A stretch of 64,000 bases of DNA, from assembly GCF_002868715.1 (NCBI RefSeq), contig NZ_PKLZ01000009.1, positions 1 through 64,000 on the forward strand, written 5' to 3'. A program made the position numbers and the translations under genes. The notes beneath the pieces were generated by a model, which worked only from the letters and a program-made list of their open reading frames with translations, was not told where the DNA came from and made no database searches. The DNA is from Kineobactrum sediminis. GTDB taxonomy: Bacteria; Pseudomonadota; Gammaproteobacteria; Pseudomonadales; Halieaceae. This document shows, in pieces, positions 1 to 64,000 of the stretch. Numbering within the stretch: position 1 is the first letter of the stretch; each line of letters begins with the position of its first letter.

Positions 1-6
1 TTTGTA

Positions 7-40
7 AACCCCGTAGTTCAATGAGCTGCGGGGTTTTTTT
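7..40 (+). terminator. Rho-independent terminator at the window edge
   Basis: A 10-bp stem (7-16 with 26-35, one G-U/mismatch pair) encloses a 9-nt loop and is followed by a run of seven T. It would end a plus-strand transcript that enters from outside the window. It may also help separate that transcript from the convergent mipA-like gene. Confidence 0.75.
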
Positions 41-120
41 ATGGGTGCGAGAATGGCGTTACACCGTAAGCGTGGCATGAATGATCGCATTCCGCCAACC
101 AGGCTGACAGAGGGGAGACA

Positions 121-945
121 TCAAAAAACATAAATGAAGCCAATACCGATCTCCGCTTCATAATCATTCCGAGATATTGGGCTGTCCGAAACGTCACTCC
201 CATAGGCTTCGTAAAGAGCTTCACCGAAGATCTGCCAGTTTTCGTTCAAGTAATTCCTATAGTTAACATTGACACCAATTGATCTATACCCGCTATCAAC
301 ATCGGTTTCTGGAAGACCTGAAGCTATGGATTGCCGTGTGTTCACACCAAAGTCCCGGTTGGCGTACTTACCATCGTGGAAAGTGACAGCAGCGCCAATT
401 TCCCAACCGGTGCCATTAGGTTCGCAGCCCAAACACGTTCCTGCGCCGAAAATCCCCAGCGTACCGATTTCTCCTGTTAATACACGGCCATCCAGAAAGT
501 AACGCCAATCGTCTACAAGGGCATGACGCACTTCCAACAGCAATGTTACCCCAGAATTCGATTCGCCTAACCCATCCAGTCTGCCATCTTCTGAATCACT
601 CTCTTCACGGCCTTCCTCGTAGCCTACAGAGGTTTGAAACAACCAGGCATCCCTGGCCAATGTTCGCCACCCGATTGCTTCACCTGCCCAGAAAAAAAGG
701 TGTTCACCGTTTCGCCACTGAACACCCCCAGCCGGATCGACCTCAAGTTCGAATTCGTCCGAACCCTCATAAGCAGTCTCATATTCAACACTCAGCCCAA
801 GCCCAACACCCCAACCATCGCCATTTGTAAAATCGTCGATAGAGGGAAGCGGAACGAGAGCGGTTCTCGTCTCCGCCGCAGTTGACGATCCAAAACATGA
901 AAGAGCGCCAAGGAATGTGGCGACTTGAAGTACTATCTTTTTCAT
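121..945 (-). CDS. MipA/OmpV family outer membrane protein
   Basis: A 274-residue protein with an N-terminal signal peptide (about residues 1-23, cleavage after a TAA/ETR-like site). The rest alternates aromatic and polar residues as outer membrane beta-strands do, and it ends in Phe (YVF), the usual BamA recognition signature. The end of the protein, with repeated strands and a conserved SPI segment before the last strand, fits the MipA/OmpV family. MipA of E. coli scaffolds murein synthases; other members are porin-like and osmo- or stress-responsive, so the exact role is open. The ATG at 945 is preceded by a GGGGGA stretch. It stands alone, convergent to a terminator at the window edge. 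Confidence 0.75.
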   Translation of the reverse strand: MKKIVLQVATFLGALSCFGSSTAAETRTALVPLPSIDDFTNGDGWGVGLGLSVEYETAYEGSDEFELEVDPAGGVQWRNGEHLFFWAGEAIGWRTLARDAWLFQTSVGYEEGREESDSEDGRLDGLGESNSGVTLLLEVRHALVDDWRYFLDGRVLTGEIGTLGIFGAGTCLGCEPNGTGWEIGAAVTFHDGKYANRDFGVNTRQSIASGLPETDVDSGYRSIGVNVNYRNYLNENWQIFGEALYEAYGSDVSDSPISRNDYEAEIGIGFIYVF

Positions 946-1202
946 GGTTTTCCCCCTATCAAGGTAGGTGGTAACACGACTTACTCATCACTATAGATGA
1001 TAATTTTATAAGCGCCGGGCCATCACACCTTGTCAGGCATACGGCACAGCGCCATCGCCCAGATAGCGCGTCAGCGCATTCCAGCGTTTGAGACTGTAAT
1101 TTAACGCTAACAAGTGGGCACTATCCCGACGGCGGCAGCGCCAGGCTCAAGATGGGATTTCCGGATCCTACGTTACACCGGCGCTCGTCCGATGCCGGCT
1201 GG

Positions 1203-2798
1203 TCAGCCCTGGTTTCGCAGGCGCTTTACCATGAAGTCTACCGCTGCGCGGATTTCAGCATCGGTGCAGTTGTCGCACAGTCCCTTGGGCGGCATGTCGC
1301 CAATCCCGTCAATCGTGTTTTTATATAGCGCTTCGCTGCCCTGGGCGAGTCGGTTTTCCCAGGCGGCCGGATCGTTAATCTGGGGGACCAGATCCTTCTG
1401 TCCGCTGCTGTGGCAGGAACTGCAAAGCTGACGGTACACCGTGACACCCTGGCGCTCTTTTGGGGCATCAAGATCCTCCTGCTCCGGCGCGCGATGCAGG
1501 CGCAGCAATCGACCACCGTTTTGAACGAGTATATACAGTGAACCGTCAGGGCCGGTCTTCAGGTCGCGGATGCGACCTTTAGCTTCTTGTAAAATGGCGC
1601 GCTCGGAGCGAATCTGTCCTTCAACCAGAGCCAGTTTGCTCACATGGGCTCCCCGCAGTGCGCCAACCAGCAGATGGCCCTCCCACTCCGGGAACATGTT
1701 GCCGCGATAAATGGTCAGTGGCGATGCCGCGATAGAGGGCAGGTAGTAATATAGTGGTTGCTCCATGCCCTCGTGAGCGGTACCAAGACCAATTTTTTCC
1801 GTAGTGTAATTGGCGCCATAGGTTATCACTGGCCAGCCATAATTCTTTCCGGCTTCAATGATATTAACTTCGTCTCCGCCCATGGGACCATGCTCGGACT
1901 GGAACATCAGATTGGTAATCGCATCAAAAACCAGTCCCTGTGTGTTGCGTACACCCAACGCGTAGATCCGGTCATCGACGGCCGGGTCGTCGACAAAGGG
2001 GTTGTCGGCTGGAATCTCCCCGTCTGCCGTCAGCCGCAGAATCTTGCCATGCAGGCTGTCGGTCTCCTGGGCCCTGAAATTGATACTACGATCGCCAATG
2101 GCCACATAGAGGTAACCGGCGGCATCAAACTCGAGTGCTCCGCCAAGATTCGACCCGGATTTGGTGTACGGCTCGGCTACCAGGAGTAACTTGACCTCAC
2201 GCAGCGTGTCGCCTTCGAGACGGCCGCGTGTGAGTCCAGTGGCGTAACGATCATCATGATCAGGGCTTGACACTGCATGGCTGAAGTAAACCAGGCCATT
2301 TTCGCTGAAGTCAGGGTGCAGGGCGAGGTCCATCAAGCCAAGCTGCCCTTTACCATGGGTGATGTCGGGTAACCCGGTTATGCGATGCCTGGTGCCCTTT
2401 TCAACGTTAACGCGCTGTAAGCTACCGGAAAACTCAGTGATCAGTAGCTCTGTTTCAGATATGAATTCCATGGCCCAGGGATAGTCTAGTCCCTTGGTTA
2501 CGACCTCCAATACGGCGTCGCGGATGTTCACGGCTGCAAGTGAAGGCAGTTCGCCATAGTAGGGCTCCGGTTGTCCGGGAGCGCGGGATTCTTTCTTTTT
2601 GCCGGGGCTGCGGTCCGGTGTTTCAATCAGCTCAGGGAGGCTTTCCCTGGTCGCGCTCCCATCGCTGGCAGGTTGCAGTGTGGCGACCAGGGTTGCGCCT
2701 ATGGCGATGCCGGCAAATACGCCGATAAGTAGCTTTAAACGACTGGACGGCTGTGCCATGGAAACCCGGTTCCCGTGATTAGAAGGAGCATCAGACAT
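1203..2798 (-). CDS. PQQ-type aldose sugar dehydrogenase with C-terminal cytochrome c domain
   Basis: About 531 residues. A short cytoplasmic tail and one hydrophobic segment (anchor or uncleaved signal) are followed by a proline/lysine-rich linker. Next comes a six-bladed soluble glucose/sorbosone dehydrogenase-type propeller, with the conserved PWAMEF start, GQLGLMDLALHP, GDRS and SEHGPMGGDE segments. The last ~90 residues hold one haem-attachment motif CSSCH and a cytochrome c5-like tail with GDMPPKG and a CxxC pair. The protein would oxidise an aldose or similar alcohol in the periplasm with PQQ and pass electrons to its own haem. The substrate is unknown. An upstream GTG at 2813 is possible, but its RBS (GGAGG) is only 1 nt away; ATG at 2798 or 2759 are alternatives. 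Confidence 0.8.
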   Translation of the reverse strand: MSDAPSNHGNRVSMAQPSSRLKLLIGVFAGIAIGATLVATLQPASDGSATRESLPELIETPDRSPGKKKESRAPGQPEPYYGELPSLAAVNIRDAVLEVVTKGLDYPWAMEFISETELLITEFSGSLQRVNVEKGTRHRITGLPDITHGKGQLGLMDLALHPDFSENGLVYFSHAVSSPDHDDRYATGLTRGRLEGDTLREVKLLLVAEPYTKSGSNLGGALEFDAAGYLYVAIGDRSINFRAQETDSLHGKILRLTADGEIPADNPFVDDPAVDDRIYALGVRNTQGLVFDAITNLMFQSEHGPMGGDEVNIIEAGKNYGWPVITYGANYTTEKIGLGTAHEGMEQPLYYYLPSIAASPLTIYRGNMFPEWEGHLLVGALRGAHVSKLALVEGQIRSERAILQEAKGRIRDLKTGPDGSLYILVQNGGRLLRLHRAPEQEDLDAPKERQGVTVYRQLCSSCHSSGQKDLVPQINDPAAWENRLAQGSEALYKNTIDGIGDMPPKGLCDNCTDAEIRAAVDFMVKRLRNQG

Positions 2799-2963
2799 AA
2801 CGCTAACAGACACACCTCCAAGAGGGAAGTATTGAGCCCTTTGGGGAGCGATCGCATAATTGAACTTCGGTAAAGCTTTAATTTTTTCAGGACCGGATTA
2901 CTCGTCAGGCACCCGGTAAACTGTCTACACTCGACGCCTACAAGCCACTGGAGGCATTCCCTG

Positions 2964-5087
2964 ATGCGCAATTCCCTCGTTCACCTCGCCAGCCCACTGA
3001 AGCTGGGCACTCTCCAGCTCAAGAATCGTATGGTGGTATCGGCCATGGGAGCGAACCTTGCGGAAGAGGACGGCACCTGTGGTGATGATATTGTCAATTT
3101 CCACGAACGGCAGGCCCGTGGTGGCGTTGGCATGATTGTGTTGGGTTCGACGGGCGTGTCATGGCCAGCCGGCGGCAACCAGCCGCGACAGCTGGCGATT
3201 TCCCAGGATCGGATGGTTCCGGGCCTCAAACGGCTGGCGGACGCGGTGCATCAGCACGGGGGCAAGGTCGCCGTACAATTGCATCACGGCGGCCTCGTGG
3301 CGGCCCAGGACCGGGCTGAAGGTCGGCCCATACTGGTGCCGTCCTACCCGGTGGTCACCCAGGGCAATATGATGGACGGGTTTCTGGAGTCCGAGATCAG
3401 GGAGATGTTCAACCCCGATGCTCCCGCGCCACAATTACACGTAATGACCACAGCCGATATCGAGGCCCTGGTAGCCGACTTTGCAGCGGCTGCCAGGCGC
3501 GCTGTTACCGCGGGGCTCGACGCCATTGAAATTCACGGTGGTCATGGATACATCATCTCTGAGTTCCTGTCACCTTTAACCAACAAGCGCACCGACGAGT
3601 ATGGTGGAACACTGGAAAATCGAAGCAGGTTATTGCTCGAGGTATATCGGGCGGTTCGCGCTGCAGTAGGCCCCGATTATCCAGTATGGTGCAAGCTCGA
3701 TTCCGGCGAATTCGGCCATGCCGAGGGGATTTCACTGGAAGACGCCATCACTACGGCGCGGATGCTGGAAACAGCCGGTGCCGATGCGATTGCAGTCAGC
3801 GCCTACCACGACAGCTCCCACGGCTCCAATCATTCGGAATCCAATATTCCCCACGTGCCGGAACGAATGGTGCCCAACGCTATCGCGATCCGCGCGGCAC
3901 TCTCCATACCCGTGATTGCCTCGGGCCGGATCGAGCCCGAAGCTGCCGACAAGCATGTCGCGGCGGGCCACTTTGATTTGTTTGCAATGGGCCGGAAGAT
4001 GCTGGCGGACCCGGATTTACCGAATAAGGTGATTGCCGGAGATCTGGCTTCGATTCGTCCCTGCGTTTACTGCTATTGCTGTGTAAGCCAGATTTACGTG
4101 CAGAAGCCCATCAAGTGCGCCGTTAATCCGGAGACTGCGTTTGAAGCGCAGAGAGCATTGATTGCGACCAGCAACCCGCGCAGGTTTGCGGTGGTCGGGG
4201 GTGGGCCAGCCGGCATGGAGGCAGCGCGCAGGCTCGCTGAAAATGGTCACCACGTTATCCTTCTGGAAGCCTCTAATCGCCTTGGTGGCACGCTGCAATT
4301 CGCCAGTATCGCCTATGAACCCAACGAGAGACTGTTGCGTTGGCTGCGACTGCAGTTATCACAATCCCGGGTTGATGTGCGACTGAAAACCCGCGCAACA
4401 CCAAAGCTGCTACGAGAACTGCAGGTTGACCAGGTGATTGTTGCTACCGGTGCGCAACGCACGATGCCGGATATCCCGGGTAGCGACCAGGACTTTGTGT
4501 TCAGTGGTGATGAGATGCGTGGCCTGGTGGTCGGTGAGGACATGCCGTCCCTGGCACCTAAAACCAATGGTTTTACCCGGTTCATGACGAGCCTCGGTGC
4601 CATGAGCGGGGTGAACAAGTACCCCTGGATATTACGCAGAGCTTCCGCCGTATGGTTGCCTCTGGGACAGCGTATCACGGTGATAGGGGGCGAGCTTGTC
4701 GGGCTCGAACTGGCGGAGTTCCTGGCGCACCGGGGACGTGAGGTAACGGTCATTGATGAAGCGAGCAGGCCCGGCGCCGGTCTTTACCTGGTGCGGCGCT
4801 TGCGACTACTGGATGAACTGCGTGAACTCAACGTGACCCTGATCAGTAAAGCCCGGGATATCGCTATTGGTGAACATAAAGTCAGTTATGTGAATTTTCG
4901 TGGCCAGACTCGAACGCTGGCCACCGATCACGTTATCGTGGCCAAGGGTGCAAGCGGTGACACGACCCTCGCCGAGGCTTTAATCGCCGAGGGTTTGTCA
5001 GTGCATACTATCGGTGATTGCACCGGGGTTGGCTACATTGAGGGCGCAATGGAGTCCGCGGCGGAGCTGGTGGCACAACTGGGGTAG
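2964..5087 (+). CDS. 2,4-dienoyl-CoA reductase-like NADH:flavin oxidoreductase (OYE + FAD/NAD domains)
   Basis: A 707-residue three-part enzyme. An Old-Yellow-Enzyme TIM barrel (about 1-340) carries EIHGGHGYIISEFLSP, the HGGHG segment that holds the catalytic/FMN residues. A 4Fe-4S cysteine cluster (C367, C370, C372/C373, C385) follows. Two Rossmann folds come next: VVGGGPAGMEAA for FAD at about 410, and VIGGELVGLELAEF for NAD(P) at about 575. FadH and bile-acid BaiCD/BaiH enzymes share this layout and reduce C=C bonds of enoyl-type thioesters or cyclic enones. The cluster spacing is C-x2-C-x2-C-x11-C, one residue shorter than the FadH pattern. ATG 2964 has TGGAGG 9 nt upstream. It is convergent with the acyl-CoA ligase and probably works in the same catabolic block. 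Confidence 0.85.
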   Translation: MRNSLVHLASPLKLGTLQLKNRMVVSAMGANLAEEDGTCGDDIVNFHERQARGGVGMIVLGSTGVSWPAGGNQPRQLAISQDRMVPGLKRLADAVHQHGGKVAVQLHHGGLVAAQDRAEGRPILVPSYPVVTQGNMMDGFLESEIREMFNPDAPAPQLHVMTTADIEALVADFAAAARRAVTAGLDAIEIHGGHGYIISEFLSPLTNKRTDEYGGTLENRSRLLLEVYRAVRAAVGPDYPVWCKLDSGEFGHAEGISLEDAITTARMLETAGADAIAVSAYHDSSHGSNHSESNIPHVPERMVPNAIAIRAALSIPVIASGRIEPEAADKHVAAGHFDLFAMGRKMLADPDLPNKVIAGDLASIRPCVYCYCCVSQIYVQKPIKCAVNPETAFEAQRALIATSNPRRFAVVGGGPAGMEAARRLAENGHHVILLEASNRLGGTLQFASIAYEPNERLLRWLRLQLSQSRVDVRLKTRATPKLLRELQVDQVIVATGAQRTMPDIPGSDQDFVFSGDEMRGLVVGEDMPSLAPKTNGFTRFMTSLGAMSGVNKYPWILRRASAVWLPLGQRITVIGGELVGLELAEFLAHRGREVTVIDEASRPGAGLYLVRRLRLLDELRELNVTLISKARDIAIGEHKVSYVNFRGQTRTLATDHVIVAKGASGDTTLAEALIAEGLSVHTIGDCTGVGYIEGAMESAAELVAQLG

Positions 5088-5112
5088 CGTTTAGCGATGC
5101 TGATGCTGTTTC

Positions 5113-6717
5113 CTAGCGCTGTGCCTTGAAGCCCTCGCGGTTGGCGTCCCAGGTAGCGTCGGTTATCCCTTTTTCCCGCAGCTTGAATTTCTGTACCTTG
5201 TTGGTGGGTGTGTAGGGCAGGCGGTCAACGATTTCGATATAGCGCGGCACGAAGAAATAAGGCGCGTTGTCGTTGATGAATTGCGCCATGTCCCTGTGAT
5301 TCACCTTCTCGCCCGACTTCAGGATGATATCGAGCTTCAGCTCGGACTCCGATGCCAGTACTTCGCTGGGAATTCCAAAAGCGGCGCAGTCGGCGACGGC
5401 CGGGTGCCGTCTGGCAACCATTTCCACCTCAAAAGTGGAGATGTTGCGTCCCTTAAGCCTCACTGCATCCTTTTTGCGATCCGAGAAAAAGTAATAGCCG
5501 TCACTGTTGCGCTTGAGCATATCACCGGTCTTGTACCATTCGCCTTCATAGGCGGCTGCAGTCGCTTGGGGGTCATCAAAGTAGCCGTTGAAAATAACGA
5601 AGGGCCTGGTCTGCCTGACCCATAGTTCGCCCGGTTCGCCATCGGCAACATCGCGGCCCTCATCATCTACCAGCCGGGCCTCCAGTGCAGGCGAGGGCTT
5701 GCCGCAGCTTCCCGCAGGCAGGCTTGAGTCACCGGGTAACGTGATAACCAGTTGCATCGCTTCGCTCTGCCCCAGTCCCTGGGGCATCAGTTCAACGTTG
5801 AAACGGTCACTGAAAGGGCCAGCGACGTCCGCCGGCATGGGCACCGCCATCAGCTTGCGCAGGCTGTGCTGTGCATCGTCTTCCCGGGCCGGGGCGTTCC
5901 ACAGGAACATGTGCATGGCTCCCAAAGTGAAACTCTGGGTGGCGCCGTAATAATCCACCCTTTCCCAGAAAGTCTTCACTGAAAATGCACGGTCCATGGC
6001 CAGGGGGATACCAATAATAAGAGAGCGCAGGATAGAGGTAACCCACGCCGCCGAATTGTACATGGGCAGCACCGAGTAAATGATATCGCCCTCGGTGGTG
6101 GCGTAGAGCGCATCACCGGAAGCGACCGCGTTAAACCATACGTGATGGCTCTGCATTACACCCTTGGAGCGCCCGGTGGTGCCCGAGGTCCACAACACGG
6201 CGCAGGTATCGCCGTAGCTTTGTCCTGTCATGTCAGGCTCGGGTGAACCCGGTTGATAGAGGCTGTCAAAAGACGCTGCATCCGCAAGTGACTCATTGGG
6301 CCCGAGCACGACATAGTGCGGTGCCTGGAGATCCGCACGCACCTCGGCCAGCCGCGGGGCATGTTCGCTGTCGGTAACCACAATGTGCGGGCGGCTGCGG
6401 TTAATGGTCTCACTTAGCCATGTGCCCTTATAGTCAGAATTAATCGGCGTCCAGATGCCGCCGAGTTTGTTGGTGGCGAGTGCCAGAAAAATGACTTCAG
6501 GCGCACTGCCCATATAGAAGGCAACACGACCCCCGGTACCAAGACCGAGCGCGGCGAGGCCTGCAGCGAGGTCATTGATCTTCTGGTTGGCCTGGGCAAA
6601 ACTGTAATGGCAACTGCCATCCATGATAAAAGTGGCGTCGGGCTGCTGCGCTGCCTGCATGGCGATGGCGCGGCCCAGATGCTGGTCTTCGATGTTGTCA
6701 AAGTGCAATACATTCAT
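5113..6717 (-). CDS. AMP-forming acyl-CoA synthetase (CaiC/FadK-like ligase)
   Basis: About 534 residues. It belongs to the ANL adenylating enzymes: the P-loop LWTSGTTGRSKGVMQSHH, the A5/A7 region GELWVRQTRP..YKTGD, and SDRKKDAVRLKGRNIS with the hinge Asp/Lys, followed by a C-terminal domain ending in a NKVQKFKLR motif with the catalytic Lys. It activates a carboxylic acid as an acyl-AMP and transfers it to CoA in the cytoplasm. The ATG at 6717 has a GGAG 7 nt upstream; a TTG at 6732 is less likely. It sits 44 bp after the acyl-CoA dehydrogenase gene and is probably its operon partner, supplying the CoA thioester. The substrate cannot be read from sequence. Confidence 0.85.
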   Translation of the reverse strand: MNVLHFDNIEDQHLGRAIAMQAAQQPDATFIMDGSCHYSFAQANQKINDLAAGLAALGLGTGGRVAFYMGSAPEVIFLALATNKLGGIWTPINSDYKGTWLSETINRSRPHIVVTDSEHAPRLAEVRADLQAPHYVVLGPNESLADAASFDSLYQPGSPEPDMTGQSYGDTCAVLWTSGTTGRSKGVMQSHHVWFNAVASGDALYATTEGDIIYSVLPMYNSAAWVTSILRSLIIGIPLAMDRAFSVKTFWERVDYYGATQSFTLGAMHMFLWNAPAREDDAQHSLRKLMAVPMPADVAGPFSDRFNVELMPQGLGQSEAMQLVITLPGDSSLPAGSCGKPSPALEARLVDDEGRDVADGEPGELWVRQTRPFVIFNGYFDDPQATAAAYEGEWYKTGDMLKRNSDGYYFFSDRKKDAVRLKGRNISTFEVEMVARRHPAVADCAAFGIPSEVLASESELKLDIILKSGEKVNHRDMAQFINDNAPYFFVPRYIEIVDRLPYTPTNKVQKFKLREKGITDATWDANREGFKAQR

Positions 6718-6761
6718 TACCGGACTCCGCAAACAGGTGGGACTGACGAAATTAACATGAC

Positions 6762-7802
6762 CTAAAGAGTGATACCCGACTGGTCGTGCCGGGCTAGATG
6801 CCGGCCCATGGCAGCAAGTTGCTGCGAAGCGCCACCCAGGTCAAATTCAAGCTGCTTGGCCCACAGGAAGTAGCGGTGCAGAGGATATTCCACATCGGCA
6901 CCGATACCCCCGTGCAGATGTTGGGCGGTGTGACTGACCCGATGTGATGTCTCATTGGCCCACCAGCGAGCGGCACCTGCCTGCAGACTCGCATCGGCGC
7001 CACTATCGAGTCGCCACATGGCGCCATCAATCACGCTACGCAGGGCCTCGATATCGATATAGGCATCAGCGGCGCGATGGGCTACCGCTTGGAAAGCGGC
7101 GATTGGTTTGCCAAACTGGGTGCGTTCAGTGGTGTAGAGAGCGGTGCGCCGCAGCGCTTCCTCGGCAACGCCCAATTGCACCATGGCGGTGGCCACCTGT
7201 TGCCTTTGCTGGAGCGCGGCTATGGCGTCGGCATCGCCGAGTAGGGTGCAGGGTGCCTTGTTAAGTGTCACCATGAAACTGGAGCGCCCGTTGCTGACGC
7301 GCTGGGGTGTGAGCAATACCGCATCGCAGTCTGGCGACACCGCCAGCAGGGTGCTGTTCGCTTGTACCACAATATATTGCGCGCCCTCTGCATAGGGCAC
7401 CATCATCAGTTCTCCGCTCACCAGACTGTTATCCAGCGTCAATCCTGCGGCCAGGGACAGGCTCAGGTGGCCTTCGCCGGCAGCCACCTTTGCCAGGGTA
7501 TCAACAACACCGGCTTCCTCGATTGCCTGTGCTGCCAGCAGTGTTTCCAGTAACGGTACCTGTGCCAGTACAGTGCCCATATGCTTGAGCACCAGGCACT
7601 GGGCTATGAAACCCATTCCCGAGCCACCATTGGCCTCGGATAGTCCCACCCCGACCAGTCCGGCACTGGCCAGGGTCTGCCACAGTGCATCGTCAAAGTA
7701 TTCGTGCTGTTGCGCCTGCGCGGTATCAGTGACCTGGTCGAGAAAGATCTTTTGTGCCAGTTCGGCAATAGCGCTTTGGTCTTCAGACAGAGAGAAATCC
7801 AT
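6762..7802 (-). CDS. Acyl-CoA dehydrogenase, short subunit type
   Basis: A 346-residue protein with the acyl-CoA dehydrogenase fold. The N-terminal helical domain begins MDFSLSEDQ, followed by a reduced middle beta domain. The C-terminal flavin-binding helices carry RTQFGKPIAAFQAVAHRAADAY and a HLHGGIG segment. It is about 40 residues shorter than ordinary members. Such short proteins often pair with a longer acyl-CoA dehydrogenase as alpha2beta2 heterotetramers in steroid side-chain degradation (ChsE type). The 391-residue paralogue begins about 850 bp away, divergently, and is the obvious partner by inference. The start has a GGAGG 7 nt upstream. It lies between tetR and the acyl-CoA ligase on the same strand. 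Confidence 0.85.
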   Translation of the reverse strand: MDFSLSEDQSAIAELAQKIFLDQVTDTAQAQQHEYFDDALWQTLASAGLVGVGLSEANGGSGMGFIAQCLVLKHMGTVLAQVPLLETLLAAQAIEEAGVVDTLAKVAAGEGHLSLSLAAGLTLDNSLVSGELMMVPYAEGAQYIVVQANSTLLAVSPDCDAVLLTPQRVSNGRSSFMVTLNKAPCTLLGDADAIAALQQRQQVATAMVQLGVAEEALRRTALYTTERTQFGKPIAAFQAVAHRAADAYIDIEALRSVIDGAMWRLDSGADASLQAGAARWWANETSHRVSHTAQHLHGGIGADVEYPLHRYFLWAKQLEFDLGGASQQLAAMGRHLARHDQSGITL

Positions 7803-7871
7803 TGTTAGTCCTCCAGTGACTCTGGCAGCAGCGGCGCCAGGGTGTTTACGAAAGTGTGCTCACGCCTTCGC

Positions 7872-8558
7872 TCAGCGCTGCAATGAAAGAATTTTACCGG
7901 CATGACGCAATTGGCTGCGAGGCGGGTTGCGGGCAAACAGGCCACGATAGAATAATGCGGCAAGCCATTCGGCCAGTTCCGGTTCCGCCAGCTGCAGGCC
8001 GACAAGTCGGGGGTTACCCTCAATATAATATTCACGCAAAACGTCCTGGCCAATACCGCCCAGCGCGCGGACCATCATCCGGGCCTCGCTGGCGTTCAGC
8101 GCACTGTCCGGGAAAATGAAGGGAAACACGTCCGCCAGCAACTGCAGGCGCTGGTTGTACGATTCCTGCCAGCGGCTCCTGAAGCCGGCGTCATCGGCAC
8201 AGAACTGGTTAATGCAGCGCATGATGCCGGGGTGCTCGGCATGGCTGTGTACTGAGATTTCGTAGTGTGAACGCAGGCGGTTGAACCAGTCGCCCTTGCT
8301 AACATCCCGCTCGATGGTCTCGGTCGCTTCGAATACGGCGATATACTCCTCAAGAATTTCTTCCACCAGGGTTTTGAGGTCACTGTAATAATGGTGGAAT
8401 AATCCCGCGGCAACCCCTGCCTCACTGGTGACATCCTTGATCCGCATCTGGTGGTAACCAACCCGATCCAGCACTGCGATGGCTGCGGTTTTCAGCCGTT
8501 CGCGTGCAATCTCGCCCTTGGGGCGACGAGCAGGTGCTTTGGTGTTGGCTGCAGACAT
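7872..8558 (-). CDS. TetR family transcriptional regulator
   Basis: A 228-residue regulator. After a basic tail, the helix-turn-helix lies at about residues 20-65 (RERLKTAAIAVLDRVGYHQ ... AGLFHHYYSDLKTL), typical of TetR. The rest is a helical ligand-binding domain without a recognisable ligand signature. It is the first gene of a minus-strand run (tetR, acyl-CoA dehydrogenase, acyl-CoA ligase) and is divergent from a second acyl-CoA dehydrogenase. A perfect 13-bp inverted repeat in the intergenic region (8581-8620) is a natural operator for it. It probably represses both directions until an acyl-CoA intermediate binds; that is inferred from layout. Confidence 0.85.
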   Translation of the reverse strand: MSAANTKAPARRPKGEIARERLKTAAIAVLDRVGYHQMRIKDVTSEAGVAAGLFHHYYSDLKTLVEEILEEYIAVFEATETIERDVSKGDWFNRLRSHYEISVHSHAEHPGIMRCINQFCADDAGFRSRWQESYNQRLQLLADVFPFIFPDSALNASEARMMVRALGGIGQDVLREYYIEGNPRLVGLQLAEPELAEWLAALFYRGLFARNPPRSQLRHAGKILSLQR

Positions 8559-8580
8559 GGGCTCCTCCGACTGATGGTAT

Positions 8581-8620
8581 CAATTATTATTGAATTTGGA
8601 TTCAAGATCAATAATAATTG
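8581..8620. promoter_or_regulatory. Nested inverted repeat, candidate TetR operator
   Basis: Perfect 13-bp arms at 8581-8593 and 8608-8620 (CAATTATTATTGA and its complement) are separated by 14 bp. Inside lies a second inverted repeat, TTGAAT at 8590-8595 and ATTCAA at 8600-8605. It fills most of the 96 bp between the divergent tetR and acyl-CoA dehydrogenase genes, so bound repressor could block both promoters. Confidence 0.6.
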
Positions 8621-8654
8621 CCTCCACCAGAGGTGAACCCCGGAGACCGCCCAC

Positions 8655-9830
8655 GTGTATATCGAGCATACGGAAGAGCAGCAGGCCTTGCGCCACGAAT
8701 TGCGCAGCTACTTCAACTCATTGATGACCCCGGAACTTGTAGCGGCCACCCGCGGCAATGAGGGCGGTGACGCTTACAAGTCCATTATTCGCCAGATCGG
8801 CAAGGACGGCTGGCTGGCCCTGGGCTGGCCCAAAGAGTTTGGTGGCCAGGGCCGCGGCCCCATGGACCAGATGATCTTCTTTGAGGAGGCACAGCTGGCG
8901 CAGGCGCCGTTGCCTTTTGTAACAATCAGCACAGTCGCTCCCGCGATCATGGCGCACGGCTCGGAAGCCCACAAGGCATTCTTTCTGCCCAGGATCGCGG
9001 CGGGAGAGCTGCATTTCGCTATTGGTTATTCGGAATCCAATGCCGGCTCCGATCTTGCGGCGCTGAAAACCACGGCGGTCCGTGAGGGCGATAACTGGGT
9101 AATTAATGGCACCAAGGTATATACCTCAAGTGCCGAAGCGGCGGACTATATCTGGCTGGCTGCGCGTACTGATCCCGATGCCGTCAGGCCACACGCAGGT
9201 ATCAGCATCCTGATGGTCAATGCCGACCAGCCGGGGTTCAGTTTTACCCCTATCCACACGGTTGGGGGCGTGCGCACCAATGTCAGTTATTACAATGATG
9301 TTATTTGTCCCCAGGACATGGTTTGCGGTGAGGTCAATGGCGGTTGGAAACTTATCACTTCGCAGCTCAATCACGAGCGGGTCGGCCTGGCGGCGATCGG
9401 CGTTTACGCCTACGGCCTCTATCAGCAGGTGCTTGGATGGGCACGGGAGCCTGCGGCAGATGGGCGCCGTGCCATAGACGACCCTACCGTCCAACGGTGT
9501 CTGGCTGAGTCCTATGCCCGGCTGGAGGCCATGCGATTGATGACCTGGCGGATGGCCTGGAGCATGGAGCACGGCGAACCTGAAGTGGCCTATGCCTCCG
9601 CCATGAAGGCATTCAGTACCGAGGGCCTTATAGAGATCTACAGGCTGCTGATGGATGCGGTCGGGCCCACCAGTACACTGCATCGGGATAGCGTGGGCAC
9701 TCAGCTACAGGGTGAACTCGAAGCGGAATACCGAAAATGCCAGATCAATACCTTTGGCGGGGGGGTCGTTGAGTTAATGCGCGACCTGGTTGCAGGATTC
9801 GGCCTCAACATGCGGGCCTACAAGCGATAG
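8655..9830 (+). CDS. Acyl-CoA dehydrogenase, 391-residue type
   Basis: Full-length acyl-CoA dehydrogenase. The N-terminal helices are followed by a middle domain with GYSESNAGSDLAALKTTA (flavin/substrate contacts) and WVINGTKVYTSSAE. The C-terminal domain carries LNHERVGLA and the tail TFGGGVVELMRDLVAGFGLNM. It introduces a 2,3-double bond in an acyl-CoA and passes electrons to ETF. The sequence resembles FadE26/ChsE-type and bile-acid/terpenoid enzymes more than fatty-acid FadE, though this is an impression, not a search result. The start is GTG, with CGGAG about 10 nt upstream. It is divergent from tetR and shares a palindromic regulatory region with it. Its likely partner is the 346-residue paralogue at 6762-7802. 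Confidence 0.85.
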   Translation: MYIEHTEEQQALRHELRSYFNSLMTPELVAATRGNEGGDAYKSIIRQIGKDGWLALGWPKEFGGQGRGPMDQMIFFEEAQLAQAPLPFVTISTVAPAIMAHGSEAHKAFFLPRIAAGELHFAIGYSESNAGSDLAALKTTAVREGDNWVINGTKVYTSSAEAADYIWLAARTDPDAVRPHAGISILMVNADQPGFSFTPIHTVGGVRTNVSYYNDVICPQDMVCGEVNGGWKLITSQLNHERVGLAAIGVYAYGLYQQVLGWAREPAADGRRAIDDPTVQRCLAESYARLEAMRLMTWRMAWSMEHGEPEVAYASAMKAFSTEGLIEIYRLLMDAVGPTSTLHRDSVGTQLQGELEAEYRKCQINTFGGGVVELMRDLVAGFGLNMRAYKR

Positions 9831-9911
9831 CGAGCAGGCAAGTTGGGAAAGATCCACCCCCGCGGACCTTTTATAACGGATAGGTAGCTATACAATCGGT
9901 TTCACGCTAAA

Positions 9912-9929
9912 TTACCGGTAGTTAGGTAA
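9912..9929. promoter_or_regulatory. Inverted repeat upstream of the second tetR
   Basis: TTACC (9912-9916) and GGTAA (9925-9929) form an 18-bp dyad, with TACCGGTA (9913-9920) as an internal palindrome. The right half TTAGGTAA (9922-9929) is the reverse complement of TTACCTAA in the TonB receptor promoter (10714-10721). It is a plausible autoregulatory site for the TetR gene that starts 24 bp further on. Confidence 0.4.
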
Positions 9930-9952
9930 AATTATAAACAGCGGTTAAATAT

Positions 9953-10582
9953 ATGGAGCTATCGGCCAAGCCTGAAGGACGACGTGCGCGCAAGAAGCGC
10001 GAAACCCGCGAGCGTATTTTGCAGGTGGCACAACACCATTTTATTCGTGACGGCTATGACGCAGTGACTGTTGAGATGCTTGCCGACGCATCCGATATTT
10101 CCAAGCCCACGCTGTTCAATTATTTCCCGAGCAAGATGGCGATTCTGCAGGCTCTGGTACCCGGCGTCGATGAACGCTTCGCCGGGGTACTCCAGCGTCA
10201 TCGGGCGGAGGGTGGTACCGCAGCGCAACAACTCACCCGGTTTTTTGCCTATGCCAGTCACGTTACCCAGGAAACGCCAATGTTAACCAAGGCGCTGCTG
10301 GTACTGGCTTTGCGTGCCTATGAAGATCCCTTTTTCAGTGTCGACCAGCATCGCTGGCCACTCCTGCACGAGGGTTTTAGCGCTATGCTCATGGATGGTA
10401 TAGACAGGGGTGAAGTGCGTACGGATATCCCTGTTACGCGGCTGACACACTATATCACCGGCACCTACGTCTATGGTCTGCTGAGTTGGCTGGCAGATCC
10501 CAAATACAGTGTTGAGGCCGAACTTGCCGCCGCATCCGCCTTTCTCGGGTCCGCGATTTCGGTAAACGCCGGCGACACCTGA
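9953..10582 (+). CDS. TetR family transcriptional regulator
   Basis: A 209-residue protein. The N-terminus is strongly basic (RRARKKRETRERIL), followed by a TetR helix-turn-helix with DGYDAVTVEMLADASDISKPTLFNYFPSK at about residues 32-62. The ligand domain has no recognisable motif. It lies between an acyl-CoA dehydrogenase gene and the TonB-dependent receptor, all on the plus strand. Related half-sites occur upstream of this gene and upstream of the receptor, so it probably controls itself and the receptor. The 122-bp gap before it contains an AT-rich promoter-like stretch. Confidence 0.85.
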   Translation: MELSAKPEGRRARKKRETRERILQVAQHHFIRDGYDAVTVEMLADASDISKPTLFNYFPSKMAILQALVPGVDERFAGVLQRHRAEGGTAAQQLTRFFAYASHVTQETPMLTKALLVLALRAYEDPFFSVDQHRWPLLHEGFSAMLMDGIDRGEVRTDIPVTRLTHYITGTYVYGLLSWLADPKYSVEAELAAASAFLGSAISVNAGDT

Positions 10583-10634
10583 GCAGTCAATCATCTCCCC
10601 GACCCCCAATGCCTGCCTACAGTATTTATAGTAA

Positions 10635-10646
10635 TACCGCGCGGTA
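10635..10646. promoter_or_regulatory. 12-bp perfect palindrome TACCGCGCGGTA
   Basis: A perfect palindrome centred between 10640 and 10641, in the gap between tetR and the TonB receptor gene. Its half TACCG is also found in the dyad upstream of tetR (9913-9917). It may be a second regulator-binding site. Confidence 0.4.
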
Positions 10647-10707
10647 ATTTTTTGCTTTTCCGCTACTGGCCTGGCGATCTGGCCAAGTGTAGAGTGTCCG
10701 CCTGTTA

Positions 10708-10732
10708 AAAACTTTACCTAAGGTTAAGTTTT
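10708..10732. promoter_or_regulatory. 25-bp near-perfect palindrome upstream of TonB receptor
   Basis: Twelve-base arms on either side of a single central base (10720) match in 11 of 12 pairs; only 10715/10725 mismatch. It contains TTACCTAA (10714-10721) and ends 72 bp before the receptor start. The length and symmetry are typical of a TetR-family operator. Confidence 0.55.
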
Positions 10733-10804
10733 GGCTACGGTTTCATAAACGACACACACATAAAAAGTTGCGCAGGGCAGATCCCTGGGCAGCGCCAATT
10801 ACAG

Positions 10805-13330
10805 ATGAGAGGCCCCATGTTGAAATTCCCGAGGTTCAGGCCGCGCCCCCTGGCGCTGGCGTTATCGCCGCTTATCATGTCTCTGGGCATGGCGGCGCAG
10901 GCACAGGCTGTTGCACTTGAAGAGGTTATTGTCACAGCACAGAAGCGTGCCGAGGGCTCGCAGGACACTCCACTGTCCATCACTGCATTGTCCGAAAAGG
11001 TACTTGAACAGCGCGGCATCAACAGCACCAGCAGCATGATCGGTGAAGTGCTGGGTGTGGGCGGTTTTGAAGCCCCCGGTTCCCGTGGTGCAACCAGCCT
11101 CTCCATTCGCGGTTTTGGCGGTGGTAGTGGTGCCAACCTTTCTACAGACCCCGCCGTCGGCATCTACATGGACGGTGTTTATATCGGCAAGATGAATGGC
11201 TCCGGTATGGACGTTGCCGAACTTGAGCGCATAGAAGTACTGCGCGGGCCCCAGGGTACACTTTACGGTCGCAACTCGACCGCCGGTGCCATCAACTTCA
11301 TTTCCAAGCAGCCTACCGGTGAATTCGGCTTTCGCGCCAAGGGAACCCTGGGTAACTATGACGAGCGTGGCCTGCGTCTCAATACCGACCTTCCCGCCGT
11401 GGGCGAAGTCGGGGAAGGGCTGGGTCGCCTGTCGGCCAGCCTGGGCTACCAGACTCGCGAGCGCGATCCGTTTTATGACAACACCAGTGGCGGTGAAGGC
11501 TTTGACAGCATTGATCGCCAGGCCTGGCGCCTGGCGCTGAAGTGGGAGCTGACCGACAGTCTCACCGCGGACTACGCTTATGATGGCAGCCGTCTGGATG
11601 AAACCAGTGCCATGCAGCAGGTCGTCGGCTTCACTCCGGTAACCCTTGACGGCAGTAGCCGCATTGAGACACTCGCGCAGTTGCGGAGTTTTATGCCACT
11701 GCTGGTATATCCGGGGTCCGATCCGCGTATCTCCGAGCGCCTGATTCCCTCAATGGACCAGACGCTGGCGGTATACAATGAGATAGAAGCACAAGGCCCC
11801 GGCCGTGCCGATAGTGGTGCCGCTGAAAATACCCCGATTGCCGACAACGAAGTCAGCGGCCATGCCCTGACGTTCACCTGGGACGCCGGTGACATGGGCG
11901 CCTTCGGGGATGTTACCTTCAAGTCGATTACCGCCTATCGGGAAATGGATACCTACGTTTTCGGCGATCTGGACAATATTGACAGCAGCCTGGATGCCAA
12001 CGGCGTCGGCGCCATGAATGATCTCATTTTACTGCAATTGGGGTCCGCCTATTTCGGCTCTGGTGGCCAGCCAAGCCCCACTGTTGATTTTTTCTGGAAC
12101 GGTGTGGATACCATTGGCGCTTACCATAGCAAGCAGGATACCCGCTCCGAATACGAACAGTTTTCCCAGGAATTCAATATAATCGGGGCAACCGATCGCC
12201 TGGACTATGTGCTCGGTCTTTACTATTTTGACGACGAAGCCATCTATGATCGTCAGGCCGTATTCCTGGCACCATTGGGTGGTACCGGTACGCAACAGTA
12301 TGACTATACGACAGAGTCGCTGGCCGTATTCGGCCAGGCAACCTGGGTACCTCCCGTGTTGGAAGAGCGGCTTTCGGTAACCGCCGGCCTGCGTTATACA
12401 GAGGAAGACAAGGCAATCTCCTATGACTACCTGAACAGGCCCTTTGGTGCCCCCAGTGCCGGAATACCGGCGCAGGCAGATCTCCAGGAGAATTTCTACA
12501 ATCTTAGCGGTAGCTTCACCGCGGCATACCAGGTGACCGACGGGATGAATGCATTCCTGCGCTACGCCACGGGCTATCGCAGCGGTGGGTTCAATGGTGA
12601 AGTGTTTGCCAACCCCTTTGAAGAAGAGACCATGGAGCAGTGGGAACTGGGTATCAAAAGCGACTGGTGGGACAACCGCCTGCGCGTAAATGGTTCGCTC
12701 TATACCTTCGTTTATGAAGACCTGCAGACCAGCCAGATCAAAACTGACAGTGGTACCGCAACCAGCGTTATTGCCAACGCCGGTGAAGCTGATCGCTGGG
12801 GTGGTGAACTCGAAATTCTGGTGGCACCGATTGAAGACCTGGTTTTGGGCCTGAATTACGCCTATGTGACAGGTGATTTCGAGAAATTCCCCGAGCTGTG
12901 TGGCACCAACGTACCACAGACCTGTCTGTCGACTGTCGAGTCCGCCAAGCGTGGTTCGTCACCGGGTAATCAACTGACTGCGTCCGCCGATTACGTGTTC
13001 GCGCGCACATCGTTTGGTGATATCCGGGGTTATGTGCAGGCCAATTGGCAGGAAGAGTGGTATGAGTCTGCATTATGGACAGGGTCTTATAATGGCGAGC
13101 CCTATATCTATGATCACCTGGTCATGGATGAGCGGACCCTGGTTAATGCCCGCCTGAGCCTGGAAAACGTAAAGGCAGGCGACGGCACCGTAACGGTATC
13201 CTTGTGGGGGAAAAATCTCACTGATAACGACTACCCCACCTTCGGTATCAACTTTGGCGCGCTGGGTATAATTACCGAGCAATATGGCGCTCCGCGCACT
13301 TACGGCCTGGATATCAGTTACGAGTATTGA
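10805..13330 (+). CDS. TonB-dependent receptor
   Basis: An 841-residue outer membrane receptor. A signal peptide ends near AQAQA (about residue 35). The TonB box region EEVIVTAQKR lies at about 39-48. The plug domain includes SIRGFGGG, DGVYIGKMNGSGMDVAELERIEVLRGPQGTLYGRNSTAGAINFISK. The 22-strand barrel ends in Tyr (DISYEY). It has the long loops and overall form of the proteobacterial receptors expanded in marine lineages that take up steroids, aromatics, terpenoids or other large hydrophobic compounds with TonB energy. No siderophore marker is visible. Its location beside acyl-CoA dehydrogenases and TetR regulators suggests import of the compound they degrade. A bidirectional terminator follows at once. 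Confidence 0.9.
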   Translation: MRGPMLKFPRFRPRPLALALSPLIMSLGMAAQAQAVALEEVIVTAQKRAEGSQDTPLSITALSEKVLEQRGINSTSSMIGEVLGVGGFEAPGSRGATSLSIRGFGGGSGANLSTDPAVGIYMDGVYIGKMNGSGMDVAELERIEVLRGPQGTLYGRNSTAGAINFISKQPTGEFGFRAKGTLGNYDERGLRLNTDLPAVGEVGEGLGRLSASLGYQTRERDPFYDNTSGGEGFDSIDRQAWRLALKWELTDSLTADYAYDGSRLDETSAMQQVVGFTPVTLDGSSRIETLAQLRSFMPLLVYPGSDPRISERLIPSMDQTLAVYNEIEAQGPGRADSGAAENTPIADNEVSGHALTFTWDAGDMGAFGDVTFKSITAYREMDTYVFGDLDNIDSSLDANGVGAMNDLILLQLGSAYFGSGGQPSPTVDFFWNGVDTIGAYHSKQDTRSEYEQFSQEFNIIGATDRLDYVLGLYYFDDEAIYDRQAVFLAPLGGTGTQQYDYTTESLAVFGQATWVPPVLEERLSVTAGLRYTEEDKAISYDYLNRPFGAPSAGIPAQADLQENFYNLSGSFTAAYQVTDGMNAFLRYATGYRSGGFNGEVFANPFEEETMEQWELGIKSDWWDNRLRVNGSLYTFVYEDLQTSQIKTDSGTATSVIANAGEADRWGGELEILVAPIEDLVLGLNYAYVTGDFEKFPELCGTNVPQTCLSTVESAKRGSSPGNQLTASADYVFARTSFGDIRGYVQANWQEEWYESALWTGSYNGEPYIYDHLVMDERTLVNARLSLENVKAGDGTVTVSLWGKNLTDNDYPTFGINFGALGIITEQYGAPRTYGLDISYEY

Positions 13331-13351
13331 TCAGCGCTGCAGGGCACACAT

Positions 13352-13387
13352 AAAAAAGGCACCCGGGGTAACCCGGGTGCCTTTTTT
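13352..13387. terminator. Bidirectional rho-independent terminator
   Basis: A GGCACCCGGG stem (13358-13367) pairs with CCCGGGTGCC (13372-13381) around a 4-nt loop. It is flanked by six A on the left and six T on the right, so it can end both the TonB receptor transcript and the convergent peroxiredoxin transcript. Confidence 0.9.
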
Positions 13388-13410
13388 AATGCTCGGCATT
13401 CGCCGTTTGC

Positions 13411-13983
13411 CTAGCCAACAAATTTCTTGCTGGGGGCGGCAACACCTTCGGACTGGGTACCCTTCAGGTAAGCCAGCATGGTATCGGCATCGGAGACTTC
13501 GAATGGGTCGGTCGGGCAGACGTCACCGAAGTCGGGCTCGACAAACATTTTCTCGATCTTGCCATCGTTTACCAGCATGGAATAACGCCAGGAGCGCATG
13601 CCAAAGCCCAGGTTGGACTTGTCTACCAGCATGCCCATTTTACGGGTGAATTCGCCATTGCCATCAGGCAGCATTTTGACGTGTTCAGCACCGACCTGCT
13701 TGCTCCACTGGAACATCACAAACGCGTCATTGACCGAGAGGCAGTAAATGTCATCAACGCCCGCTGCCTTGAATTCCTCATAGAGTGCTTCGTAGCGTGG
13801 CAGGTGATTGGATGAACAGGTGGGTGTAAATGCACCCGGCAGAGAAAATACGACAACTTTCTTGTTGGCGAAGATATCGTCAGTGCTGGTGTCTTCCCAG
13901 CGGAACGGGTTATCTCCACCTACGGATTCGTCGCGTACGCGGGTTTTGAATACGGTATATGGGACACGGCCTTCAGCAATCAT
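13411..13983 (-). CDS. Peroxiredoxin, Prx5-like
   Basis: About 190 residues. The peroxidatic cysteine is in [16 protein letters not shown] (C56). This is the typical Prx5/hybrid-Prx active site with the Thr three residues before Cys, and [10 protein letters not shown] holds the distal Arg. A further Cys occurs in [17 protein letters not shown]. No glutaredoxin domain is fused, so reduction must come from glutathione/glutaredoxin or thioredoxin. The chosen ATG 13983 has AAGGAG 6 nt upstream; the upstream ATG at 14004 lacks one. Function: reduction of H2O2 and organic peroxides in the cytoplasm. It stands alone between the TonB receptor and the cytochrome cluster, sharing a terminator with the former. 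Confidence 0.9.
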
Positions 13984-14164
13984 GGTAGCTCCTTGTTGAG
14001 TCAACTGAATAAGTTCAGGCTGCTCTGCGGTGCAGCAGCCTTTGACGGTCTATCATCTTAACGCGAATGAGCGCCGTCCGATAATCGATAAATACGATTC
14101 ATAACCTCTATTAGATTGAATATTGACCCGGGTCCAGCCTGTTTCAGGGTCAAAACTGCCGGAC

Positions 14165-16447
14165 CTAGGGCAATTCACGCACCCTGTGCACCACGGAGAC
14201 ATCCTGGGAACGGCCCTCACCATGGCAGACGGCGCACTGCTCCACTACATCGCCATTATCCACCGCTTGCTGTGTGGTGGCAAAATTGCCGCCATTGCTG
14301 CTCATGTGAGCCCGGGCCACGGCATCGTCATGACAGCCGCTGCAGGCACTGCTCATGGCAGTGACCACGGTATCATCGCGCGGATCGCGATGATCGTCCC
14401 CGGTGTCGATCGTGGTAGCCAGCACCCCTGCTGCAAGCGGGAGGCTGAAACCGTCGTCCGTATGGCAGGCCAGGCAATTATCAAGACGACCCGGGTAATG
14501 CACGGTTTGCTCATCGTAGACATAGGTTGTAAAGCCGCGGAAACCAACCAGCTGCAGGGGCTGTTCACGAATCGAGGCAGCGTGAATGCCGTGGACGATG
14601 TGTTTGAAGTCCAGGGTTTCTTCCTGCTTGCCGTCGGTCGGGGGAGTGCGCGCGATACTGCGGGTCTCGCGATCGGTATTTCGCGGATTATGGCAGCTGA
14701 CACAGTTGTCGATATTGTCGGCCCGATTGTTGCCATGAAGCACCAGCGAGCCGTGGCAGGCCAGGCACTTGTTGATCTCAACAGCCTGGCGCCGGGGTAC
14801 CGGCAGGCCATCGGGCTCATCAATCGAGAAGAAAGCGTGTGCGTCACCCACCGGTATGCTGGCAGGAGAGCCGCCGTCATCAATAGCCACCGCCGGGTGG
14901 CCTTCGATAACGGCGACACCGCTACCGGATGCGGGAATACCGGGCCCCACACTGGCATCCGGAATCGGCAGCGGCATCGTGACGCTGTAGCTGCCATCAC
15001 CCCGGGGGAGGGCTGAAGTCAGGGCATTGGCCGCTATCGAACTGGCGTTATCCGCATTGTTGCCGGTGTTGTGGTAGTCTCTTGTGTCCCACGCCACGCG
15101 CACGTTCAGGCTGCTGTTGCTCTGTTGCCAGACCGGGTCATTGGCGAGGTCATAGTCTTCCCCGGTTAACGGATTGCTGACCCTGAAGCTCACCGTGGCC
15201 TGTTCGCCGGGCGAACTGTTCTCAACGCTGATCACTTCAGCCTTGAAGGCCTCCCTGGCCTCTTCAAAGGCGATGCGGTGGCTGTCCTGGATACTGCCGG
15301 CGCGCCCATCCTCGGCATGGCAGCTGGCGCAGCGTGAATTGTCTTCCTGGCCACCCGCATGGCGGCTGAAATCGAGATCGTCGTGACAGCTGCCGCACGC
15401 CGCGATAGACGGGTACTGCGCCCAGTTGTCGCCCTGCGCGGTCAGCACCAGGTCGTCCCTGTCCGCTCCCGTCGCCGTGCCGGCGTGACAATTTACGCAG
15501 CGGCGGATGTCCTGGGGGTAATTGACATCCGAGTAGTCGTGTTTGCTATCCCGGAAACCATAGATGACGTATTCGCCACCGGCCTGCACACTGGGTAGAT
15601 CGGCGCCCCGGTGGATCTTGTGGATCATCACCTTCATATCGACGGAATTGCCGCTGTTGGCATCGGTTGACCCGGGGTTGTGACAGGTCACACAGTAGTT
15701 GATCTCAACGCGCCCGCCGCCGTGCAATGCCAGCTGGTCGTGGCAGCGATTACAGTTGGGGGTGGCGGCAATATCACGCCGGAAGATGTTTTCGGTGGCG
15801 CCACTGGCGGGAACCCAGTCATAGTCAGGATTGGCGGGTTCCCGGCCATTGCTGAATTGTATTGCCACCCGGTGGGTGAGTTCCGGCTGGTAAGCCAGGT
15901 CAAGACCCTCGCTATTGGCCTGGGCCAGAATGTCCTGGGGGAGGTCCGTGATTGATGTTGCAAATTGGTAGCGGTAAGTGCCATCGCCGTTATTGGTGAA
16001 AACGCCATTACTTTCCGTTGTCGCCTGCAGCCTTGATTCTGTGCCCGGTCCCACACCCGGCTGTTCAATGCGGTTGATATAGGACTGCCAGTTGCCGGTG
16101 AGGTTACCCTCGGGTACTGGCGCGAGCCTGGCGATAATAAAGCGCACGTCAGCCGAGCTGAGATCGGTAATGGCGGTATTGGCGGCATCACTGAGCTGGA
16201 AGTCGACCAGCGGGCGACCGTCATCGGGAATATCGACCGCCGTAATAAAGGGGAAGAGCGCTTCGGCTTCAGCATAGGGCGTCGGGGAAGCTTGCGGCAA
16301 ATCAGGTTCCGGCGGCGCCACTGGCCCACCGGGTGGCGTGGGGCCAGGTTCTACTCCGGTGGCGCGATCGCCGCCGCCACTGCCACCACAAGCCACCAGC
16401 AGCGCGAGCAGGCAGGCCATGATTGAAATACGTCCAAAGCTGGTCAT
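14165..16447 (-). CDS. mtrC: OmcA/MtrC-family decaheme outer membrane cytochrome (lipoprotein)
   Basis: A 760-residue lipoprotein. The signal ends in a lipobox LLVAC with Cys20, followed by a Gly/Pro-rich linker. Ten haem motifs are visible: CNRCH 232, CVTCH 252, CVNCH 317, CGSCH 351, CASCH 373, CLACH 561, CVSCH 582, CLACH 658, CSGCH 702 and CAVCH 738. They form two groups of five separated by a beta-rich region, the layout of MtrC/OmcA, where pentahaem domains alternate with split-barrel domains. Known homologues sit on the cell surface and pass electrons to metal oxides, electrodes or flavins. It is the last gene of the five-gene run, 20 bp after the mtrB-like gene. No convincing terminator follows. 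Confidence 0.92.
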   Translation of the reverse strand: MTSFGRISIMACLLALLVACGGSGGGDRATGVEPGPTPPGGPVAPPEPDLPQASPTPYAEAEALFPFITAVDIPDDGRPLVDFQLSDAANTAITDLSSADVRFIIARLAPVPEGNLTGNWQSYINRIEQPGVGPGTESRLQATTESNGVFTNNGDGTYRYQFATSITDLPQDILAQANSEGLDLAYQPELTHRVAIQFSNGREPANPDYDWVPASGATENIFRRDIAATPNCNRCHDQLALHGGGRVEINYCVTCHNPGSTDANSGNSVDMKVMIHKIHRGADLPSVQAGGEYVIYGFRDSKHDYSDVNYPQDIRRCVNCHAGTATGADRDDLVLTAQGDNWAQYPSIAACGSCHDDLDFSRHAGGQEDNSRCASCHAEDGRAGSIQDSHRIAFEEAREAFKAEVISVENSSPGEQATVSFRVSNPLTGEDYDLANDPVWQQSNSSLNVRVAWDTRDYHNTGNNADNASSIAANALTSALPRGDGSYSVTMPLPIPDASVGPGIPASGSGVAVIEGHPAVAIDDGGSPASIPVGDAHAFFSIDEPDGLPVPRRQAVEINKCLACHGSLVLHGNNRADNIDNCVSCHNPRNTDRETRSIARTPPTDGKQEETLDFKHIVHGIHAASIREQPLQLVGFRGFTTYVYDEQTVHYPGRLDNCLACHTDDGFSLPLAAGVLATTIDTGDDHRDPRDDTVVTAMSSACSGCHDDAVARAHMSSNGGNFATTQQAVDNGDVVEQCAVCHGEGRSQDVSVVHRVRELP

Positions 16448-16467
16448 CTCACTTCTCTCCCGGGGCT

Positions 16468-18723
16468 TTATTGCCAGCGATACAACACTGACAGGCCCAC
16501 GTAATGAGCACTTTCATTCGGATTGTGCTGGCCAAAGGTCAGCACCTTGTCGATAGTATCGGCCTCAACTCCGCGCCAGGCCCAATCATTGCTCTGGTAG
16601 CGGTAGTAACGGTAGTTCAGTCTCAGGGATAATGCCTCCTGCCAGTGCCAGGTCCCGGTTGCGTCGAGCTGGTGCAGACGGGTATCCACTGTTGGCAGAT
16701 TGGCGGGATTCAGGTCTGTCGCTGCGACCTGGCCAAAGTCCTGGGTGCTGTCGGTATCCACATAGCGATAGTCGAGCGCAAATTCCAGTTTTTCGTGGGG
16801 TTGCCACTGCAGTTGCCCACCCAGAACCAGGCTCTCGTCGCGGCTGGCGAGGCGCCAGTTGCGGCTCGGGTCACTGGCCTGTGGCAGCGGGCTGGTAACA
16901 GCAAAAGGGTTCTTCTCCTGACCACCCCGAAAAGCACGACCTCCCTGTTCGGCATCATAAATATCCACGCCACCGTGGACGCTGAAATACAGGCTTTTAT
17001 GGGGTGCATAGCCGGCACTGATCTGCAGGCTCTCGAAGGTTGACTCGGTCAGCCCCAGCTCACTTTTATCAAAATCATCCTCGCGCAAAAGCAGGTTGAG
17101 ATTGAAACTCCAGCCGGGTGCCGGCAGATAATTAAAATCGAGCCTGGCCTGCTGTTGTTCCCGGTTGGCCAGATAATGCTGGCTGAGCAGGGGATGGTTG
17201 ATGAAACGCTGGCTATCCGGCGTGTCATTGATCAGTGCGGCATCCAGCAGGGCGAAGTAGGACTGGTCCCAGCGATAGGTGTCGGCCGCCCGGTCGGCCC
17301 AGGTTAGTTCCAGCGTGGTGCGAAAGGATTGCCAGGGCTGGATACGGTAGTTCAGCGTATAGCGATCCTCCTGGGTCTCCTCGGTGGCGGCGTTTTCACG
17401 GGTGACTTCCTGAAAGCGATAATCCAGGCCAAGCTTGCTGCGTAGTGGGAGGCGATAGTCGGCCGCCAGCTCAATGGCCTGGGTGCGCAGGTCATGGGTA
17501 CTGTTGTAGACGGTGAGTTCGGGGCGGGATTGGCTGCCTCCATCGCCGGGGATATAGCGGTATCCATCCCGCGGGGCATCGTAATCGCGGTCGCGTAGCG
17601 TGTAGCCCAGTTCCAGCTTCAGTTTACGGGTAGCTTGCCAGTGCAGCTTTGCCCGCAGGTTGCCGGTTGTCACTTCGCCGTCAAAACGCTCTCGCGGCAG
17701 CCCTTGCTGCACCTCCAGTGCCGGATTGACAGAGTAGGGAAGAACCTCCTGGTCCTGTTCCGCCAGCGCCAGACGCGCGTCAAACTGCAGCTGTAGCGTT
17801 CGACTGAAGCGATAGCGACCATCGAGTCGTGCGCTGCTGTGGGTATTATCCGGCGCCAGGCCTACCGCGCCTGTCCCCGCCGGGTAGCTGACATCCGGCC
17901 CGTAGGAGTTAAAGGGATTCTGCCAGCTGAGTTGCCGGTCGCGGTTATCAAACTCCGACCAGCTGAGCTGCCCCTGAAGGTGCAGGCGGGTACCGCTGTA
18001 GGCCAGGGTCGTATCAATATCAACGGTGCGGTGATCTATGGGAGCCGGCAGCAGTACCGCATCGCCCGCTGCCGCATCCACATAGATCGCCGCGCCAACA
18101 TCGCCTGTGCCCTCGCGGGTGCTATAGCGCAGCGACGATGTCAGCTGCCATTGCTCATCAAGCTGCGCCTCCAGGCCGAGGTGCCAGCTATTGCGCTCCA
18201 GTTCCCTGTCGAATTGTCGCAGGTTGTCCGCAAGCGCTGTCCATTCACCGGTGGTCTGGCCGGTTACCCACTGCGCCGGAAGGATCAGCTCGGTATCACT
18301 GCCCCGGAAGGGCGTCATGCCGCTGTCATTGCGCACCTGCAACTGGCTATCGAAGCCGATGGTAACGCTCAGGCGGCCGGGTAGTCCCCAGCGGATTTCC
18401 CCTTTCCGTGTATCCAGCCCGACATCGGATAAAGACACCTGCCAGTAACTTTCCGTACCGTTGAACTGTCGCCAGTCGAGATTGCCAAGTAGTGTTGCTC
18501 CCTGCTCTTGCAGGCCATTGTACTGGCCGGCCATGAAGGTATCTGTACTGGCGTAGGTCAGGCCCAGGTCCAGGGCGCCGCGATAATCAGTCTGCCAGCG
18601 AGTGGCGAGCGGCCTTGTTTCTGTCGCCAGCGGGGCAAAGGGATCTTCGGCCACGGCGCCCGTAGCAGTGCAGGCAAATGCCGCTAACAGCAGTTGGCGG
18701 TATCCCTGCCCAGCCGGTTTCAT
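16468..18723 (-). CDS. mtrB: MtrB/PioB-family decaheme-associated outer membrane porin
   Basis: A 751-residue protein with an N-terminal signal (cleaved near GAVA/ED) and a long series of alternating beta-strands of 10-20 residues, fitting a 26-strand-type barrel. The strands are rich in Trp, Tyr and Arg. In Shewanella the MtrB barrel sheathes the MtrA wire and brings it into contact with MtrC. The CKxC pair found near the N-terminus of Shewanella MtrB is absent here; PioB-type members also vary. Its start overlaps the stop of the MtrA-like gene in ATGA (18720-18723), so synthesis of porin and wire is likely coupled. The MtrC-like gene follows 20 bp later. Confidence 0.9.
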   Translation of the reverse strand: MKPAGQGYRQLLLAAFACTATGAVAEDPFAPLATETRPLATRWQTDYRGALDLGLTYASTDTFMAGQYNGLQEQGATLLGNLDWRQFNGTESYWQVSLSDVGLDTRKGEIRWGLPGRLSVTIGFDSQLQVRNDSGMTPFRGSDTELILPAQWVTGQTTGEWTALADNLRQFDRELERNSWHLGLEAQLDEQWQLTSSLRYSTREGTGDVGAAIYVDAAAGDAVLLPAPIDHRTVDIDTTLAYSGTRLHLQGQLSWSEFDNRDRQLSWQNPFNSYGPDVSYPAGTGAVGLAPDNTHSSARLDGRYRFSRTLQLQFDARLALAEQDQEVLPYSVNPALEVQQGLPRERFDGEVTTGNLRAKLHWQATRKLKLELGYTLRDRDYDAPRDGYRYIPGDGGSQSRPELTVYNSTHDLRTQAIELAADYRLPLRSKLGLDYRFQEVTRENAATEETQEDRYTLNYRIQPWQSFRTTLELTWADRAADTYRWDQSYFALLDAALINDTPDSQRFINHPLLSQHYLANREQQQARLDFNYLPAPGWSFNLNLLLREDDFDKSELGLTESTFESLQISAGYAPHKSLYFSVHGGVDIYDAEQGGRAFRGGQEKNPFAVTSPLPQASDPSRNWRLASRDESLVLGGQLQWQPHEKLEFALDYRYVDTDSTQDFGQVAATDLNPANLPTVDTRLHQLDATGTWHWQEALSLRLNYRYYRYQSNDWAWRGVEADTIDKVLTFGQHNPNESAHYVGLSVLYRWQ

Positions 18724-19595
18724 CGCGTTAACCTGGCCCCGGAGGGGTGGTTGGAGCCATGTACCTGGCTATGGCAGTTGAGGCAGTTTTTGCCCAGTAT
18801 GTTCTGGTTGCGCCCGGCTCCTGCCAGGCCCTCACTGCCATAGGGGACACTTGGGTGAAAAGCGGCGACGTGGCACTGTTGGCACAGGGCCGGTGCCCGG
18901 GTTATCAGCAGGCGCTCGTGTACCGCACCGTGTGGTCTGTGGCACAGGCTGCAATCTTCTGCTGCCGGGGGGTGTTCCCAGAGGAAGGGCCCACGCTTTT
19001 CCTGGTGGCATTGCAGGCAATTGTCGGTCACCGTGGGCTGGCGCAGGTTGGCTTCGGCCAAGCTCCCATGGGGGTTGTGGCAGTCGCCGCAGCTGGTCTT
19101 GCCCTCGGCGATCGGGTGCCTTGAAGGCAGTAGCATTTCCGCCTGTACCCGGCTGTGGCAATCCAGGCACATGCGCTGTGATCCGGCCGGCGTAAGTGCG
19201 GGATCCTGGTGCTGATGGCTGTTGTGACAACTGTCACAGGCAAGGCCCTCCTGCTGGTGATCGCTGTTGCTCCAGTGCATGGTCGTGCCGCCGGTATGGC
19301 AAGCGGTACAGGCACCGTTGCGCTCCCCGGTGGGGGATAACCACAGTGGTCCGAAGCTGACTCCGGGCATATGGGTGGTCGGGTCCGCAGCGTGTTCGGC
19401 GCTGTCGCCGTGACAGCTGAGGCAACTCCCGTTGCCGCCGCCATTCAGGCCGCCGTGTACGGTCTGGAATACGGCATGCACCGGCGCGTCGGCACTGGCA
19501 GTATGGCAGCCCAGGCAGTCGGCGCCGTCGTCGGCGGCTGACGCTGGTATTACCAGAGCCGCCAGTAAAGCGAATGCGAGCGCGCGCAGGGTCAC
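18720..19595 (-). CDS. mtrA: MtrA/DmsE-family periplasmic decaheme cytochrome c
   Basis: A 291-residue protein with a signal peptide (about 1-20, ending ASA). Ten CxxCH motifs are regularly spaced: CLGCH, CLSCH, CTACH, CDSCH, CLDCH, CGDCH, CLQCH, CSLCH, CQQCH and CLNCH. Length, haem number and repeats such as CHNPHG and SFGPLW match the DmsE/MtrA family. In MtrCAB it forms the haem wire that crosses the outer membrane inside MtrB. No DmsA/DmsB molybdoenzyme gene is adjacent, and an MtrC homologue is, so an MtrA role is more likely than a DMSO-reductase role. ATGA overlaps join it to both neighbours (19592-19595, 18720-18723). Confidence 0.92.
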   Translation of the reverse strand: MTLRALAFALLAALVIPASAADDGADCLGCHTASADAPVHAVFQTVHGGLNGGGNGSCLSCHGDSAEHAADPTTHMPGVSFGPLWLSPTGERNGACTACHTGGTTMHWSNSDHQQEGLACDSCHNSHQHQDPALTPAGSQRMCLDCHSRVQAEMLLPSRHPIAEGKTSCGDCHNPHGSLAEANLRQPTVTDNCLQCHQEKRGPFLWEHPPAAEDCSLCHRPHGAVHERLLITRAPALCQQCHVAAFHPSVPYGSEGLAGAGRNQNILGKNCLNCHSQVHGSNHPSGARLTR

Positions 19596-21175
19596 CAGTC
19601 AGCCTTGAAGTCAGTGTTGATCCCGTCGATGGCGAAGGTCATGGGCAGGGAAACCCAGTGTCCGGCCCCGGGGTTATCGACCCCGTGCAGTGCTATACCA
19701 ACGGTCAGTTTCTGCCCGCGACCAAAATGTAATCCCTTGGGCCGGGTATCCAGTGGTCGCAGCAGCGTGACACTCCAGCGTCCATCGGCAAATTGGGCCT
19801 CTGCTGCGACCAGGCTGTCCTCATGCCAGTCGATCCCCGCCAGCAGCGTGCCGGTTTCGACGGTTGCCGTATCCTCCAGGTTCACCCGCCAGACTTCGGC
19901 GAATTTGCCGGTGGCTTTGAGTTCCGCCAATGCGGCTTCATCGCGGATGATGGCGGGCCGGCCGATCTGTCGATCCTGCAGGCGCGATACCAGCAGATAC
20001 TTGTCAAGTTGCTGGCCACGATCCCGGGTCATGCCAGGCATATCATCATGACAGGCGGCGAAGCAGCCGGCCTGCCTAAACGCTTCGTTGCGATCGTCGC
20101 CCCACATGAGCGCGATGTCGCGGTCCTGTAAAGAACCGCGCCAGCTGAGTGTCACCAGCAGCTCCTGGCCGCTACGCTGGAAGCCTATTTCAACATCCCG
20201 GGTGGCCGGCTTGAGCTTGCCCGTGGCGAGCGAGGCGCCCATCTCCTCCTCGTCACCCCGGTGACATTGCTGGCAGCTGCGATCCTGGCGCAGAGACTGT
20301 GATCCCGCGTGCTCACTCAGCAGCCATTCGCTGTCTGACTGGCCCGGGTAAAACAGGGTAACCGAGCTGGACTGCTGCGCCTGGGGGATCAGGGGGGGAA
20401 CCCCCGCTGCGGATACATGGGCAATACCCACATGACAGCTTACACAGGTCTTGTCATCCTGCACCATGACCTTGTGGTAGCTCGTGGCCCTGGCGGATAC
20501 CTGTGGATCGGAAGCCATGGCAACCAGGTTGTGGCATGTGGCACAGCCCCTGGAGCGGTTGTCGACCATTATACTGTGGGGAGTTCGGCTGTTGTGAGGG
20601 TTATGGCAGCTGGTGCAGGGTGGGTTCGAATCGGCCAGTGAGGCAAGCCCGTGTATGCCGGATTCCTGCGCCTTGTGACAGCCGGTACACACCTCGGCCT
20701 GGCTGTCTGCGCTTAGTACTGTGTCAGCCGTGGTGTGTATGTCGTGACAGGTGGCGCAGGCCAGGCCCTGTTGCTTGTGGTGGGCATTGTCCCAGTGGCT
20801 TGCGGTGTTGTCGCCGTGGCAGGCCAGGCACTGGTCGTTCTGGCTCTCTACCGTGGCTGACCAGCGCGGGCCGAAGCTGATTGCGGGTGCCACCTGGGTG
20901 GGGGAGCGAGTGTGGTCGGCGCTGGGCCCATGACACTCTTCGCAACCCCGTTGCGCCACTGGGGTGTCCGGATTATCGGCGTTGCCGTGGGCGCTTTCCA
21001 GCAAAGTATGCACCGGTGAGTCATCGCCGAACTGATGGCAACTGCGACAGGTATCCATGCCGGCATAACCGGATTCAGACGCGTGTGCCTGTGATCCCGA
21101 CAATATGATCAGGGCCAGTGCCAGCAGTGCACTACGGATTTGCATCGGGCTATTCCCTCGTAAAATGGCCATCAT
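19592..21175 (-). CDS. Multiheme cytochrome c with C-terminal ethylbenzene-dehydrogenase-like haem domain
   Basis: About 527 residues. A signal peptide around QIRSALLALALIILSG is followed by nine CxxCH motifs (from CRSCH at 43 and CEECH at 78 to CVSCH and CQQCH). The first part resembles the DmsE/MtrA repeat pattern (SFGPRW, CHNPHNS). The last ~220 residues are beta-rich and resemble the EB_dh/cytochrome c-552 haem-binding domain (WSVTLLRPLDT, FGRGQKLTVGIALHG). That domain carries an unusual CFAACH (C-x3-CH, residues 371-376) followed by DDMPGM, whose Met could be an axial ligand. ATG 21175 overlaps the cymA-like stop (ATGA) and has GGGAGG upstream; ATG 21145 is an alternative with a cleaner signal peptide. 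It is probably a periplasmic electron relay between the CymA-like and MtrA-like proteins, or a reductase subunit; this is unproven. Confidence 0.85.
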   Translation of the reverse strand: MMAILRGNSPMQIRSALLALALIILSGSQAHASESGYAGMDTCRSCHQFGDDSPVHTLLESAHGNADNPDTPVAQRGCEECHGPSADHTRSPTQVAPAISFGPRWSATVESQNDQCLACHGDNTASHWDNAHHKQQGLACATCHDIHTTADTVLSADSQAEVCTGCHKAQESGIHGLASLADSNPPCTSCHNPHNSRTPHSIMVDNRSRGCATCHNLVAMASDPQVSARATSYHKVMVQDDKTCVSCHVGIAHVSAAGVPPLIPQAQQSSSVTLFYPGQSDSEWLLSEHAGSQSLRQDRSCQQCHRGDEEEMGASLATGKLKPATRDVEIGFQRSGQELLVTLSWRGSLQDRDIALMWGDDRNEAFRQAGCFAACHDDMPGMTRDRGQQLDKYLLVSRLQDRQIGRPAIIRDEAALAELKATGKFAEVWRVNLEDTATVETGTLLAGIDWHEDSLVAAEAQFADGRWSVTLLRPLDTRPKGLHFGRGQKLTVGIALHGVDNPGAGHWVSLPMTFAIDGINTDFKADW

Positions 21176-21747
21176 TGAGCCGCCCTCCCTGAATTGTCGG
21201 GATGAGCAATCCCCGCATGGCAATCGATACAGGTTTTGCCCCGGGCTGCCATGTCCTGATGATAGTCGCGTGCCTTGGCAGATTGCAGGGCGAGGTCCAT
21301 CCGCGTCACTGTGTGACAGTCGCGACATTCCTGGGAATCGTTCGCACGCAGGCGCGCAATTTCACGCGCCTTCATTGCGGGTGCGTGGGCTGCATATTTT
21401 TCCGGCGTATCAATGACTCCGGTTATTTTGCCCCACACCTCTCGTGAGGCTTCCATTTTGCGCACCATTTTCGGGATAAACGCCTTTGGAATGTGGCAGT
21501 CCGCGCAAGTGGCATTAACACCCATGGCGTTGCTGTAATGGCTGGTTTTCTGCAGTTGTGGATAGGTGTTTATCCTTATCTCGTGGCAACTGATACAAAA
21601 CTCTTCGCTGCTGGTTGCCGCAAGCCCGACATCCATTACCAGCCAGCCGGAGACACCAATAGCCATACCTGCAACCAGTAAAGTCAGCACGGAATAGCGG
21701 CGTGACGGTTGCCGCAATGAGCGCAACCACTTCAACAGGTATCGCAC
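21172..21747 (-). CDS. NapC/NirT (CymA-like) membrane-anchored tetraheme quinol dehydrogenase
   Basis: A 191-residue protein. A short cytoplasmic N-terminus and one transmembrane helix (about 20-42) are followed by a periplasmic domain with four haem motifs: CISCH, CADCH, CRDCH and CIDCH. Size and spacing fit NapC/NirT/CymA. Such proteins oxidise menaquinol or ubiquinol at the inner membrane and reduce periplasmic cytochromes. It is the first gene of the minus-strand run that continues with the EB_dh-type multiheme, MtrA, MtrB and MtrC homologues, so it is the likely electron entry point. The 186-bp divergent region upstream holds an FNR-like motif. Confidence 0.9.
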   Translation of the reverse strand: MRYLLKWLRSLRQPSRRYSVLTLLVAGMAIGVSGWLVMDVGLAATSSEEFCISCHEIRINTYPQLQKTSHYSNAMGVNATCADCHIPKAFIPKMVRKMEASREVWGKITGVIDTPEKYAAHAPAMKAREIARLRANDSQECRDCHTVTRMDLALQSAKARDYHQDMAARGKTCIDCHAGIAHPDNSGRAAQ

Positions 21748-21832
21748 GTTCGTGTCCCCATTCTTTGTTATTGGCGGGAGTACTTGTATAAATGACGTTA
21801 GCTCACCGCTGCGGCCATGACAAGGGACTCAT

Positions 21833-21846
21833 TTGTGCCAGATCAA
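21833..21846. promoter_or_regulatory. FNR/ANR-like box upstream of the cytochrome operon
   Basis: TTGTG-CCAG-ATCAA matches the TTGAT-N4-ATCAA consensus at 8 of 10 positions, with one half-site perfect (TTGAT on the minus strand). It lies about 86 bp upstream of the cymA-like start and about 88 bp upstream of the divergent esterase gene. A site of this quality occurs by chance now and then, so it is only a candidate. Confidence 0.35.
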
Positions 21847-21933
21847 TGCTTGCAAGTTTTTATCGCCCGGGGCATCTTCTTACCCAGCGCCGGACTGTCG
21901 TGTCCGAGCGGTGGAAAAATCGGAGAATAACAA

Positions 21934-23094
21934 ATGCGAATAGAGAAACCTGGTGACTCGGCAGCACGTGCCGGTGTCGCGCGAAATTCGGCGGCAATTG
22001 CCCTGTGTGCCATGTTGCCCCTGCTGGTGGCCTGTTCAGATAGTAGCGACAGCCCCGTGCAGCCTCCTGTTGAAGTGGTGCCGGAAGTCGCGCCGTTCCA
22101 GGAACTTTACGATCAGGGCATTGATCGTTATCTGGGCATCTACACACCGATGTTATCGGAAACCGATGGCGATATTGTCAATCACAGTTTTGGCTCGGGC
22201 GATGGCCCGCTATGCCTCACGGGTGGCGAATATACGATGGCAACCCGCGATACCGGTTCTGAGGATCTGGTTATCTTCCTCCAGGGTGGAGGAGCTTGTT
22301 GGTCTGATCTGTGTCTGGCGACGGAGCAGGCGGCTCCAGGCATTCCGCCCTTCGGCATACTCGACCCCGCGCGTGCCGACAACCCGGTGGCGGATTGGAA
22401 TACGGTCTATCTCCCTTATTGTGACGGGTCCCTGCACGCGGGCGACCAGGATGTTGATACCGACGACGACGGCGAGGCCGATCGCTTTCATCGCGGCCTT
22501 CACAATCTTTCTGCATCGCTGGATGTCGCCGTCAGCACGTTTCCGGCGCCGAGGAAAATCCTGTTGACCGGCATCAGTGGTGGTGCTTTTGGTACAACTT
22601 ACGCAATGCCCCTGGTGCGAAAGCTGTACCCCAATGTGCCCATAGAACTGATCAACGACTCCGGAATCGGCCTTGGCCGGCAGGATGACCGCTCGTTTAT
22701 CGAGCAGTTGCTTGATGAATGGAATGCCAATGCCTTCTTTCCCGAAAGCTGTGAAACCTGTATTGGAGATGACGGCCACATAACCGATTACCACAAATAC
22801 CAGTTGTCCGAAGATGATAACTTCCGTCTTGGCATGATGAGCTATACCCGGGATGCGGTGATTGCCGGTGTCTTTGTGAGGATTCCGCCGGAAGAATTTG
22901 AGGCGGCTCTTCGCGGCGAACTGGATGATCTTGAAGCGGCCTACCCGGAGCGCGTGCGTTCTTTTGTGGCAACGGGTACCGAGCACACATTCCTGCTCGG
23001 CGATCTGCAAAAGACCGGTGGCGGTACAGCGGTAGCCGATTGGGTAAGCGCCATGCTGGAAGGCGCTGGCGGCTGGGAGACCACCCGCGACTGA
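21934..23094 (+). CDS. Pectinacetylesterase-family lipoprotein (alpha/beta hydrolase)
   Basis: A 386-residue secreted protein. The signal peptide ends in a lipobox-like LLVAC (Cys at about 34). The catalytic domain has the pectinacetylesterase/Notum family signatures: VIFLQGGGACWS (oxyanion-hole region), YLPYCDGSLHAGD, LTGISGGAFGTTYA with the nucleophile Ser in GISGG, and a late GTEHTFL with the likely catalytic His. Bacterial members are mostly uncharacterised and may remove acyl groups from polysaccharides or other esters. The CETC pair may form a disulfide. It is divergent from the cytochrome operon, alone on the plus strand, and followed by a strong terminator. Confidence 0.75.
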   Translation: MRIEKPGDSAARAGVARNSAAIALCAMLPLLVACSDSSDSPVQPPVEVVPEVAPFQELYDQGIDRYLGIYTPMLSETDGDIVNHSFGSGDGPLCLTGGEYTMATRDTGSEDLVIFLQGGGACWSDLCLATEQAAPGIPPFGILDPARADNPVADWNTVYLPYCDGSLHAGDQDVDTDDDGEADRFHRGLHNLSASLDVAVSTFPAPRKILLTGISGGAFGTTYAMPLVRKLYPNVPIELINDSGIGLGRQDDRSFIEQLLDEWNANAFFPESCETCIGDDGHITDYHKYQLSEDDNFRLGMMSYTRDAVIAGVFVRIPPEEFEAALRGELDDLEAAYPERVRSFVATGTEHTFLLGDLQKTGGGTAVADWVSAMLEGAGGWETTRD

Positions 23095-23115
23095 ATACCG
23101 GTAAAATCTGCACTC

Positions 23116-23143
23116 TAGCCCGCTTGCCCCGGGCTATTTTTTT
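23116..23143 (+). terminator. Rho-independent terminator after the esterase gene
   Basis: TAGCCCG (23116-23122) pairs with CGGGCTA (23130-23136) around a 7-nt loop and is followed by seven T. Confidence 0.85.
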
Positions 23144-23193
23144 GCCTGACCGGTGCGGGCATGATGACCCGAGAGGGCAGTAATGATGGCTTG

Positions 23194-24426
23194 CTAGTGC
23201 AGTACGCCGATGACCCCAACAATTTTTACTATACCCAGGCCAAATGCAATCGCAACCACCAGCGCTCCCAGCAGGTTGGCGACAGGGCCGTTGATATGCC
23301 TGCCAAGCAAACGGCGACTGTTCATCACTACCAGCAGGAATACCGCCACAATGGGCAGTAGCAGTCCGTTGGCAACCTGTGCGAACAAAATGGCGGCCAG
23401 TGGTTTGCTGCCGAGCGCGGCAAATGCCGTGCCCGAAAGCAGAACCGTTGCCCACACGGCACGGAAGCCACGCCCGTCAAGGGAATTGCGCCAGCCCATG
23501 GCACCACACACCGCATAGGCGGCAGCCAATGGTGCGGTGATGGCGCTGGTAAGGCCACCGGCAAACAGGCCGGCCGCAAAGACGTAGCGTGCTGAAGGCC
23601 CGAGCAAGGGCTCCAGTTGTCGGGCCAGGGAGGCACCATCAAAAACCAGCCCGCTGTTGAAGAACGCGGCGGCGGCGGTGCTGAGGATCGCCAGGGTAAT
23701 CAGCCCACCCAGCCCGATGGACAGGCCACTATCCATACGTGATTCGCGGATAGCCTGGTCAACAGGCACCTGTGCCGACCACTTTTCACGCACCGAATTG
23801 GCGTGCAGGAACAGGTTGTAGGGCACAACGGTGGTGCCTATCAGCGCTATCACTGTCATCGTTGAACCCGGTGGCAGGCTTGGCCGGAAAAGGCCGGTGA
23901 GTAGTTCTCCCATAGACGGGGCCACCATTACCGCGGTCATCAGGAATACGATGCTCATCAGCAGCACCAGCACGATGAGTGTATTCTCCAGTAGTCGATA
24001 ACGACCGCTGGAGAGCAGCAATCCGGCCGCGATACCAATCACTAGTGACCAGAACGCTGTTCCCGTGTTGCTCACGGTATTGAGTGCCAGCGCTGCTCCC
24101 GCGATATTGCCGGCTTCATAGGCGGCGTTGCCGATGCCGACCGCAGCGACAATGAGTATGACTGCCAGTTTGCCGAACAATGGGCTGTTGAAGCTCGCAC
24201 GCATGGCCTCGGCCAGCCCCGCCCGGGTGACCAGGCCGAGGCGTGCACTCATTTCCTGCAAAATCATGGTCGCGATCACTGAAAATACCAGTGCCCAGAC
24301 CAGGGCGAAGCCGAAATGAGCGCCGGCACTGCTGGCTGTGGTAATGGTGCCGGGACCGATGAAGGCGGCGGTGACAAGAATGCCGGGACCAAAGCGGATA
24401 CCGGTTCCAGGTTTGGGTTTGCTCAT
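23194..24426 (-). CDS. Nramp-family divalent metal transporter, GPGT variant
   Basis: A 410-residue integral membrane protein with about 11 hydrophobic helices in the LeuT-like Nramp order. Helix 1 carries FIGPGTITT (residues 24-27 GPGT) where classical MntH/Nramp has DPGN. Helix 6 has VVPYNLFLH (201-204) where the family has MPHN with the metal-binding Met. The Asp, Asn and Met ligands of Mn2+/Fe2+ are therefore all replaced, while the surrounding family sequence (QEMSARLGLVTRAGLAEAMR) is kept. It may move another ion or use another coordination. Its neighbours are unrelated; it is divergent from a glycosyltransferase gene. Confidence 0.85.
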   Translation of the reverse strand: MSKPKPGTGIRFGPGILVTAAFIGPGTITTASSAGAHFGFALVWALVFSVIATMILQEMSARLGLVTRAGLAEAMRASFNSPLFGKLAVILIVAAVGIGNAAYEAGNIAGAALALNTVSNTGTAFWSLVIGIAAGLLLSSGRYRLLENTLIVLVLLMSIVFLMTAVMVAPSMGELLTGLFRPSLPPGSTMTVIALIGTTVVPYNLFLHANSVREKWSAQVPVDQAIRESRMDSGLSIGLGGLITLAILSTAAAAFFNSGLVFDGASLARQLEPLLGPSARYVFAAGLFAGGLTSAITAPLAAAYAVCGAMGWRNSLDGRGFRAVWATVLLSGTAFAALGSKPLAAILFAQVANGLLLPIVAVFLLVVMNSRRLLGRHINGPVANLLGALVVAIAFGLGIVKIVGVIGVLH

Positions 24427-24508
24427 GTGTTGCCATGCCGTGAAAGTTGCAAGCAGGGATAGTAGCAGTACTAGGCTGCGGCGTCAGGCTGCTGCTAACA
24501 TAGTTGCC

Positions 24509-25363
24509 ATGGCCACTAAAACGCCCTTTCCCATGCCTGCGCTGTCCGTATCCGTGGTGCTCCACCACAGTGATCTCGCGCGCCTGGAGACGACACTGCG
24601 TACCCTGCTGCGGGCAGCTGTTGTGGCGCGTGATGCCGCAGTGCTGGGTGTTGTCAGTATCTCGATTATTGATAACTCGGTTTCCGACCGGTATCACCAG
24701 GCATTGCTGTCTACCCTGGCCGGGCTTGACCCTGTTGCAGCGGGAATAGCCCTGGAGTGCCGGGCATTACCAGCGAATGTGGGTTATGGCGTGGGCCATA
24801 ATGAAGCATTTCGTGCTACGCAGGGCGATTTTCACTTGGTGCTCAATCCGGATATTGAGCTGGATACGCAGGTCCTTAGCCACGGATTGCAATACCTTGT
24901 ACAGCGTCCCGGTACGGTACTGGTGTGCCCGCGCGGTATTGACGCCGCGGGTGCTCCGGCCTACCTGAACAAGCGTTACCCCAGCGTGCTGGTGCTGGTT
25001 CTTCGTGCGCTTCCGCTGGAGCGCCTGCGGCGCTGTTTTGCCGACCGTCTTGCCGACTATGAAATGCACGACATCGAGTGTGCGGGTGAGGGCGCGACCG
25101 TGCGACTGGCAAGCGGATGTTTCATGCTGGTTCGCAGCGCCGCGTTCAGGGCTGTGGGGGGGTTTTATGACCGCTACTTCCTCTATTTTGAAGATTATGA
25201 TCTGTCCCTGCGTCTCGCCCAACAGGGGGCCATAGAATATTTGCCGGATATGATCGTGCGCCACTACGGTGGCGGCAGTGCGCGCAAAAACTGGCGTCAT
25301 CGCGGTTGGTTCCTGCGTTCCGGCCTGCGTTTTTTCACCGATCACGGCTGGCGCTGGATATAG
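24509..25363 (+). CDS. GT2-family glycosyltransferase (rhamnosyltransferase-like)
   Basis: About 284 residues. The GT-A fold starts with SVSVVLHHSD and continues with a nucleotide-sugar region ISIIDNS, then NVGYGVGHNEAF and the DxD-like FHLVLNPDIEL. The acceptor region has ASGCFMLVRSAAFRAVGGFYDRYFLYFEDYDLSLRLAQQG, typical of bacterial rhamnosyl- and related transferases. No membrane segment is seen, though it probably acts at the membrane in cell-surface polysaccharide or lipopolysaccharide synthesis. The open frame extends upstream into the divergent Nramp gene; the ATG at 24509 (alternative 24533) is preferred because the domain begins just after it. There is no polysaccharide gene cluster around it. 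Confidence 0.8.
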   Translation: MATKTPFPMPALSVSVVLHHSDLARLETTLRTLLRAAVVARDAAVLGVVSISIIDNSVSDRYHQALLSTLAGLDPVAAGIALECRALPANVGYGVGHNEAFRATQGDFHLVLNPDIELDTQVLSHGLQYLVQRPGTVLVCPRGIDAAGAPAYLNKRYPSVLVLVLRALPLERLRRCFADRLADYEMHDIECAGEGATVRLASGCFMLVRSAAFRAVGGFYDRYFLYFEDYDLSLRLAQQGAIEYLPDMIVRHYGGGSARKNWRHRGWFLRSGLRFFTDHGWRWI

Positions 25364-25414
25364 CTGCATGCCCGAACCTGTTAGACTAGTCGCTCGTACT
25401 GGTCCTGGAATGTG

Positions 25415-26107
25415 ATGTCTACTACCCACGAACTCAATAAGCTTGCCTACTTCGATGCACTCGGGCTGGAGTTGCTGGTGGCGGTCAGGCCATTGCCCGG
25501 TGCGGCTGCCAGTGCGCCTCGCTGTATCCTGCAGGTGCCCCCGGTAACGGCGGCGCCGGCCACGGAAAGCACCCCGACGCAGCCCGAAGCACAGATGCCA
25601 CACATTGAGATGGATAAAGTGCCGGCAGCGCGAACCGCGCCCAGGGCTCCCGGCCCCGCTGGGTCGCCGGCGGCAAACAGGATACGGGAGCCCGCATTCC
25701 ACATGGCCGCGGTGGTAGCTGGCGGTTGTCTCTGGCTGGATACATTGCCCGCCCCCATACTTCCACCTGACCAGCTGAAACTGATACAGGCCATGGCTCA
25801 TGCCGTTGCCGGCACACAAGGCCAACCCACGGTTACCCGCTTTGACTGGCCACTGCATGGCAATCGCCAGCTTGATCTTGGTCCTGGCGCCGCCGCAGCA
25901 GCGTTGACCAGTTTCGTTCAGCGCCAGTTGCAGCAACATCACTGTCGAGCCCTGGTATTACTGGGGACGGATAGCGGAGACCGTCTGCAGGCCGGCGAGC
26001 TGCCGGATATTGCTACCGTGTCAGTACCCCTGGGTTGCGCGGAATTATTGGCGCAGCCCCTGCGCAAACGCGAGGCATGGCTGGCCCTTGAGTCCCTGTG
26101 CCGTTAA
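25415..26107 (+). CDS. HolD-like protein upstream of rimI (putative DNA polymerase III psi)
   Basis: About 230 residues. The N-terminal stretch (NKLAYFDALGLELLVAVRPL) resembles the start of psi subunits. A long Pro/Ala-rich linker (about 45-90) follows. The last half has AAVVAGGCLWLDTLP, a LVLLGTD segment and LLAQPLRKREAWLALESL, the 'KR-x-W' ending that psi-like proteins of pseudomonads share. The identification rests mainly on synteny: in E. coli holD directly precedes rimI, as here, where rimI starts within its last 10 bp. The linker is unlike the compact E. coli HolD. A GTG one codon upstream (25412) is an alternative start. Confidence 0.5.
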   Translation: MSTTHELNKLAYFDALGLELLVAVRPLPGAAASAPRCILQVPPVTAAPATESTPTQPEAQMPHIEMDKVPAARTAPRAPGPAGSPAANRIREPAFHMAAVVAGGCLWLDTLPAPILPPDQLKLIQAMAHAVAGTQGQPTVTRFDWPLHGNRQLDLGPGAAAAALTSFVQRQLQQHHCRALVLLGTDSGDRLQAGELPDIATVSVPLGCAELLAQPLRKREAWLALESLCR

Positions 26108-26565
26108 CAACAGAACCGGTGATCCGGCGAGCCGTGCCGGTCGATGCAGCCGGGCTGGCGCGATTGGATGCAGCGGCTGCACCCTGGCCCTGGCGGGAGG
26201 AACAGTACCGAAAATCCTGCATGGTCGGGGCGGGCAATGCTGAACAGGCATTATTGCTGGAGCACGATGGTGCGTTGCAGGGTTTTGTCGTGTTTGCCCG
26301 CGAGCTGGATGACGGCAGTATCTACAATATTGTGGTCGCAAGCGCAGCTCGCCGCCGGGGTTACGCTGCGTTACTACTTGATGCGGCGATAGTGGCCCTC
26401 GCCGATACGGGTGCCCGGCGTTGCCTGCTGGAGGTTCGCAAGTCCAACACAGCCGCCCGCCGTCTTTACGAGCTGGCCGGATTCCACTTTGATGGCGTTC
26501 GCCGCAATTATTACCCCCTGCCTGAGGGCAGGGAGGATGCAATACTAATGTCGCGCGATTTATAG
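26098..26565 (+). CDS. rimI: Ribosomal protein bS18 alanine N-acetyltransferase
   Basis: A 155-residue GNAT enzyme. After the start helices (IRRAVPVDAAGLARLDA) comes a WREEQYRKS substrate region. The acetyl-CoA loop IVVASAARRRGYAALLLDAAI is next, then LEVRKSNTAARRLYELAGF and VRRNYYPLPEGREDAILMSRDL, which matches the RimI C-terminus. It acetylates the N-terminal Ala of ribosomal protein S18. It starts with GTG and overlaps the upstream HolD-like gene by 10 bp, so the two are co-translated. Confidence comes from both motifs and the holD-rimI order. Confidence 0.88.
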   Translation: MPLTTEPVIRRAVPVDAAGLARLDAAAAPWPWREEQYRKSCMVGAGNAEQALLLEHDGALQGFVVFARELDDGSIYNIVVASAARRRGYAALLLDAAIVALADTGARRCLLEVRKSNTAARRLYELAGFHFDGVRRNYYPLPEGREDAILMSRDL

Positions 26566-26575
26566 GGAGCAGGGC

Positions 26576-26989
26576 ATGAATGTGCTTGAAACCGAGACCT
26601 GGTCAATGGCGTTAGCCCCCGAATGGTGGGCTGAGGCGGAAGAGGACGGCACCATCCTGGTGGGTGATGAGGATGATGTAGGCTGTATAGAAATCAATAC
26701 ACTGCACAAGGAAGCCGGCGATTTTGATGCAGCGGAACTGAAGGCCATTGCCACGGCTGAATCCCCGGAGGCCGGGGACTGGCAGCAGGTGCGCCTGGGG
26801 GATTTTGGCGGCTGGTATACCGCTTTCACGGAGGGTGATGCCGGAGTGCGCGAATGGTACGTTGCCGCGGGCTCACAGTTACTCTTTATTACCTACAGCT
26901 GCGACCTGGATAATGCCGGCATGGATGACTCCGCGGTAGATGCCCTGCTCGACACCCTGGCTGTGTCTTCCGCCACAGAAGTCAGCTGA
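26576..26989 (+). CDS. Small acidic protein of unknown function
   Basis: A 137-residue, strongly acidic, cytoplasmic protein without signal peptide or membrane helices. Trp-rich segments occur near the start ([17 protein letters not shown]) and in [17 protein letters not shown], with a strand pattern that suggests a small alpha/beta domain such as those found in immunity or stress proteins. I do not recognise a family. ATG 26576 follows the rimI stop by 10 bp with GGGAG upstream, so it belongs to the holD-like/rimI operon. Its stop overlaps the convergent rnfE stop by 8 bp, and no terminator is seen between them. Confidence 0.7.
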
Positions 26990-27695
26990 TGGTGCCGGTC
27001 ACCCGGACGCGTTTTGCGCCCTTGACCGGCGCCGCCCTGAGCGCATCCTGGCGGCGCTTGATTTGCCGGTCCACCAGGTTTTTACCGGCAATAAGCAAGC
27101 CGGTAAAGATGAACGCACCCGGTGGCAGGATAGCGAGCAGGAAGGGCTGGTAATCCGCCACCAGTACCCATTTCCAGTTGGCGGCAGCAGGGCCGAACAG
27201 CAGGTTCATGTCGGCAAACAGGGCGCCCGTGCCCAGTAGCTCCCGCAGTGCGCCCAGGACGATCAATACCACCCCAAACCCCAGTCCCATACTCAGGCCG
27301 TCATAGAACGCGGGCCCGATGGCATGCTTGCTGGCGAAGGCATCGGCGCGACCGAGAATCACACAATTAGTGGTAATCAGAGGCAGGAATATACCCAGGA
27401 TAAGGTATAACTCATAGGCAAAGGCCTGCATCAAAAGCTCAGTGCAGGTCACCGCCGACGCAATGATCATCACGAACACCGGTAACCTGACCGCGTCGGA
27501 CACGACATTACGGATTATGGATACCGCGGTATTTGAGCAGATCAGCACCAGGGTAGTTGCCGCCGCAAGCCCCAGTGCATTGACGACACTACCGGTGACC
27601 GCCAGTAGCGGGCAGAGGCCGAGTAGCTGCACAATGGCCGGGTTATTCTTCCATAAGCCATTGAGAGTGAGCTCGCCGTAGCTGGGGGTTTTCAT
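26982..27695 (-). CDS. rnfE: Rnf/Rsx electron transport complex subunit E
   Basis: A 237-residue membrane protein with about six helices. It is homologous to RnfA, with the shared [18 protein letters not shown] and [19 protein letters not shown] (the paired Cys contribute to the membrane Fe-S cluster between RnfA and RnfE). It ends with a basic cytoplasmic tail. Part of the Rnf complex, which couples ferredoxin/NADH electron transfer to ion movement, or which keeps SoxR reduced in enterobacteria. It is the last rnf gene; nth, which follows in E. coli, is not present. ATGA overlap with rnfG. Confidence 0.95.
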
Positions 27696-28348
27696 GCCTG
27701 GTCTCCCGTCGCCGGCTTGTCGGCCGGGGTTGCAAATACAATAGCACGATGGCTTTCGACGAATAACAGTGCTCGCAGCACTCCGGCTACCACAGCCCGG
27801 GGGGTAATGGTGGCCCCGGTAAACTGGTCAAAGACCCCTCCGTCCTTTTTAACCCCCCAGCGCTGAGGTGGCGGGCTGTCCAGTGAGCGGCCGTTGAAAT
27901 CCAGTATCCAGTCCGATTTCCTGAGATCGATTTTATCGCCCAGGCCCGGCGTCTCCCGGTGGTTCAAAGCCCGTACCCCGGCGATACTGCCATCACGGTT
28001 AACGCCGACAATCAGTTCAATATCCCCGCTGTAACCATCCCGGACCAGCACCGGGACAATCACTGCCACCGCCTTGTCACCCTGTCTGGCAATATATAGC
28101 TGTCGATCTTCACGCAGGCCCAGCCCGGGAGTATCAGCCGGTAACGGCAGGGTGTCATCGAGCATGCTGTTATCGTGGCGTTCCCGAGGCACGACTTCCA
28201 GTAAAGCCCTTTGCTCTGCCTGGCGTCGTTCCTGGGCGATGGTATCCCGGGTCAGCAGGTAGGTGCCGGTGATCAGCAGTGCGGTAACCAGGGCAAAAAG
28301 CGCCAGTAAGGCACTATTGCGGGTAATGGATTGCCCAAGCATGCGCAT
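27692..28348 (-). CDS. rnfG: Rnf/Rsx electron transport complex subunit G
   Basis: A 218-residue protein with an N-terminal transmembrane helix and a periplasmic flavin domain. The covalent-FMN motif [11 protein letters not shown] is present, with the acceptor Thr followed by the typical Pro. Conserved [12 protein letters not shown] and SDWILDFNG also mark the family. FMN here passes electrons between RnfD/RnfC and the membrane cluster. Its ATG shares one base with the rnfD stop (TGATG), and its stop overlaps rnfE by 4 bp. Confidence 0.95.
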
Positions 28349-29373
28349 CAGGGTTGGCCTCCGGATTTGGAGTGCCCGTAACTGCGCGGCTGGGTGTAAT
28401 GATCGATAAAGGGCGCTGAAAAATTGGCGACCAGAACAGCAAAGGCGACCGCGTCGGGGTAGTTACCCCAGGCGCGGATGAGATACACCAGCGTGCCGAT
28501 CAGGGCACCGAAAATCAAGCGTCCGCGCACCGAGACAGCCGATGAAACGGGGTCGGTGATAATGAAAAATGCCCCGAACATGGTGGCGCCGCTGAGCAGG
28601 TGAAAGAGGGGGGAGCCGCCGCTTGCGGAGCTGCCGCCGTCGTAGAACAGGGCTGCCATCAAGCCCAGTGAGGCCAGCATGGCCACAGGTGCGTGCCAGC
28701 TGAATACCCGCCGGTAAAGCAGCCACAGGCCCCCCGCCAGAAACGCCAGGTTCACCCATTCCCAGCCAATACCCGCCCAGCGCCCAAAGAGAGGGTCGCG
28801 CCACAAATCTTCCAGTAACAGGCTATTGTTCTGGCGGACCATGTCCAGCGGTGTCGCCATGGTGACAGCGTCGTACTGTGCTGGAAGAAAACAGGCCTGC
28901 AGTGCCTGCAGCAGTCCCGGCACCTCTCCCAGCCCGCGTGGTGGCGCCCAAGCGGTCATTTGTACCGGGAATGAAATGAGCAGTACCACATAGCCGACCA
29001 TGGCAGGGTTGAAGGGATTGTAGCCAAGCCCTCCGTACAGGTGCTTGGCCATCAGAATGGCGGATGCCACCCCTATTGCGATCAGCCACCAGGGCGCATA
29101 GGGCGGTAATGCTATGCCCAGCAACGTGGCGGTCACCAGGGCGCTGTAATCCTGCAAATAGAAACCCAGTGGCTTGCGACGTAAAGTCAGCGCCAGGGCC
29201 TCGCAGGCAACGGCGACCAGGCTGGCCCAGATAATGTTGACCAGGCTGCCGAAGCCGAAAAACCAGGTCAACGCTATTACGCCCGGCACCGTGGCGATTA
29301 ATACCCGCCGCATTACCGAGGCAGTACTGTCGCTCCCGTGGGCGTGGGGTGAACTGATCCGGATCAATGTCAT
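28348..29373 (-). CDS. rnfD: Rnf/Rsx electron transport complex subunit D
   Basis: A 341-residue polytopic membrane protein (about nine helices). The periplasmic covalent-flavin site is LLSGATMFGAFFIITDPVSS, and the family segment GGLGYNPFNPAMVGYV is present. Together with RnfG it holds FMN and forms much of the ion-translocating core. Start and stop are joined to rnfC and rnfG by one-base overlaps. Confidence 0.95.
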   Translation of the reverse strand: MTLIRISSPHAHGSDSTASVMRRVLIATVPGVIALTWFFGFGSLVNIIWASLVAVACEALALTLRRKPLGFYLQDYSALVTATLLGIALPPYAPWWLIAIGVASAILMAKHLYGGLGYNPFNPAMVGYVVLLISFPVQMTAWAPPRGLGEVPGLLQALQACFLPAQYDAVTMATPLDMVRQNNSLLLEDLWRDPLFGRWAGIGWEWVNLAFLAGGLWLLYRRVFSWHAPVAMLASLGLMAALFYDGGSSASGGSPLFHLLSGATMFGAFFIITDPVSSAVSVRGRLIFGALIGTLVYLIRAWGNYPDAVAFAVLVANFSAPFIDHYTQPRSYGHSKSGGQP

Positions 29374-31109
29374 CAGGGTGTTTCCCGCTCTGCTGGCGAC
29401 TGTTCAGCGGCGGAGATCCTGTCCCGCAATCGCTGTACAGTGGCCTCCAGTGCGGTCACGATTTTATTGTCTTCGCCAGCTTCGCGGCTTAATGCCAGCC
29501 GTTGCTCTGTCTTTGCCAGTTTTTCCCGCAGGGCTGCCAGCTGTTTCACACCGCCGTCCGGCGTATTGGCGGGGGCTGTACCCTGTTGTGCCGTTTTCCG
29601 GGCCCTGGCCCGTTCAATCGCGGCCTGCACCGGATCTTCATCCCCACCTTCGGCGGCCAGCTCAGCGCGCTTTTCGGCCGCCTGTTTGCGGGCAGCCCGT
29701 TTCGCTTCGCGCTCGGCTTCTTCCCGGGCGATCCGCTCTTGTCGCGCTTCAAAACGCAGGCGGGCCTGCTCTGATTTTTCGTGGTCGCGGCGCTGCTTGA
29801 CTATGTCTGCTTTCGCCGCCCGGTAATATTGCACCAGCGGGATATGACTGGGGCATACCCAGGAACAGGCGCCGCATTCAATACAGTCGAACAGGTTGTG
29901 CTGTTCAAGCTTGTCAAATTCCTTGCCCTGGGCGAACCAGAACAACTGCTGGGGTAAGAGGCTGGCGGGGCAGGCCTGGGCGCACAGGCCACAGCGTATG
30001 CAGGGCTGGGCGGGTGGCGGCGTGGGCATTTCCCGGGTCGTCGGCGCCAGCACGCAGTTGGTGGTCTTGACCACCGGAACCTCGGCTCCGCTAACAGTGA
30101 ACCCCATCATTGGCCCGCCCATGATGAGGCGTTCGCACTTTTCGGCGCTGAAGCCCGCCAGTGCCAGCAGATGAGCCATGGGGGTGCCCAGCAGCACCTC
30201 AAAGTTCCCGGGGGCGGTTACCGCATCGCCGGTAACCGTGGTGATACGTGAAATCAACGGGCGCCCGTAAATGACAGCATTTCGTACTGCCACCGCCGTG
30301 CCCACGTTCTGGCAGATGACACCGATATCGGCGGGCAAGCCCCCGCTGGGGACCTGTTTGCCAGTAAGGATTTCAATCAATTGTTTCTCGCCACCAGAGG
30401 GGTACTTGGTGGGGAAAGTGATGATTTCAACATCGCTGCCCGCTGCTGCAGTCTTGAGTGCGGCGATGGCTGCCGGCTTGTTATCCTCAATCCCGAACAG
30501 GATTTCCTGGGGCTTGAGGATATGGCGCATAATGTCAACGCCAGCGAGGATGTCGGCGGCGCGCTCCTGCATCAGGATATCATCCGCGGTAATGTACGGC
30601 TCGCACTCGGTGCCATTGATGATCAGGGTAGTGATGCCGGCGCCGGGTTTGCCCGCCAGTTTTACCGCGGTCGGGAAGCCTGCGCCGCCCATGCCGGCTA
30701 TACCGGCACTACGGATTTTCTCGAGTAGTGCCGATGGCTCGCAAGCCCGGTAATTCCGGATGCCGCTGGGTTCCTCCACCCATTCATCACGGCCATCGCA
30801 CTCAATGACGACACAGGGCGCACTGTAACCTGAAGGGTGGGGTACCGGTCGATCTTCTATCGCCAGTATCTGGCCCGAGCTGGGTGCATGCAGCGGTACG
30901 CTGACATGACCGGCAGCCGAGGCAATCAGCTGTCCCTTGAGAACCCGGTCGCCCGGGCTTACTAAAGGCTGTGAGGGTGCGCCAATGTGTTGCGCCAGCG
31001 GCAGGATCAGCTGGGAGGGAATACCGGCAGGACGTATTCCGGTGGCAAGCGACTGGAGCTTGTTCTCCGCCGGGTGAATGCCACCATGAAAATCATGGAT
31101 CCGCCTCAT
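29373..31109 (-). CDS. rnfC: Rnf/Rsx electron transport complex subunit C
   Basis: A 578-residue protein. It begins with a barrel-sandwich domain ([11 protein letters not shown]). A Complex-I 51-kDa-like NADH/FMN domain follows ([13 protein letters not shown] and [16 protein letters not shown]). Two 4Fe-4S sites are present: [12 protein letters not shown] and [12 protein letters not shown]. The last ~130 residues are a charged, Ala/Arg/Glu-rich coiled coil ([21 protein letters not shown]), variable in length in this family. It is the NADH-interacting peripheral subunit. ATGA overlap with rnfB. Confidence 0.95.
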
Positions 31110-31726
31110 GCCGCGCGCTCTTCCGGGGAAGCGTCCGAGGCAATGACGTCGAGGTTGCGGCTGGCAGTTTGCGGCAATGGCCAGTGCCAGGACTGCAGGC
31201 CCTCTTCTACCGGAATCATGTCAATACAGTCGACCGGGCAAGGTTCAACGCAGAGGTCACAGCCGGTGCATTCACTGGCGATTACAGTATGCATCTGCTT
31301 GGCGGCGCCGAGGATTGCGTCCACCGGGCAGGCCTGGATGCACTTGGTGCAGCCGATGCATTCATCTTCACGAATATAAGCCACGGTTTTGGCTTTTTCC
31401 TCCCCGTGTTCTTCATCCAGTACCGGGGCCTCTACGTCCAGCAAGTCTGCCAGCGCCTGGATTGTGGCCTGGCCTCCGGGCGGGCACTTGTTGATGGCCT
31501 CGCCGTTGGCAATGGCCTCGGCATAGGGCCGGCAGCCGGGGTACCCGCACTGGCCGCACTGGGTCTGGGGTAGAATTTCGTTAATCTGGTCGGCGATGGG
31601 ATTGCCTTCGGTACGAAAACGTACCGCGGCGTAACCCAGCAGTGCACCGAAGGGTGCTCCCAGGCCAACCAGGGCAACAAGTGCAGCAAGCAGCGGGTAT
31701 TGTGCTATCAGTTCGACCATATTCAT
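31106..31726 (-). CDS. rnfB: Rnf/Rsx electron transport complex subunit B
   Basis: A 206-residue protein. An N-terminal membrane helix is followed by the 4Fe-4S motif [16 protein letters not shown], then a ferredoxin domain with two clusters: [14 protein letters not shown] and [14 protein letters not shown]. This is the ferredoxin-facing subunit of Rnf. The C-terminal tail is short. ATGA overlaps join it to rnfA and rnfC. Confidence 0.95.
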
Positions 31727-32301
31727 ACCAACCCGGCAAAGCCCATAAAGGCCAGCGCCATCATGCCGGCGGTGACCATACCAATGGCCGCACCCTCGAA
31801 GGGTTCCGGTACATCCGCGACCGCCAGCCGCTCACGCAAGGCGGCAAACAAAACCAGCACCAGGGAAAAACCCAGGGCTGCGCCAAAACCGTAAAACAGC
31901 GACTGCAAAAAGTTGTGATCCTTATTGAGATTGAGCAGGGCTACCCCCAATACCGCGCAGTTGGTGGTAATCAGGGGCAGATACACACCCAGCACCCGAT
32001 GAAGGAGCGGGCTGCTCTTGCGCACCACCATCTCGGTAAACTGGACCACAACCGCAATCACCAGGATAAAGGAGATGGTACGCAGGTATTCGAGCCCCAG
32101 CGGCTCCAACAGCAGGTTGTAGGTCAGGTGGCTGCAGGCAGAGGCGAGGGTGAGGACAAAGGTCGTTGCCATGGACATCCCCATGGCGGTTTCCAGTTTA
32201 TTGGAGACACCCATGAAGGGGCACAATCCGAGGAATTGCACCAACACAAAATTGTTGACCAGGATGGCGCTGATCAACAGGATGGAGTAGTCCGCTAGCA
32301 C
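31723..32301 (-). CDS. rnfA: Rnf/Rsx electron transport complex subunit A
   Basis: A 192-residue membrane protein with six helices and the two half-site cysteines: [13 protein letters not shown] and [16 protein letters not shown]. It starts with GTG ([18 protein letters not shown]), with only a weak RBS. First gene of the rnfABCDGE operon, about 120 bp after metG on the same strand; that gap may hold the rnf promoter. Confidence 0.95.
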
Positions 32302-32422
32302 AGTGTGTGTCGCCCGATCTCGCCGTCATGTGGCCGGTAATGGTAAGGAGTTATCCTGGAGGAAACAATCATCTGTCGAGGATAAGCTTATAACCGGTTT
32401 TTGCGCTACGCCAGCTCACGAT

Positions 32423-34090
32423 TCAGGTTTGTTCGGCACGGGTATCTTCGGCGCTTGCCGCCAGCATGGCCTCTATCTGCGCTGGATCTATCCGGGTCAG
32501 CAGCGGCTTGAACGTGGCCAGCTGGTGATCCAGCAGGGGGCCGTTGAGGGCTGTCCAGTCCAGTGAGCAGTTAAGGAAAGCCTCTGCCTTGTCGGCCATG
32601 GCGGGCAATACCGGCTTGAGGTAGGTCAATAGTACCCGAAACAGGTTGATGCCCACGCTGCATATGGCGTGCACGTCCTTTTCGCGACCGGGCTCCCTGG
32701 CGAGCACCCAGGGCTTGTGCTCGTCAATATACTGGTTGGCGCGATCAGCCAGCGCGACGATGCTGCGTACCGCCTTACTGTATTCGCGCTGCTCGAAAAG
32801 CAGGGCTATAGCATCGCCCGCGGCCATGAAATCCGCCAGCATGGCCGGTTCCGCGCAGGTTGCGGCAGTCCGGTTGTCAAAACCCTTGCGCAGGAAACCG
32901 GCGCAGCGGCTGGCAATATTGACAATCTTGCCGACCACATCGGCATTTACCCGCTGCACAAAGTCCTCCAGGTTGAGGTCTATATCGTCTACCGCGGCAC
33001 TGAGCTTGGCGGCGAAATAATAGCGCAGGTATTCGGCATCCAGGTGCTGAAGGTAGGTGCCCGCCTTGATAAAGGTGCCGCGACTCTTGGACATTTTGGT
33101 GCCGTTTACCGTCAGGAAGCCGTGGGCATAAATGGCGCTCGGTGTGCGCAGGCCGGCGGAGTGCAGCATGGCCGGCCAGAACAGGCCGTGGAAATTAATG
33201 ATGTCCTTGCCGATAAAGTGGTAGAGCTCGGTGTCCGCATCCTGCTGCCAGTAGCGATCGAAATCGCGCCCGCTGCGGTTACAGTAATTCTCGAAGCTGG
33301 CGATATAGCCGATCGGTGCATCCAGCCAGACATAAAAGTATTTGCCGGGCTCATCGGGGATCTCGAAACCGAAATAGGGCGCATCGCGACTGATGTCCCA
33401 TTCCTGCAGGCCGGCGTCGGTCCACTCGCGCAATTTATTGGCCACCTGTGGCTGTAAAGTGCCCGAGTCAATCCACTTCTTGAGCATATCCGCAAGGGCC
33501 GGAAGGGTGAAAAAGAAGTGGATGGAATCCTTTTGTATGGGCGTTGCACCGGATATCGCCGATACCGGGTCGATCAGGTCGGTGGGACTGTAAGTGGCGC
33601 CGCAGGCTTCACAATTGTCACCATACTGGTCGGGTACCTTGCAGCGAGGACAAGTACCCTTGATGAAGCGCTCTGCTAAAAAGAGTTGTTTCTCCGGGTC
33701 GAAGGCCTGGGTGACAGTGTGGCTGGCGATGTGTCCATTGGCTTTCAGGCGTCGATAGATTTCCTCGCTCCAATACCTGTTTTCCGCGGAATGGGTCGTG
33801 TAATAGTTATCAAAGCCGATCATGAAGCCGGCGCTGTCGTGCTCGTGCTCCCGGCGAATGCTGTCAATCTGCTCTTCCGGTGTAATTCCGCGCTTTTCCG
33901 CGGTCAGCATGATCGCCGTACCGTGGGCGTCATCCGCGCACACGTATACGCAATCATGGCCCCTGGACTTCTGGAACCTGACCCAGATATCGGTTTGCAC
34001 CTGCTCCAGCAAGTGTCCCAGGTGCAGGGAGCCATTGGCGTAGGGCAGGGCGCTGGTCACCAGTATTGTGCGGGCGGGAGTGTCAGCCAT
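32423..34090 (-). CDS. metG: Methionyl-tRNA synthetase lacking the C-terminal tRNA-binding domain
   Basis: About 555 residues. The class I core has the HIGH-type HLGHL, the zinc-binding CPRC...CEAC connective domain and KMSKS ([10 protein letters not shown]), followed by the anticodon-binding helical bundle. It charges tRNA-Met. E. coli MetG runs to 677 residues with an EMAPII/Trbp111-like dimerisation domain. Here the protein stops just after the linker ([11 protein letters not shown]...), and only 121 bp separate it from rnfA, so the domain is really absent and not frameshifted. The ATG at 34090 matches the conserved start of the catalytic domain; the open frame extends further upstream without support. 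Confidence 0.93.
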
Positions 34091-34321
34091 CGGGTCGGGG
34101 AATCCATCATTGCAAAAAAGGGGCGCTACTATAGCGTTTTTGCCGTCAGCTTTCACTTCCGCGATTGAGGGGCGTGAATCCAGCGCAATCGCAGTATTGC
34201 CTCCCGCGTGCAAGCGGCGGCCCGCTGGCATTGTCGTGGCCTTTGCAACTGCCTATACTGGCGTCTCAGTTACCCGCTGCAGCGACAGTCAGCTGCACAT
34301 TTTGCCGGACTCACGACACTC

Positions 34322-35137
34322 ATGAATACAATCAGGCACATTATTGCCGTAGCCTCGGGCAAGGGCGGTGTGGGCAAGTCAACTACTGCCGTTAATCTTG
34401 CCCTGGCGCTGCAGGCGCTGGGCGCGCGGACAGGTCTTCTGGATGCGGATATCTACGGACCCAGCCAGCAGCGCATGCTCGGTATCGACGATGGGGTCAA
34501 GCCAGAGCAGCAGGGTGGGCAGTTCCTGTTGCCGGTTATGGCGCACGGCCTCAAAACCATGTCCATGGCCTATCTTTCCAGCGAGCGCACACCTATGGTG
34601 TGGCGCGGCCCGATGGCGGGTAGCGCGCTGGTACAGATGCTGGAGCAGACCCTGTGGGGCGAACTGGACTACCTGGTAATTGATATGCCCCCGGGCACCG
34701 GTGACATCCAGCTGACCCTCTCGCAAAAGGCGACGGTGGCGGGCGCGGTAATTGTTACCACGCCCCAGGACATTGCGTTACTGGATGCCCGCAAGGGTAT
34801 TGAGATGTTTCGCAAGGTGGACGTGCCGATCCTGGGCATTGTTGAGAATATGGCTGTACATATCTGCAGCCAGTGCGGCCATGCCGAGCATATCTTCGGT
34901 ACGGCCGGCGGCGAGCAGGTGGCCCGGGATTACGGGGTGCCGTTACTGGCCAGCCTGCCCCTGGCACTGTCCATTCGAGAGCAGACCGACGCGGGTACGC
35001 CCACCGTAGCGGTGGCGCCGGAGTCCCCGGAGGCCGCACTTTACATGCAGGCAGCCCGGGCGATTCAAGCCGCCCTTGAGCAGCACGATTCCGGAGCAGT
35101 GCGCGAGTTCCCGGAAATTACCATTTCTGACGACTAA
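34322..35137 (+). CDS. mrp: Mrp/ApbC-type Fe-S cluster carrier ATPase
   Basis: About 271 residues. A deviant Walker A/P-loop [10 protein letters not shown] lies at the N-terminus, with DADIYGPSQ and [11 protein letters not shown] (Walker B region). Near the C-terminal third, HICSQCGH holds the CxxC that binds a bridging 4Fe-4S cluster in the dimer. It delivers Fe-S clusters to target enzymes. The N-terminal DUF59/MIP18 domain found in many Mrp proteins is missing, as in several short members. ATG 34322 starts immediately before the P-loop. It is divergent from metG and followed closely by dcd, an order also known from pseudomonads. Confidence 0.92.
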
Positions 35138-35154
35138 CGGGAGCGAACAGGCGA

Positions 35155-35721
35155 GTGAGTATCAAGGCAGACAAATGGATTCGCCGGATGGCGATTGCGA
35201 ACAACATGATCGAACCCTTCGAGCCCGGTCAAGTGCGTAGCCGGGGCGAGCAACGGCTCATTTCCTACGGCACCTCAAGTTATGGTTACGATGTGCGCTG
35301 CTCCGATCACTTCAAGGTATTCACCAATATCAACTCCGCGACAGTGGACCCCAAGGCCTTTGACGAGAGCAGCTTTGTGGATGTCCGGGGTGACGTTTGT
35401 GTTATCCCCCCAAACTCCTTTGCCCTGGCCAGTACGGTTGAGTATTTCCGCATTCCGCGCAATGTGTTGACGATCTGCCTGGGTAAGTCGACCTACGCCC
35501 GGTGCGGGATTATTGTCAATGTGACTCCCCTTGAGCCGGAGTGGGAGGGGCACGTCACCCTTGAGTTTTCCAATACCACGACCTTGCCGGCGAAGATTTA
35601 TGCCAATGAGGGGGTGGCGCAAATGCTGTTCTTTGAATCGGATGAAGTCTGTGAGGTGAGCTATCTCGACCGTGCAGGCAAATACCAGGGGCAACGCGGC
35701 GTTACCCTGCCCCTGGCCTGA
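35155..35721 (+). CDS. dcd: dCTP deaminase
   Basis: A 188-residue enzyme of the dUTPase-related fold. Conserved segments include [21 protein letters not shown], the catalytic region [21 protein letters not shown] with the Glu, and the C-terminal [13 protein letters not shown] that closes on the nucleotide. It deaminates dCTP to dUTP for thymidylate synthesis. It starts with GTG, 17 bp after mrp. Its stop is adjacent to that of the convergent DUF3108 gene. Confidence 0.95.
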
Positions 35722-36495
35722 TCAGCTTTCGCTGGTGCTGGTATGCTCAAGCGGGACGCCAGCAATATTACCGCTGGTGAGGGTGATTTCCACCGGCTTG
35801 TCGTCCTCGACGTGCAGCGTTTTAACCATCAGGTAATCCCAGCCCGGCGCGAGCCAGATGTGCGAGGCGCGATCGGGGTCATCGTGCAGGCGTTCAAAGT
35901 GCAGGGTATTGACCAGGCCCAGTTGGGTCTCGATAAGCTCATCCCCGACAAATACCAGTTGGTAGTCCTTGACCCGGCTGCCATCGGCAATACGGATGTC
36001 GAGGTCCTGCCTGGGTTCGTCGGCGGTCAGCAGGGTCAGTCGCAACTGTTCCTGCTGGCTCATGCGGTCGAGAGTGCCTTCGGTGTAAGGCAGCTCATAC
36101 CACTCGTCCTTGTACAGGCTACGTATGGTGTCCGAGCCGGGAACGAAGTGCACTTCCCTGCGCCGATTGATCAGCCCCGTTCCCTGGTAGACATAAGATC
36201 CCGGTTGTATCTGGCCGTCATTGATGGTGAATACGCTGACTTCATGAAAGCCCACGACCAGTAACTTGCCGCCGTTAGTCAGAGTGTAGTGACCCTCGCC
36301 ATCGGTTTCCAGTTCGCGCTCAAGGGTAAGGCTCATGCCCCGGGCGGTTGTGCGATATTCTGCGTAGTAAGGCTTCAGGGCAGTGGCTGCGCCGGAATCA
36401 GTGGCCTGGGCGCCCATTGCGATGATCAGCAGTAATATCCCGGACAGCGTTCTCCGGCCTGTACGCAATGCCAGTGGCAGGAATCTTCTGGCCAT
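35722..36495 (-). CDS. DUF3108 family periplasmic protein
   Basis: About 257 residues. An N-terminal signal peptide (hydrophobic LSGILLLIIAMGAQA) is followed by a beta-rich DUF3108 domain (KPYYAEYRTTARGMSL, LELETDGEGHYTLT-like strands, VVFVGDELIETQLGLVNTLHFERLHDD). The function of the family is unknown; it is often next to purN in gammaproteobacteria, as here. ATG 36495 has AAGGAG 9 nt upstream. The coding region begins inside purN, overlapping its 3' end by 98 bp in another frame, an unusually long overlap. Confidence 0.8.
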   Translation of the reverse strand: MARRFLPLALRTGRRTLSGILLLIIAMGAQATDSGAATALKPYYAEYRTTARGMSLTLERELETDGEGHYTLTNGGKLLVVGFHEVSVFTINDGQIQPGSYVYQGTGLINRRREVHFVPGSDTIRSLYKDEWYELPYTEGTLDRMSQQEQLRLTLLTADEPRQDLDIRIADGSRVKDYQLVFVGDELIETQLGLVNTLHFERLHDDPDRASHIWLAPGWDYLMVKTLHVEDDKPVEITLTSGNIAGVPLEHTSTSES

Positions 36496-37111
36496 CAAGA
36501 TATGCTCCTTGTTCGGTTAACGAGAGCCGTCCTTGCAGGAACCACAGCGCCGCCAACGGGTAAATGACATGCTCAAGTGCCACAACCCGGGTGGCGAGGG
36601 TTTCAGCGGTATCCCGGGGTACTATTGGCACCCGGGCCTGCAGTATCGGAGGACCGCCATCCAGCGCCGGGGTGACAAAGTGCACTGTTGCACCGGCTTC
36701 CCTGTCGCCGGCTTCAAGTGCCCGCTTGTGAGTGTGCAGACCCGGATACTTCGGCAACAATGACGGATGAATGTTCAATAATCTACCCGTAAAAGGTGTG
36801 ATAAATACCGGAGTCAGGATGCGCATGAAGCCGGCCAGGATCACCAGGTCCGGGGCGTATCGCTGCACGCAGGCCACCAGCGCCGTATCGAACGCCTCCC
36901 GGTCGGAGTAGTCCCCGTGCTCGATACACGCGGTATCAATGCCCGCAGCACGGGCAATATCGAGGCCGCTGGCGTCTGCGCGATTACTTGCTACCAGGCA
37001 AATGTCGGCGTCAAGTTCTCCCCGTTGGCAGGCGGCGATAAAAGCCTGCATGTTGGAGCCCCTGCCTGATATCAGGATGGCGATTCGGGATCGGGCAGAG
37101 CTTGTCTGCAT
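36398..37111 (-). CDS. purN: Phosphoribosylglycinamide formyltransferase 1
   Basis: About 237 residues. ILISGRGSNMQAFIAAC is followed by the catalytic loop: NIHPSLLPKYPGLHTHKRAL carries the catalytic Asn and His, and VHFVTPALDGGPPI the Asp. It transfers formyl from 10-formyl-THF to GAR, the third step of purine synthesis. It is longer than E. coli PurN (212): the last ~25 residues extend past the conserved end and overlap the DUF3108 gene. ATG 37111 shares one base with the purM stop (TAATG). Confidence 0.95.
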   Translation of the reverse strand: MQTSSARSRIAILISGRGSNMQAFIAACQRGELDADICLVASNRADASGLDIARAAGIDTACIEHGDYSDREAFDTALVACVQRYAPDLVILAGFMRILTPVFITPFTGRLLNIHPSLLPKYPGLHTHKRALEAGDREAGATVHFVTPALDGGPPILQARVPIVPRDTAETLATRVVALEHVIYPLAALWFLQGRLSLTEQGAYLDGQKIPATGIAYRPENAVRDITADHRNGRPGH

Positions 37112-38148
37112 TAATCGAGATCCACCCCGCGCTCGCCGCTGCTCACCGTACCCAGCTGCCAGGCTTCGAGGCCGCTGGCTGCGAGTGCCGCCAGCGCCGG
37201 CTGCACTGCTTCCCGGGCGACACAAAGAACCATCCCCACGCCGCAATTGAAGGTCCGGTACATTTCGGTGGTGGTGACGTTGCCCTGTTCCTGCAACCAG
37301 TCAAATATGGCGGGCCACCGCCAGCTTGCGGTATTCACTGTGGCGCGACATCCCTCGGGGAGCACCCGTGGCAGGTTTTCCGGTAGTCCCCCCCCGGTAA
37401 CATGGCACAGCGCCTTGATTTCCACGTGCCTGAACAGGTCGAGCAGTGGTTTCACGTAAATTGTGGTGGGTGTCAGCAGGGTTTGCCCCAGGGTAGAGTC
37501 GCCAAAGCCCTGCTGGAGGTCGGCGTTGCTGACCTCCAGTATCTTGCGGATCAGGGAATAGCCATTGGAGTGCGGCCCGCTGCTGGCAATGCCCAGCAGG
37601 CAGTCTCCCGCTGCGACTTTGCTACCGTCGATAATGGCGGATTTCTCGACTACGCCAACGCAGAATCCGGCAAGGTCATAATCCTCACCCTCATACATGC
37701 CGGGCATTTCCGCGGTTTCTCCGCCAACGAGAGCGCAGCCGGCAAGTTCGCAGCCCGCTCCGATGCCGGTAATAACGGACGCTGCGGTATCGATATCCAG
37801 CGCGCCGGTGGCGTAATAGTCAAGAAAGAACAGGGGCTCAGCGCCTGCGACCACCAGGTCATTGACGCACATTGCCACAAGGTCAATGCCAATGGTGTCG
37901 TGAATGCCCATGGTCATCGCCAGGCGCAGTTTCGTGCCCACGCCATCCGTACCCGACACCAATACCGGTTGGGAGTAGCCTGCCGGTATTTCGCACAGGG
38001 CGCCAAACCCACCCAGTCCGCCGAGTACTTCGGGCCGAAAGGTGCGGTGCGAAACGCCTTTGATACGCTCAACCAGGGCGTTGCCGGCATCAATGTTAAC
38101 GCCGGCATCCTGGTAGCTCAGTGAAGTGCCTCTGTCGTCTGTAGTCAT
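37111..38148 (-). CDS. purM: Phosphoribosylformylglycinamidine cyclo-ligase (AIR synthetase)
   Basis: A 345-residue ATP-dependent enzyme of the PurM/SelD fold. [69 protein letters not shown] and [16 protein letters not shown] are all family landmarks. It closes the imidazole ring, making AIR from FGAM. It forms an operon with purN and the DUF3108 gene. It is divergent from the DUF2066 gene across a 167-bp gap that should hold both promoters. Confidence 0.96.
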
Positions 38149-38315
38149 GGGAATCCGGGTCCGGTTTCAGGCTTGGTGAACTGCATCTGCAGGGGGCGCA
38201 TAGTCTAGCTGGAAATGCCGCGTAGTTCACCTTACCGGAAATTTTCACGCAATCCTGTCCGCAGCCTGTGTGGCTGTTACAATAGCGGCCCTATTTCCTG
38301 CTGCGGAGTGCGGCC

Positions 38316-39368
38316 TTGATCAGTCTCCTGTTGCGCCTGACCTGCCTGGTCGTCCTGCTGGCGCCCCCCGTTGTCGCCACCGAACTGGTGCGCGATCTTT
38401 ATATTGCCGAAGTTCCGGTGACTGACCGCGGTGCCGCGGAACTGGACAAAGCCGCCGCCGAGGGGCTGGCGCAAGTGCTGGTCAAGGTGTCCGGTACCGA
38501 AGGGGTGCTGGCTTTGCCGGCGGTAGAGAATGCTTTGCCGGTAGCGCGTGAGCAGATGTTGCAGTATTCCTATACGCGGGCCACAAATGCCGATACTGGC
38601 GAGCAGGCACTGGCGGCACGCGTTGAATTTGAGCCTTCCCTGGTGCGTCAGTTGCTGGCTACCGCGGGTGCGCCAATGTGGACCGCCACCCGTCCCGTGG
38701 TATTGGTGTGGGTGGTGAAGGACGGTGTGAACGGACGCCATTTCGTTAATTCCGATACGGATCCCGAACTGGTGGCGGAACTGGCCCGGGCCTTTCACCG
38801 CAGAGGTGTGCCAGTGCGGCTGCCGCTGTTTGACCTGGAAGATACTGCGTCGATTGACCCCGATCAGGCCTGGAGTCTTGCGGCCGGCCCGTTGCGGGCC
38901 GCTTCCAGCCGCTATGGTGCAACCGAGATACTGGCGGGAAGAGTGGCGATGTTATCTTCGGGCGATCTCGTCGGCGACTGGTTGCAGTTATCGGGCAACA
39001 ATCGTACCGAGCGGGGTGTGACCAGGGCGAGTCGCAGGGAATTCGCACAGCAGGGCGCCGCGCTGGTTGCCGAGAGTATGGCTTCGCGTTACGCATTGCC
39101 GGTACAACCTGGTGCCAACCTGACGATGACGGTTAGTGGCGTTAACAGTTATGCCGACTACGCAAGTATTGTCGCCTGGCTGGAGAGCCTGGAGCCTATT
39201 GAACAGGCTAGTGTCACCAGTATTCGTGCCGACGTCGTGAGTCTGCAATTGACGGCGAGCGCCATTGCCAGGCAGCTGGCCCCCGTCATTGAGCTGAATT
39301 CACGTCTGGCGCCAGTCAAAGCCGAGCGTGACGCGAGCGAGCCCTTGAGTTACCGATGGCAGAATTGA
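38316..39368 (+). CDS. DUF2066 domain protein, exported
   Basis: A 350-residue protein with a signal peptide (LLLRLTCLVVLLAPPVVA). Conserved segments are LYIAEVPVTDRGAAELDKAAAEGLAQVLVKVSGTEG and, later, RPVVLVWVVKDG and LPLFDLED. These mark the DUF2066 family that lies between purM and hda in many gammaproteobacteria. The function is unknown. It probably starts at a TTG (38316) with CGGAG 8 nt upstream, as no ATG fits the signal peptide. It overlaps hda by 13 bp. Confidence 0.82.
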   Translation: MISLLLRLTCLVVLLAPPVVATELVRDLYIAEVPVTDRGAAELDKAAAEGLAQVLVKVSGTEGVLALPAVENALPVAREQMLQYSYTRATNADTGEQALAARVEFEPSLVRQLLATAGAPMWTATRPVVLVWVVKDGVNGRHFVNSDTDPELVAELARAFHRRGVPVRLPLFDLEDTASIDPDQAWSLAAGPLRAASSRYGATEILAGRVAMLSSGDLVGDWLQLSGNNRTERGVTRASRREFAQQGAALVAESMASRYALPVQPGANLTMTVSGVNSYADYASIVAWLESLEPIEQASVTSIRADVVSLQLTASAIARQLAPVIELNSRLAPVKAERDASEPLSYRWQN

Positions 39369-40072
39369 TGGTTGCAGACGGGCGCGCACAACAGCTGGCA
39401 CTGAATATGCGGTTGCGAGACGATGCGAGCCTCGAAAGCTTTCTCGCTACGGCCGCCCAGGAAACGATGCTGGCCGCTCTGAGGCAGCAGCCCGCGCAGG
39501 GAGGCGAAGCGGCTATTTTTCTCCATGGCGCTATCGATACCGGGAAATCCCACCTGTTACAGGCAGCTTGCCAGCTCGCAGGCCCCGGAGGCTGCTATCT
39601 GCCATTGCGGGATCTGGTCCTGTTTCCGCCGGATGAAGTCCTGGAAGGGCTGGAAAATCGTCGGCTGGTCTGTCTTGATGACATTGATGCGGTTCTCGGT
39701 CGCGACGACTGGGAGCAGGCGCTATTTCATTTTTACAACCGCGCCAGGGCCCGCGACTGCCGGTTGCTAATCAGTGGCAACGCTGCGCCGCGCGCCCTGG
39801 CGGTAGGTTTGCCCGATCTGCGTTCGCGCTTGAGCTGGGGTGTGGTGTTCCAGCTGGCCGTGCCGGGCGACGAATACAAACAGGCTATACTGCAGTTTCT
39901 GGCCCTTCGCCGCGGCTTGCAAATGCCGGACGAAGTGAGTCGCTTGCTGGTCACCAGGGCGCCGCGAAGATTGCGTGACCTGGTTGATTTGCTGGAAAAG
40001 CTCGATAGCAGCTCCCTTGCCGAGCAACGTCCGTTGACGGTACCTTTCGTCAAACAGGTACTTGGTCTATGA
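39356..40072 (+). CDS. hda: DnaA regulatory inactivator Hda
   Basis: A 238-residue AAA+ protein related to DnaA domain III. The start region QLALNMRLRDDASLESFL may include a clamp-binding motif (Q-x-L near the N-terminus). Other landmarks are the Walker A GAIDTGKSHLLQA, Walker B LVCLDDIDAV, sensor 1 LLISGNAAP and a terminal arginine-finger/sensor 2 region, APRRLRDLVDLLEKLD. With the DNA-loaded beta clamp it stimulates ATP hydrolysis by DnaA, limiting reinitiation. The Walker A has Asp-Thr where most have Gly-Ser. It overlaps the DUF2066 gene. Confidence 0.9.
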   Translation: MAELMVADGRAQQLALNMRLRDDASLESFLATAAQETMLAALRQQPAQGGEAAIFLHGAIDTGKSHLLQAACQLAGPGGCYLPLRDLVLFPPDEVLEGLENRRLVCLDDIDAVLGRDDWEQALFHFYNRARARDCRLLISGNAAPRALAVGLPDLRSRLSWGVVFQLAVPGDEYKQAILQFLALRRGLQMPDEVSRLLVTRAPRRLRDLVDLLEKLDSSSLAEQRPLTVPFVKQVLGL

Positions 40073-40178
40073 TTCTGGAGCGGTCGTATTGGCTTATGCT
40101 GAAAAAGACCGTAATTATTAACGATCACAGAAGTGGATTCGGCTGTGGGGATTGGTATCCTGCCCCGCTGATATGAGA

Positions 40179-40195
40179 GCAAGGGTTCACCTTGC
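40179..40195 (+). other. Hairpin in the ompA-family leader
   Basis: GCAAGG (40179-40184) pairs with CCTTGC (40190-40195) around a 5-nt loop, 31 nt before the ATG at 40227 and just ahead of a strong AAGGAG RBS. It lies in the 154-bp gap after hda, which also holds the promoter. A stabilising 5' leader hairpin is likely for an abundant outer membrane protein. Confidence 0.35.
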
Positions 40196-40226
40196 ACCTG
40201 CATATTAAAAAAAGGAGATCCAATCA

Positions 40227-41261
40227 ATGAAAAAGCAGATTTTTGCTGGTCTTTCTGCGGTCGTTACCGCAATGACTGTGCTGACAGCGCCCGCATCGGC
40301 TGAACTGCCGATAACAGTCAACGCCGGCGTCGGTTACTGGGAATTCGATGGTGATCGTCGTCTCGATGGCACCTCAACCCCCTGGGTGGGTCTCGAATAC
40401 GCATTTACAGATAACTGGGCCGCAGAGATTCTGTATGCAGAAGATGACTCGGATTTTCTTGACGGCACCAACGCCGATGTCAGGACCTGGCAGCTGGGCG
40501 GTTTGTATTACACCGGTAGCTACGTTGGTGAAGGCAATCGCGCACGTCCGTACCTCGCCTTTGGCCTGGGCGAAATTGATATAGACGCCGGCAGCTTTGA
40601 CACGGTTGAAACCACTGCCAACGCCGGTGCCGGTGTGCGCTGGATGTTCACCCCCCGTTTCGGCGCCCGTGTTGAAGCGCGCATGCTGCACAGCCTTGAC
40701 GAAAACGAAAACGATTGGCTTTTCAGTGCTGGCCTGAATTACTACTTTGGTGCCGTATCCGCGCCTGAGCGTGTTGTGGCAGCTGCAGCGCCTGCGGCCC
40801 CGGTGGACTCCGATGGCGATGGTGTGATGGACGACAGGGACCAGTGTCCCGGTACGGCTCCCGGCACCCGCGTTGACTCCACTGGTTGTCCGCTGCCGGT
40901 TGAACGTGTTGCCTCAATCAAGATGAAGGTTAACTTCCCTTTTGATTCGGCAGTGGTTCAGGAGCAGTACTTCGACGACATCAGTGAACTGGCGGCGTTC
41001 CTCAAGCGGTTCGACGATATCGACGTAAATGTTGAAGGCCACACTGACAGTGTAGGTCCCGCTGACTACAACAAGACCCTGTCCCAGCGTCGCGCCGAAG
41101 CAGTAGTGGATGTGCTGGTGGGTGTGCACGGTATCTCTGCCAACCGCCTGTCCGCTATCGGCTATGGCGAGGAGCGTCCGGTTGCCAGCAACGACACTGA
41201 ACGTGGTCGCGCTGAAAACCGTCGCGTAATGGCTACCCTGGAAGTTGAATACGAGGAATAA
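40227..41261 (+). CDS. OmpA/OprF-family outer membrane protein
   Basis: A 344-residue protein. Signal peptide 1-24; an eight-stranded barrel (about 25-175) follows. Next come an Ala/Pro linker and a thrombospondin type 3-like calcium repeat, DSDGDGVMDDRDQCPG. The C-terminal peptidoglycan-binding OmpA domain has NFPFDSAVV and VEGHTDSVGPADYNKTLSQRRAEAV...NRRV. It links outer membrane and cell wall. AAGGAG lies 8-9 nt upstream, and codon usage looks like that of a highly expressed gene. A short hairpin follows the stop. Confidence 0.92.
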   Translation: MKKQIFAGLSAVVTAMTVLTAPASAELPITVNAGVGYWEFDGDRRLDGTSTPWVGLEYAFTDNWAAEILYAEDDSDFLDGTNADVRTWQLGGLYYTGSYVGEGNRARPYLAFGLGEIDIDAGSFDTVETTANAGAGVRWMFTPRFGARVEARMLHSLDENENDWLFSAGLNYYFGAVSAPERVVAAAAPAAPVDSDGDGVMDDRDQCPGTAPGTRVDSTGCPLPVERVASIKMKVNFPFDSAVVQEQYFDDISELAAFLKRFDDIDVNVEGHTDSVGPADYNKTLSQRRAEAVVDVLVGVHGISANRLSAIGYGEERPVASNDTERGRAENRRVMATLEVEYEE

Positions 41262-41282
41262 CTGCCTCCAGCGGGCGGTTTT
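41261..41282 (+). terminator. Weak terminator after the OmpA-family gene
   Basis: ACTGCC (41261-41266) pairs with GGCGGT (41274-41279, one G-U) around a 7-nt loop and is followed by four T. It starts on the last base of the stop codon. Confidence 0.5.
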
Positions 41283-42052
41283 CAGTTCAACTGGAAGTCG
41301 TCCGCATCCAGCTGGCAGGGGAACCTCGCTCTGTAGCTCACAAGATCGGCACCGCTCAGCATCACGCTGACGGTGCCGTTTTTGTTTCCCATATCCGCCA
41401 GTATCTCGCCGTCAGCGGCAATAACCATACTGTCACCTGCGTATCCGACCTTCTTCGGGTTGTCCCCGATGCAGTTAACGCCGGCTACATAGGCCTGGTT
41501 CTCTATCGCTCTTGCGGGTAGCAGAGCGCGCCACTGCAAGCGCCTTGCCATGGGCCAGTTGGCGACAAACAGCAACAGGTCATAATCATCCCGGTTGCGG
41601 CTGAATACCGGAAACCGAAGGTCGTAGCAGACCTGCAGATTGATCCGCCAGCCGCGCCAGTTGACAATGACTCGCCGGTTTCCCGGGCTATAGAGCCGGT
41701 GCTCTCCCGCCATCCGGAACAAATGACGTTTATCGTAGTAATGCAAAGCTTCCGGCGTGGCAAACAGCATTCGATTATAGACCAGGTTGTTGTCGCGTAC
41801 GGCTATACTGCCGGTGATCGCGCAGTTACAGCGTTGCGCCCAATTGCTCAGCCACAGTTCGGTGTCGCCTCCGGGCGGCTCTGCATGGGCCACCGTACTG
41901 ATTGAAAAGCCGGTAGTAAACATCTCGGGCAGTACGATAAGGTCAGTGGTTCCGGCGAGTTCTTCAAAGCATGTTTCCAGATGGCGCCTGTTATCCGCCG
42001 GCGATTCCCAGGCCAGTTCGCATTGCACCAGGCTGATAGTGAGATTCTGCAT
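41282..42052 (-). CDS. Carbon-nitrogen hydrolase, omega-amidase (YafV/Nit2) type
   Basis: About 256 residues of the nitrilase fold. The catalytic triad is visible: Glu in LIVLPEMFTTGFS, Lys in YDKRHLFRMAGEH and Cys in LQVCYDLRFPVFSRN. The segment after the Cys and LPARAIENQAYVAGVNCIGDNPKKVGYAGDS match YafV/omega-amidases, which hydrolyse 2-oxoglutaramate or 2-oxosuccinamate and so finish transamination of Gln/Asn or methionine salvage. The ATG at 42052 has GGAG 5 nt upstream. It is 40 bp downstream of the Lrp-type regulator gene on the same strand. Confidence 0.88.
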   Translation of the reverse strand: MQNLTISLVQCELAWESPADNRRHLETCFEELAGTTDLIVLPEMFTTGFSISTVAHAEPPGGDTELWLSNWAQRCNCAITGSIAVRDNNLVYNRMLFATPEALHYYDKRHLFRMAGEHRLYSPGNRRVIVNWRGWRINLQVCYDLRFPVFSRNRDDYDLLLFVANWPMARRLQWRALLPARAIENQAYVAGVNCIGDNPKKVGYAGDSMVIAADGEILADMGNKNGTVSVMLSGADLVSYRARFPCQLDADDFQLN

Positions 42053-42092
42053 AAGCACTCCGTGGCTGATCCCAGCCCTGTAGTGGCGGGTT

Positions 42093-42563
42093 CTATAACA
42101 GCTGCGTATCCAGCGGTAGTTCCGTGCTGTTCTTGATTTCGGTAACGGCCATGTGCGAGTGGAGTTCGCGGATCGCCGGGCTCGCGGTCAGGGTGTTGCG
42201 CACAAAATCCTCATAGTGGCGAATATCCCGGGTAACGATTTTGAGCATATAGTCCCAGATTCCCGTCATGGTATAGCACTCCATTACCTCCGGGTGGCGC
42301 ACGATGTCCTGTTCGAACGTTAGCAGGTTCTGGCGGCCGGTGGAGGTCAGGTTGATGGTGGCAAAGACCACCACATCCATACCCAGGGCGGCCCTGTCCA
42401 GCAGGGCCACCCGCTGGCGAATCAGTCCGTCTTCCTCCAGTCGATTGATGCGACGCCAGCAAGGTGACTGCGACAGGTTAATTTTTTCGGCGATACTGGC
42501 GGTGCTGGTAGTGGCATCCCGCTGCAGCATTTTCAGAATCTGGACATCCTGTTTGGTTAACAT
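42093..42563 (-). CDS. Lrp/AsnC family transcriptional regulator
   Basis: A 156-residue regulator. Helix-turn-helix at about 20-45 (TSTASIAEKINLSQSPCWRRINRLEEDGLI) and a RAM ligand-binding domain (VVFATINLTS, VMECYTMTGIWDYMLKIVTRDI). Such proteins respond to amino acids. It is divergent from the indolepyruvate oxidoreductase and leucine dehydrogenase genes, so it probably senses an amino acid and controls their use. A near-palindrome in the 134-bp intergenic region is a possible binding site. Confidence 0.92.
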   Translation of the reverse strand: MLTKQDVQILKMLQRDATTSTASIAEKINLSQSPCWRRINRLEEDGLIRQRVALLDRAALGMDVVVFATINLTSTGRQNLLTFEQDIVRHPEVMECYTMTGIWDYMLKIVTRDIRHYEDFVRNTLTASPAIRELHSHMAVTEIKNSTELPLDTQLL

Positions 42564-42597
42564 GTTGGTTATTTTTGCCTGCTTTGAGGGTTATGGT

Positions 42598-42610
42598 GGA
42601 TTAATTAACC
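42598..42610. promoter_or_regulatory. AT-rich dyad, candidate Lrp-type site
   Basis: GGATTAATTAACC is symmetric apart from one base pair. It lies in the shared promoter region between the Lrp-type gene and the indolepyruvate oxidoreductase gene, where AsnC/Lrp proteins usually bind. Confidence 0.35.
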
Positions 42611-42697
42611 TGATTACACCTTATTTGGCAGCTAAATTAAACAGTAATTGCTCTGTGTCTGCGTGACAATTCCCCGTCTGAAGAAGGGACAGAGTAC

Positions 42698-45600
42698 ATG
42701 ACCAAAGCGACCATTAAGGCCAGACACAAGGTATCCCTCGAGGATAAATACGCGCTTGATGTCGACCGCGCGTACATGACCGGCATTGAAGCGCTGGTGC
42801 GGCTGCCGATGCTGCAGCAGCAACGCGACCGGAACGCCGGCCTGAATACTGCCGCGTTTATTTCCGGTTATCGCGGTTCGCCGCTCGGCGGCGTTGACCA
42901 GGCCCTGTGGAAGGCCAAGCCCTGGCTGGACCAGCACAATGTGCACTTCCAGCCCGGTCTCAACGAGGACCTCGCGGCCACCGCCGTATGGGGAAGCCAG
43001 CAAACCAATCTATTTGCGGGCGCCCGTTACGATGGCGTGTTTGGCATGTGGTATGGCAAGGGCCCCGGCGTTGACCGCAGCATGGATGTAATCAAGCATG
43101 CCAACGCCTTCGGGACCTCCCGCCATGGTGGTGTCCTGGCGGTGGCCGGAGACGACCATGCCTGCAAGTCGTCCACACTGCCGCACCAGTCCGAGCACAT
43201 GTTCATCGGCGCCTCGGTACCGGTACTGAGCCCCTGTAATGTGCAGGAGGTGCTTGATCTGGGTGTGCTTGGCTGGGAATTGTCCCGCTATAGCGGTTGC
43301 TGGGTGGCGCTCAAGGCGATTACCGAGAACATGGATTCCGCCATTTCCGCAGATCTCAATCCTAACCGGATCACCATTGTGACTCCCGAGGAGTTTCAGC
43401 TCCCCGCGGACGGCCTGCATGCTCGCTGGCCGGACAAGCCGCTGGAGCAGGAGCTGCGGCTCAACAAGTACAAGATCTATGCTGCCCGTGAATTTGCCAG
43501 GGTCAACGGCATCAACCGGATCGTAATAGACAGTCCCAATCCCCGTTTGGGCATTATCACTACCGGCAAGGCCTATCTTGACGTGATGCAGGCGCTGGAG
43601 GACATGGGGATTGATGAGGCAGTGGCCGCGGAGCTTGGCCTGCGTGTCTACAAAGTCGGTATGCCCTGGCCCCTGGAACCGCGTACGACGCACGAATTTG
43701 CCGAGGGCCTGGAAGAAATTCTGGTAGTGGAGGAAAAGCGTTCCATTATCGAGGATCAGCTCACCGGCCAGCTTTATAACTATCCGGTAGCAGCCCGTCC
43801 CAGGGTGATTGGCGAGTTTGACGAGGATGGCCGCGATCTGCTGCCAAACCTGGCTGAATTGACCCCCGCCATGGTGGCGCTGGCGATAGCCGGCCGTATC
43901 CGTCGATTCTGGAAGTCGGAAACGATGGAGCGTCGGATCCAATGGATCGAACAGAAGGAACTGTCCCTCGCACAGCCCAGTGAGACCATTGAGCGCGTGC
44001 CGCACTTCTGCTCCGGTTGTCCCCATAACACCTCGACTAAAGTGCCCGAGGGCAGTCACGCCTTCGGCGGAATCGGCTGTCACTATATGGCCACCTGGAT
44101 GCCCGATCGCAACACCGATACGTTTACCCAGATGGGTGGCGAGGGTGCGACCTGGATCGGCCAGGCGCCATTCACCGATACCCAACATGTATTCCAGAAC
44201 CTGGGTGATGGCACCTACTTTCACTCGGGTATTCTCGCGATCCGCGCGGCAGTGGCCGCCGGCGTCAACATTACCTACAAGATTCTCTATAACGACGCGG
44301 TGGCGATGACCGGTGGCCAGCCCATTGACGGGTCGCTGACCGTCAGCGACCTGGTACACCAGCTGCGGGGCGAGGGCGTGCGCCGGATTGCCGTGGTCAG
44401 CGACCATCCCGAGGCATGGCGCGGCCAGTTCCGCAGTATTCCCGGCTACAGCCTGCATCACCGCGACGAGCTGGATGCACTGCAGCGGGAGCTGCGGGAA
44501 TTCAAGGGCGCATCGGTCATTGTTTACGTGCAGACCTGTGCCGCGGAAAAGCGTCGCAGGCGCAAGCAGGGAACTGCGGAAGATCCGGCGAAGCGGCTGT
44601 TCATCAACGATGCGGTGTGCGAAGGCTGTGGTGACTGCAGTATCAAGTCCAATTGCCTCTCGGTGTTGCCGAAGGAGACGGAGCTGGGTCGCAAGCGGCA
44701 GATTGACCAGAGCTCCTGCAATAAAGACTACAGCTGTGCCAATGGCTTTTGCCCCAGCTTTGTGTCGATCATAGGCGGCAAGCTGCGCAAACCCGACGGC
44801 GCCGGCAGTGATGCTGAGGTTATCTTTGACCCGCTGCCGGAACCGGTTCTGCCCTCTCTGGACCAGCCATGGAATACCGTGGTTACCGGGGTGGGAGGTA
44901 CGGGCGTATTGACGATTACCGCCCTGATCGCGATGGCTGCCCATATTGAAGGTAAGGGCTGTGCAACCATGAACCAGACTGGCCTGGCGCAAAAATTCGG
45001 TGCCGTCGTGAGTCATGTGCGGGTGAGCTCCACCCAGGACGACATCAAGGCGGTGCGCATACCGGCGGGAGAAGCCGACTTGCTGCTGGGCTGCGATCTG
45101 GTGGTGACCTCAACCTATGAAGCCCTGGGCAAGGTCGCCCACGGGCGTACCCACGCGGTGGTCAACGAGGCGGAAGTGGCGACTTCCGCGTTCATCCTCG
45201 ACCCCGACGCACGGTTTCCTGCAACCGCGATGAAAAACAAGGTGGTTGCCGAGGTCGGCGAGCCGGCGACCTTTTTTATCGATTCCACTCGCATAGCCAC
45301 CCAACTGCTGGGCGACTCCATCGCTTCCAATCTGTTCCTGCTCGGTTACGCGTGGCAGCAGGGGCTGGTGCCCGTGTCCGCGACGGCACTGGAAGAGGCC
45401 ATTGAACTGAATGCTGTGGCGGTCGCGTTTAACAAGCAGGCGTTTCTGTGGGGGCGGCGCTGCGCCGATCAGCCCGCTCGCGTATTGAAAATGGTAGAAG
45501 AGCTGGCGCCTCCCGCACCTGAGCGCCTGCAAACCGTGGATGAGATCGTTGCCGACCGGGCAGCACGACTCACTGAGTACCAGGATAGTGCGCTTGCCGA

Positions 45601-46195
45601 GCGCTACCAGCAGCAGGTAGCGCGGGTGCGCGCTGCAGACTCGCGCGCTGACGACGCCGATTCGGTGACGCTAGCTGTGGCCCGTAACCTGTACAAGCTC
45701 ATGGCGTACAAAGACGAATACGAAGTGGCGCGTTTGTATACAGATGGCGAATTTCTGCGCAAGGTGGGGCAACAGTTTGAAGGCGACTATCAACTGCGCT
45801 TTAACATGGCGCCGCCCCTGTTCAGCAAACGCGACCCGAATACGGGGCATTTGCTGAAACGGGAATTTGGTCCCTGGATGCTGCGTGCCTTTGGTGTGCT
45901 GGCGAAGCTGCGGGGGTTGCGTGGTACCAGGCTGGACCTGTTCGGGTATACCGCCGAACGCAAGCAGGAGCGCGCCGACATCGAGGATTACCTGGCCCTG
46001 CTGGAGCAATTGCCGGGGGCACTGGAGACCCATTACCACACCGCGAGAGAGCTGGCGAACCTGCCTGCGACCTTGCGCGGTTTCGGCCACGTAAAGGACC
46101 GCAATCGCGAGCTGCTGGTCCAGCGCCGCGAACACCTATTGTCAACGCTTCACGGGGCTCCGGCAATCCCCGTAAGCATTGTCAACGCCGCCTGA
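42698..46195 (+). CDS. Indolepyruvate ferredoxin oxidoreductase, fused IorA-IorB type
   Basis: An 1165-residue single-chain enzyme. N-terminal pyrimidine domain ([14 protein letters not shown]) and a TPP-binding region ([30 protein letters not shown]). A Cys-rich segment follows at about 640-690 ([14 protein letters not shown]...[12 protein letters not shown]) for Fe-S clusters. The gamma-type domain is [27 protein letters not shown]. The C-terminal part is of the DUF6537 kind. It oxidatively decarboxylates aryl- or branched 2-oxoacids to acyl-CoA with ferredoxin reduction. Together with the next gene (16-bp open-frame overlap) it would convert amino acids to acyl-CoA. Large fused members are frequent in aerobic proteobacteria. 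Confidence 0.93.
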   Translation: [1165 protein letters not shown]

Positions 46196-46226
46196 AATGA
46201 ACGCCACACCACCAGAGGATGACAAC

Positions 46227-47306
46227 ATGAGCGTTTTTACTGCACCGGCATTCGACCAGCACGAGCGGGTTGTTTTTGGCTCGGACCGGACAACCGGTTT
46301 GCGCGCGATTATTGCCGTTCACGATACGACATTGGGTCCGGGAGTAGGTGGTTGTCGCATGTTCCCCTACCTGAGCGATGCGGCGGCGCTGCACGATGTA
46401 CTGCGACTCTCCCGGGGTATGACCTATAAGTCCGCACTGGCGGGTTTGCCCCTGGGTGGCGGCAAATCGGTAATCATCGGGGATTCCCGTCGCGATAAAA
46501 CACCGGCTTTGATGCACGCGATGGGAGAATTTATCGACTCCCAGGGCGGGAGTTATGTAGCGGCGGAAGATTCCGGCACCGGCGTCGCCGATATTAAACT
46601 GATGGCCGAACGGACCCGGCATGTCAGCGGGGTCAGTGATAACGAGTTTGGAGGCGATCCCTCCCCGAGTACAGCGCTCGGCGTATACCTGGGAATACGT
46701 ACGGCGATCAGGCATCGTCTTGGTGCGGGTAGTTGTGCAGGGCTGCGGGTGGCGATCCAGGGGCTGGGCCACGTGGGTTTTCATCTGGCCCGGTTGTTGT
46801 GTGATGAGGGGGCAGTGGTCTTCGGCGCCGACCTGAATAAAGCGAATCTCCAGCGGGCAGTTGACCAGCTGGGCGTTATCCCCGTGGCGGTAGACGACAT
46901 TCTGTTCATGGAAGTGGATATCCTGGCGCCATGTGCCATGGGCGCGGTGCTGGATAACGACAGCATTCCGCGGCTGCGAGCCGGGATTGTCGCCGGCGCC
47001 GCCAACAACCAGTTGGCCGCGGCCGAGCATTGCGCGCAATTGCAGGACCACGGCATCCTCTATTGCCCTGACTTTCTGATCAATGCCGGCGGTATCATCG
47101 ATGTGCATCATCAGCGGGTAGGTTCCGCTGACACGGTTCGCCTTGCTCACGTCAAGCGCATTGAAATTACCCTCGCCGAGGTGTTGCGGCGTTCCGATGC
47201 AAGTCGTTCCCCGACCCATGAGATAGCCGAGGAACTGGCCAGGGAATACCTTCGGCCTGCGGATGCTACAGCGGAGCGGCGGACTCCGCTGGTCGCCGCG
47301 GGCTGA
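46227..47306 (+). CDS. Leu/Phe/Val dehydrogenase (Glu/Leu/Phe/Val dehydrogenase family)
   Basis: About 359 residues. The N-terminal catalytic domain has GPGVGGCRMFPYLSDAAALHDVLRLSRGMTYKSALAGLPLGGGKSVI with the two catalytic Lys residues. The NAD domain has VAIQGLGHVGFHLARLL. NNQLA and FLINAGGIIDVHH follow. It deaminates branched-chain or aromatic L-amino acids to 2-oxoacids with NAD+, supplying substrate for the oxidoreductase encoded just upstream. ATG 46227 has AGAGGA 7 nt upstream; the frame opens earlier (46179, 46197). The operon probably ends here, as a gene follows convergently. Confidence 0.9.
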   Translation: MSVFTAPAFDQHERVVFGSDRTTGLRAIIAVHDTTLGPGVGGCRMFPYLSDAAALHDVLRLSRGMTYKSALAGLPLGGGKSVIIGDSRRDKTPALMHAMGEFIDSQGGSYVAAEDSGTGVADIKLMAERTRHVSGVSDNEFGGDPSPSTALGVYLGIRTAIRHRLGAGSCAGLRVAIQGLGHVGFHLARLLCDEGAVVFGADLNKANLQRAVDQLGVIPVAVDDILFMEVDILAPCAMGAVLDNDSIPRLRAGIVAGAANNQLAAAEHCAQLQDHGILYCPDFLINAGGIIDVHHQRVGSADTVRLAHVKRIEITLAEVLRRSDASRSPTHEIAEELAREYLRPADATAERRTPLVAAG

Positions 47307-47340
47307 GACCAGCGGTGTTCTGGTCAGGAGGAGCCGTTGT

Positions 47341-48126
47341 TCAGCAGGCGACGGCGACCTTGCCCAGTCCGGGTACGGCGATGTCATCGGCGCCCAGGTG
47401 CAGATATTTGCGCAGATAGTGTACGCACAGGTAAAAGGGACCGGTATCGAGCAGGGCAACGCTTGCCTTGAACAGGTAGTTGCTGCCGATAAGTACCAGC
47501 AGTGCCTGGAAGGCGATATCACCCCTGAAATAGGCTGCCCCGAAGGTCACGGTAATGACCATCACCGAATCCACCATCTGGCTGATTAACGTGCTGAAAT
47601 TATTGCGCACCCACAAATGCTTGCCACGGGTCACCCGCTTCCAGAAGTGAAACAACTGTACGTCGCAATATTGCGCGGCTATATAGGCCAGCATGGAAGC
47701 GAAAACGGCACCGGAAGTCGTGGCGTAAATAAGCTGGTACAGGCCAATACTGCCAGCCACTGAATCGCCATTGGGTAGCATTACCGGTTCTGCCAGCTGT
47801 AATACCTGCCAGGGAGGCATGCTCCCGGGGGTTACAGAGGGAATGGCATCGCCCAGAAACAGTACAAAAAGAATGAAGAAGTTAAGGCCCAGGCCCACAG
47901 TGACCAGGAAATTGGCGCGAGCCCGCCCGTACAGTTCACATACCAGGTCGGTGCAGAGGAAGGTCAGGGGGTAGGGCAACACACCCACTGCCAGCGCCAT
48001 GGGGCCGATCTGGATAAAGCGGGTTATGCCGATGACATTGAGCAGGGTCATCGCGCAAAGGAACGTCCCTGCGAGGATCAGGAATACCCGTTCCCTGCGT
48101 TCCCAGACCACTTCGAGTGACGCCAT
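47341..48126 (-). CDS. yhhQ: VUT/YhhQ family transporter (queuosine precursor type)
   Basis: About 261 residues with six or more membrane helices. Family landmarks: GVLPYPLTFLCTDLVCELYGRARAN near the start, QLIYATTSGAVFASMLAYIAAQYCDVQLFHFWKRVTRGKHLWVRNNFSTLISQMVDSV, and KASVALLDTGPFYLCVHYL. E. coli YhhQ imports preQ0/preQ1. The variant here has a longer periplasmic insert after helix 3. ATG 48126 comes 1 nt after the stop of the SDR gene, so they form an operon. A PTPS/QueD homologue lies divergently just beyond, consistent with pterin/deazapurine metabolism. Confidence 0.85.
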   Translation of the reverse strand: MASLEVVWERRERVFLILAGTFLCAMTLLNVIGITRFIQIGPMALAVGVLPYPLTFLCTDLVCELYGRARANFLVTVGLGLNFFILFVLFLGDAIPSVTPGSMPPWQVLQLAEPVMLPNGDSVAGSIGLYQLIYATTSGAVFASMLAYIAAQYCDVQLFHFWKRVTRGKHLWVRNNFSTLISQMVDSVMVITVTFGAAYFRGDIAFQALLVLIGSNYLFKASVALLDTGPFYLCVHYLRKYLHLGADDIAVPGLGKVAVAC

Positions 48127-48127
48127 C

Positions 48128-48829
48128 TCAGGATTCTCTCTGGCCGAGATTAGCGTGTAACACAGAGCCGTTAATGACCGGGTTGGCATGGGCCCAGACA
48201 ATCAGGGCGGCAATTTCATCCGGCTCAATCAAACGGCCGAATGCGTTCATGGCACCTATTGCCGCAACGACATCAGGTGCGTTGCCGATGTGCGTGCGCA
48301 GCATTTCAGTGTCAGTAAAGCCGGGACAAATCAGTGCGGTATGAATCCCGGTACTCATCAGATCCTGGCAAGTGGCGCGCATCATGCCTGTTTGCGCATG
48401 TTTGCTGACCACATAGCTGAATGAGCCTGCCACCGCTTTCTCGGACAGGGTGGAGCCGATGTATAGCAGGCTGGATCCCTGTGACATGGCCGGCAGCAGG
48501 CGCTGGTTGAGGCTGTTTATACCGACGACATTGGTTTCCAGTACCTCGCGGAGGCTGTCGCTGTCGCAGTCTGGGGCGGCATCCTTGCGCATCTGGCTGG
48601 CGTTGTGGACCAGGCACACGGCAGCACTGTCTGCCATTAACGGGAGCAGCTGCTCGCAGGCTTCATTTACGGAGTCGGTGGAGGCCAGGTCGCAGTGGAT
48701 ATTGTGCACCCCGGAGTCGGGGCAGGCGCGGCGGGCCAGGTTATAGACGTTGAAGCCCTGGGCGAGGAAGCGTTGCGCGGTAGCGCGACCGATGCCAACG
48801 CTGGCGCCGGTAATGATGGCTGTATTCAT
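48128..48829 (-). CDS. Short-chain dehydrogenase/reductase
   Basis: About 233 residues. Rossmann start MNTAIITGASVGIGRATA; LVHNAS in place of the usual NNAG; catalytic Ser in LYIGSTLSEKA, and Tyr/Lys in FSYVVSKHA; CPGFTDTEM follows. Arg after the glycine motif (LARRA) suggests NADP(H). Sepiapterin reductase and its bacterial relatives show the same compact type, and a PTPS homologue is encoded divergently 200 bp away, so a pterin reductase role is a reasonable but unproven guess. ATG 48829 is chosen because the nucleotide motif follows it directly; 48859 is an alternative. Confidence 0.85.
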   Translation of the reverse strand: MNTAIITGASVGIGRATAQRFLAQGFNVYNLARRACPDSGVHNIHCDLASTDSVNEACEQLLPLMADSAAVCLVHNASQMRKDAAPDCDSDSLREVLETNVVGINSLNQRLLPAMSQGSSLLYIGSTLSEKAVAGSFSYVVSKHAQTGMMRATCQDLMSTGIHTALICPGFTDTEMLRTHIGNAPDVVAAIGAMNAFGRLIEPDEIAALIVWAHANPVINGSVLHANLGQRES

Positions 48830-49026
48830 GGGGTTCCCCTTCAAGTCTGTTATGGCCACACGCGAACTACCTGGGTATTACGCAGTAAACCCGCATTCAG
48901 TTTTGTGATGTTGCGGCCGGTGGCGTAGTCATCCTGGCGCGATATTGTGCCTCAACGGTCCGTTCTTGCCTATTGCACGTACAGTCGTGACAATGATGTT
49001 TCGTTAACTGTCTTTGGGAAAAACCT

Positions 49027-49509
49027 ATGGAGCGACTCACTACGCTGTACATTGACAAGGAAAGCCACAAGTTCTCTGCGGCACACTATACGATTTTCTC
49101 GGCTTATGAGCGCGAGCGCCTGCATGGTCATAATTATTCGGTGTCGGCCAGAATTGTTGCCCCGATGGGTGATAACGGCTTCGCCGCAGACTACAACGTC
49201 TATAAACGGCGCCTCAAGGCCCTGTGCGATGCGCTGGATGAGTATATGGTGCTGGCGGAGGATTCCCCCTACCAGCGTATCGAAGATCTTGGCCATGCGT
49301 ACCGCGTGTATTTTGCGGAAGATGAGATGTTTTTTTTGAAGAGCGATACCCGGGTGCTACCGATTCGCAACGCGACCGTTGAAGAGTTTTCCGGATACCT
49401 GTTGCAGCAATTGTTACTGGTATCCGAAGGCGATGACTTGCGCGAGATCGAACTGTGTGTGGCATCCGGTCCGGGTCAAAAGGGCTGCGCTTCCTGGCGC
49501 AAGCCCTGA
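49027..49509 (+). CDS. 6-pyruvoyl-tetrahydropterin synthase/QueD family protein, Cys-less variant
   Basis: A 160-residue T-fold enzyme. Zinc ligands are visible: His20 in KFSAAH, and HGH at 33-35 (ERLHGHNYSV). The catalytic Cys that precedes HGH in QueD (C-x3-HGH) is missing; Arg29 sits at that position, with Glu28 and Glu30 beside it. A Glu at this place marks the PTPS-III type that can make 6-hydroxymethyl-dihydropterin in place of FolB. A TVEEFSGYL segment and a late ELCVASGPGQKGCASW also fit the fold. Annotation as QueD may therefore be wrong. It is divergent from the SDR and YhhQ genes. Confidence 0.8.
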   Translation: MERLTTLYIDKESHKFSAAHYTIFSAYERERLHGHNYSVSARIVAPMGDNGFAADYNVYKRRLKALCDALDEYMVLAEDSPYQRIEDLGHAYRVYFAEDEMFFLKSDTRVLPIRNATVEEFSGYLLQQLLLVSEGDDLREIELCVASGPGQKGCASWRKP

Positions 49510-49528
49510 TTCCCGATGCGGTATGGCC

Positions 49529-51562
49529 TCAGGCTGCGATGCCACAATGGCGTAGCAGGGGCTCCAGTTCGGGCTCCCGGCCGCGGAAGGCCACGAACAG
49601 GCTCATGGCATCACGGGAGCCACCCGCTTCCAGAATGTGGCGGCGGAATTCCTGTCCGGTATGGGGGTTGAAAATGCCTTCTTCCTCGAATCGGGAAAAG
49701 GCATCCGCCGACAGTACTTCAGCCCACTTGTAGCTGTAATAGCCCGCTGCGTAGCCGCCACCAAAAATATGGCTGAAGCTATTCTGGAAGCGATTGAAAG
49801 GCACTGCCGGAATGACCGCCACTTGGTGGCGGACGGTGTCCAGCAGTCCCTGTACGGAAACCCCCGGTTCGCCCCAATGCTGGTGCAGGCGGAAATCAAA
49901 CAGCGAGAATTCCAGTTGCCGCACCATCTGCATACCCGCCTGAAAGTTTTTTGCGGCCAGCATCTTTTCCAGTAGCGCAGCGGGAAGGGATTCCCCGGTT
50001 TCGTAATGGCCCGAGATAAAGGCCAGGGCTTCCGGTTGATGGCACCAGTTTTCGAGGAACTGGCTGGGCAGCTCAACGGCATCCCAGGCGACACCATTGA
50101 TGCCGGAAACTGCGGCTACCTGTTGTTGTGTCAGCATGTGGTGCAAACCATGGCCGAATTCGTGAAACAGGGTAGTCATCTCGTTTTCAGTAAGCAGCGA
50201 GGGTTCCTCTCCCACGGGCGGGGTGAAGTTGCATACCAGATAGGCGACCGGCAGCTGAAGCTGGCTGTCCCGTATCCGGCGGGCCCTGCAGTCGCCCATC
50301 CAGGCACCGCCGCGCTTGCCGCTGCGGGCGTATAGGTCCAGGTAAAATCTCGCCAGTGCTTCCCCATCCTGGCGTAGTTCAAACAGCCTGGCATCCGGGT
50401 GATAAGTATCGAAATCATCAATTTCCTCGACCTGGATACCGTACAGGCGCTCGACGACCTGGAACAGACCCGGTAAAACCCGATTTACCGGCAGGTAGGG
50501 GCGCACCTCTTCCTGCGACACATTGAATGTGCTTTGCCGCAGTTTTTCACTGTAATAGGCGACATCCCAGGGCTCGAGACTGGTTTTGCCGTGGCTGGTA
50601 GCGGCAAATTCCTGCAAGTCACGCCACTCTTGCTCGGCCTGGGGCCGCGAGCGCTCCGCCAGTTGAACCAGGAAGTCCACCACCTGGCTGGTGGAAGGGG
50701 CCATCTTGGTTACCAGCGACAGTTCGGCGTAGTTGCCGAAGCCGAGCAGTGAGGCCAGCTCTTGTCGCAAATCCAGAATCTCGGTAATAAGCCCGCTGTT
50801 GTCCCAGCGGCCGGCATGGGGGCCCAGTTCCGAGGCCCGGGTGACATTGGCGGTGTAGACCTCCTCGCGCAGTGCGGCATTATCGCAGTAGGTTAGCACG
50901 GGCTGCACGGAGGGGAACTCCAGGGTTAGCAGGCAGCCTTCCAGTCCCTTTTGCTGCGCGGCCTGACAGGCACTGGCCAGTGCTGTGGCCGGAAGCCCGG
51001 CCAGGTCTTCCGCATTAACCTCTTTTGACCAGGCGTTGGTGGCGTCGAGCACGTTATCGGTAAAACGACTGCCCAGCTCCGAGAGACGTTGCTGCAATTC
51101 GCCGTAGCGTTGTTTCTGGTCTGCCGGCAAGGCAACTCCGGCCAGGCGAAAATCCCGAAGTGCGTTATCCAGGGCCTTCCGTTGTGGTGGGGTCAGGGTG
51201 TTACTGGAAGCGCTGCTCTCGGAGAGTTCCCGGTACGCCTCGTAAAGCGCGGTATGCTGGCCCATCCAGGTGGAGTATTCCGAGAGCAGTGGCAGGCATG
51301 TGTTATGGGCTTGTCGCAGGGGTTCGCTATTGAGCACACCGTTCAGGTGGGACACCGGCGACCAGCACTGGGCCAGTTCATCCTCCATATCCTCAATGGG
51401 CTGCATCAGCGACTCCCAGTTGTGCGCGCCCGGTACAGCCACCAATTCGTTGATACGGCGCTTGTTGCGCTCTATCAGGTGACGAATAGCCGGCTCGATA
51501 TGCTCGGGGCGGATTGCCGAAAAGGGCGGCAGGGTATGTTGTTCCAGCAAGGGGTTGGTCAT
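49529..51562 (-). CDS. prlC: Oligopeptidase A (M3 family metallopeptidase)
   Basis: A 677-residue cytoplasmic zinc peptidase with the M3 motif TTLFHEFGHGLHHML (HExxH, with the third Glu in the helix after it). The helical N-terminal half starts NPLLEQHTLPPFSAIRPEHI and the end is YYSYKWAEVLSADAFSRFEEEGIFN...LFVAFRGREPELEPLLRHCGI, both typical of OpdA/PrlC. It breaks down short peptides, including signal peptide fragments. It is convergent with the PTPS-like gene and divergent from the S9 peptidase, with which it may share substrates. Confidence 0.95.
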   Translation of the reverse strand: MTNPLLEQHTLPPFSAIRPEHIEPAIRHLIERNKRRINELVAVPGAHNWESLMQPIEDMEDELAQCWSPVSHLNGVLNSEPLRQAHNTCLPLLSEYSTWMGQHTALYEAYRELSESSASSNTLTPPQRKALDNALRDFRLAGVALPADQKQRYGELQQRLSELGSRFTDNVLDATNAWSKEVNAEDLAGLPATALASACQAAQQKGLEGCLLTLEFPSVQPVLTYCDNAALREEVYTANVTRASELGPHAGRWDNSGLITEILDLRQELASLLGFGNYAELSLVTKMAPSTSQVVDFLVQLAERSRPQAEQEWRDLQEFAATSHGKTSLEPWDVAYYSEKLRQSTFNVSQEEVRPYLPVNRVLPGLFQVVERLYGIQVEEIDDFDTYHPDARLFELRQDGEALARFYLDLYARSGKRGGAWMGDCRARRIRDSQLQLPVAYLVCNFTPPVGEEPSLLTENEMTTLFHEFGHGLHHMLTQQQVAAVSGINGVAWDAVELPSQFLENWCHQPEALAFISGHYETGESLPAALLEKMLAAKNFQAGMQMVRQLEFSLFDFRLHQHWGEPGVSVQGLLDTVRHQVAVIPAVPFNRFQNSFSHIFGGGYAAGYYSYKWAEVLSADAFSRFEEEGIFNPHTGQEFRRHILEAGGSRDAMSLFVAFRGREPELEPLLRHCGIAA

Positions 51563-51623
51563 AATGGACAGCTTTTTTGCATCAAAGAACCTGTAGTTTA
51601 ACGGATTTTGACCAGGAGACGTA

Positions 51624-53663
51624 ATGTTCAGAGCCAGGAAAATAACGGTCGGGCCCCTGCTGGCGCTATTGGCGGCACTGTCAGCCGCGCCGGTATGGGC
51701 AGCCTCTCCGTTTACTGCGAGCGATGTATTCCAGTTGTCCTATGCGAGTTCACCCGTGCTGGACAGTAAAGGCAAGCAGGTGCTCTATCTGCGGCATACC
51801 ATGGATATCATGCGCGACCAACCGCGCAGCAATCTGTGGCGGGTAAATACGGATGGTAGCGATCACCGGCCGGTAACCACCGGCCCCGGTAATGTCAGTT
51901 CCCCGGCCTTGGCACCCGATGGCAACCGGGTGGCGTACGTGCGTCGGGATGATACCGGGCCACAACTGTTTGTCAGCTGGCTGGATTCGGGCCAGGTGGC
52001 GCAGCTGACTCGCCTGGCGGAGGCCCCCGCCAATCTGGTGTGGTCCCCGGATGGCCGTTCAGTGGCATTCAGAATGCTGGTGCCGGAGCCTGCGCCCACG
52101 ATGGGTGAGTTGCCGGACAAACCCGCGGACGCGGAATGGGCAGAACCACCGGTGGTAGTGGAGCGGACCGTCTACCGTTCGGATGGCAGCGGCATAAAGC
52201 CCCACGGGTACCAGCATGTGTTTGTGATCCCCGCCGCCGGCGGAAGCCCGCGGCAGGTAACCACGGGGGATTACAACCATAGCGGCAGTATCGGCTGGGC
52301 CGCTGACAGCAAGGTACTGTTTGTATCCGCCAACCGTAACCCGGATTGGCAGCAGGACACCAAGAACACGGACCTGTATCGGGTCGTTCTCGCAACGGGC
52401 GACATTGAAGCCCTGACAGACCGCAAGGGACCCGACGGCCAGGTTGCAGTGGCACCAGACGGGCGCAGCCTGGCCTATGTGGGCTGGGATGACCGCGGTC
52501 TCGGCTACCATCGCAACCGCTTGTATATAATGGCGGCAGACGGCAGTGACCGGAAAGAGTTGTTGGCTGACCTGGACCGCAATATCCAGAGTCCGCGTTG
52601 GTCCAGTGACGGCCAGCGCCTGTTTTTCCACTACGATGATCGCGGCGATACGGTACTGGCGTCTACCGACCTTTCCGGACGCATGCAGGTTCTGGCCCGG
52701 GGGCTGGGCGGCAAGCAGTTGGGACGGCCCTATGCCGGTGCCGATATCGCGGTGGGCGGGGCAGGCAGTTTTGCCTACACTGCGGGAAACGCCGGAACGC
52801 CGGCTGATATCGTATTCGGGCGCTTGGGTAGTGACCAGCGCCAGCAGTTAACCCACCTTAACGCCAATTTTCTGGACTACCGCGATCTGGGCGAAATCAG
52901 CGAACTCGCGGTCACCTCGTCATTTGATGACAGGGATATTCAGGCCTGGGTGGTAACACCGCCGGATTTTGATCCGGCGCGCCAATATCCAATGATTCTG
53001 GAAATTCATGGAGGCCCCTTCGCCAACTACGGTCCCCGCTTTGCAGCGGAGCTGCAGCTGTTTGCCGCGGCAGGCTATGTGGTGTTGTATGTTAATCCCA
53101 GGGGCAGTACCAGCTACGGCGAAGAGTTCGCCAACCTGATCCATCACAATTATCCGGGCGAGGATTACGATGACCTGATGTCGGCGGTCGATGCGCTGCT
53201 GGCTGACGGATATGTGAACCCGGAGCAGCTGTTCGTCACCGGTGGCAGTGGCGGTGGCACCCTGACTGCATGGATTATCGGCAAGACTGACCGCTTTCGC
53301 GCAGCGGTAGTTGCCAAACCGGTTATCAACTGGGCCAGCTTTGTGCTTACCGCGGATAACAGCCCTTATTTTGCCCGCTACTGGTTTGGTGAAATGCCCT
53401 GGGAAAATCCCGAAGCGTACTGGGAGCGCTCGCCATTATCCCTGGTGGGTAACGTCACCACACCCACCCTGCTGCTGACCGGTGAAAACGATCTGCGCAC
53501 CCCAATGGCGGAAACAGAGCAGTATTATCAGGCGTTGAAACTGCGGGGCATTGATTCAGCCATGGTGCGGATGCCCGGAGCAGGCCACCTTATTGCCCGG
53601 CGGCCGAGCCAGCTGGCAGGGAAAGTGGCGGCGATCCTCGGCTGGTTCGAGCGCTATCGCTAA
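51624..53663 (+). CDS. S9 family prolyl-oligopeptidase-like peptidase, exported
   Basis: A 679-residue protein with a signal peptide (about 1-26, ending VWA/AS). An N-terminal beta-propeller of WD40-like/TolB repeats carries (W)SPDG and SSDGQRLFF elements. The C-terminal alpha/beta hydrolase domain carries EIHGGPFANYG, the nucleophile Ser in FVTGGSGGGTLTAWI, Asp in LTGENDLRTP and His in PGAGHLI. It resembles acylaminoacyl peptidases/dipeptidyl peptidases that cut N-terminal dipeptides or blocked residues, here in the periplasm. AGGAG 6 nt before ATG. Confidence 0.9.
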   Translation: MFRARKITVGPLLALLAALSAAPVWAASPFTASDVFQLSYASSPVLDSKGKQVLYLRHTMDIMRDQPRSNLWRVNTDGSDHRPVTTGPGNVSSPALAPDGNRVAYVRRDDTGPQLFVSWLDSGQVAQLTRLAEAPANLVWSPDGRSVAFRMLVPEPAPTMGELPDKPADAEWAEPPVVVERTVYRSDGSGIKPHGYQHVFVIPAAGGSPRQVTTGDYNHSGSIGWAADSKVLFVSANRNPDWQQDTKNTDLYRVVLATGDIEALTDRKGPDGQVAVAPDGRSLAYVGWDDRGLGYHRNRLYIMAADGSDRKELLADLDRNIQSPRWSSDGQRLFFHYDDRGDTVLASTDLSGRMQVLARGLGGKQLGRPYAGADIAVGGAGSFAYTAGNAGTPADIVFGRLGSDQRQQLTHLNANFLDYRDLGEISELAVTSSFDDRDIQAWVVTPPDFDPARQYPMILEIHGGPFANYGPRFAAELQLFAAAGYVVLYVNPRGSTSYGEEFANLIHHNYPGEDYDDLMSAVDALLADGYVNPEQLFVTGGSGGGTLTAWIIGKTDRFRAAVVAKPVINWASFVLTADNSPYFARYWFGEMPWENPEAYWERSPLSLVGNVTTPTLLLTGENDLRTPMAETEQYYQALKLRGIDSAMVRMPGAGHLIARRPSQLAGKVAAILGWFERYR

Positions 53664-53669
53664 ATGCGC

Positions 53670-55007
53670 TCAGTCAGGCTCCTCGCGCCGCTGTTTTTTT
53701 GGTGGCGGCGCGAAGCCGTCATTGGTCTGGGTAGTATCGCTTTTGCGGCGAGGCTTGCCCTTGGCCTTCTTGTCGCGCAAGCGCTCTTTCTTTTTGCCAT
53801 CGGTGAGCTTGCCGCTGCGTTTTTTTGAGCCGGAGGCCTTGCCCGATGATTTTTGTTTCTTCGGTCCTGCGTAGCGGGCCTTAAGGCCCGGCAAACTGCG
53901 TGCTTCCATTTCCAGCTGCAGGTAGCGCTGGATACTGATCATCAGGTTCCAGTCGCTGGCGGTTACCAGGGAAATTGCCACTCCCTGGGCACCGGCGCGA
54001 CCGGTGCGACCGGTTCGATGCAGGTAATCATCACCGCTGTGGGGCAGGTCATAATTGATCACTGTGTCTATGCCTTCAATATCCAGGCCGCGGGCGGCGA
54101 GATCGCTGGCGGTAACAACATCTATGGAGCCCTGGGCGAATCGTGTTACCACCAGTTTGCGGTCTTCCGTGCTCATTTCCCCGTGCAGGCAGGCGGCCCT
54201 GATACCGTTGTGCTGCAGCAGGCCGGACAGGCGCGAGGCAGTGCTGCGCTTATTGGCAAACACCAGCTGCCGGCGGCCTTTACAGTCGGCGAGCAGTGCC
54301 AGTAACAGCTGGTCCTTGTGAGCCACGCTGTCGGCCAGGATGCGCTGGTGGAAAATATCCTTGTGTGCAGCCCGGATTTCACCGCTATTAATCGTTACCG
54401 GTTCATGCTGCAGGCTGTCGCTGATCTCCCCAAGGCCGCGAGCATGGAGAGTGGCCGATAGCATGAGGGTCTGTCGTTCGCTACTGCAGTAGCTTGCGAT
54501 CTTCAGTACATCCTCGCGGAAACCCATCTCGAGCATGCGGTCCGCCTCGTCCAGCACCAGTGCACGCAGGCTTTTAAGGTCGGCGCTGCCGCGCTCGCAG
54601 TGTTCAAGCATGCGTCCGGGTGTTGCGATAATCACTTCGGGATTCTTGCGCAACGTGGCCTTCTGGTATTTGAAGTCAGCACCTCCGGTGATGGCGTCGG
54701 CGCGCAGATTACTCTTGGCCAGCAGTTCGCGACATTCTTTCAGGACCTGGCGGGCCAGCTCACGAGTGGGGACCAGGACCAGTCCCAAAATGCCGGAGCC
54801 GGCGGGTGCGGTTTCGGTCAGCAGGCGTTGCAGCAAGGGCAGCAGGTAGGCAAGTGTCTTGCCGCTGCCGGTGGGCGCACTGACTCGAAGGTCGTGCCCC
54901 GCCAGGGCTGACGGCAGTACCTGCTGCTGCACATCGGTGGCGGTGGTAAACGCAAGTTCGGCAAGCGCCAGCTGCAAGCTGCGATCCAGTTCGAATTCTT
55001 CAAGCAC
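53670..55007 (-). CDS. DEAD-box ATP-dependent RNA helicase
   Basis: About 445 residues. Motifs: Q-motif region TTATDVQQQVLPSAL, I SAPTGSGKT, Ia PTRELA, II LDEAD, III SAT, IV VFANKRSTA, V ARGLDIEG and VI HRTGRTGRAG. The C-terminal 70 residues are Lys/Arg-rich and disordered, typical of RNA-binding tails. It most resembles SrmB, involved in ribosome assembly. The open frame runs to 55145, only 24 bp from a divergent gene; a GTG at 55007 at the start of the conserved region leaves space for promoters and is preferred, but this is uncertain. Confidence 0.88.
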   Translation of the reverse strand: MLEEFELDRSLQLALAELAFTTATDVQQQVLPSALAGHDLRVSAPTGSGKTLAYLLPLLQRLLTETAPAGSGILGLVLVPTRELARQVLKECRELLAKSNLRADAITGGADFKYQKATLRKNPEVIIATPGRMLEHCERGSADLKSLRALVLDEADRMLEMGFREDVLKIASYCSSERQTLMLSATLHARGLGEISDSLQHEPVTINSGEIRAAHKDIFHQRILADSVAHKDQLLLALLADCKGRRQLVFANKRSTASRLSGLLQHNGIRAACLHGEMSTEDRKLVVTRFAQGSIDVVTASDLAARGLDIEGIDTVINYDLPHSGDDYLHRTGRTGRAGAQGVAISLVTASDWNLMISIQRYLQLEMEARSLPGLKARYAGPKKQKSSGKASGSKKRSGKLTDGKKKERLRDKKAKGKPRRKSDTTQTNDGFAPPPKKQRREEPD

Positions 55008-55168
55008 GTGTGGTGTTCCAGATTGTGATAATGGAGTGTGGATGTTGGACGGGCATTGTAGCACGGTTGCCGTGCATTCCTGATGATTGCCGCTGTTCCA
55101 CGGAGCGGCTTTGTTTGGCACACTGTGCGGCTTTACAGTCGGCAATATGACAACAGAGAGAGCATGAC

Positions 55169-56140
55169 ATGGTGAAGGCGGTGCGTATTGAAGCAGTGGG
55201 CGGCCCCGAGGTCATGGATCTGGTTGATGTTGAACCCGGTGCACCCGGCGCCGGTATGGTAACGATAGAAAACCACGCTATTGGCCTTAACTTTATTGAC
55301 ACCTATCACCGCAGTGGTCTTTATCCCCTGGCTTTGCCCAGTGGTCTGGGGCTTGAGGGCGCCGGAGTGGTTACCGCTGTGGGCCAGGGCGTGGATTTCG
55401 CAGTCGGTGATCGGGTGGCGTATTGCTCTGCCGGGATTGGTTCTTACGCGGAGTCACTTAATTTGCCCGCGCAACGCCTGGTCGGGATTCCCGAAGGTGT
55501 CAGTTACGAAGTCGCTGCCGCAGTCATGCTCAAGGGCCAGACCGTGGAGTACCTCCTGCAGCGTACCTACGCGCTTGCGCCCGGGCAGACCTGCCTGTTT
55601 CACGCGGCTGCCGGCGGTGTTGGCCTGCTGTTCGGACAGTGGGCCAGCGCCCTGGGAGCTACTGTGATTGGCACCGTAGGCTCAGAGGAAAAGGCCGAGC
55701 TTGCGCGCAACCATGGTTTTGCGCATGTCATTAACTATCGACAGGAGGATGTGGCAGCGAGGGTTCGTGAGATTACCGACGGGGTGGGGGTGCCGGTAGT
55801 GTATGACGGGGTCGGTCGCGACACCTTCAGCGCCTCGCTGGCCAGCTTGCAACCGCGGGGGCTACTGGTTAGTTTTGGTAATGCTTCCGGGGCGCCGGAG
55901 CCGCTCGATCTGCAGCGATTGGCGTCGGGTGGATCGCTTTATATTACCCGGCCCACCCTTGTTACCTACACCGCCACCTCTGAAGAACTGCGCCAGTCTG
56001 CCTCTGCGGTGTTTGAGCACTTGCTGGCGGGTAGCCTGCGGGTCGAAATAAACCAGCACTACACCCTGGCTGATATTCGGCAAGCGCACAGGGATCTGGA
56101 GGCGCGTGCCACAACCGGTTCGTCAGTCATACTACCTTGA
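55169..56140 (+). CDS. NADPH:quinone oxidoreductase (zinc-free MDR)
   Basis: A 323-residue medium-chain reductase without the catalytic zinc residues. GLNFIDTYHRSGLYP and LGLEGAGVVTAVGQGV lie at the start; the nucleotide-binding HAAAGGVGLLFGQWASALGATVIGTVGSEEKAELA is next; the Tyr/Asn-containing INYRQEDV and YDGVGRDTF follow. It matches QorA, which reduces quinones or enones with NADPH. The start is ATG 55169. Its stop overlaps the TTG start of the GNAT gene by 4 bp. Confidence 0.92.
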   Translation: MVKAVRIEAVGGPEVMDLVDVEPGAPGAGMVTIENHAIGLNFIDTYHRSGLYPLALPSGLGLEGAGVVTAVGQGVDFAVGDRVAYCSAGIGSYAESLNLPAQRLVGIPEGVSYEVAAAVMLKGQTVEYLLQRTYALAPGQTCLFHAAAGGVGLLFGQWASALGATVIGTVGSEEKAELARNHGFAHVINYRQEDVAARVREITDGVGVPVVYDGVGRDTFSASLASLQPRGLLVSFGNASGAPEPLDLQRLASGGSLYITRPTLVTYTATSEELRQSASAVFEHLLAGSLRVEINQHYTLADIRQAHRDLEARATTGSSVILP

Positions 56141-56736
56141 ACAGTTTGTCTCTTGCCGCTGGGGGAACGCCGGTGCTGCGCGGTGATGTCGTGCATCTGG
56201 AGCCTCTGTGCCAGGACCATGCCCAGGGCCTCTTTCTCCGGGGGCGCCATGTACCGGACTGGGCTTATATGCCGCGTAGCTGCTTCGTTGATATTGCGGA
56301 TACCCGGCAGTGGATTGATGAGGCACTGGCGGCGACAGACCAGCAGGCCTGGGTAATTGTTGAGAATGCCAAGGGCAAGATTGTTGGCAGCAGCCGTTAC
56401 CTGAACATCAGCGCCGAGCACAGAAGTCTTGAGATTGGCTGGACCTGGCTGGGCCAGGAGTGGCAACGCACCGGGGTGAACACTGAAGCCAAGTTGCTGT
56501 TGTTACAGCATGCTTTTGAGCGCCGCCACTGTCTGCGCGTGGAATTCAAGGTGGATGCGCGCAACCTGCGCTCCCAGCGTGCCCTGGAACGGATCGGGGC
56601 GGTGCGGGAGGGGGTGTTGCGCAAACACCGCATCGTACAAAACGATTTCGCGAGGGACTCGGTATTTTTCAGCGTCGTAGATACCGAGTGGCCGGATGTA
56701 AAAAGGCGACTTACAGTGTTGCGTGAGGGCCGCTGA
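56137..56736 (+). CDS. GNAT N-acetyltransferase, RimJ/RimL-like
   Basis: A 199-residue GNAT of the acetyltransferase_3 type. LRGDVVHLEPLCQDHAQGLF is the start; WVIVENAKGKIVGSSRYLNI and LEIGWTWLGQEWQRTGVNTEAKLLLLQHAFE follow (acetyl-CoA loop); LRVEFKVDARNLRSQRALERIGAVREGVLRKH completes the fold. It acetylates an amine, possibly a peptide N-terminus or a small molecule. The likely start TTG (56137) overlaps the qor stop (TTGA), so the genes are coupled. Confidence 0.82.
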   Translation: MNSLSLAAGGTPVLRGDVVHLEPLCQDHAQGLFLRGRHVPDWAYMPRSCFVDIADTRQWIDEALAATDQQAWVIVENAKGKIVGSSRYLNISAEHRSLEIGWTWLGQEWQRTGVNTEAKLLLLQHAFERRHCLRVEFKVDARNLRSQRALERIGAVREGVLRKHRIVQNDFARDSVFFSVVDTEWPDVKRRLTVLREGR

Positions 56737-56742
56737 ACAGGG

Positions 56743-57711
56743 CTACTGGAGCAATTCATTATCGCTGAACGAGCCCTCAAACAGTGGTGAGCTGAGGTAG
56801 CGCTCCCCGGAATCGGGCAGTACAACCACAATCATTTTAGTTTCATTACCCGGTTCCCGCGCTATCCGGTCTGCGACAGCCATGGCAGCACCACAGGAAA
56901 CCCCCGCGAGAATACCTTCCTGCTGCATCAGTTTGTGCGCCCATGCCATCGCGTCCTCATTGCTGACCTGTTCAACCCGGTCCACCATCTCGAGGTCCAG
57001 GTTGCGAGGCAGAAAGCCTGCGCCGATTCCCTGTATTTTATGGGGGCCGTGAGTCGGCTCAATCCCGGCTTTGGCGGCGGCGATTACGGTGCTACTGGCG
57101 GGTTCCACCGCCACCGTAGTGATGGCCTTGCCTTTGGTTTTCTTAATGTAGCGGGAAACACCGGTGAGCGTACCCCCGGTACCAACGCCGGAAACCAGGA
57201 TATCGATGCCACCATCGGTATCCCGCCAGATCTCGGGCCCGGTAGTGGTCTCGTGGATGGCGGGGTTGGCGGGATTCTCGAATTGCCTGGGACCCCAGTG
57301 GCTTGAAGGTTCCGCAGCGAGTATTTCCTCGGCTTTGGCGATGGCCTCCGGCATACCTTTTGCGCCATCGGTGAGAATAAGATTCGCTCCCAGTGCCTTC
57401 ATCAGCTTGCGGCGCTCCAGACTCATGGTATTGGGCATGATCAATGTGCACTTGTAGCCCCGGGCAGCAGCAACAAAAGCCAGGGCAATTCCGGTATTGC
57501 CACTGGTGGGCTCAACGATGGTCATGCCGGGCGTGAGGCTGCCGTCCTGTTCTGCCGCGAGCACCATGCTGGTGCCAATGCGACATTTCACCGACATCGC
57601 CGGATTACGGTTTTCCAGCTTGGCGTAAATATTACTGCTGCTGATACGATTGATATGAACCAGCGGGGTGCCACCGATGGTTTCTGCGTTATCGTTGAAA
57701 ATGTGGCTCAT
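56743..57711 (-). CDS. cysK: Cysteine synthase A (O-acetylserine sulfhydrylase)
   Basis: A 322-residue PLP fold II enzyme. Catalytic Lys in [15 protein letters not shown]; the substrate loop [11 protein letters not shown]; the phosphate-binding [10 protein letters not shown]; and YLSSPLFEG near the end. The SVKCRIG form matches E. coli CysK. It makes cysteine from O-acetylserine and sulfide. It is convergent with the GNAT gene (6-bp gap, no terminator seen). The 436-bp region upstream contains an inverted repeat at 57745-57766 that could be a regulatory site. Confidence 0.95.
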
Positions 57712-57744
57712 GGGAAACTCCAGGCAGTACTGCGACGAAAAAGA

Positions 57745-57766
57745 AGAGTAGTCAACTGGCTACTCT
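57745..57766. promoter_or_regulatory. Inverted repeat upstream of cysK
   Basis: Perfect 7-bp arms AGAGTAG (57745-57751) and CTACTCT (57760-57766) around 8 bp, 34 bp upstream of the cysK start. It could be a leader hairpin or an operator. Confidence 0.35.
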
Positions 57767-57844
57767 ATGTCTATGCCGTCGCCTGCACTAGCGATTGTTA
57801 AAAAATGGCAAACCGGGGAACCCTTGCGGGTCGAGCGTGTCCTA

Positions 57845-57992
57845 TTGGTTGTGGCAGCGCTTGAGCCCGATAATGGAGGTCGGCTCCTACACTTTTTTTG
57901 CAGTCTGTCACACGATTGTAACCATTCAGGTCCTTAATATCCCCTTGTAGAGACTCCATCTCTAGCTCCGGCCCTCTGGGCCGGTTTTTTTT
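57845..57992 (+). ncRNA. Candidate small RNA with intrinsic terminator
   Basis: A possible sigma-70 promoter (TTGGTT 57845-57850, 18 bp, GATAAT 57869-57874) would start a ~110-nt transcript near 57881. It contains the hairpin TAGAGA/TCTCTA (57948-57953, 57959-57964) and ends in a strong terminator at 57968-57992. No plus-strand protein gene lies between the GNAT gene (ending 56736) and this terminator, so something non-coding is probably terminated here. It does not match 6S, 4.5S or tmRNA as far as I can tell. The rest of the 57712-58147 gap shows nothing definite. Confidence 0.35.
57968..57992 (+). terminator. Strong rho-independent terminator
   Basis: CCGGCCC (57968-57974) pairs perfectly with GGGCCGG (57978-57984) around a 3-nt loop and is followed by eight T. 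It stands 155 bp upstream of gspC, with no coding gene before it on this strand. Confidence 0.85.
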
Positions 57993-58147
57993 GCGTGTAA
58001 GTAAGCTGGAACGCCGCCCGGCCCCGCTTGTTTGCTGGCGGGATCCGCCAGGATGGTGTAGTTTTATCTTTTGCCGCCGCAATCTACTATTAAAGGTGGA
58101 GTAAAACCCGGACACAACCTGCTTCCGGGCGTAATCAGGAGTCTGCC

Positions 58148-59203
58148 TTGGCAGCCGAGCGACTTGACTACAGTGCGATTCCCGCACGCGCGTTGACCCT
58201 GCTTCAGGGGATCGGCCATCGATTGGGCAGCCCCTACGCGAACCGCCCTGCGACAGGTCGTCGTCTGCGCCAGGTGCTACTGGCGTTGTTGTCGCTGTGG
58301 ATAATCACGGCTCTTGTGGACTTTATATGGCTGCAGTTACCGGAGCCTCAACCCGATACCCTCAATGGACAACTGATTAACCCGCTTACACGTTCCGGTA
58401 CGGGAAGTGACAGCCAGGAATCCGTGGATATTGAAGCGCTGCGCAGCTGGCCGTTGTTTGGCGAGCCCGGGACTACCGGGGCGGCAGAGCAAACGATTGT
58501 GGCCGCCAGCCTGGTGGAGAATGAACGGGATGGTATCGAGGCCGGCGCCAGGGAAAGCCGGCTGGATCTTACGCTCAGGGGCATTGTCGCTTCCACCGCA
58601 GACGGTTTGGGAAGTGCGATCATAGAAAATCGTGGCCAGCAGGACGTTTATGCAGTGGATGACCCCCTGCCCGTGTCCGGCAGGGTTACGCTCGCCAAAG
58701 TGATGCCGAGCCAGGTAGTAATTAATAACAGCGGAACCTTCGAGCTGCTGACTCTGTATGATGCATCTGATTTTGATGCCCAGGTGCAGGCGCAACGCGC
58801 AGTGCAGCCGGGTGCCGGCGAGCAGGGGTTGCGTAGCCCGCAACGAGTCGATAAACGCGGCGACCCCACAGCCACCGAGCTTGCCAGTAACTACCGCGAG
58901 CAGCTGTACCAGAACCCCCAATCCCTGGCTGAACTGGTAAGAATATCCGCGGTCAGGCAGGATGGGCAATTGCGGGGCTACCAGATTGTTCCAGGGCGTG
59001 ACCAGGAGCAGTTTAAACGGCTGGGCTTCCGCAGTGGCGACCTGGTGATAGCCGTTAATGGTATGCCCTTGTCCGACCCGGGCAATACCATGCGCCTTTA
59101 CCAGACCATGCGTTCAGCTACCGAAGCGTCCTTCGATCTTCTGCGGGAAGGGCAGTCGGTGTCGCTCAGTGTAAGTCTCGGTGCTGCAGCCAGTGATCAG
59201 TAA
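58148..59203 (+). CDS. gspC: Type II secretion system protein GspC
   Basis: A 351-residue inner-membrane protein. Cytoplasmic N-terminus, one transmembrane helix (about 40-62, LLALLSLWIITALVDFIWLQL), the HR domain (SRLDLTLRGIVASTADGLGSAIIE) that contacts the GspD secretin, and a C-terminal PDZ domain (GYQIVPGRDQEQFKRLGFRSGDLVIAVNGMPL). It connects the inner-membrane platform with the outer-membrane secretin. It starts with TTG, with AGGAG upstream. First gene of the gsp operon in this window. Confidence 0.93.
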   Translation: MAAERLDYSAIPARALTLLQGIGHRLGSPYANRPATGRRLRQVLLALLSLWIITALVDFIWLQLPEPQPDTLNGQLINPLTRSGTGSDSQESVDIEALRSWPLFGEPGTTGAAEQTIVAASLVENERDGIEAGARESRLDLTLRGIVASTADGLGSAIIENRGQQDVYAVDDPLPVSGRVTLAKVMPSQVVINNSGTFELLTLYDASDFDAQVQAQRAVQPGAGEQGLRSPQRVDKRGDPTATELASNYREQLYQNPQSLAELVRISAVRQDGQLRGYQIVPGRDQEQFKRLGFRSGDLVIAVNGMPLSDPGNTMRLYQTMRSATEASFDLLREGQSVSLSVSLGAAASDQ

Positions 59204-59239
59204 TAAAGCCAGAGCACTTCAGCCAAGGATGAACCGCCA

Positions 59240-61285
59240 GTGAAAAAGACCTCCAGGATTCTGCACGCGCCCTTGATCGCTGTCTTCGTGTGGCTATGCG
59301 GTACCGGTGTCGCCGGTGCCCAGGACTATACCGTTAACCTGAAAGATACCGATATCCAGGAATTGATCAAGTTTGTCGCCGAGGCCACGGATACCACAAT
59401 CGTGGTGGACCCTTCCGTGAAGGGCCGGGTAAGGGTGGTGTCAACCAAGCCCGTCTCGCGTAGCGAACTGTATGACCTGTTTTTGTCAATTCTTGAAGTG
59501 CACGGATATACGGCGGTGCGTTCCGGTGGTGTGGTGCGGGTCATTCAGAACAAGGATGCCCGGTCGGCACCGGTAACCGTGCGCAATGACGGGAACGGGC
59601 GCAGCAACGACGAATATGTCACCCAGGTCATACGGTTACAGAATATTTCCGCGGCCAAACTCATACCCGTGTTGCGTCCCCTCGTTCCCCAGCAGGCCCA
59701 CATGGCCGCCTTTGCACCCAGTAATGCCATCGTCATTTCCGATACCGCCTCCAATATCGACCGCATCACTGACATTATCCAGCTCATGGATCGTACGGCG
59801 GTACAGGAAGCCGAGGTCGTGAAGCTCAAGTATGGCGTTGCCGAGGATGTGGTGCGAATACTTGACCGACTCAACAAGTCCGAGGCCCAGCAAGGCGGCG
59901 GTGGTGAAGTCGAGGTATTACTGGTCGCCGATAGCCGGACCAACAGCGTCCTGGTCAGCGCCGACGAACTGGAGCGGGCGCGAATGCTGCGCCTTATCCG
60001 CTATCTTGACACGCCTCTCGAACAGAGCGGTAACGTGAAGGTGGTCTATCTGGAGTACGCCAAGGCAACGGATATCGCTGAAGTGCTCACCCGGGTCATG
60101 AAGAATATTACCCGGCTGGACGCTAATGGCGCGGAAGGTGTCAAGAGCGGCGGCGAGTCCGCCACCATTGAGGCCGACGAGGGCACCAATGCGCTTATCA
60201 TTACCGCCGCGAGCGACGAAATGGCGGCGCTGGAAGCGGTAATAGGGCGACTGGATATTCGTCGCGCCCAGGTACTTGTGGAGGCGATTATCGTTGAGCT
60301 CGAGGTCCGCGATGGCCAGGACCTGGGGCTGCAATGGCTGTTCGTCAACGACAGCGGTTTGTTCGGCAGCAACATCAACGGTGGCGATGCCCGGGCACAG
60401 CGTATAGCCGGCGCCATTTTGCCCACGGACGATGACAGCGCCAGCTCTGGCCTGGAAACCGGTGACTTTGACGTAGGCGCGCTGGCGGGAGCGCTGGCAC
60501 AATCTCCAGGCCTGTCCATGGGCTGGGGTACCATCGGCAACGACCTGTCGATGACGGTGATTCTCAATGCGCTCAAAGAGCAGTCCAACGCCAACATACT
60601 CTCGACACCCAGCCTGTTGACCCTGGATAACCAGGAAGCCTATATCACGGTCGGTCAGAACGTGCCATTCGTGACCGGTTCCTTTACCAGCACCGGTACC
60701 GGAGACGGCGCCCAGAACCCTTTCCAGACGATTGAGAGACAGAACGTCGGTATTACGCTCAGGGTCACGCCGCACATTAACGAGGGCAACTCCGTTGTTC
60801 TGGATATTTCCCAGGAAGTCTCCAGCCTGAGCAATACTGCAGCGGTACTGTCGGCGTCTGACCTGATTACCAACGAGCGCATCCTGCAGACCAAGGTACT
60901 GGCGGGAGATGGCCGCACGGTGGTGTTGGGTGGCTTGATAAAGGACGATGTTCAGGACGCGAGCCAGAAAGTGCCGCTGCTGGGAGATATCCCGTTTTTT
61001 GGCAGGCTGTTCCGCAGTGACGCCGTGTCCACGGTAAAGACCAATCTGCTGGTCTTTATCCGCCCGACTATCATTCGTGATGAGGAACGACTCGAGGGCG
61101 CGACGGCGGAAAAGTATCGCTACATTCGCGACCAGCAACTGCTGCGCAGGGGTCGGGGTACGATGTTTATTGAAGATGAACAGATCCCCGTTTTGTCCGA
61201 GTGGGAAAATGAGTTCCGCCGGCTGGAGGAAATCCGCGACGAACAGGTAGATGAAGCGGCCGCAGACTCCGCGGGCGGGCGTTGA
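59240..61285 (+). CDS. gspD: Type II secretion system secretin GspD
   Basis: A 681-residue protein. Signal peptide (about 1-27), N0 domain (YTVNLKDTDIQELIKFVAEATDTTIVVDPSVKG), N1-N3 repeats (VIRLQNISAAKLIPVLRPLVP; VVKLKYGVAEDVVRILDRL; VVYLEYAKATDIAEVLTRVM), and the secretin barrel with the VPFVTGSF gate region and the end segment VPLLGDIPFFGRLFRS, NLLVFIRPTII. It forms the outer-membrane pore. GspE starts within its stop codon (TGATG). Confidence 0.96.
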   Translation: MKKTSRILHAPLIAVFVWLCGTGVAGAQDYTVNLKDTDIQELIKFVAEATDTTIVVDPSVKGRVRVVSTKPVSRSELYDLFLSILEVHGYTAVRSGGVVRVIQNKDARSAPVTVRNDGNGRSNDEYVTQVIRLQNISAAKLIPVLRPLVPQQAHMAAFAPSNAIVISDTASNIDRITDIIQLMDRTAVQEAEVVKLKYGVAEDVVRILDRLNKSEAQQGGGGEVEVLLVADSRTNSVLVSADELERARMLRLIRYLDTPLEQSGNVKVVYLEYAKATDIAEVLTRVMKNITRLDANGAEGVKSGGESATIEADEGTNALIITAASDEMAALEAVIGRLDIRRAQVLVEAIIVELEVRDGQDLGLQWLFVNDSGLFGSNINGGDARAQRIAGAILPTDDDSASSGLETGDFDVGALAGALAQSPGLSMGWGTIGNDLSMTVILNALKEQSNANILSTPSLLTLDNQEAYITVGQNVPFVTGSFTSTGTGDGAQNPFQTIERQNVGITLRVTPHINEGNSVVLDISQEVSSLSNTAAVLSASDLITNERILQTKVLAGDGRTVVLGGLIKDDVQDASQKVPLLGDIPFFGRLFRSDAVSTVKTNLLVFIRPTIIRDEERLEGATAEKYRYIRDQQLLRRGRGTMFIEDEQIPVLSEWENEFRRLEEIRDEQVDEAAADSAGGR

Positions 61286-62799
61286 TGGCAGTGGTCGAGC
61301 CAATAGTTGCTACAGACGCCGGTGTGACTCGCACGGCCCTGCCATTCAGTTATGCCAAGCAGTATGGGGTACTATTACAGCCCCAGGCGAACGGTGCCGT
61401 CGTTTATCACCGCTCGACGGTGGGCGAACAGGTGCTGCTGGAACTGCGGCGTTGGCTGGGCGGGCCGTTTCGGCTGGAGCCGGTCACTGAAGCTGAATTC
61501 CAGCGTCGCCTGACCCAGGCTTACCAGCGGGATAACAGCGAAGCGGTGCAGATGGCTGAAGACATCAGTGCGGATGTTGACCTCAGTCGGCTGGCGGATG
61601 AGATTCCCGAGTCCGGTGATTTGATGGACGCCGAGGACGATGCCCCTATCATCCGTCTTATCAATGCCATTCTGTCCCAGGCGGTGCGCGAGCAGGCCTC
61701 GGATATTCATGTGGAAACCTTTGAAGACCGGCTCAGCGTGCGTTACCGCATCGATGGCGTGCTGGCCGAGATACTCTCACCCAAGCGCATGCTGGCACCT
61801 TTGCTGGTGTCCCGACTGAAGGTAATGGCAAAGCTCGATATCGCAGAAAAGCGGGTCCCCCAGGACGGCCGCATCTCGGTGCGAATCGCCGGCCATGCGG
61901 TAGATATTCGAATGTCCACCATTCCTTCCGCTCACGGTGAACGAGTGGTGTTGCGTCTGCTGGACAAGCAGGCCGGGCAACTTGAGTTGGCCCAGCTGGC
62001 AATGAACCCGCAGGTGCTGGCCAGCTATGAACGTGCCCTGCATACGCCGCACGGGATTATCCTGGTCACCGGCCCGACCGGGTCCGGCAAGACCACCACC
62101 CTCTACGCCGGTTTGTCGCATATCAATCAGGCAACTCGCAACATTCTCACCATAGAAGACCCGATCGAATACATGCTGCCCGGGGTTGGCCAGACCCAGG
62201 TTAACCCCAAGGTCGAAATGACATTTGCCCGCGGCCTGCGCGCGATCCTGCGCCAGGACCCGGACGTGGTCATGGTGGGTGAGATTCGCGATCTGGAAAC
62301 AGCAGAAATCGCGGTGCAGGCGTCGTTGACCGGGCACCTGGTGCTATCCACGCTGCACACCAATACCGCCATCGGCGCAGTGACCCGTTTGCAGGATATG
62401 GGTATCGAGCCATTCCTGCTGTCCTCCAGTCTGATTGGGGTCATGGCCCAGCGACTGGTGCGGCTGTTATGCCGGGACTGCCGTGAGGCCTACGAACCGA
62501 GCGTGGCGGAGCGGCTTCTGCTGGGCGTTGACGAGCAAGATTCCCAAGCGCTGACAATTTATCGCCATAGCGGTTGCGAACACTGTAATTACAGTGGCTA
62601 TCGCGGGCGTACTGGCGTGTATGAGCTGATAGAAGTCAATGACGCCCTGCGCCTGATGATTCACGAGGGTGCCAGTGAACAAACCATGCTGCAGGAAGCC
62701 CGGAAGCACTATCCGGGTATTCAGGAGGATGGTCGCCGACGTGTCCTGGCCGGCGAAACCAGCATTGAAGAAGTCCTGCGTGTTACCTCCGTTAACTGA
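61285..62799 (+). CDS. gspE: Type II secretion system ATPase GspE
   Basis: About 504 residues. N-terminal GspE-specific domain, then a RecA-like ATPase: Walker A GPTGSGKTTTLYAGL, Asp box IEDPIEY, Walker B DPDVVMVGEIRDLETA and the His box LVLSTLHTNTA. The tetra-Cys zinc site is CRDC and CEHCNYSGYRGRTG. It powers pseudopilus assembly from the cytoplasm together with GspL and GspF. ATG 61285 shares its first base with the gspD stop. Confidence 0.96.
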   Translation: MAVVEPIVATDAGVTRTALPFSYAKQYGVLLQPQANGAVVYHRSTVGEQVLLELRRWLGGPFRLEPVTEAEFQRRLTQAYQRDNSEAVQMAEDISADVDLSRLADEIPESGDLMDAEDDAPIIRLINAILSQAVREQASDIHVETFEDRLSVRYRIDGVLAEILSPKRMLAPLLVSRLKVMAKLDIAEKRVPQDGRISVRIAGHAVDIRMSTIPSAHGERVVLRLLDKQAGQLELAQLAMNPQVLASYERALHTPHGIILVTGPTGSGKTTTLYAGLSHINQATRNILTIEDPIEYMLPGVGQTQVNPKVEMTFARGLRAILRQDPDVVMVGEIRDLETAEIAVQASLTGHLVLSTLHTNTAIGAVTRLQDMGIEPFLLSSSLIGVMAQRLVRLLCRDCREAYEPSVAERLLLGVDEQDSQALTIYRHSGCEHCNYSGYRGRTGVYELIEVNDALRLMIHEGASEQTMLQEARKHYPGIQEDGRRRVLAGETSIEEVLRVTSVN

Positions 62800-62814
62800 C
62801 CCGGGTAACCGGCG

Positions 62815-64000
62815 ATGACAGCATACCGCTATCGTGCCCTGAATCCGGGTGGCAAGCTTGTTAAAGGCGTACTGGAAGGTGATTCCGAGCGCCAGGTACG
62901 CAGCCAGTTGCGGGGCCAGAAGCTGCGGCCGGTTGAGGTCGTGGTTGCCAACCGCCAGGCAGCCAACCAGCCGCGCTTCAGTTTGTCGTTATTTCAGCCC
63001 AGGATCAGTGTGGCCGAACTGGCCATGGTCACCCGCCAGCTGGCCACTCTGGTGCAGTCCAACCTGCCGCTGGATGAGTGTTTGCAGGCGGCTGCCGAGC
63101 AAAGCCGAAAGGCCCGCACCAAGGGCCTGCTGTTACAGGTTCGCTCGCGGGTGTCCGAGGGCCATACGCTGGCCTATGCCATGGGTGAATTTCCACTGGT
63201 TTTCGATGAGATGTTCCGGGCCATGGTTACCGCCGGTGAACACGCCGGTTTTCTGGGGCCGGTACTCGAGCAATTGGCCGACTATAATGAACAGAGGCAA
63301 TATACCGCCCAGAAAATGAAAATGGCGATGATTTACCCGTTCATCCTGGTGGGCGTCGCGATCAGCGTGGTCGTTGCGCTCATGGTATTTGTGGTGCCCG
63401 AATTGATTGGCATTTTTGCCCACAGTGACAGGGAGTTGCCCCTGCTTACCCGTGCTCTGATTGCAACGAGCGATTTTTCGCGGAACTATGCCCTGTGGGT
63501 GCTGGTCGCAGTGGTTGGGCTGGTGATTGTTGCCCGACGCTGGTTGCGTCTGCCGGCACGGCGTAAACGCTGGCACGGTGTGCTGCTGAAACTGCCCGGT
63601 GTATCCAGGCTGGTCATTGCCATGGATACCGCCCGCTTCGCATCCACGCTGAGCATCCTGATGGCGAGTGGAGTGCCACTGCTTGAATCACTGCGCATTG
63701 CCGGGCAGGTACTGACCAACCTGGTGTTGCGCGCTGACAGCGCGGTCGTGGCAGAGCGCGTGGAGGAGGGTAGTAGCCTGCATCGGGCGCTGCGTGAGAG
63801 TGGTCACTTTCCGCCGATGATGGTGCATATGGTGGCCAGCGGTGAAGCCAGTGGCGAGCTGGAAACCATGCTCCAGCGATCGGCCACTAATCAGGAGCGC
63901 GAACTGGAAATGACCATGGGCACGATGATGAGTCTTCTGGAGCCGCTGCTGGTGGTATTCATGGGAGCGATGGTGCTGATGATTGTGATGGCCATCCTGC
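62815..64000 (+). CDS. gspF: Type II secretion system platform protein GspF (3' end outside window)
   Basis: 395 residues are visible, starting MTAYRYRALNPGG at the ATG 15 bp after gspE. There are two GspF/PilC domains (LAMVTRQLATLVQSNLPLDEC and TARFASTLSILMASGVPLLESL), with membrane helices at about 170, 220 and 380. The reading frame stays open to the last base; the usual length is about 405 residues, so only a few codons are missing. GspF is the polytopic inner-membrane core that contacts GspE. gspG and the remaining gsp genes probably follow. Confidence 0.95.
   Translation, partial: MTAYRYRALNPGGKLVKGVLEGDSERQVRSQLRGQKLRPVEVVVANRQAANQPRFSLSLFQPRISVAELAMVTRQLATLVQSNLPLDECLQAAAEQSRKARTKGLLLQVRSRVSEGHTLAYAMGEFPLVFDEMFRAMVTAGEHAGFLGPVLEQLADYNEQRQYTAQKMKMAMIYPFILVGVAISVVVALMVFVVPELIGIFAHSDRELPLLTRALIATSDFSRNYALWVLVAVVGLVIVARRWLRLPARRKRWHGVLLKLPGVSRLVIAMDTARFASTLSILMASGVPLLESLRIAGQVLTNLVLRADSAVVAERVEEGSSLHRALRESGHFPPMMVHMVASGEASGELETMLQRSATNQERELEMTMGTMMSLLEPLLVVFMGAMVLMIVMAIL

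Follow-up and report, generated by a model that had tools for sequence, protein, structure and literature searches.

The 64,000-nucleotide stretch of DNA analysed here (the window), part of contig C39 of the 4.06-Mb genome of a Haliea-like member of the Halieaceae, carries an intact five-gene operon that is a Group 6 MtrCAB, a type known from earlier work on these bacteria. Taking identity and architecture together with direction, we put at roughly 0.55 the probability that the operon specifies a functional Group 6 conduit, equipped with partners of its own in the inner membrane and the periplasm, and with a net outward flow of electrons. The original prediction had held that such a conduit would not be expected in this setting; this view is wrong, the Halieaceae MtrCAB clusters, MtrA-DOMON included, having been published as 'Group 6' in 2022 (Baker et al. 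2022, mBio, PMC8805035). What is added here are details of the MtrA-DOMON protein, the missing CXXC of MtrB and the lack of menaquinone genes.

Organization of the mtr gene cluster

The five genes, all on the minus strand and all with intact frames, occupy window positions 14165-21747 in the order cymA, mtrA-DOMON, mtrA, mtrB and mtrC. The cymA homologue (21172..21747, 191 aa, GTG start) encodes a NapC/NirT-type tetrahaem protein with an N-terminal membrane helix; mtrA-DOMON (19592..21175, 527 aa) an MtrA-like octahaem part followed by a C-terminal DOMON/EB_dh module; mtrA (18720..19595, 291 aa, GTG start) a decahaem cytochrome placed in the MtrB barrel; mtrB (16468..18723, 751 aa) the outer-membrane beta-barrel sheath; and mtrC (14165..16447, 760 aa) a surface decahaem lipoprotein of the OmcA/MtrC family. 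The names first given to these parts are backed by TIGR03507, TIGR03509, TIGR03508 and a NapC/NirT match, and the protein initially called a periplasmic multiheme is indeed multihaem but is more exactly an MtrA-like part fused to a DOMON/EB_dh module. CXXCH motifs numbered 4 in the CymA homologue, 9 in MtrA-DOMON, 10 in MtrA, none in MtrB and 10 in MtrC, so that, with the single CX3CH of MtrA-DOMON, the total of 33 CXXCH and one CX3CH agrees with the earlier count of about 34. Since all other long frames of the window combined (29,355 aa) hold only one CXXCH, the motif density of the operon is not due to chance.

The start of mtrA-DOMON was reset from 21328, where the longest ORF begins, to 21175; the gene then overlaps cymA by ATGA, and its product has a signal-like N-terminus. 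The mtrA-DOMON/mtrA joint is a GTGA overlap, the start codon of mtrA being GTG, and the mtrA/mtrB joint is again ATGA; between mtrB and mtrC there are 20 bp, which include a purine-rich stretch ahead of mtrC. Three overlaps are thus present, as originally described, but two rather than three of them are ATGA. They suggest that translation of the mtr genes may be coupled, while the fixed stoichiometry previously read from them is backed by nothing beyond the overlaps themselves.

Identity of the encoded proteins

The first protein scored 212.5 bits against PF03264 (cut-off 24.1) and 226 bits against TIGR02161 (napC_nirT), and because the latter score lies below the curated cut-off of 310.6, 'CymA homologue' is the careful name. 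Its homologues in Halieaceae are 54-74% identical to it, and the protein is likely to be a ubiquinol/ubiquinone oxidoreductase. MtrA scored 246.8 bits against TIGR03508 (DmsE/MtrA; cut-off 192.2), its best structure match being chain A of 6R2Q, the MtrCAB complex of Shewanella baltica (E 3.8e-65); MtrB scored 345.4 bits against TIGR03509 (MtrB/PioB; cut-off 240.05), and its residues 44-749 best matched chain B of the same structure (E 3.7e-30). For MtrC, homology searches might have pointed outside the OmcA/MtrC family, but the score of 505.7 bits against TIGR03507 (cut-off 209.3) places it within. Its structure matches were led by MtrF (3PMQ) and OmcA (4LMH), with chain C of 6R2Q lower down, and its lipobox is LVAC, with Cys20 invariant across 12 relatives. 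The mtrC, mtrA and mtrB genes, adjacent and each past a curated cut-off, constitute an MtrCAB by the definition of Baker 2022 (contiguous, in any order), and, going by their sequence matches to chains A, B and C of 6R2Q, the three proteins may form a haem chain across the outer membrane.

Besides these chain-by-chain matches, the S. baltica system and that of the window share a decahaem MtrA and MtrC. They differ in gene order, the window having cymA inside the operon; in the occurrence of STC/FccA in Shewanella and of MtrA-DOMON in the window; and in the lack from the window of both the MtrB CXXC and, in its host, menaquinone genes. An N-terminal CXXC was absent from the window's MtrB and from all Group 6 relatives compared, and was found in three MtrB proteins of other groups (L067, L085 and L086).

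The MtrA-DOMON protein and its probable dihaem module

MtrA-DOMON scored 123.7 bits against TIGR03508, below the cut-off, and 41.8 bits against PF09459 (EB_dh/DOMON; cut-off 33.3). In 20 of 20 orthologues, which are 40-64% identical, C371-x3-C375-H376 and H506 are invariant, and nine CXXCH motifs are also common to them. Relatives lacking the DOMON part (L022/L035 and L026) have eight CXXCH and no CX3CH, indicating that it is the DOMON module that contributes the CX3CH and a ninth CXXCH. MtrA-DOMON probably binds a tenth haem, on this conserved CX3CH, which the published 'nonaheme' count leaves out; the haem may be covalently attached, with H376 and H506 as its ligands.

The predicted structure of MtrA-DOMON had a mean pLDDT of 67.5, being better in the C-terminal sandwich and below 50 at residues 370-391. 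By fold, the DOMON module matched the gamma subunit of ethylbenzene dehydrogenase (2ivf_C; E 1.1e-08, TMt 0.55) and, among other solved structures, the haem subunit of NXR and, more weakly, dopamine beta-hydroxylase. By sequence profile the match to 2ivf_C was weak (E 0.051), too weak for the haem ligands of the module to be equated with those of ethylbenzene dehydrogenase, and this equation was dropped.

We found the same dihaem module (FYPGQ, CXXCH, GC(F/W)xxCH, HxVS) in genomes from two other families of the same order, where it is fused to a NapC/NirT-type dehydrogenase (L128:2762-4507 and L129:3084-4940, both minus strand) encoded beside nirS, the gene for cytochrome cd1 nitrite reductase; the module is thus carried by a quinol dehydrogenase there and by an MtrA-like octahaem part in the window. 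In a third genome (L130:688-2022, plus strand) it forms a dihaem protein alone. Because the module is fused to a quinol dehydrogenase elsewhere and encoded beside one here, it is probably the electron partner of the CymA homologue, and, since it occurs on both NapC/NirT dehydrogenases and an MtrA-like cytochrome, it may be a relay part that can be reused. Among 37 Halieaceae genomes it was detected in eight, all of which also match mtrC, one of them partially. A proteobacterial MAG has a separate gene for the DOMON part upstream of mtrA (L060:5725-6903, plus strand); its product is 27% identical and contains one CXXCH and one CX3CH. Not every DOMON part is therefore fused to an MtrA-like one.

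Distribution and genomic neighbourhood

Halieaceae are coastal marine heterotrophs and are described as aerobes. Matches to TIGR03507 above the cut-off were found in 13 of 37 Halieaceae genomes (the window's own counted), versus 9 of 368 genomes drawn from the rest of the class, and the genome of the window has one MtrC-family match only. In a named collection, Parahaliea, Halioglobus, Pseudohalioglobus, Seongchinamella, Mangrovimicrobium and Litorirhabdus had matches as well; so did Ketobacter, Neiella and others that do not belong to the family and have two or more mtrC copies. Group 6 has been described as mostly Halieaceae with a sole mtrC downstream of mtrAB, its non-Halieaceae members having two copies, and as specifically possessing MtrA-DOMON and an inner-membrane tetrahaem cytochrome (PMC8805035). 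The operon of the window shares the A-B-C order, the one mtrC downstream of mtrAB, MtrA-DOMON, the adjoining tetrahaem cytochrome gene and the Halieaceae host; it differs in having no 'mono' or 'ohc' cytochrome gene among its five. In the MtrC tree, the four Haliea rows grouped together at SH-aLRT 100, inside the Halieaceae (Group 6) clade; the tree was built without named Groups 1 and 2, the separation of which is taken from Baker 2022. A search of plasmids for named Vibrio, Aeromonas and Shewanella MtrC yielded one weak Photobacterium match.

The five-gene order is common to many Halieaceae. The usual site of Group 6 clusters is immediately upstream of hemH, with two exceptions given by the same authors (PMC8805035); since they allow exceptions, the lack of hemH does not disqualify the window. 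Among six relatives tested, hemH followed mtrC in five, whereas in the window its place is taken by a peroxiredoxin gene (13411-14004, minus strand), 160 bp downstream of mtrC. Like those of other Haliea, the cluster of the window lies between this gene and, upstream, pectinacetylesterase-like and Nramp metal transporter genes (the latter at 23194-24426, minus strand), and both the peroxiredoxin and the Nramp genes are kept in Haliea sp. E1-2-M8 (L031) and an uncultured Haliea MAG (L033), the neighbourhoods of which are collinear with that of the window at 67-91% protein identity. These three genomes thus have the cluster site in common, and a further genome, G001, has at least the peroxiredoxin neighbour. 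In the Haliea line, the cluster may have been relocated or gained separately. GC content was 0.57-0.63 in the operon and 0.54-0.62 in the flanks, too alike to be informative, and base composition was dropped as a sign of transfer. In some Halieaceae, octahaem cytochrome genes (PF13447) lie divergent from mtr clusters (L016:1705-3357 and L020:111-1505, both minus strand) and probably correspond to the 'ohc' of Baker 2022; no PF13447 gene was found beside the cluster of the window.

The peroxiredoxin gene, which comes after mtrC and is co-directional with it in each of the four Haliea genomes seen, could mean that the system serves surface redox balancing or detoxification, electrons passing out mainly to soluble oxidants (peroxide, iodate, metal ions) and not for growth, and Shewanella MtrCAB is reported to reduce H2O2 during iodate reduction (PMC9732548). 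However, the gene stands 160 bp away, promoter and terminator scans of the locus gave results at chance level, and other Halieaceae have hemH in its place, and we regard such a role as quite unlikely.

Maintenance of the operon

As judged from sequence comparison, the five mtr genes are maintained and under purifying selection. Against L031 and L033, all five gave dN values of 0.18-0.29 with dS above 1 or saturated, and between L031 and L033 the dN/dS ratios of the five genes were about 0.09-0.17. In G001 (L019), a single-contig genome of the same genus, we observed apparent frame breaks in mtrB (near 11440-11530) and mtrA-DOMON (near 14850-14930). The mtrB break falls at a C7 run and is probably a sequencing error, and the breaks in G001 were discounted as evidence of decay for this reason.

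That the operon was left behind by horizontal transfer and is now silent or in decay might be argued from its patchy occurrence in the family (13/37 genomes) and from the apparent breaks in G001. The intact frames, the invariant haem motifs, the low dN relative to dS against two Haliea relatives and the single chromosomal site common to three Haliea genomes all speak against this, as does the C7 run, typical of sequencing error, at the mtrB break, and we consider the idea highly improbable.

Respiratory context and direction of electron flow

An inventory of the genome, made by single-family searches, revealed aa3 and cbb3 oxidases, one molybdopterin oxidoreductase that reached no equivalog cut-off, and no RuBisCO, which fits the 'mainly aerobic' character proposed originally; the placement in a marine gammaproteobacterial group other than those best known for MtrCAB likewise held, the group being the Halieaceae. 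No menD above the cut-off was found in any of 37 Halieaceae genomes, the best score in the genome of the window being 73 bits (cut-off 244.2), and 7 of 14 control genomes passed; MqnA/D were absent from all 23 Halieaceae genomes searched. The quinone reported for Halieaceae genera is Q8 (PMC4391266). Because no menaquinone genes were found, mineral respiration of the Shewanella type is not established. CcmH is present in the genome, and the type II secretion secretin GspD is encoded in the window itself, at 59240-61285 (plus strand; 574.6 bits, cut-off 351.35), suggesting that the cytochromes can be made and exported, MtrC export being dependent on type II secretion in Shewanella (PMC12175506).

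In the pathway that we favour, electron exchange with the ubiquinone pool would fall to the CymA homologue. The DOMON module with its two haems, one on CX3CH, would dock to this protein, the octahaem MtrA-like part of MtrA-DOMON would bridge the periplasm, and MtrA within MtrB would take electrons across the outer membrane to surface MtrC. The conduit may then act as an auxiliary outlet at low oxygen and not as a means of Shewanella-like Fe(III)-oxide respiration. Since the host seems to have ubiquinone and no menaquinone route, export would need acceptors of fairly high potential, for example Mn(IV), iron complexes in oxidised form or other oxidants. CymA is assigned potentials from -0.3 to 0 V and UQ-8 one of +0.11 V; even so, S. 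oneidensis oxidises UQ-8 when given a high-potential electrode (PMC5852097). Shewanella-style Fe(III) respiration should not be assumed for this conduit, and we found no literature report of Fe(III) oxide or electrode reduction by Halieaceae, nor of the expression or activity of any Halieaceae conduit.

Outward flow to high-potential acceptors appears to be the leading reading, with inward flow as a serious rival. In the latter, electrons from outside (from Fe(II), Mn(II), reduced humics, a cathode or partner cells) would reach ubiquinone by way of MtrA-DOMON and the CymA homologue, and then the aa3/cbb3 oxidases, providing a heterotroph with extra energy. A host seemingly confined to ubiquinone and an MtrB without CXXC suit electron uptake at least as well as export; S. 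oneidensis requires the first Cys of this motif to reduce Fe(III) (PMC12175506). A further parallel is the Mto/Imo uptake pathway of Sideroxydans ES-1, a host that likewise lacks menaquinone genes; its CymA-like tetrahaem protein, ImoA, is proposed to pass electrons to the quinone pool (PMC13390432). ES-1, however, is a chemolithoautotroph, whereas the genome of the window lacks RuBisCO, giving no sign of autotrophy, and has MtrC, a surface protein typical of acceptor-reducing systems. The word 'Biocath' in the title of L033 is a mere name. On balance, we view inward flow as possible but somewhat unlikely. A broader proposal, which we advance with slightly more reserve still, is that Group 6 MtrCAB is linked to ubiquinone, the CymA homologue and the DOMON dihaem relay replacing the menaquinol-driven front end of Shewanella, and that in these oxygen-respiring marine heterotrophs it works inward or both ways, topping up respiration with extracellular electrons. 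An apparently ubiquinone-only host with a full MtrCAB is a case provided by nature for asking whether a conduit's direction is set by the quinone, and, if the MtrCAB of Halieaceae works, extracellular electron exchange would be part of ordinary oxic-zone ecology, beyond specialists of anoxic sediments.

Elsewhere in the window, positions 26982-32301 (minus strand) carry rnf/rsx-like genes, among which RnfC (29373-31109) scored 767.7 bits on the RsxC model and the other subunits were judged by eye. In the same genome, a haem-copper oxidase subunit I fragment with three in-frame TGA codons is located at a contig end (G000:C30:22-330).
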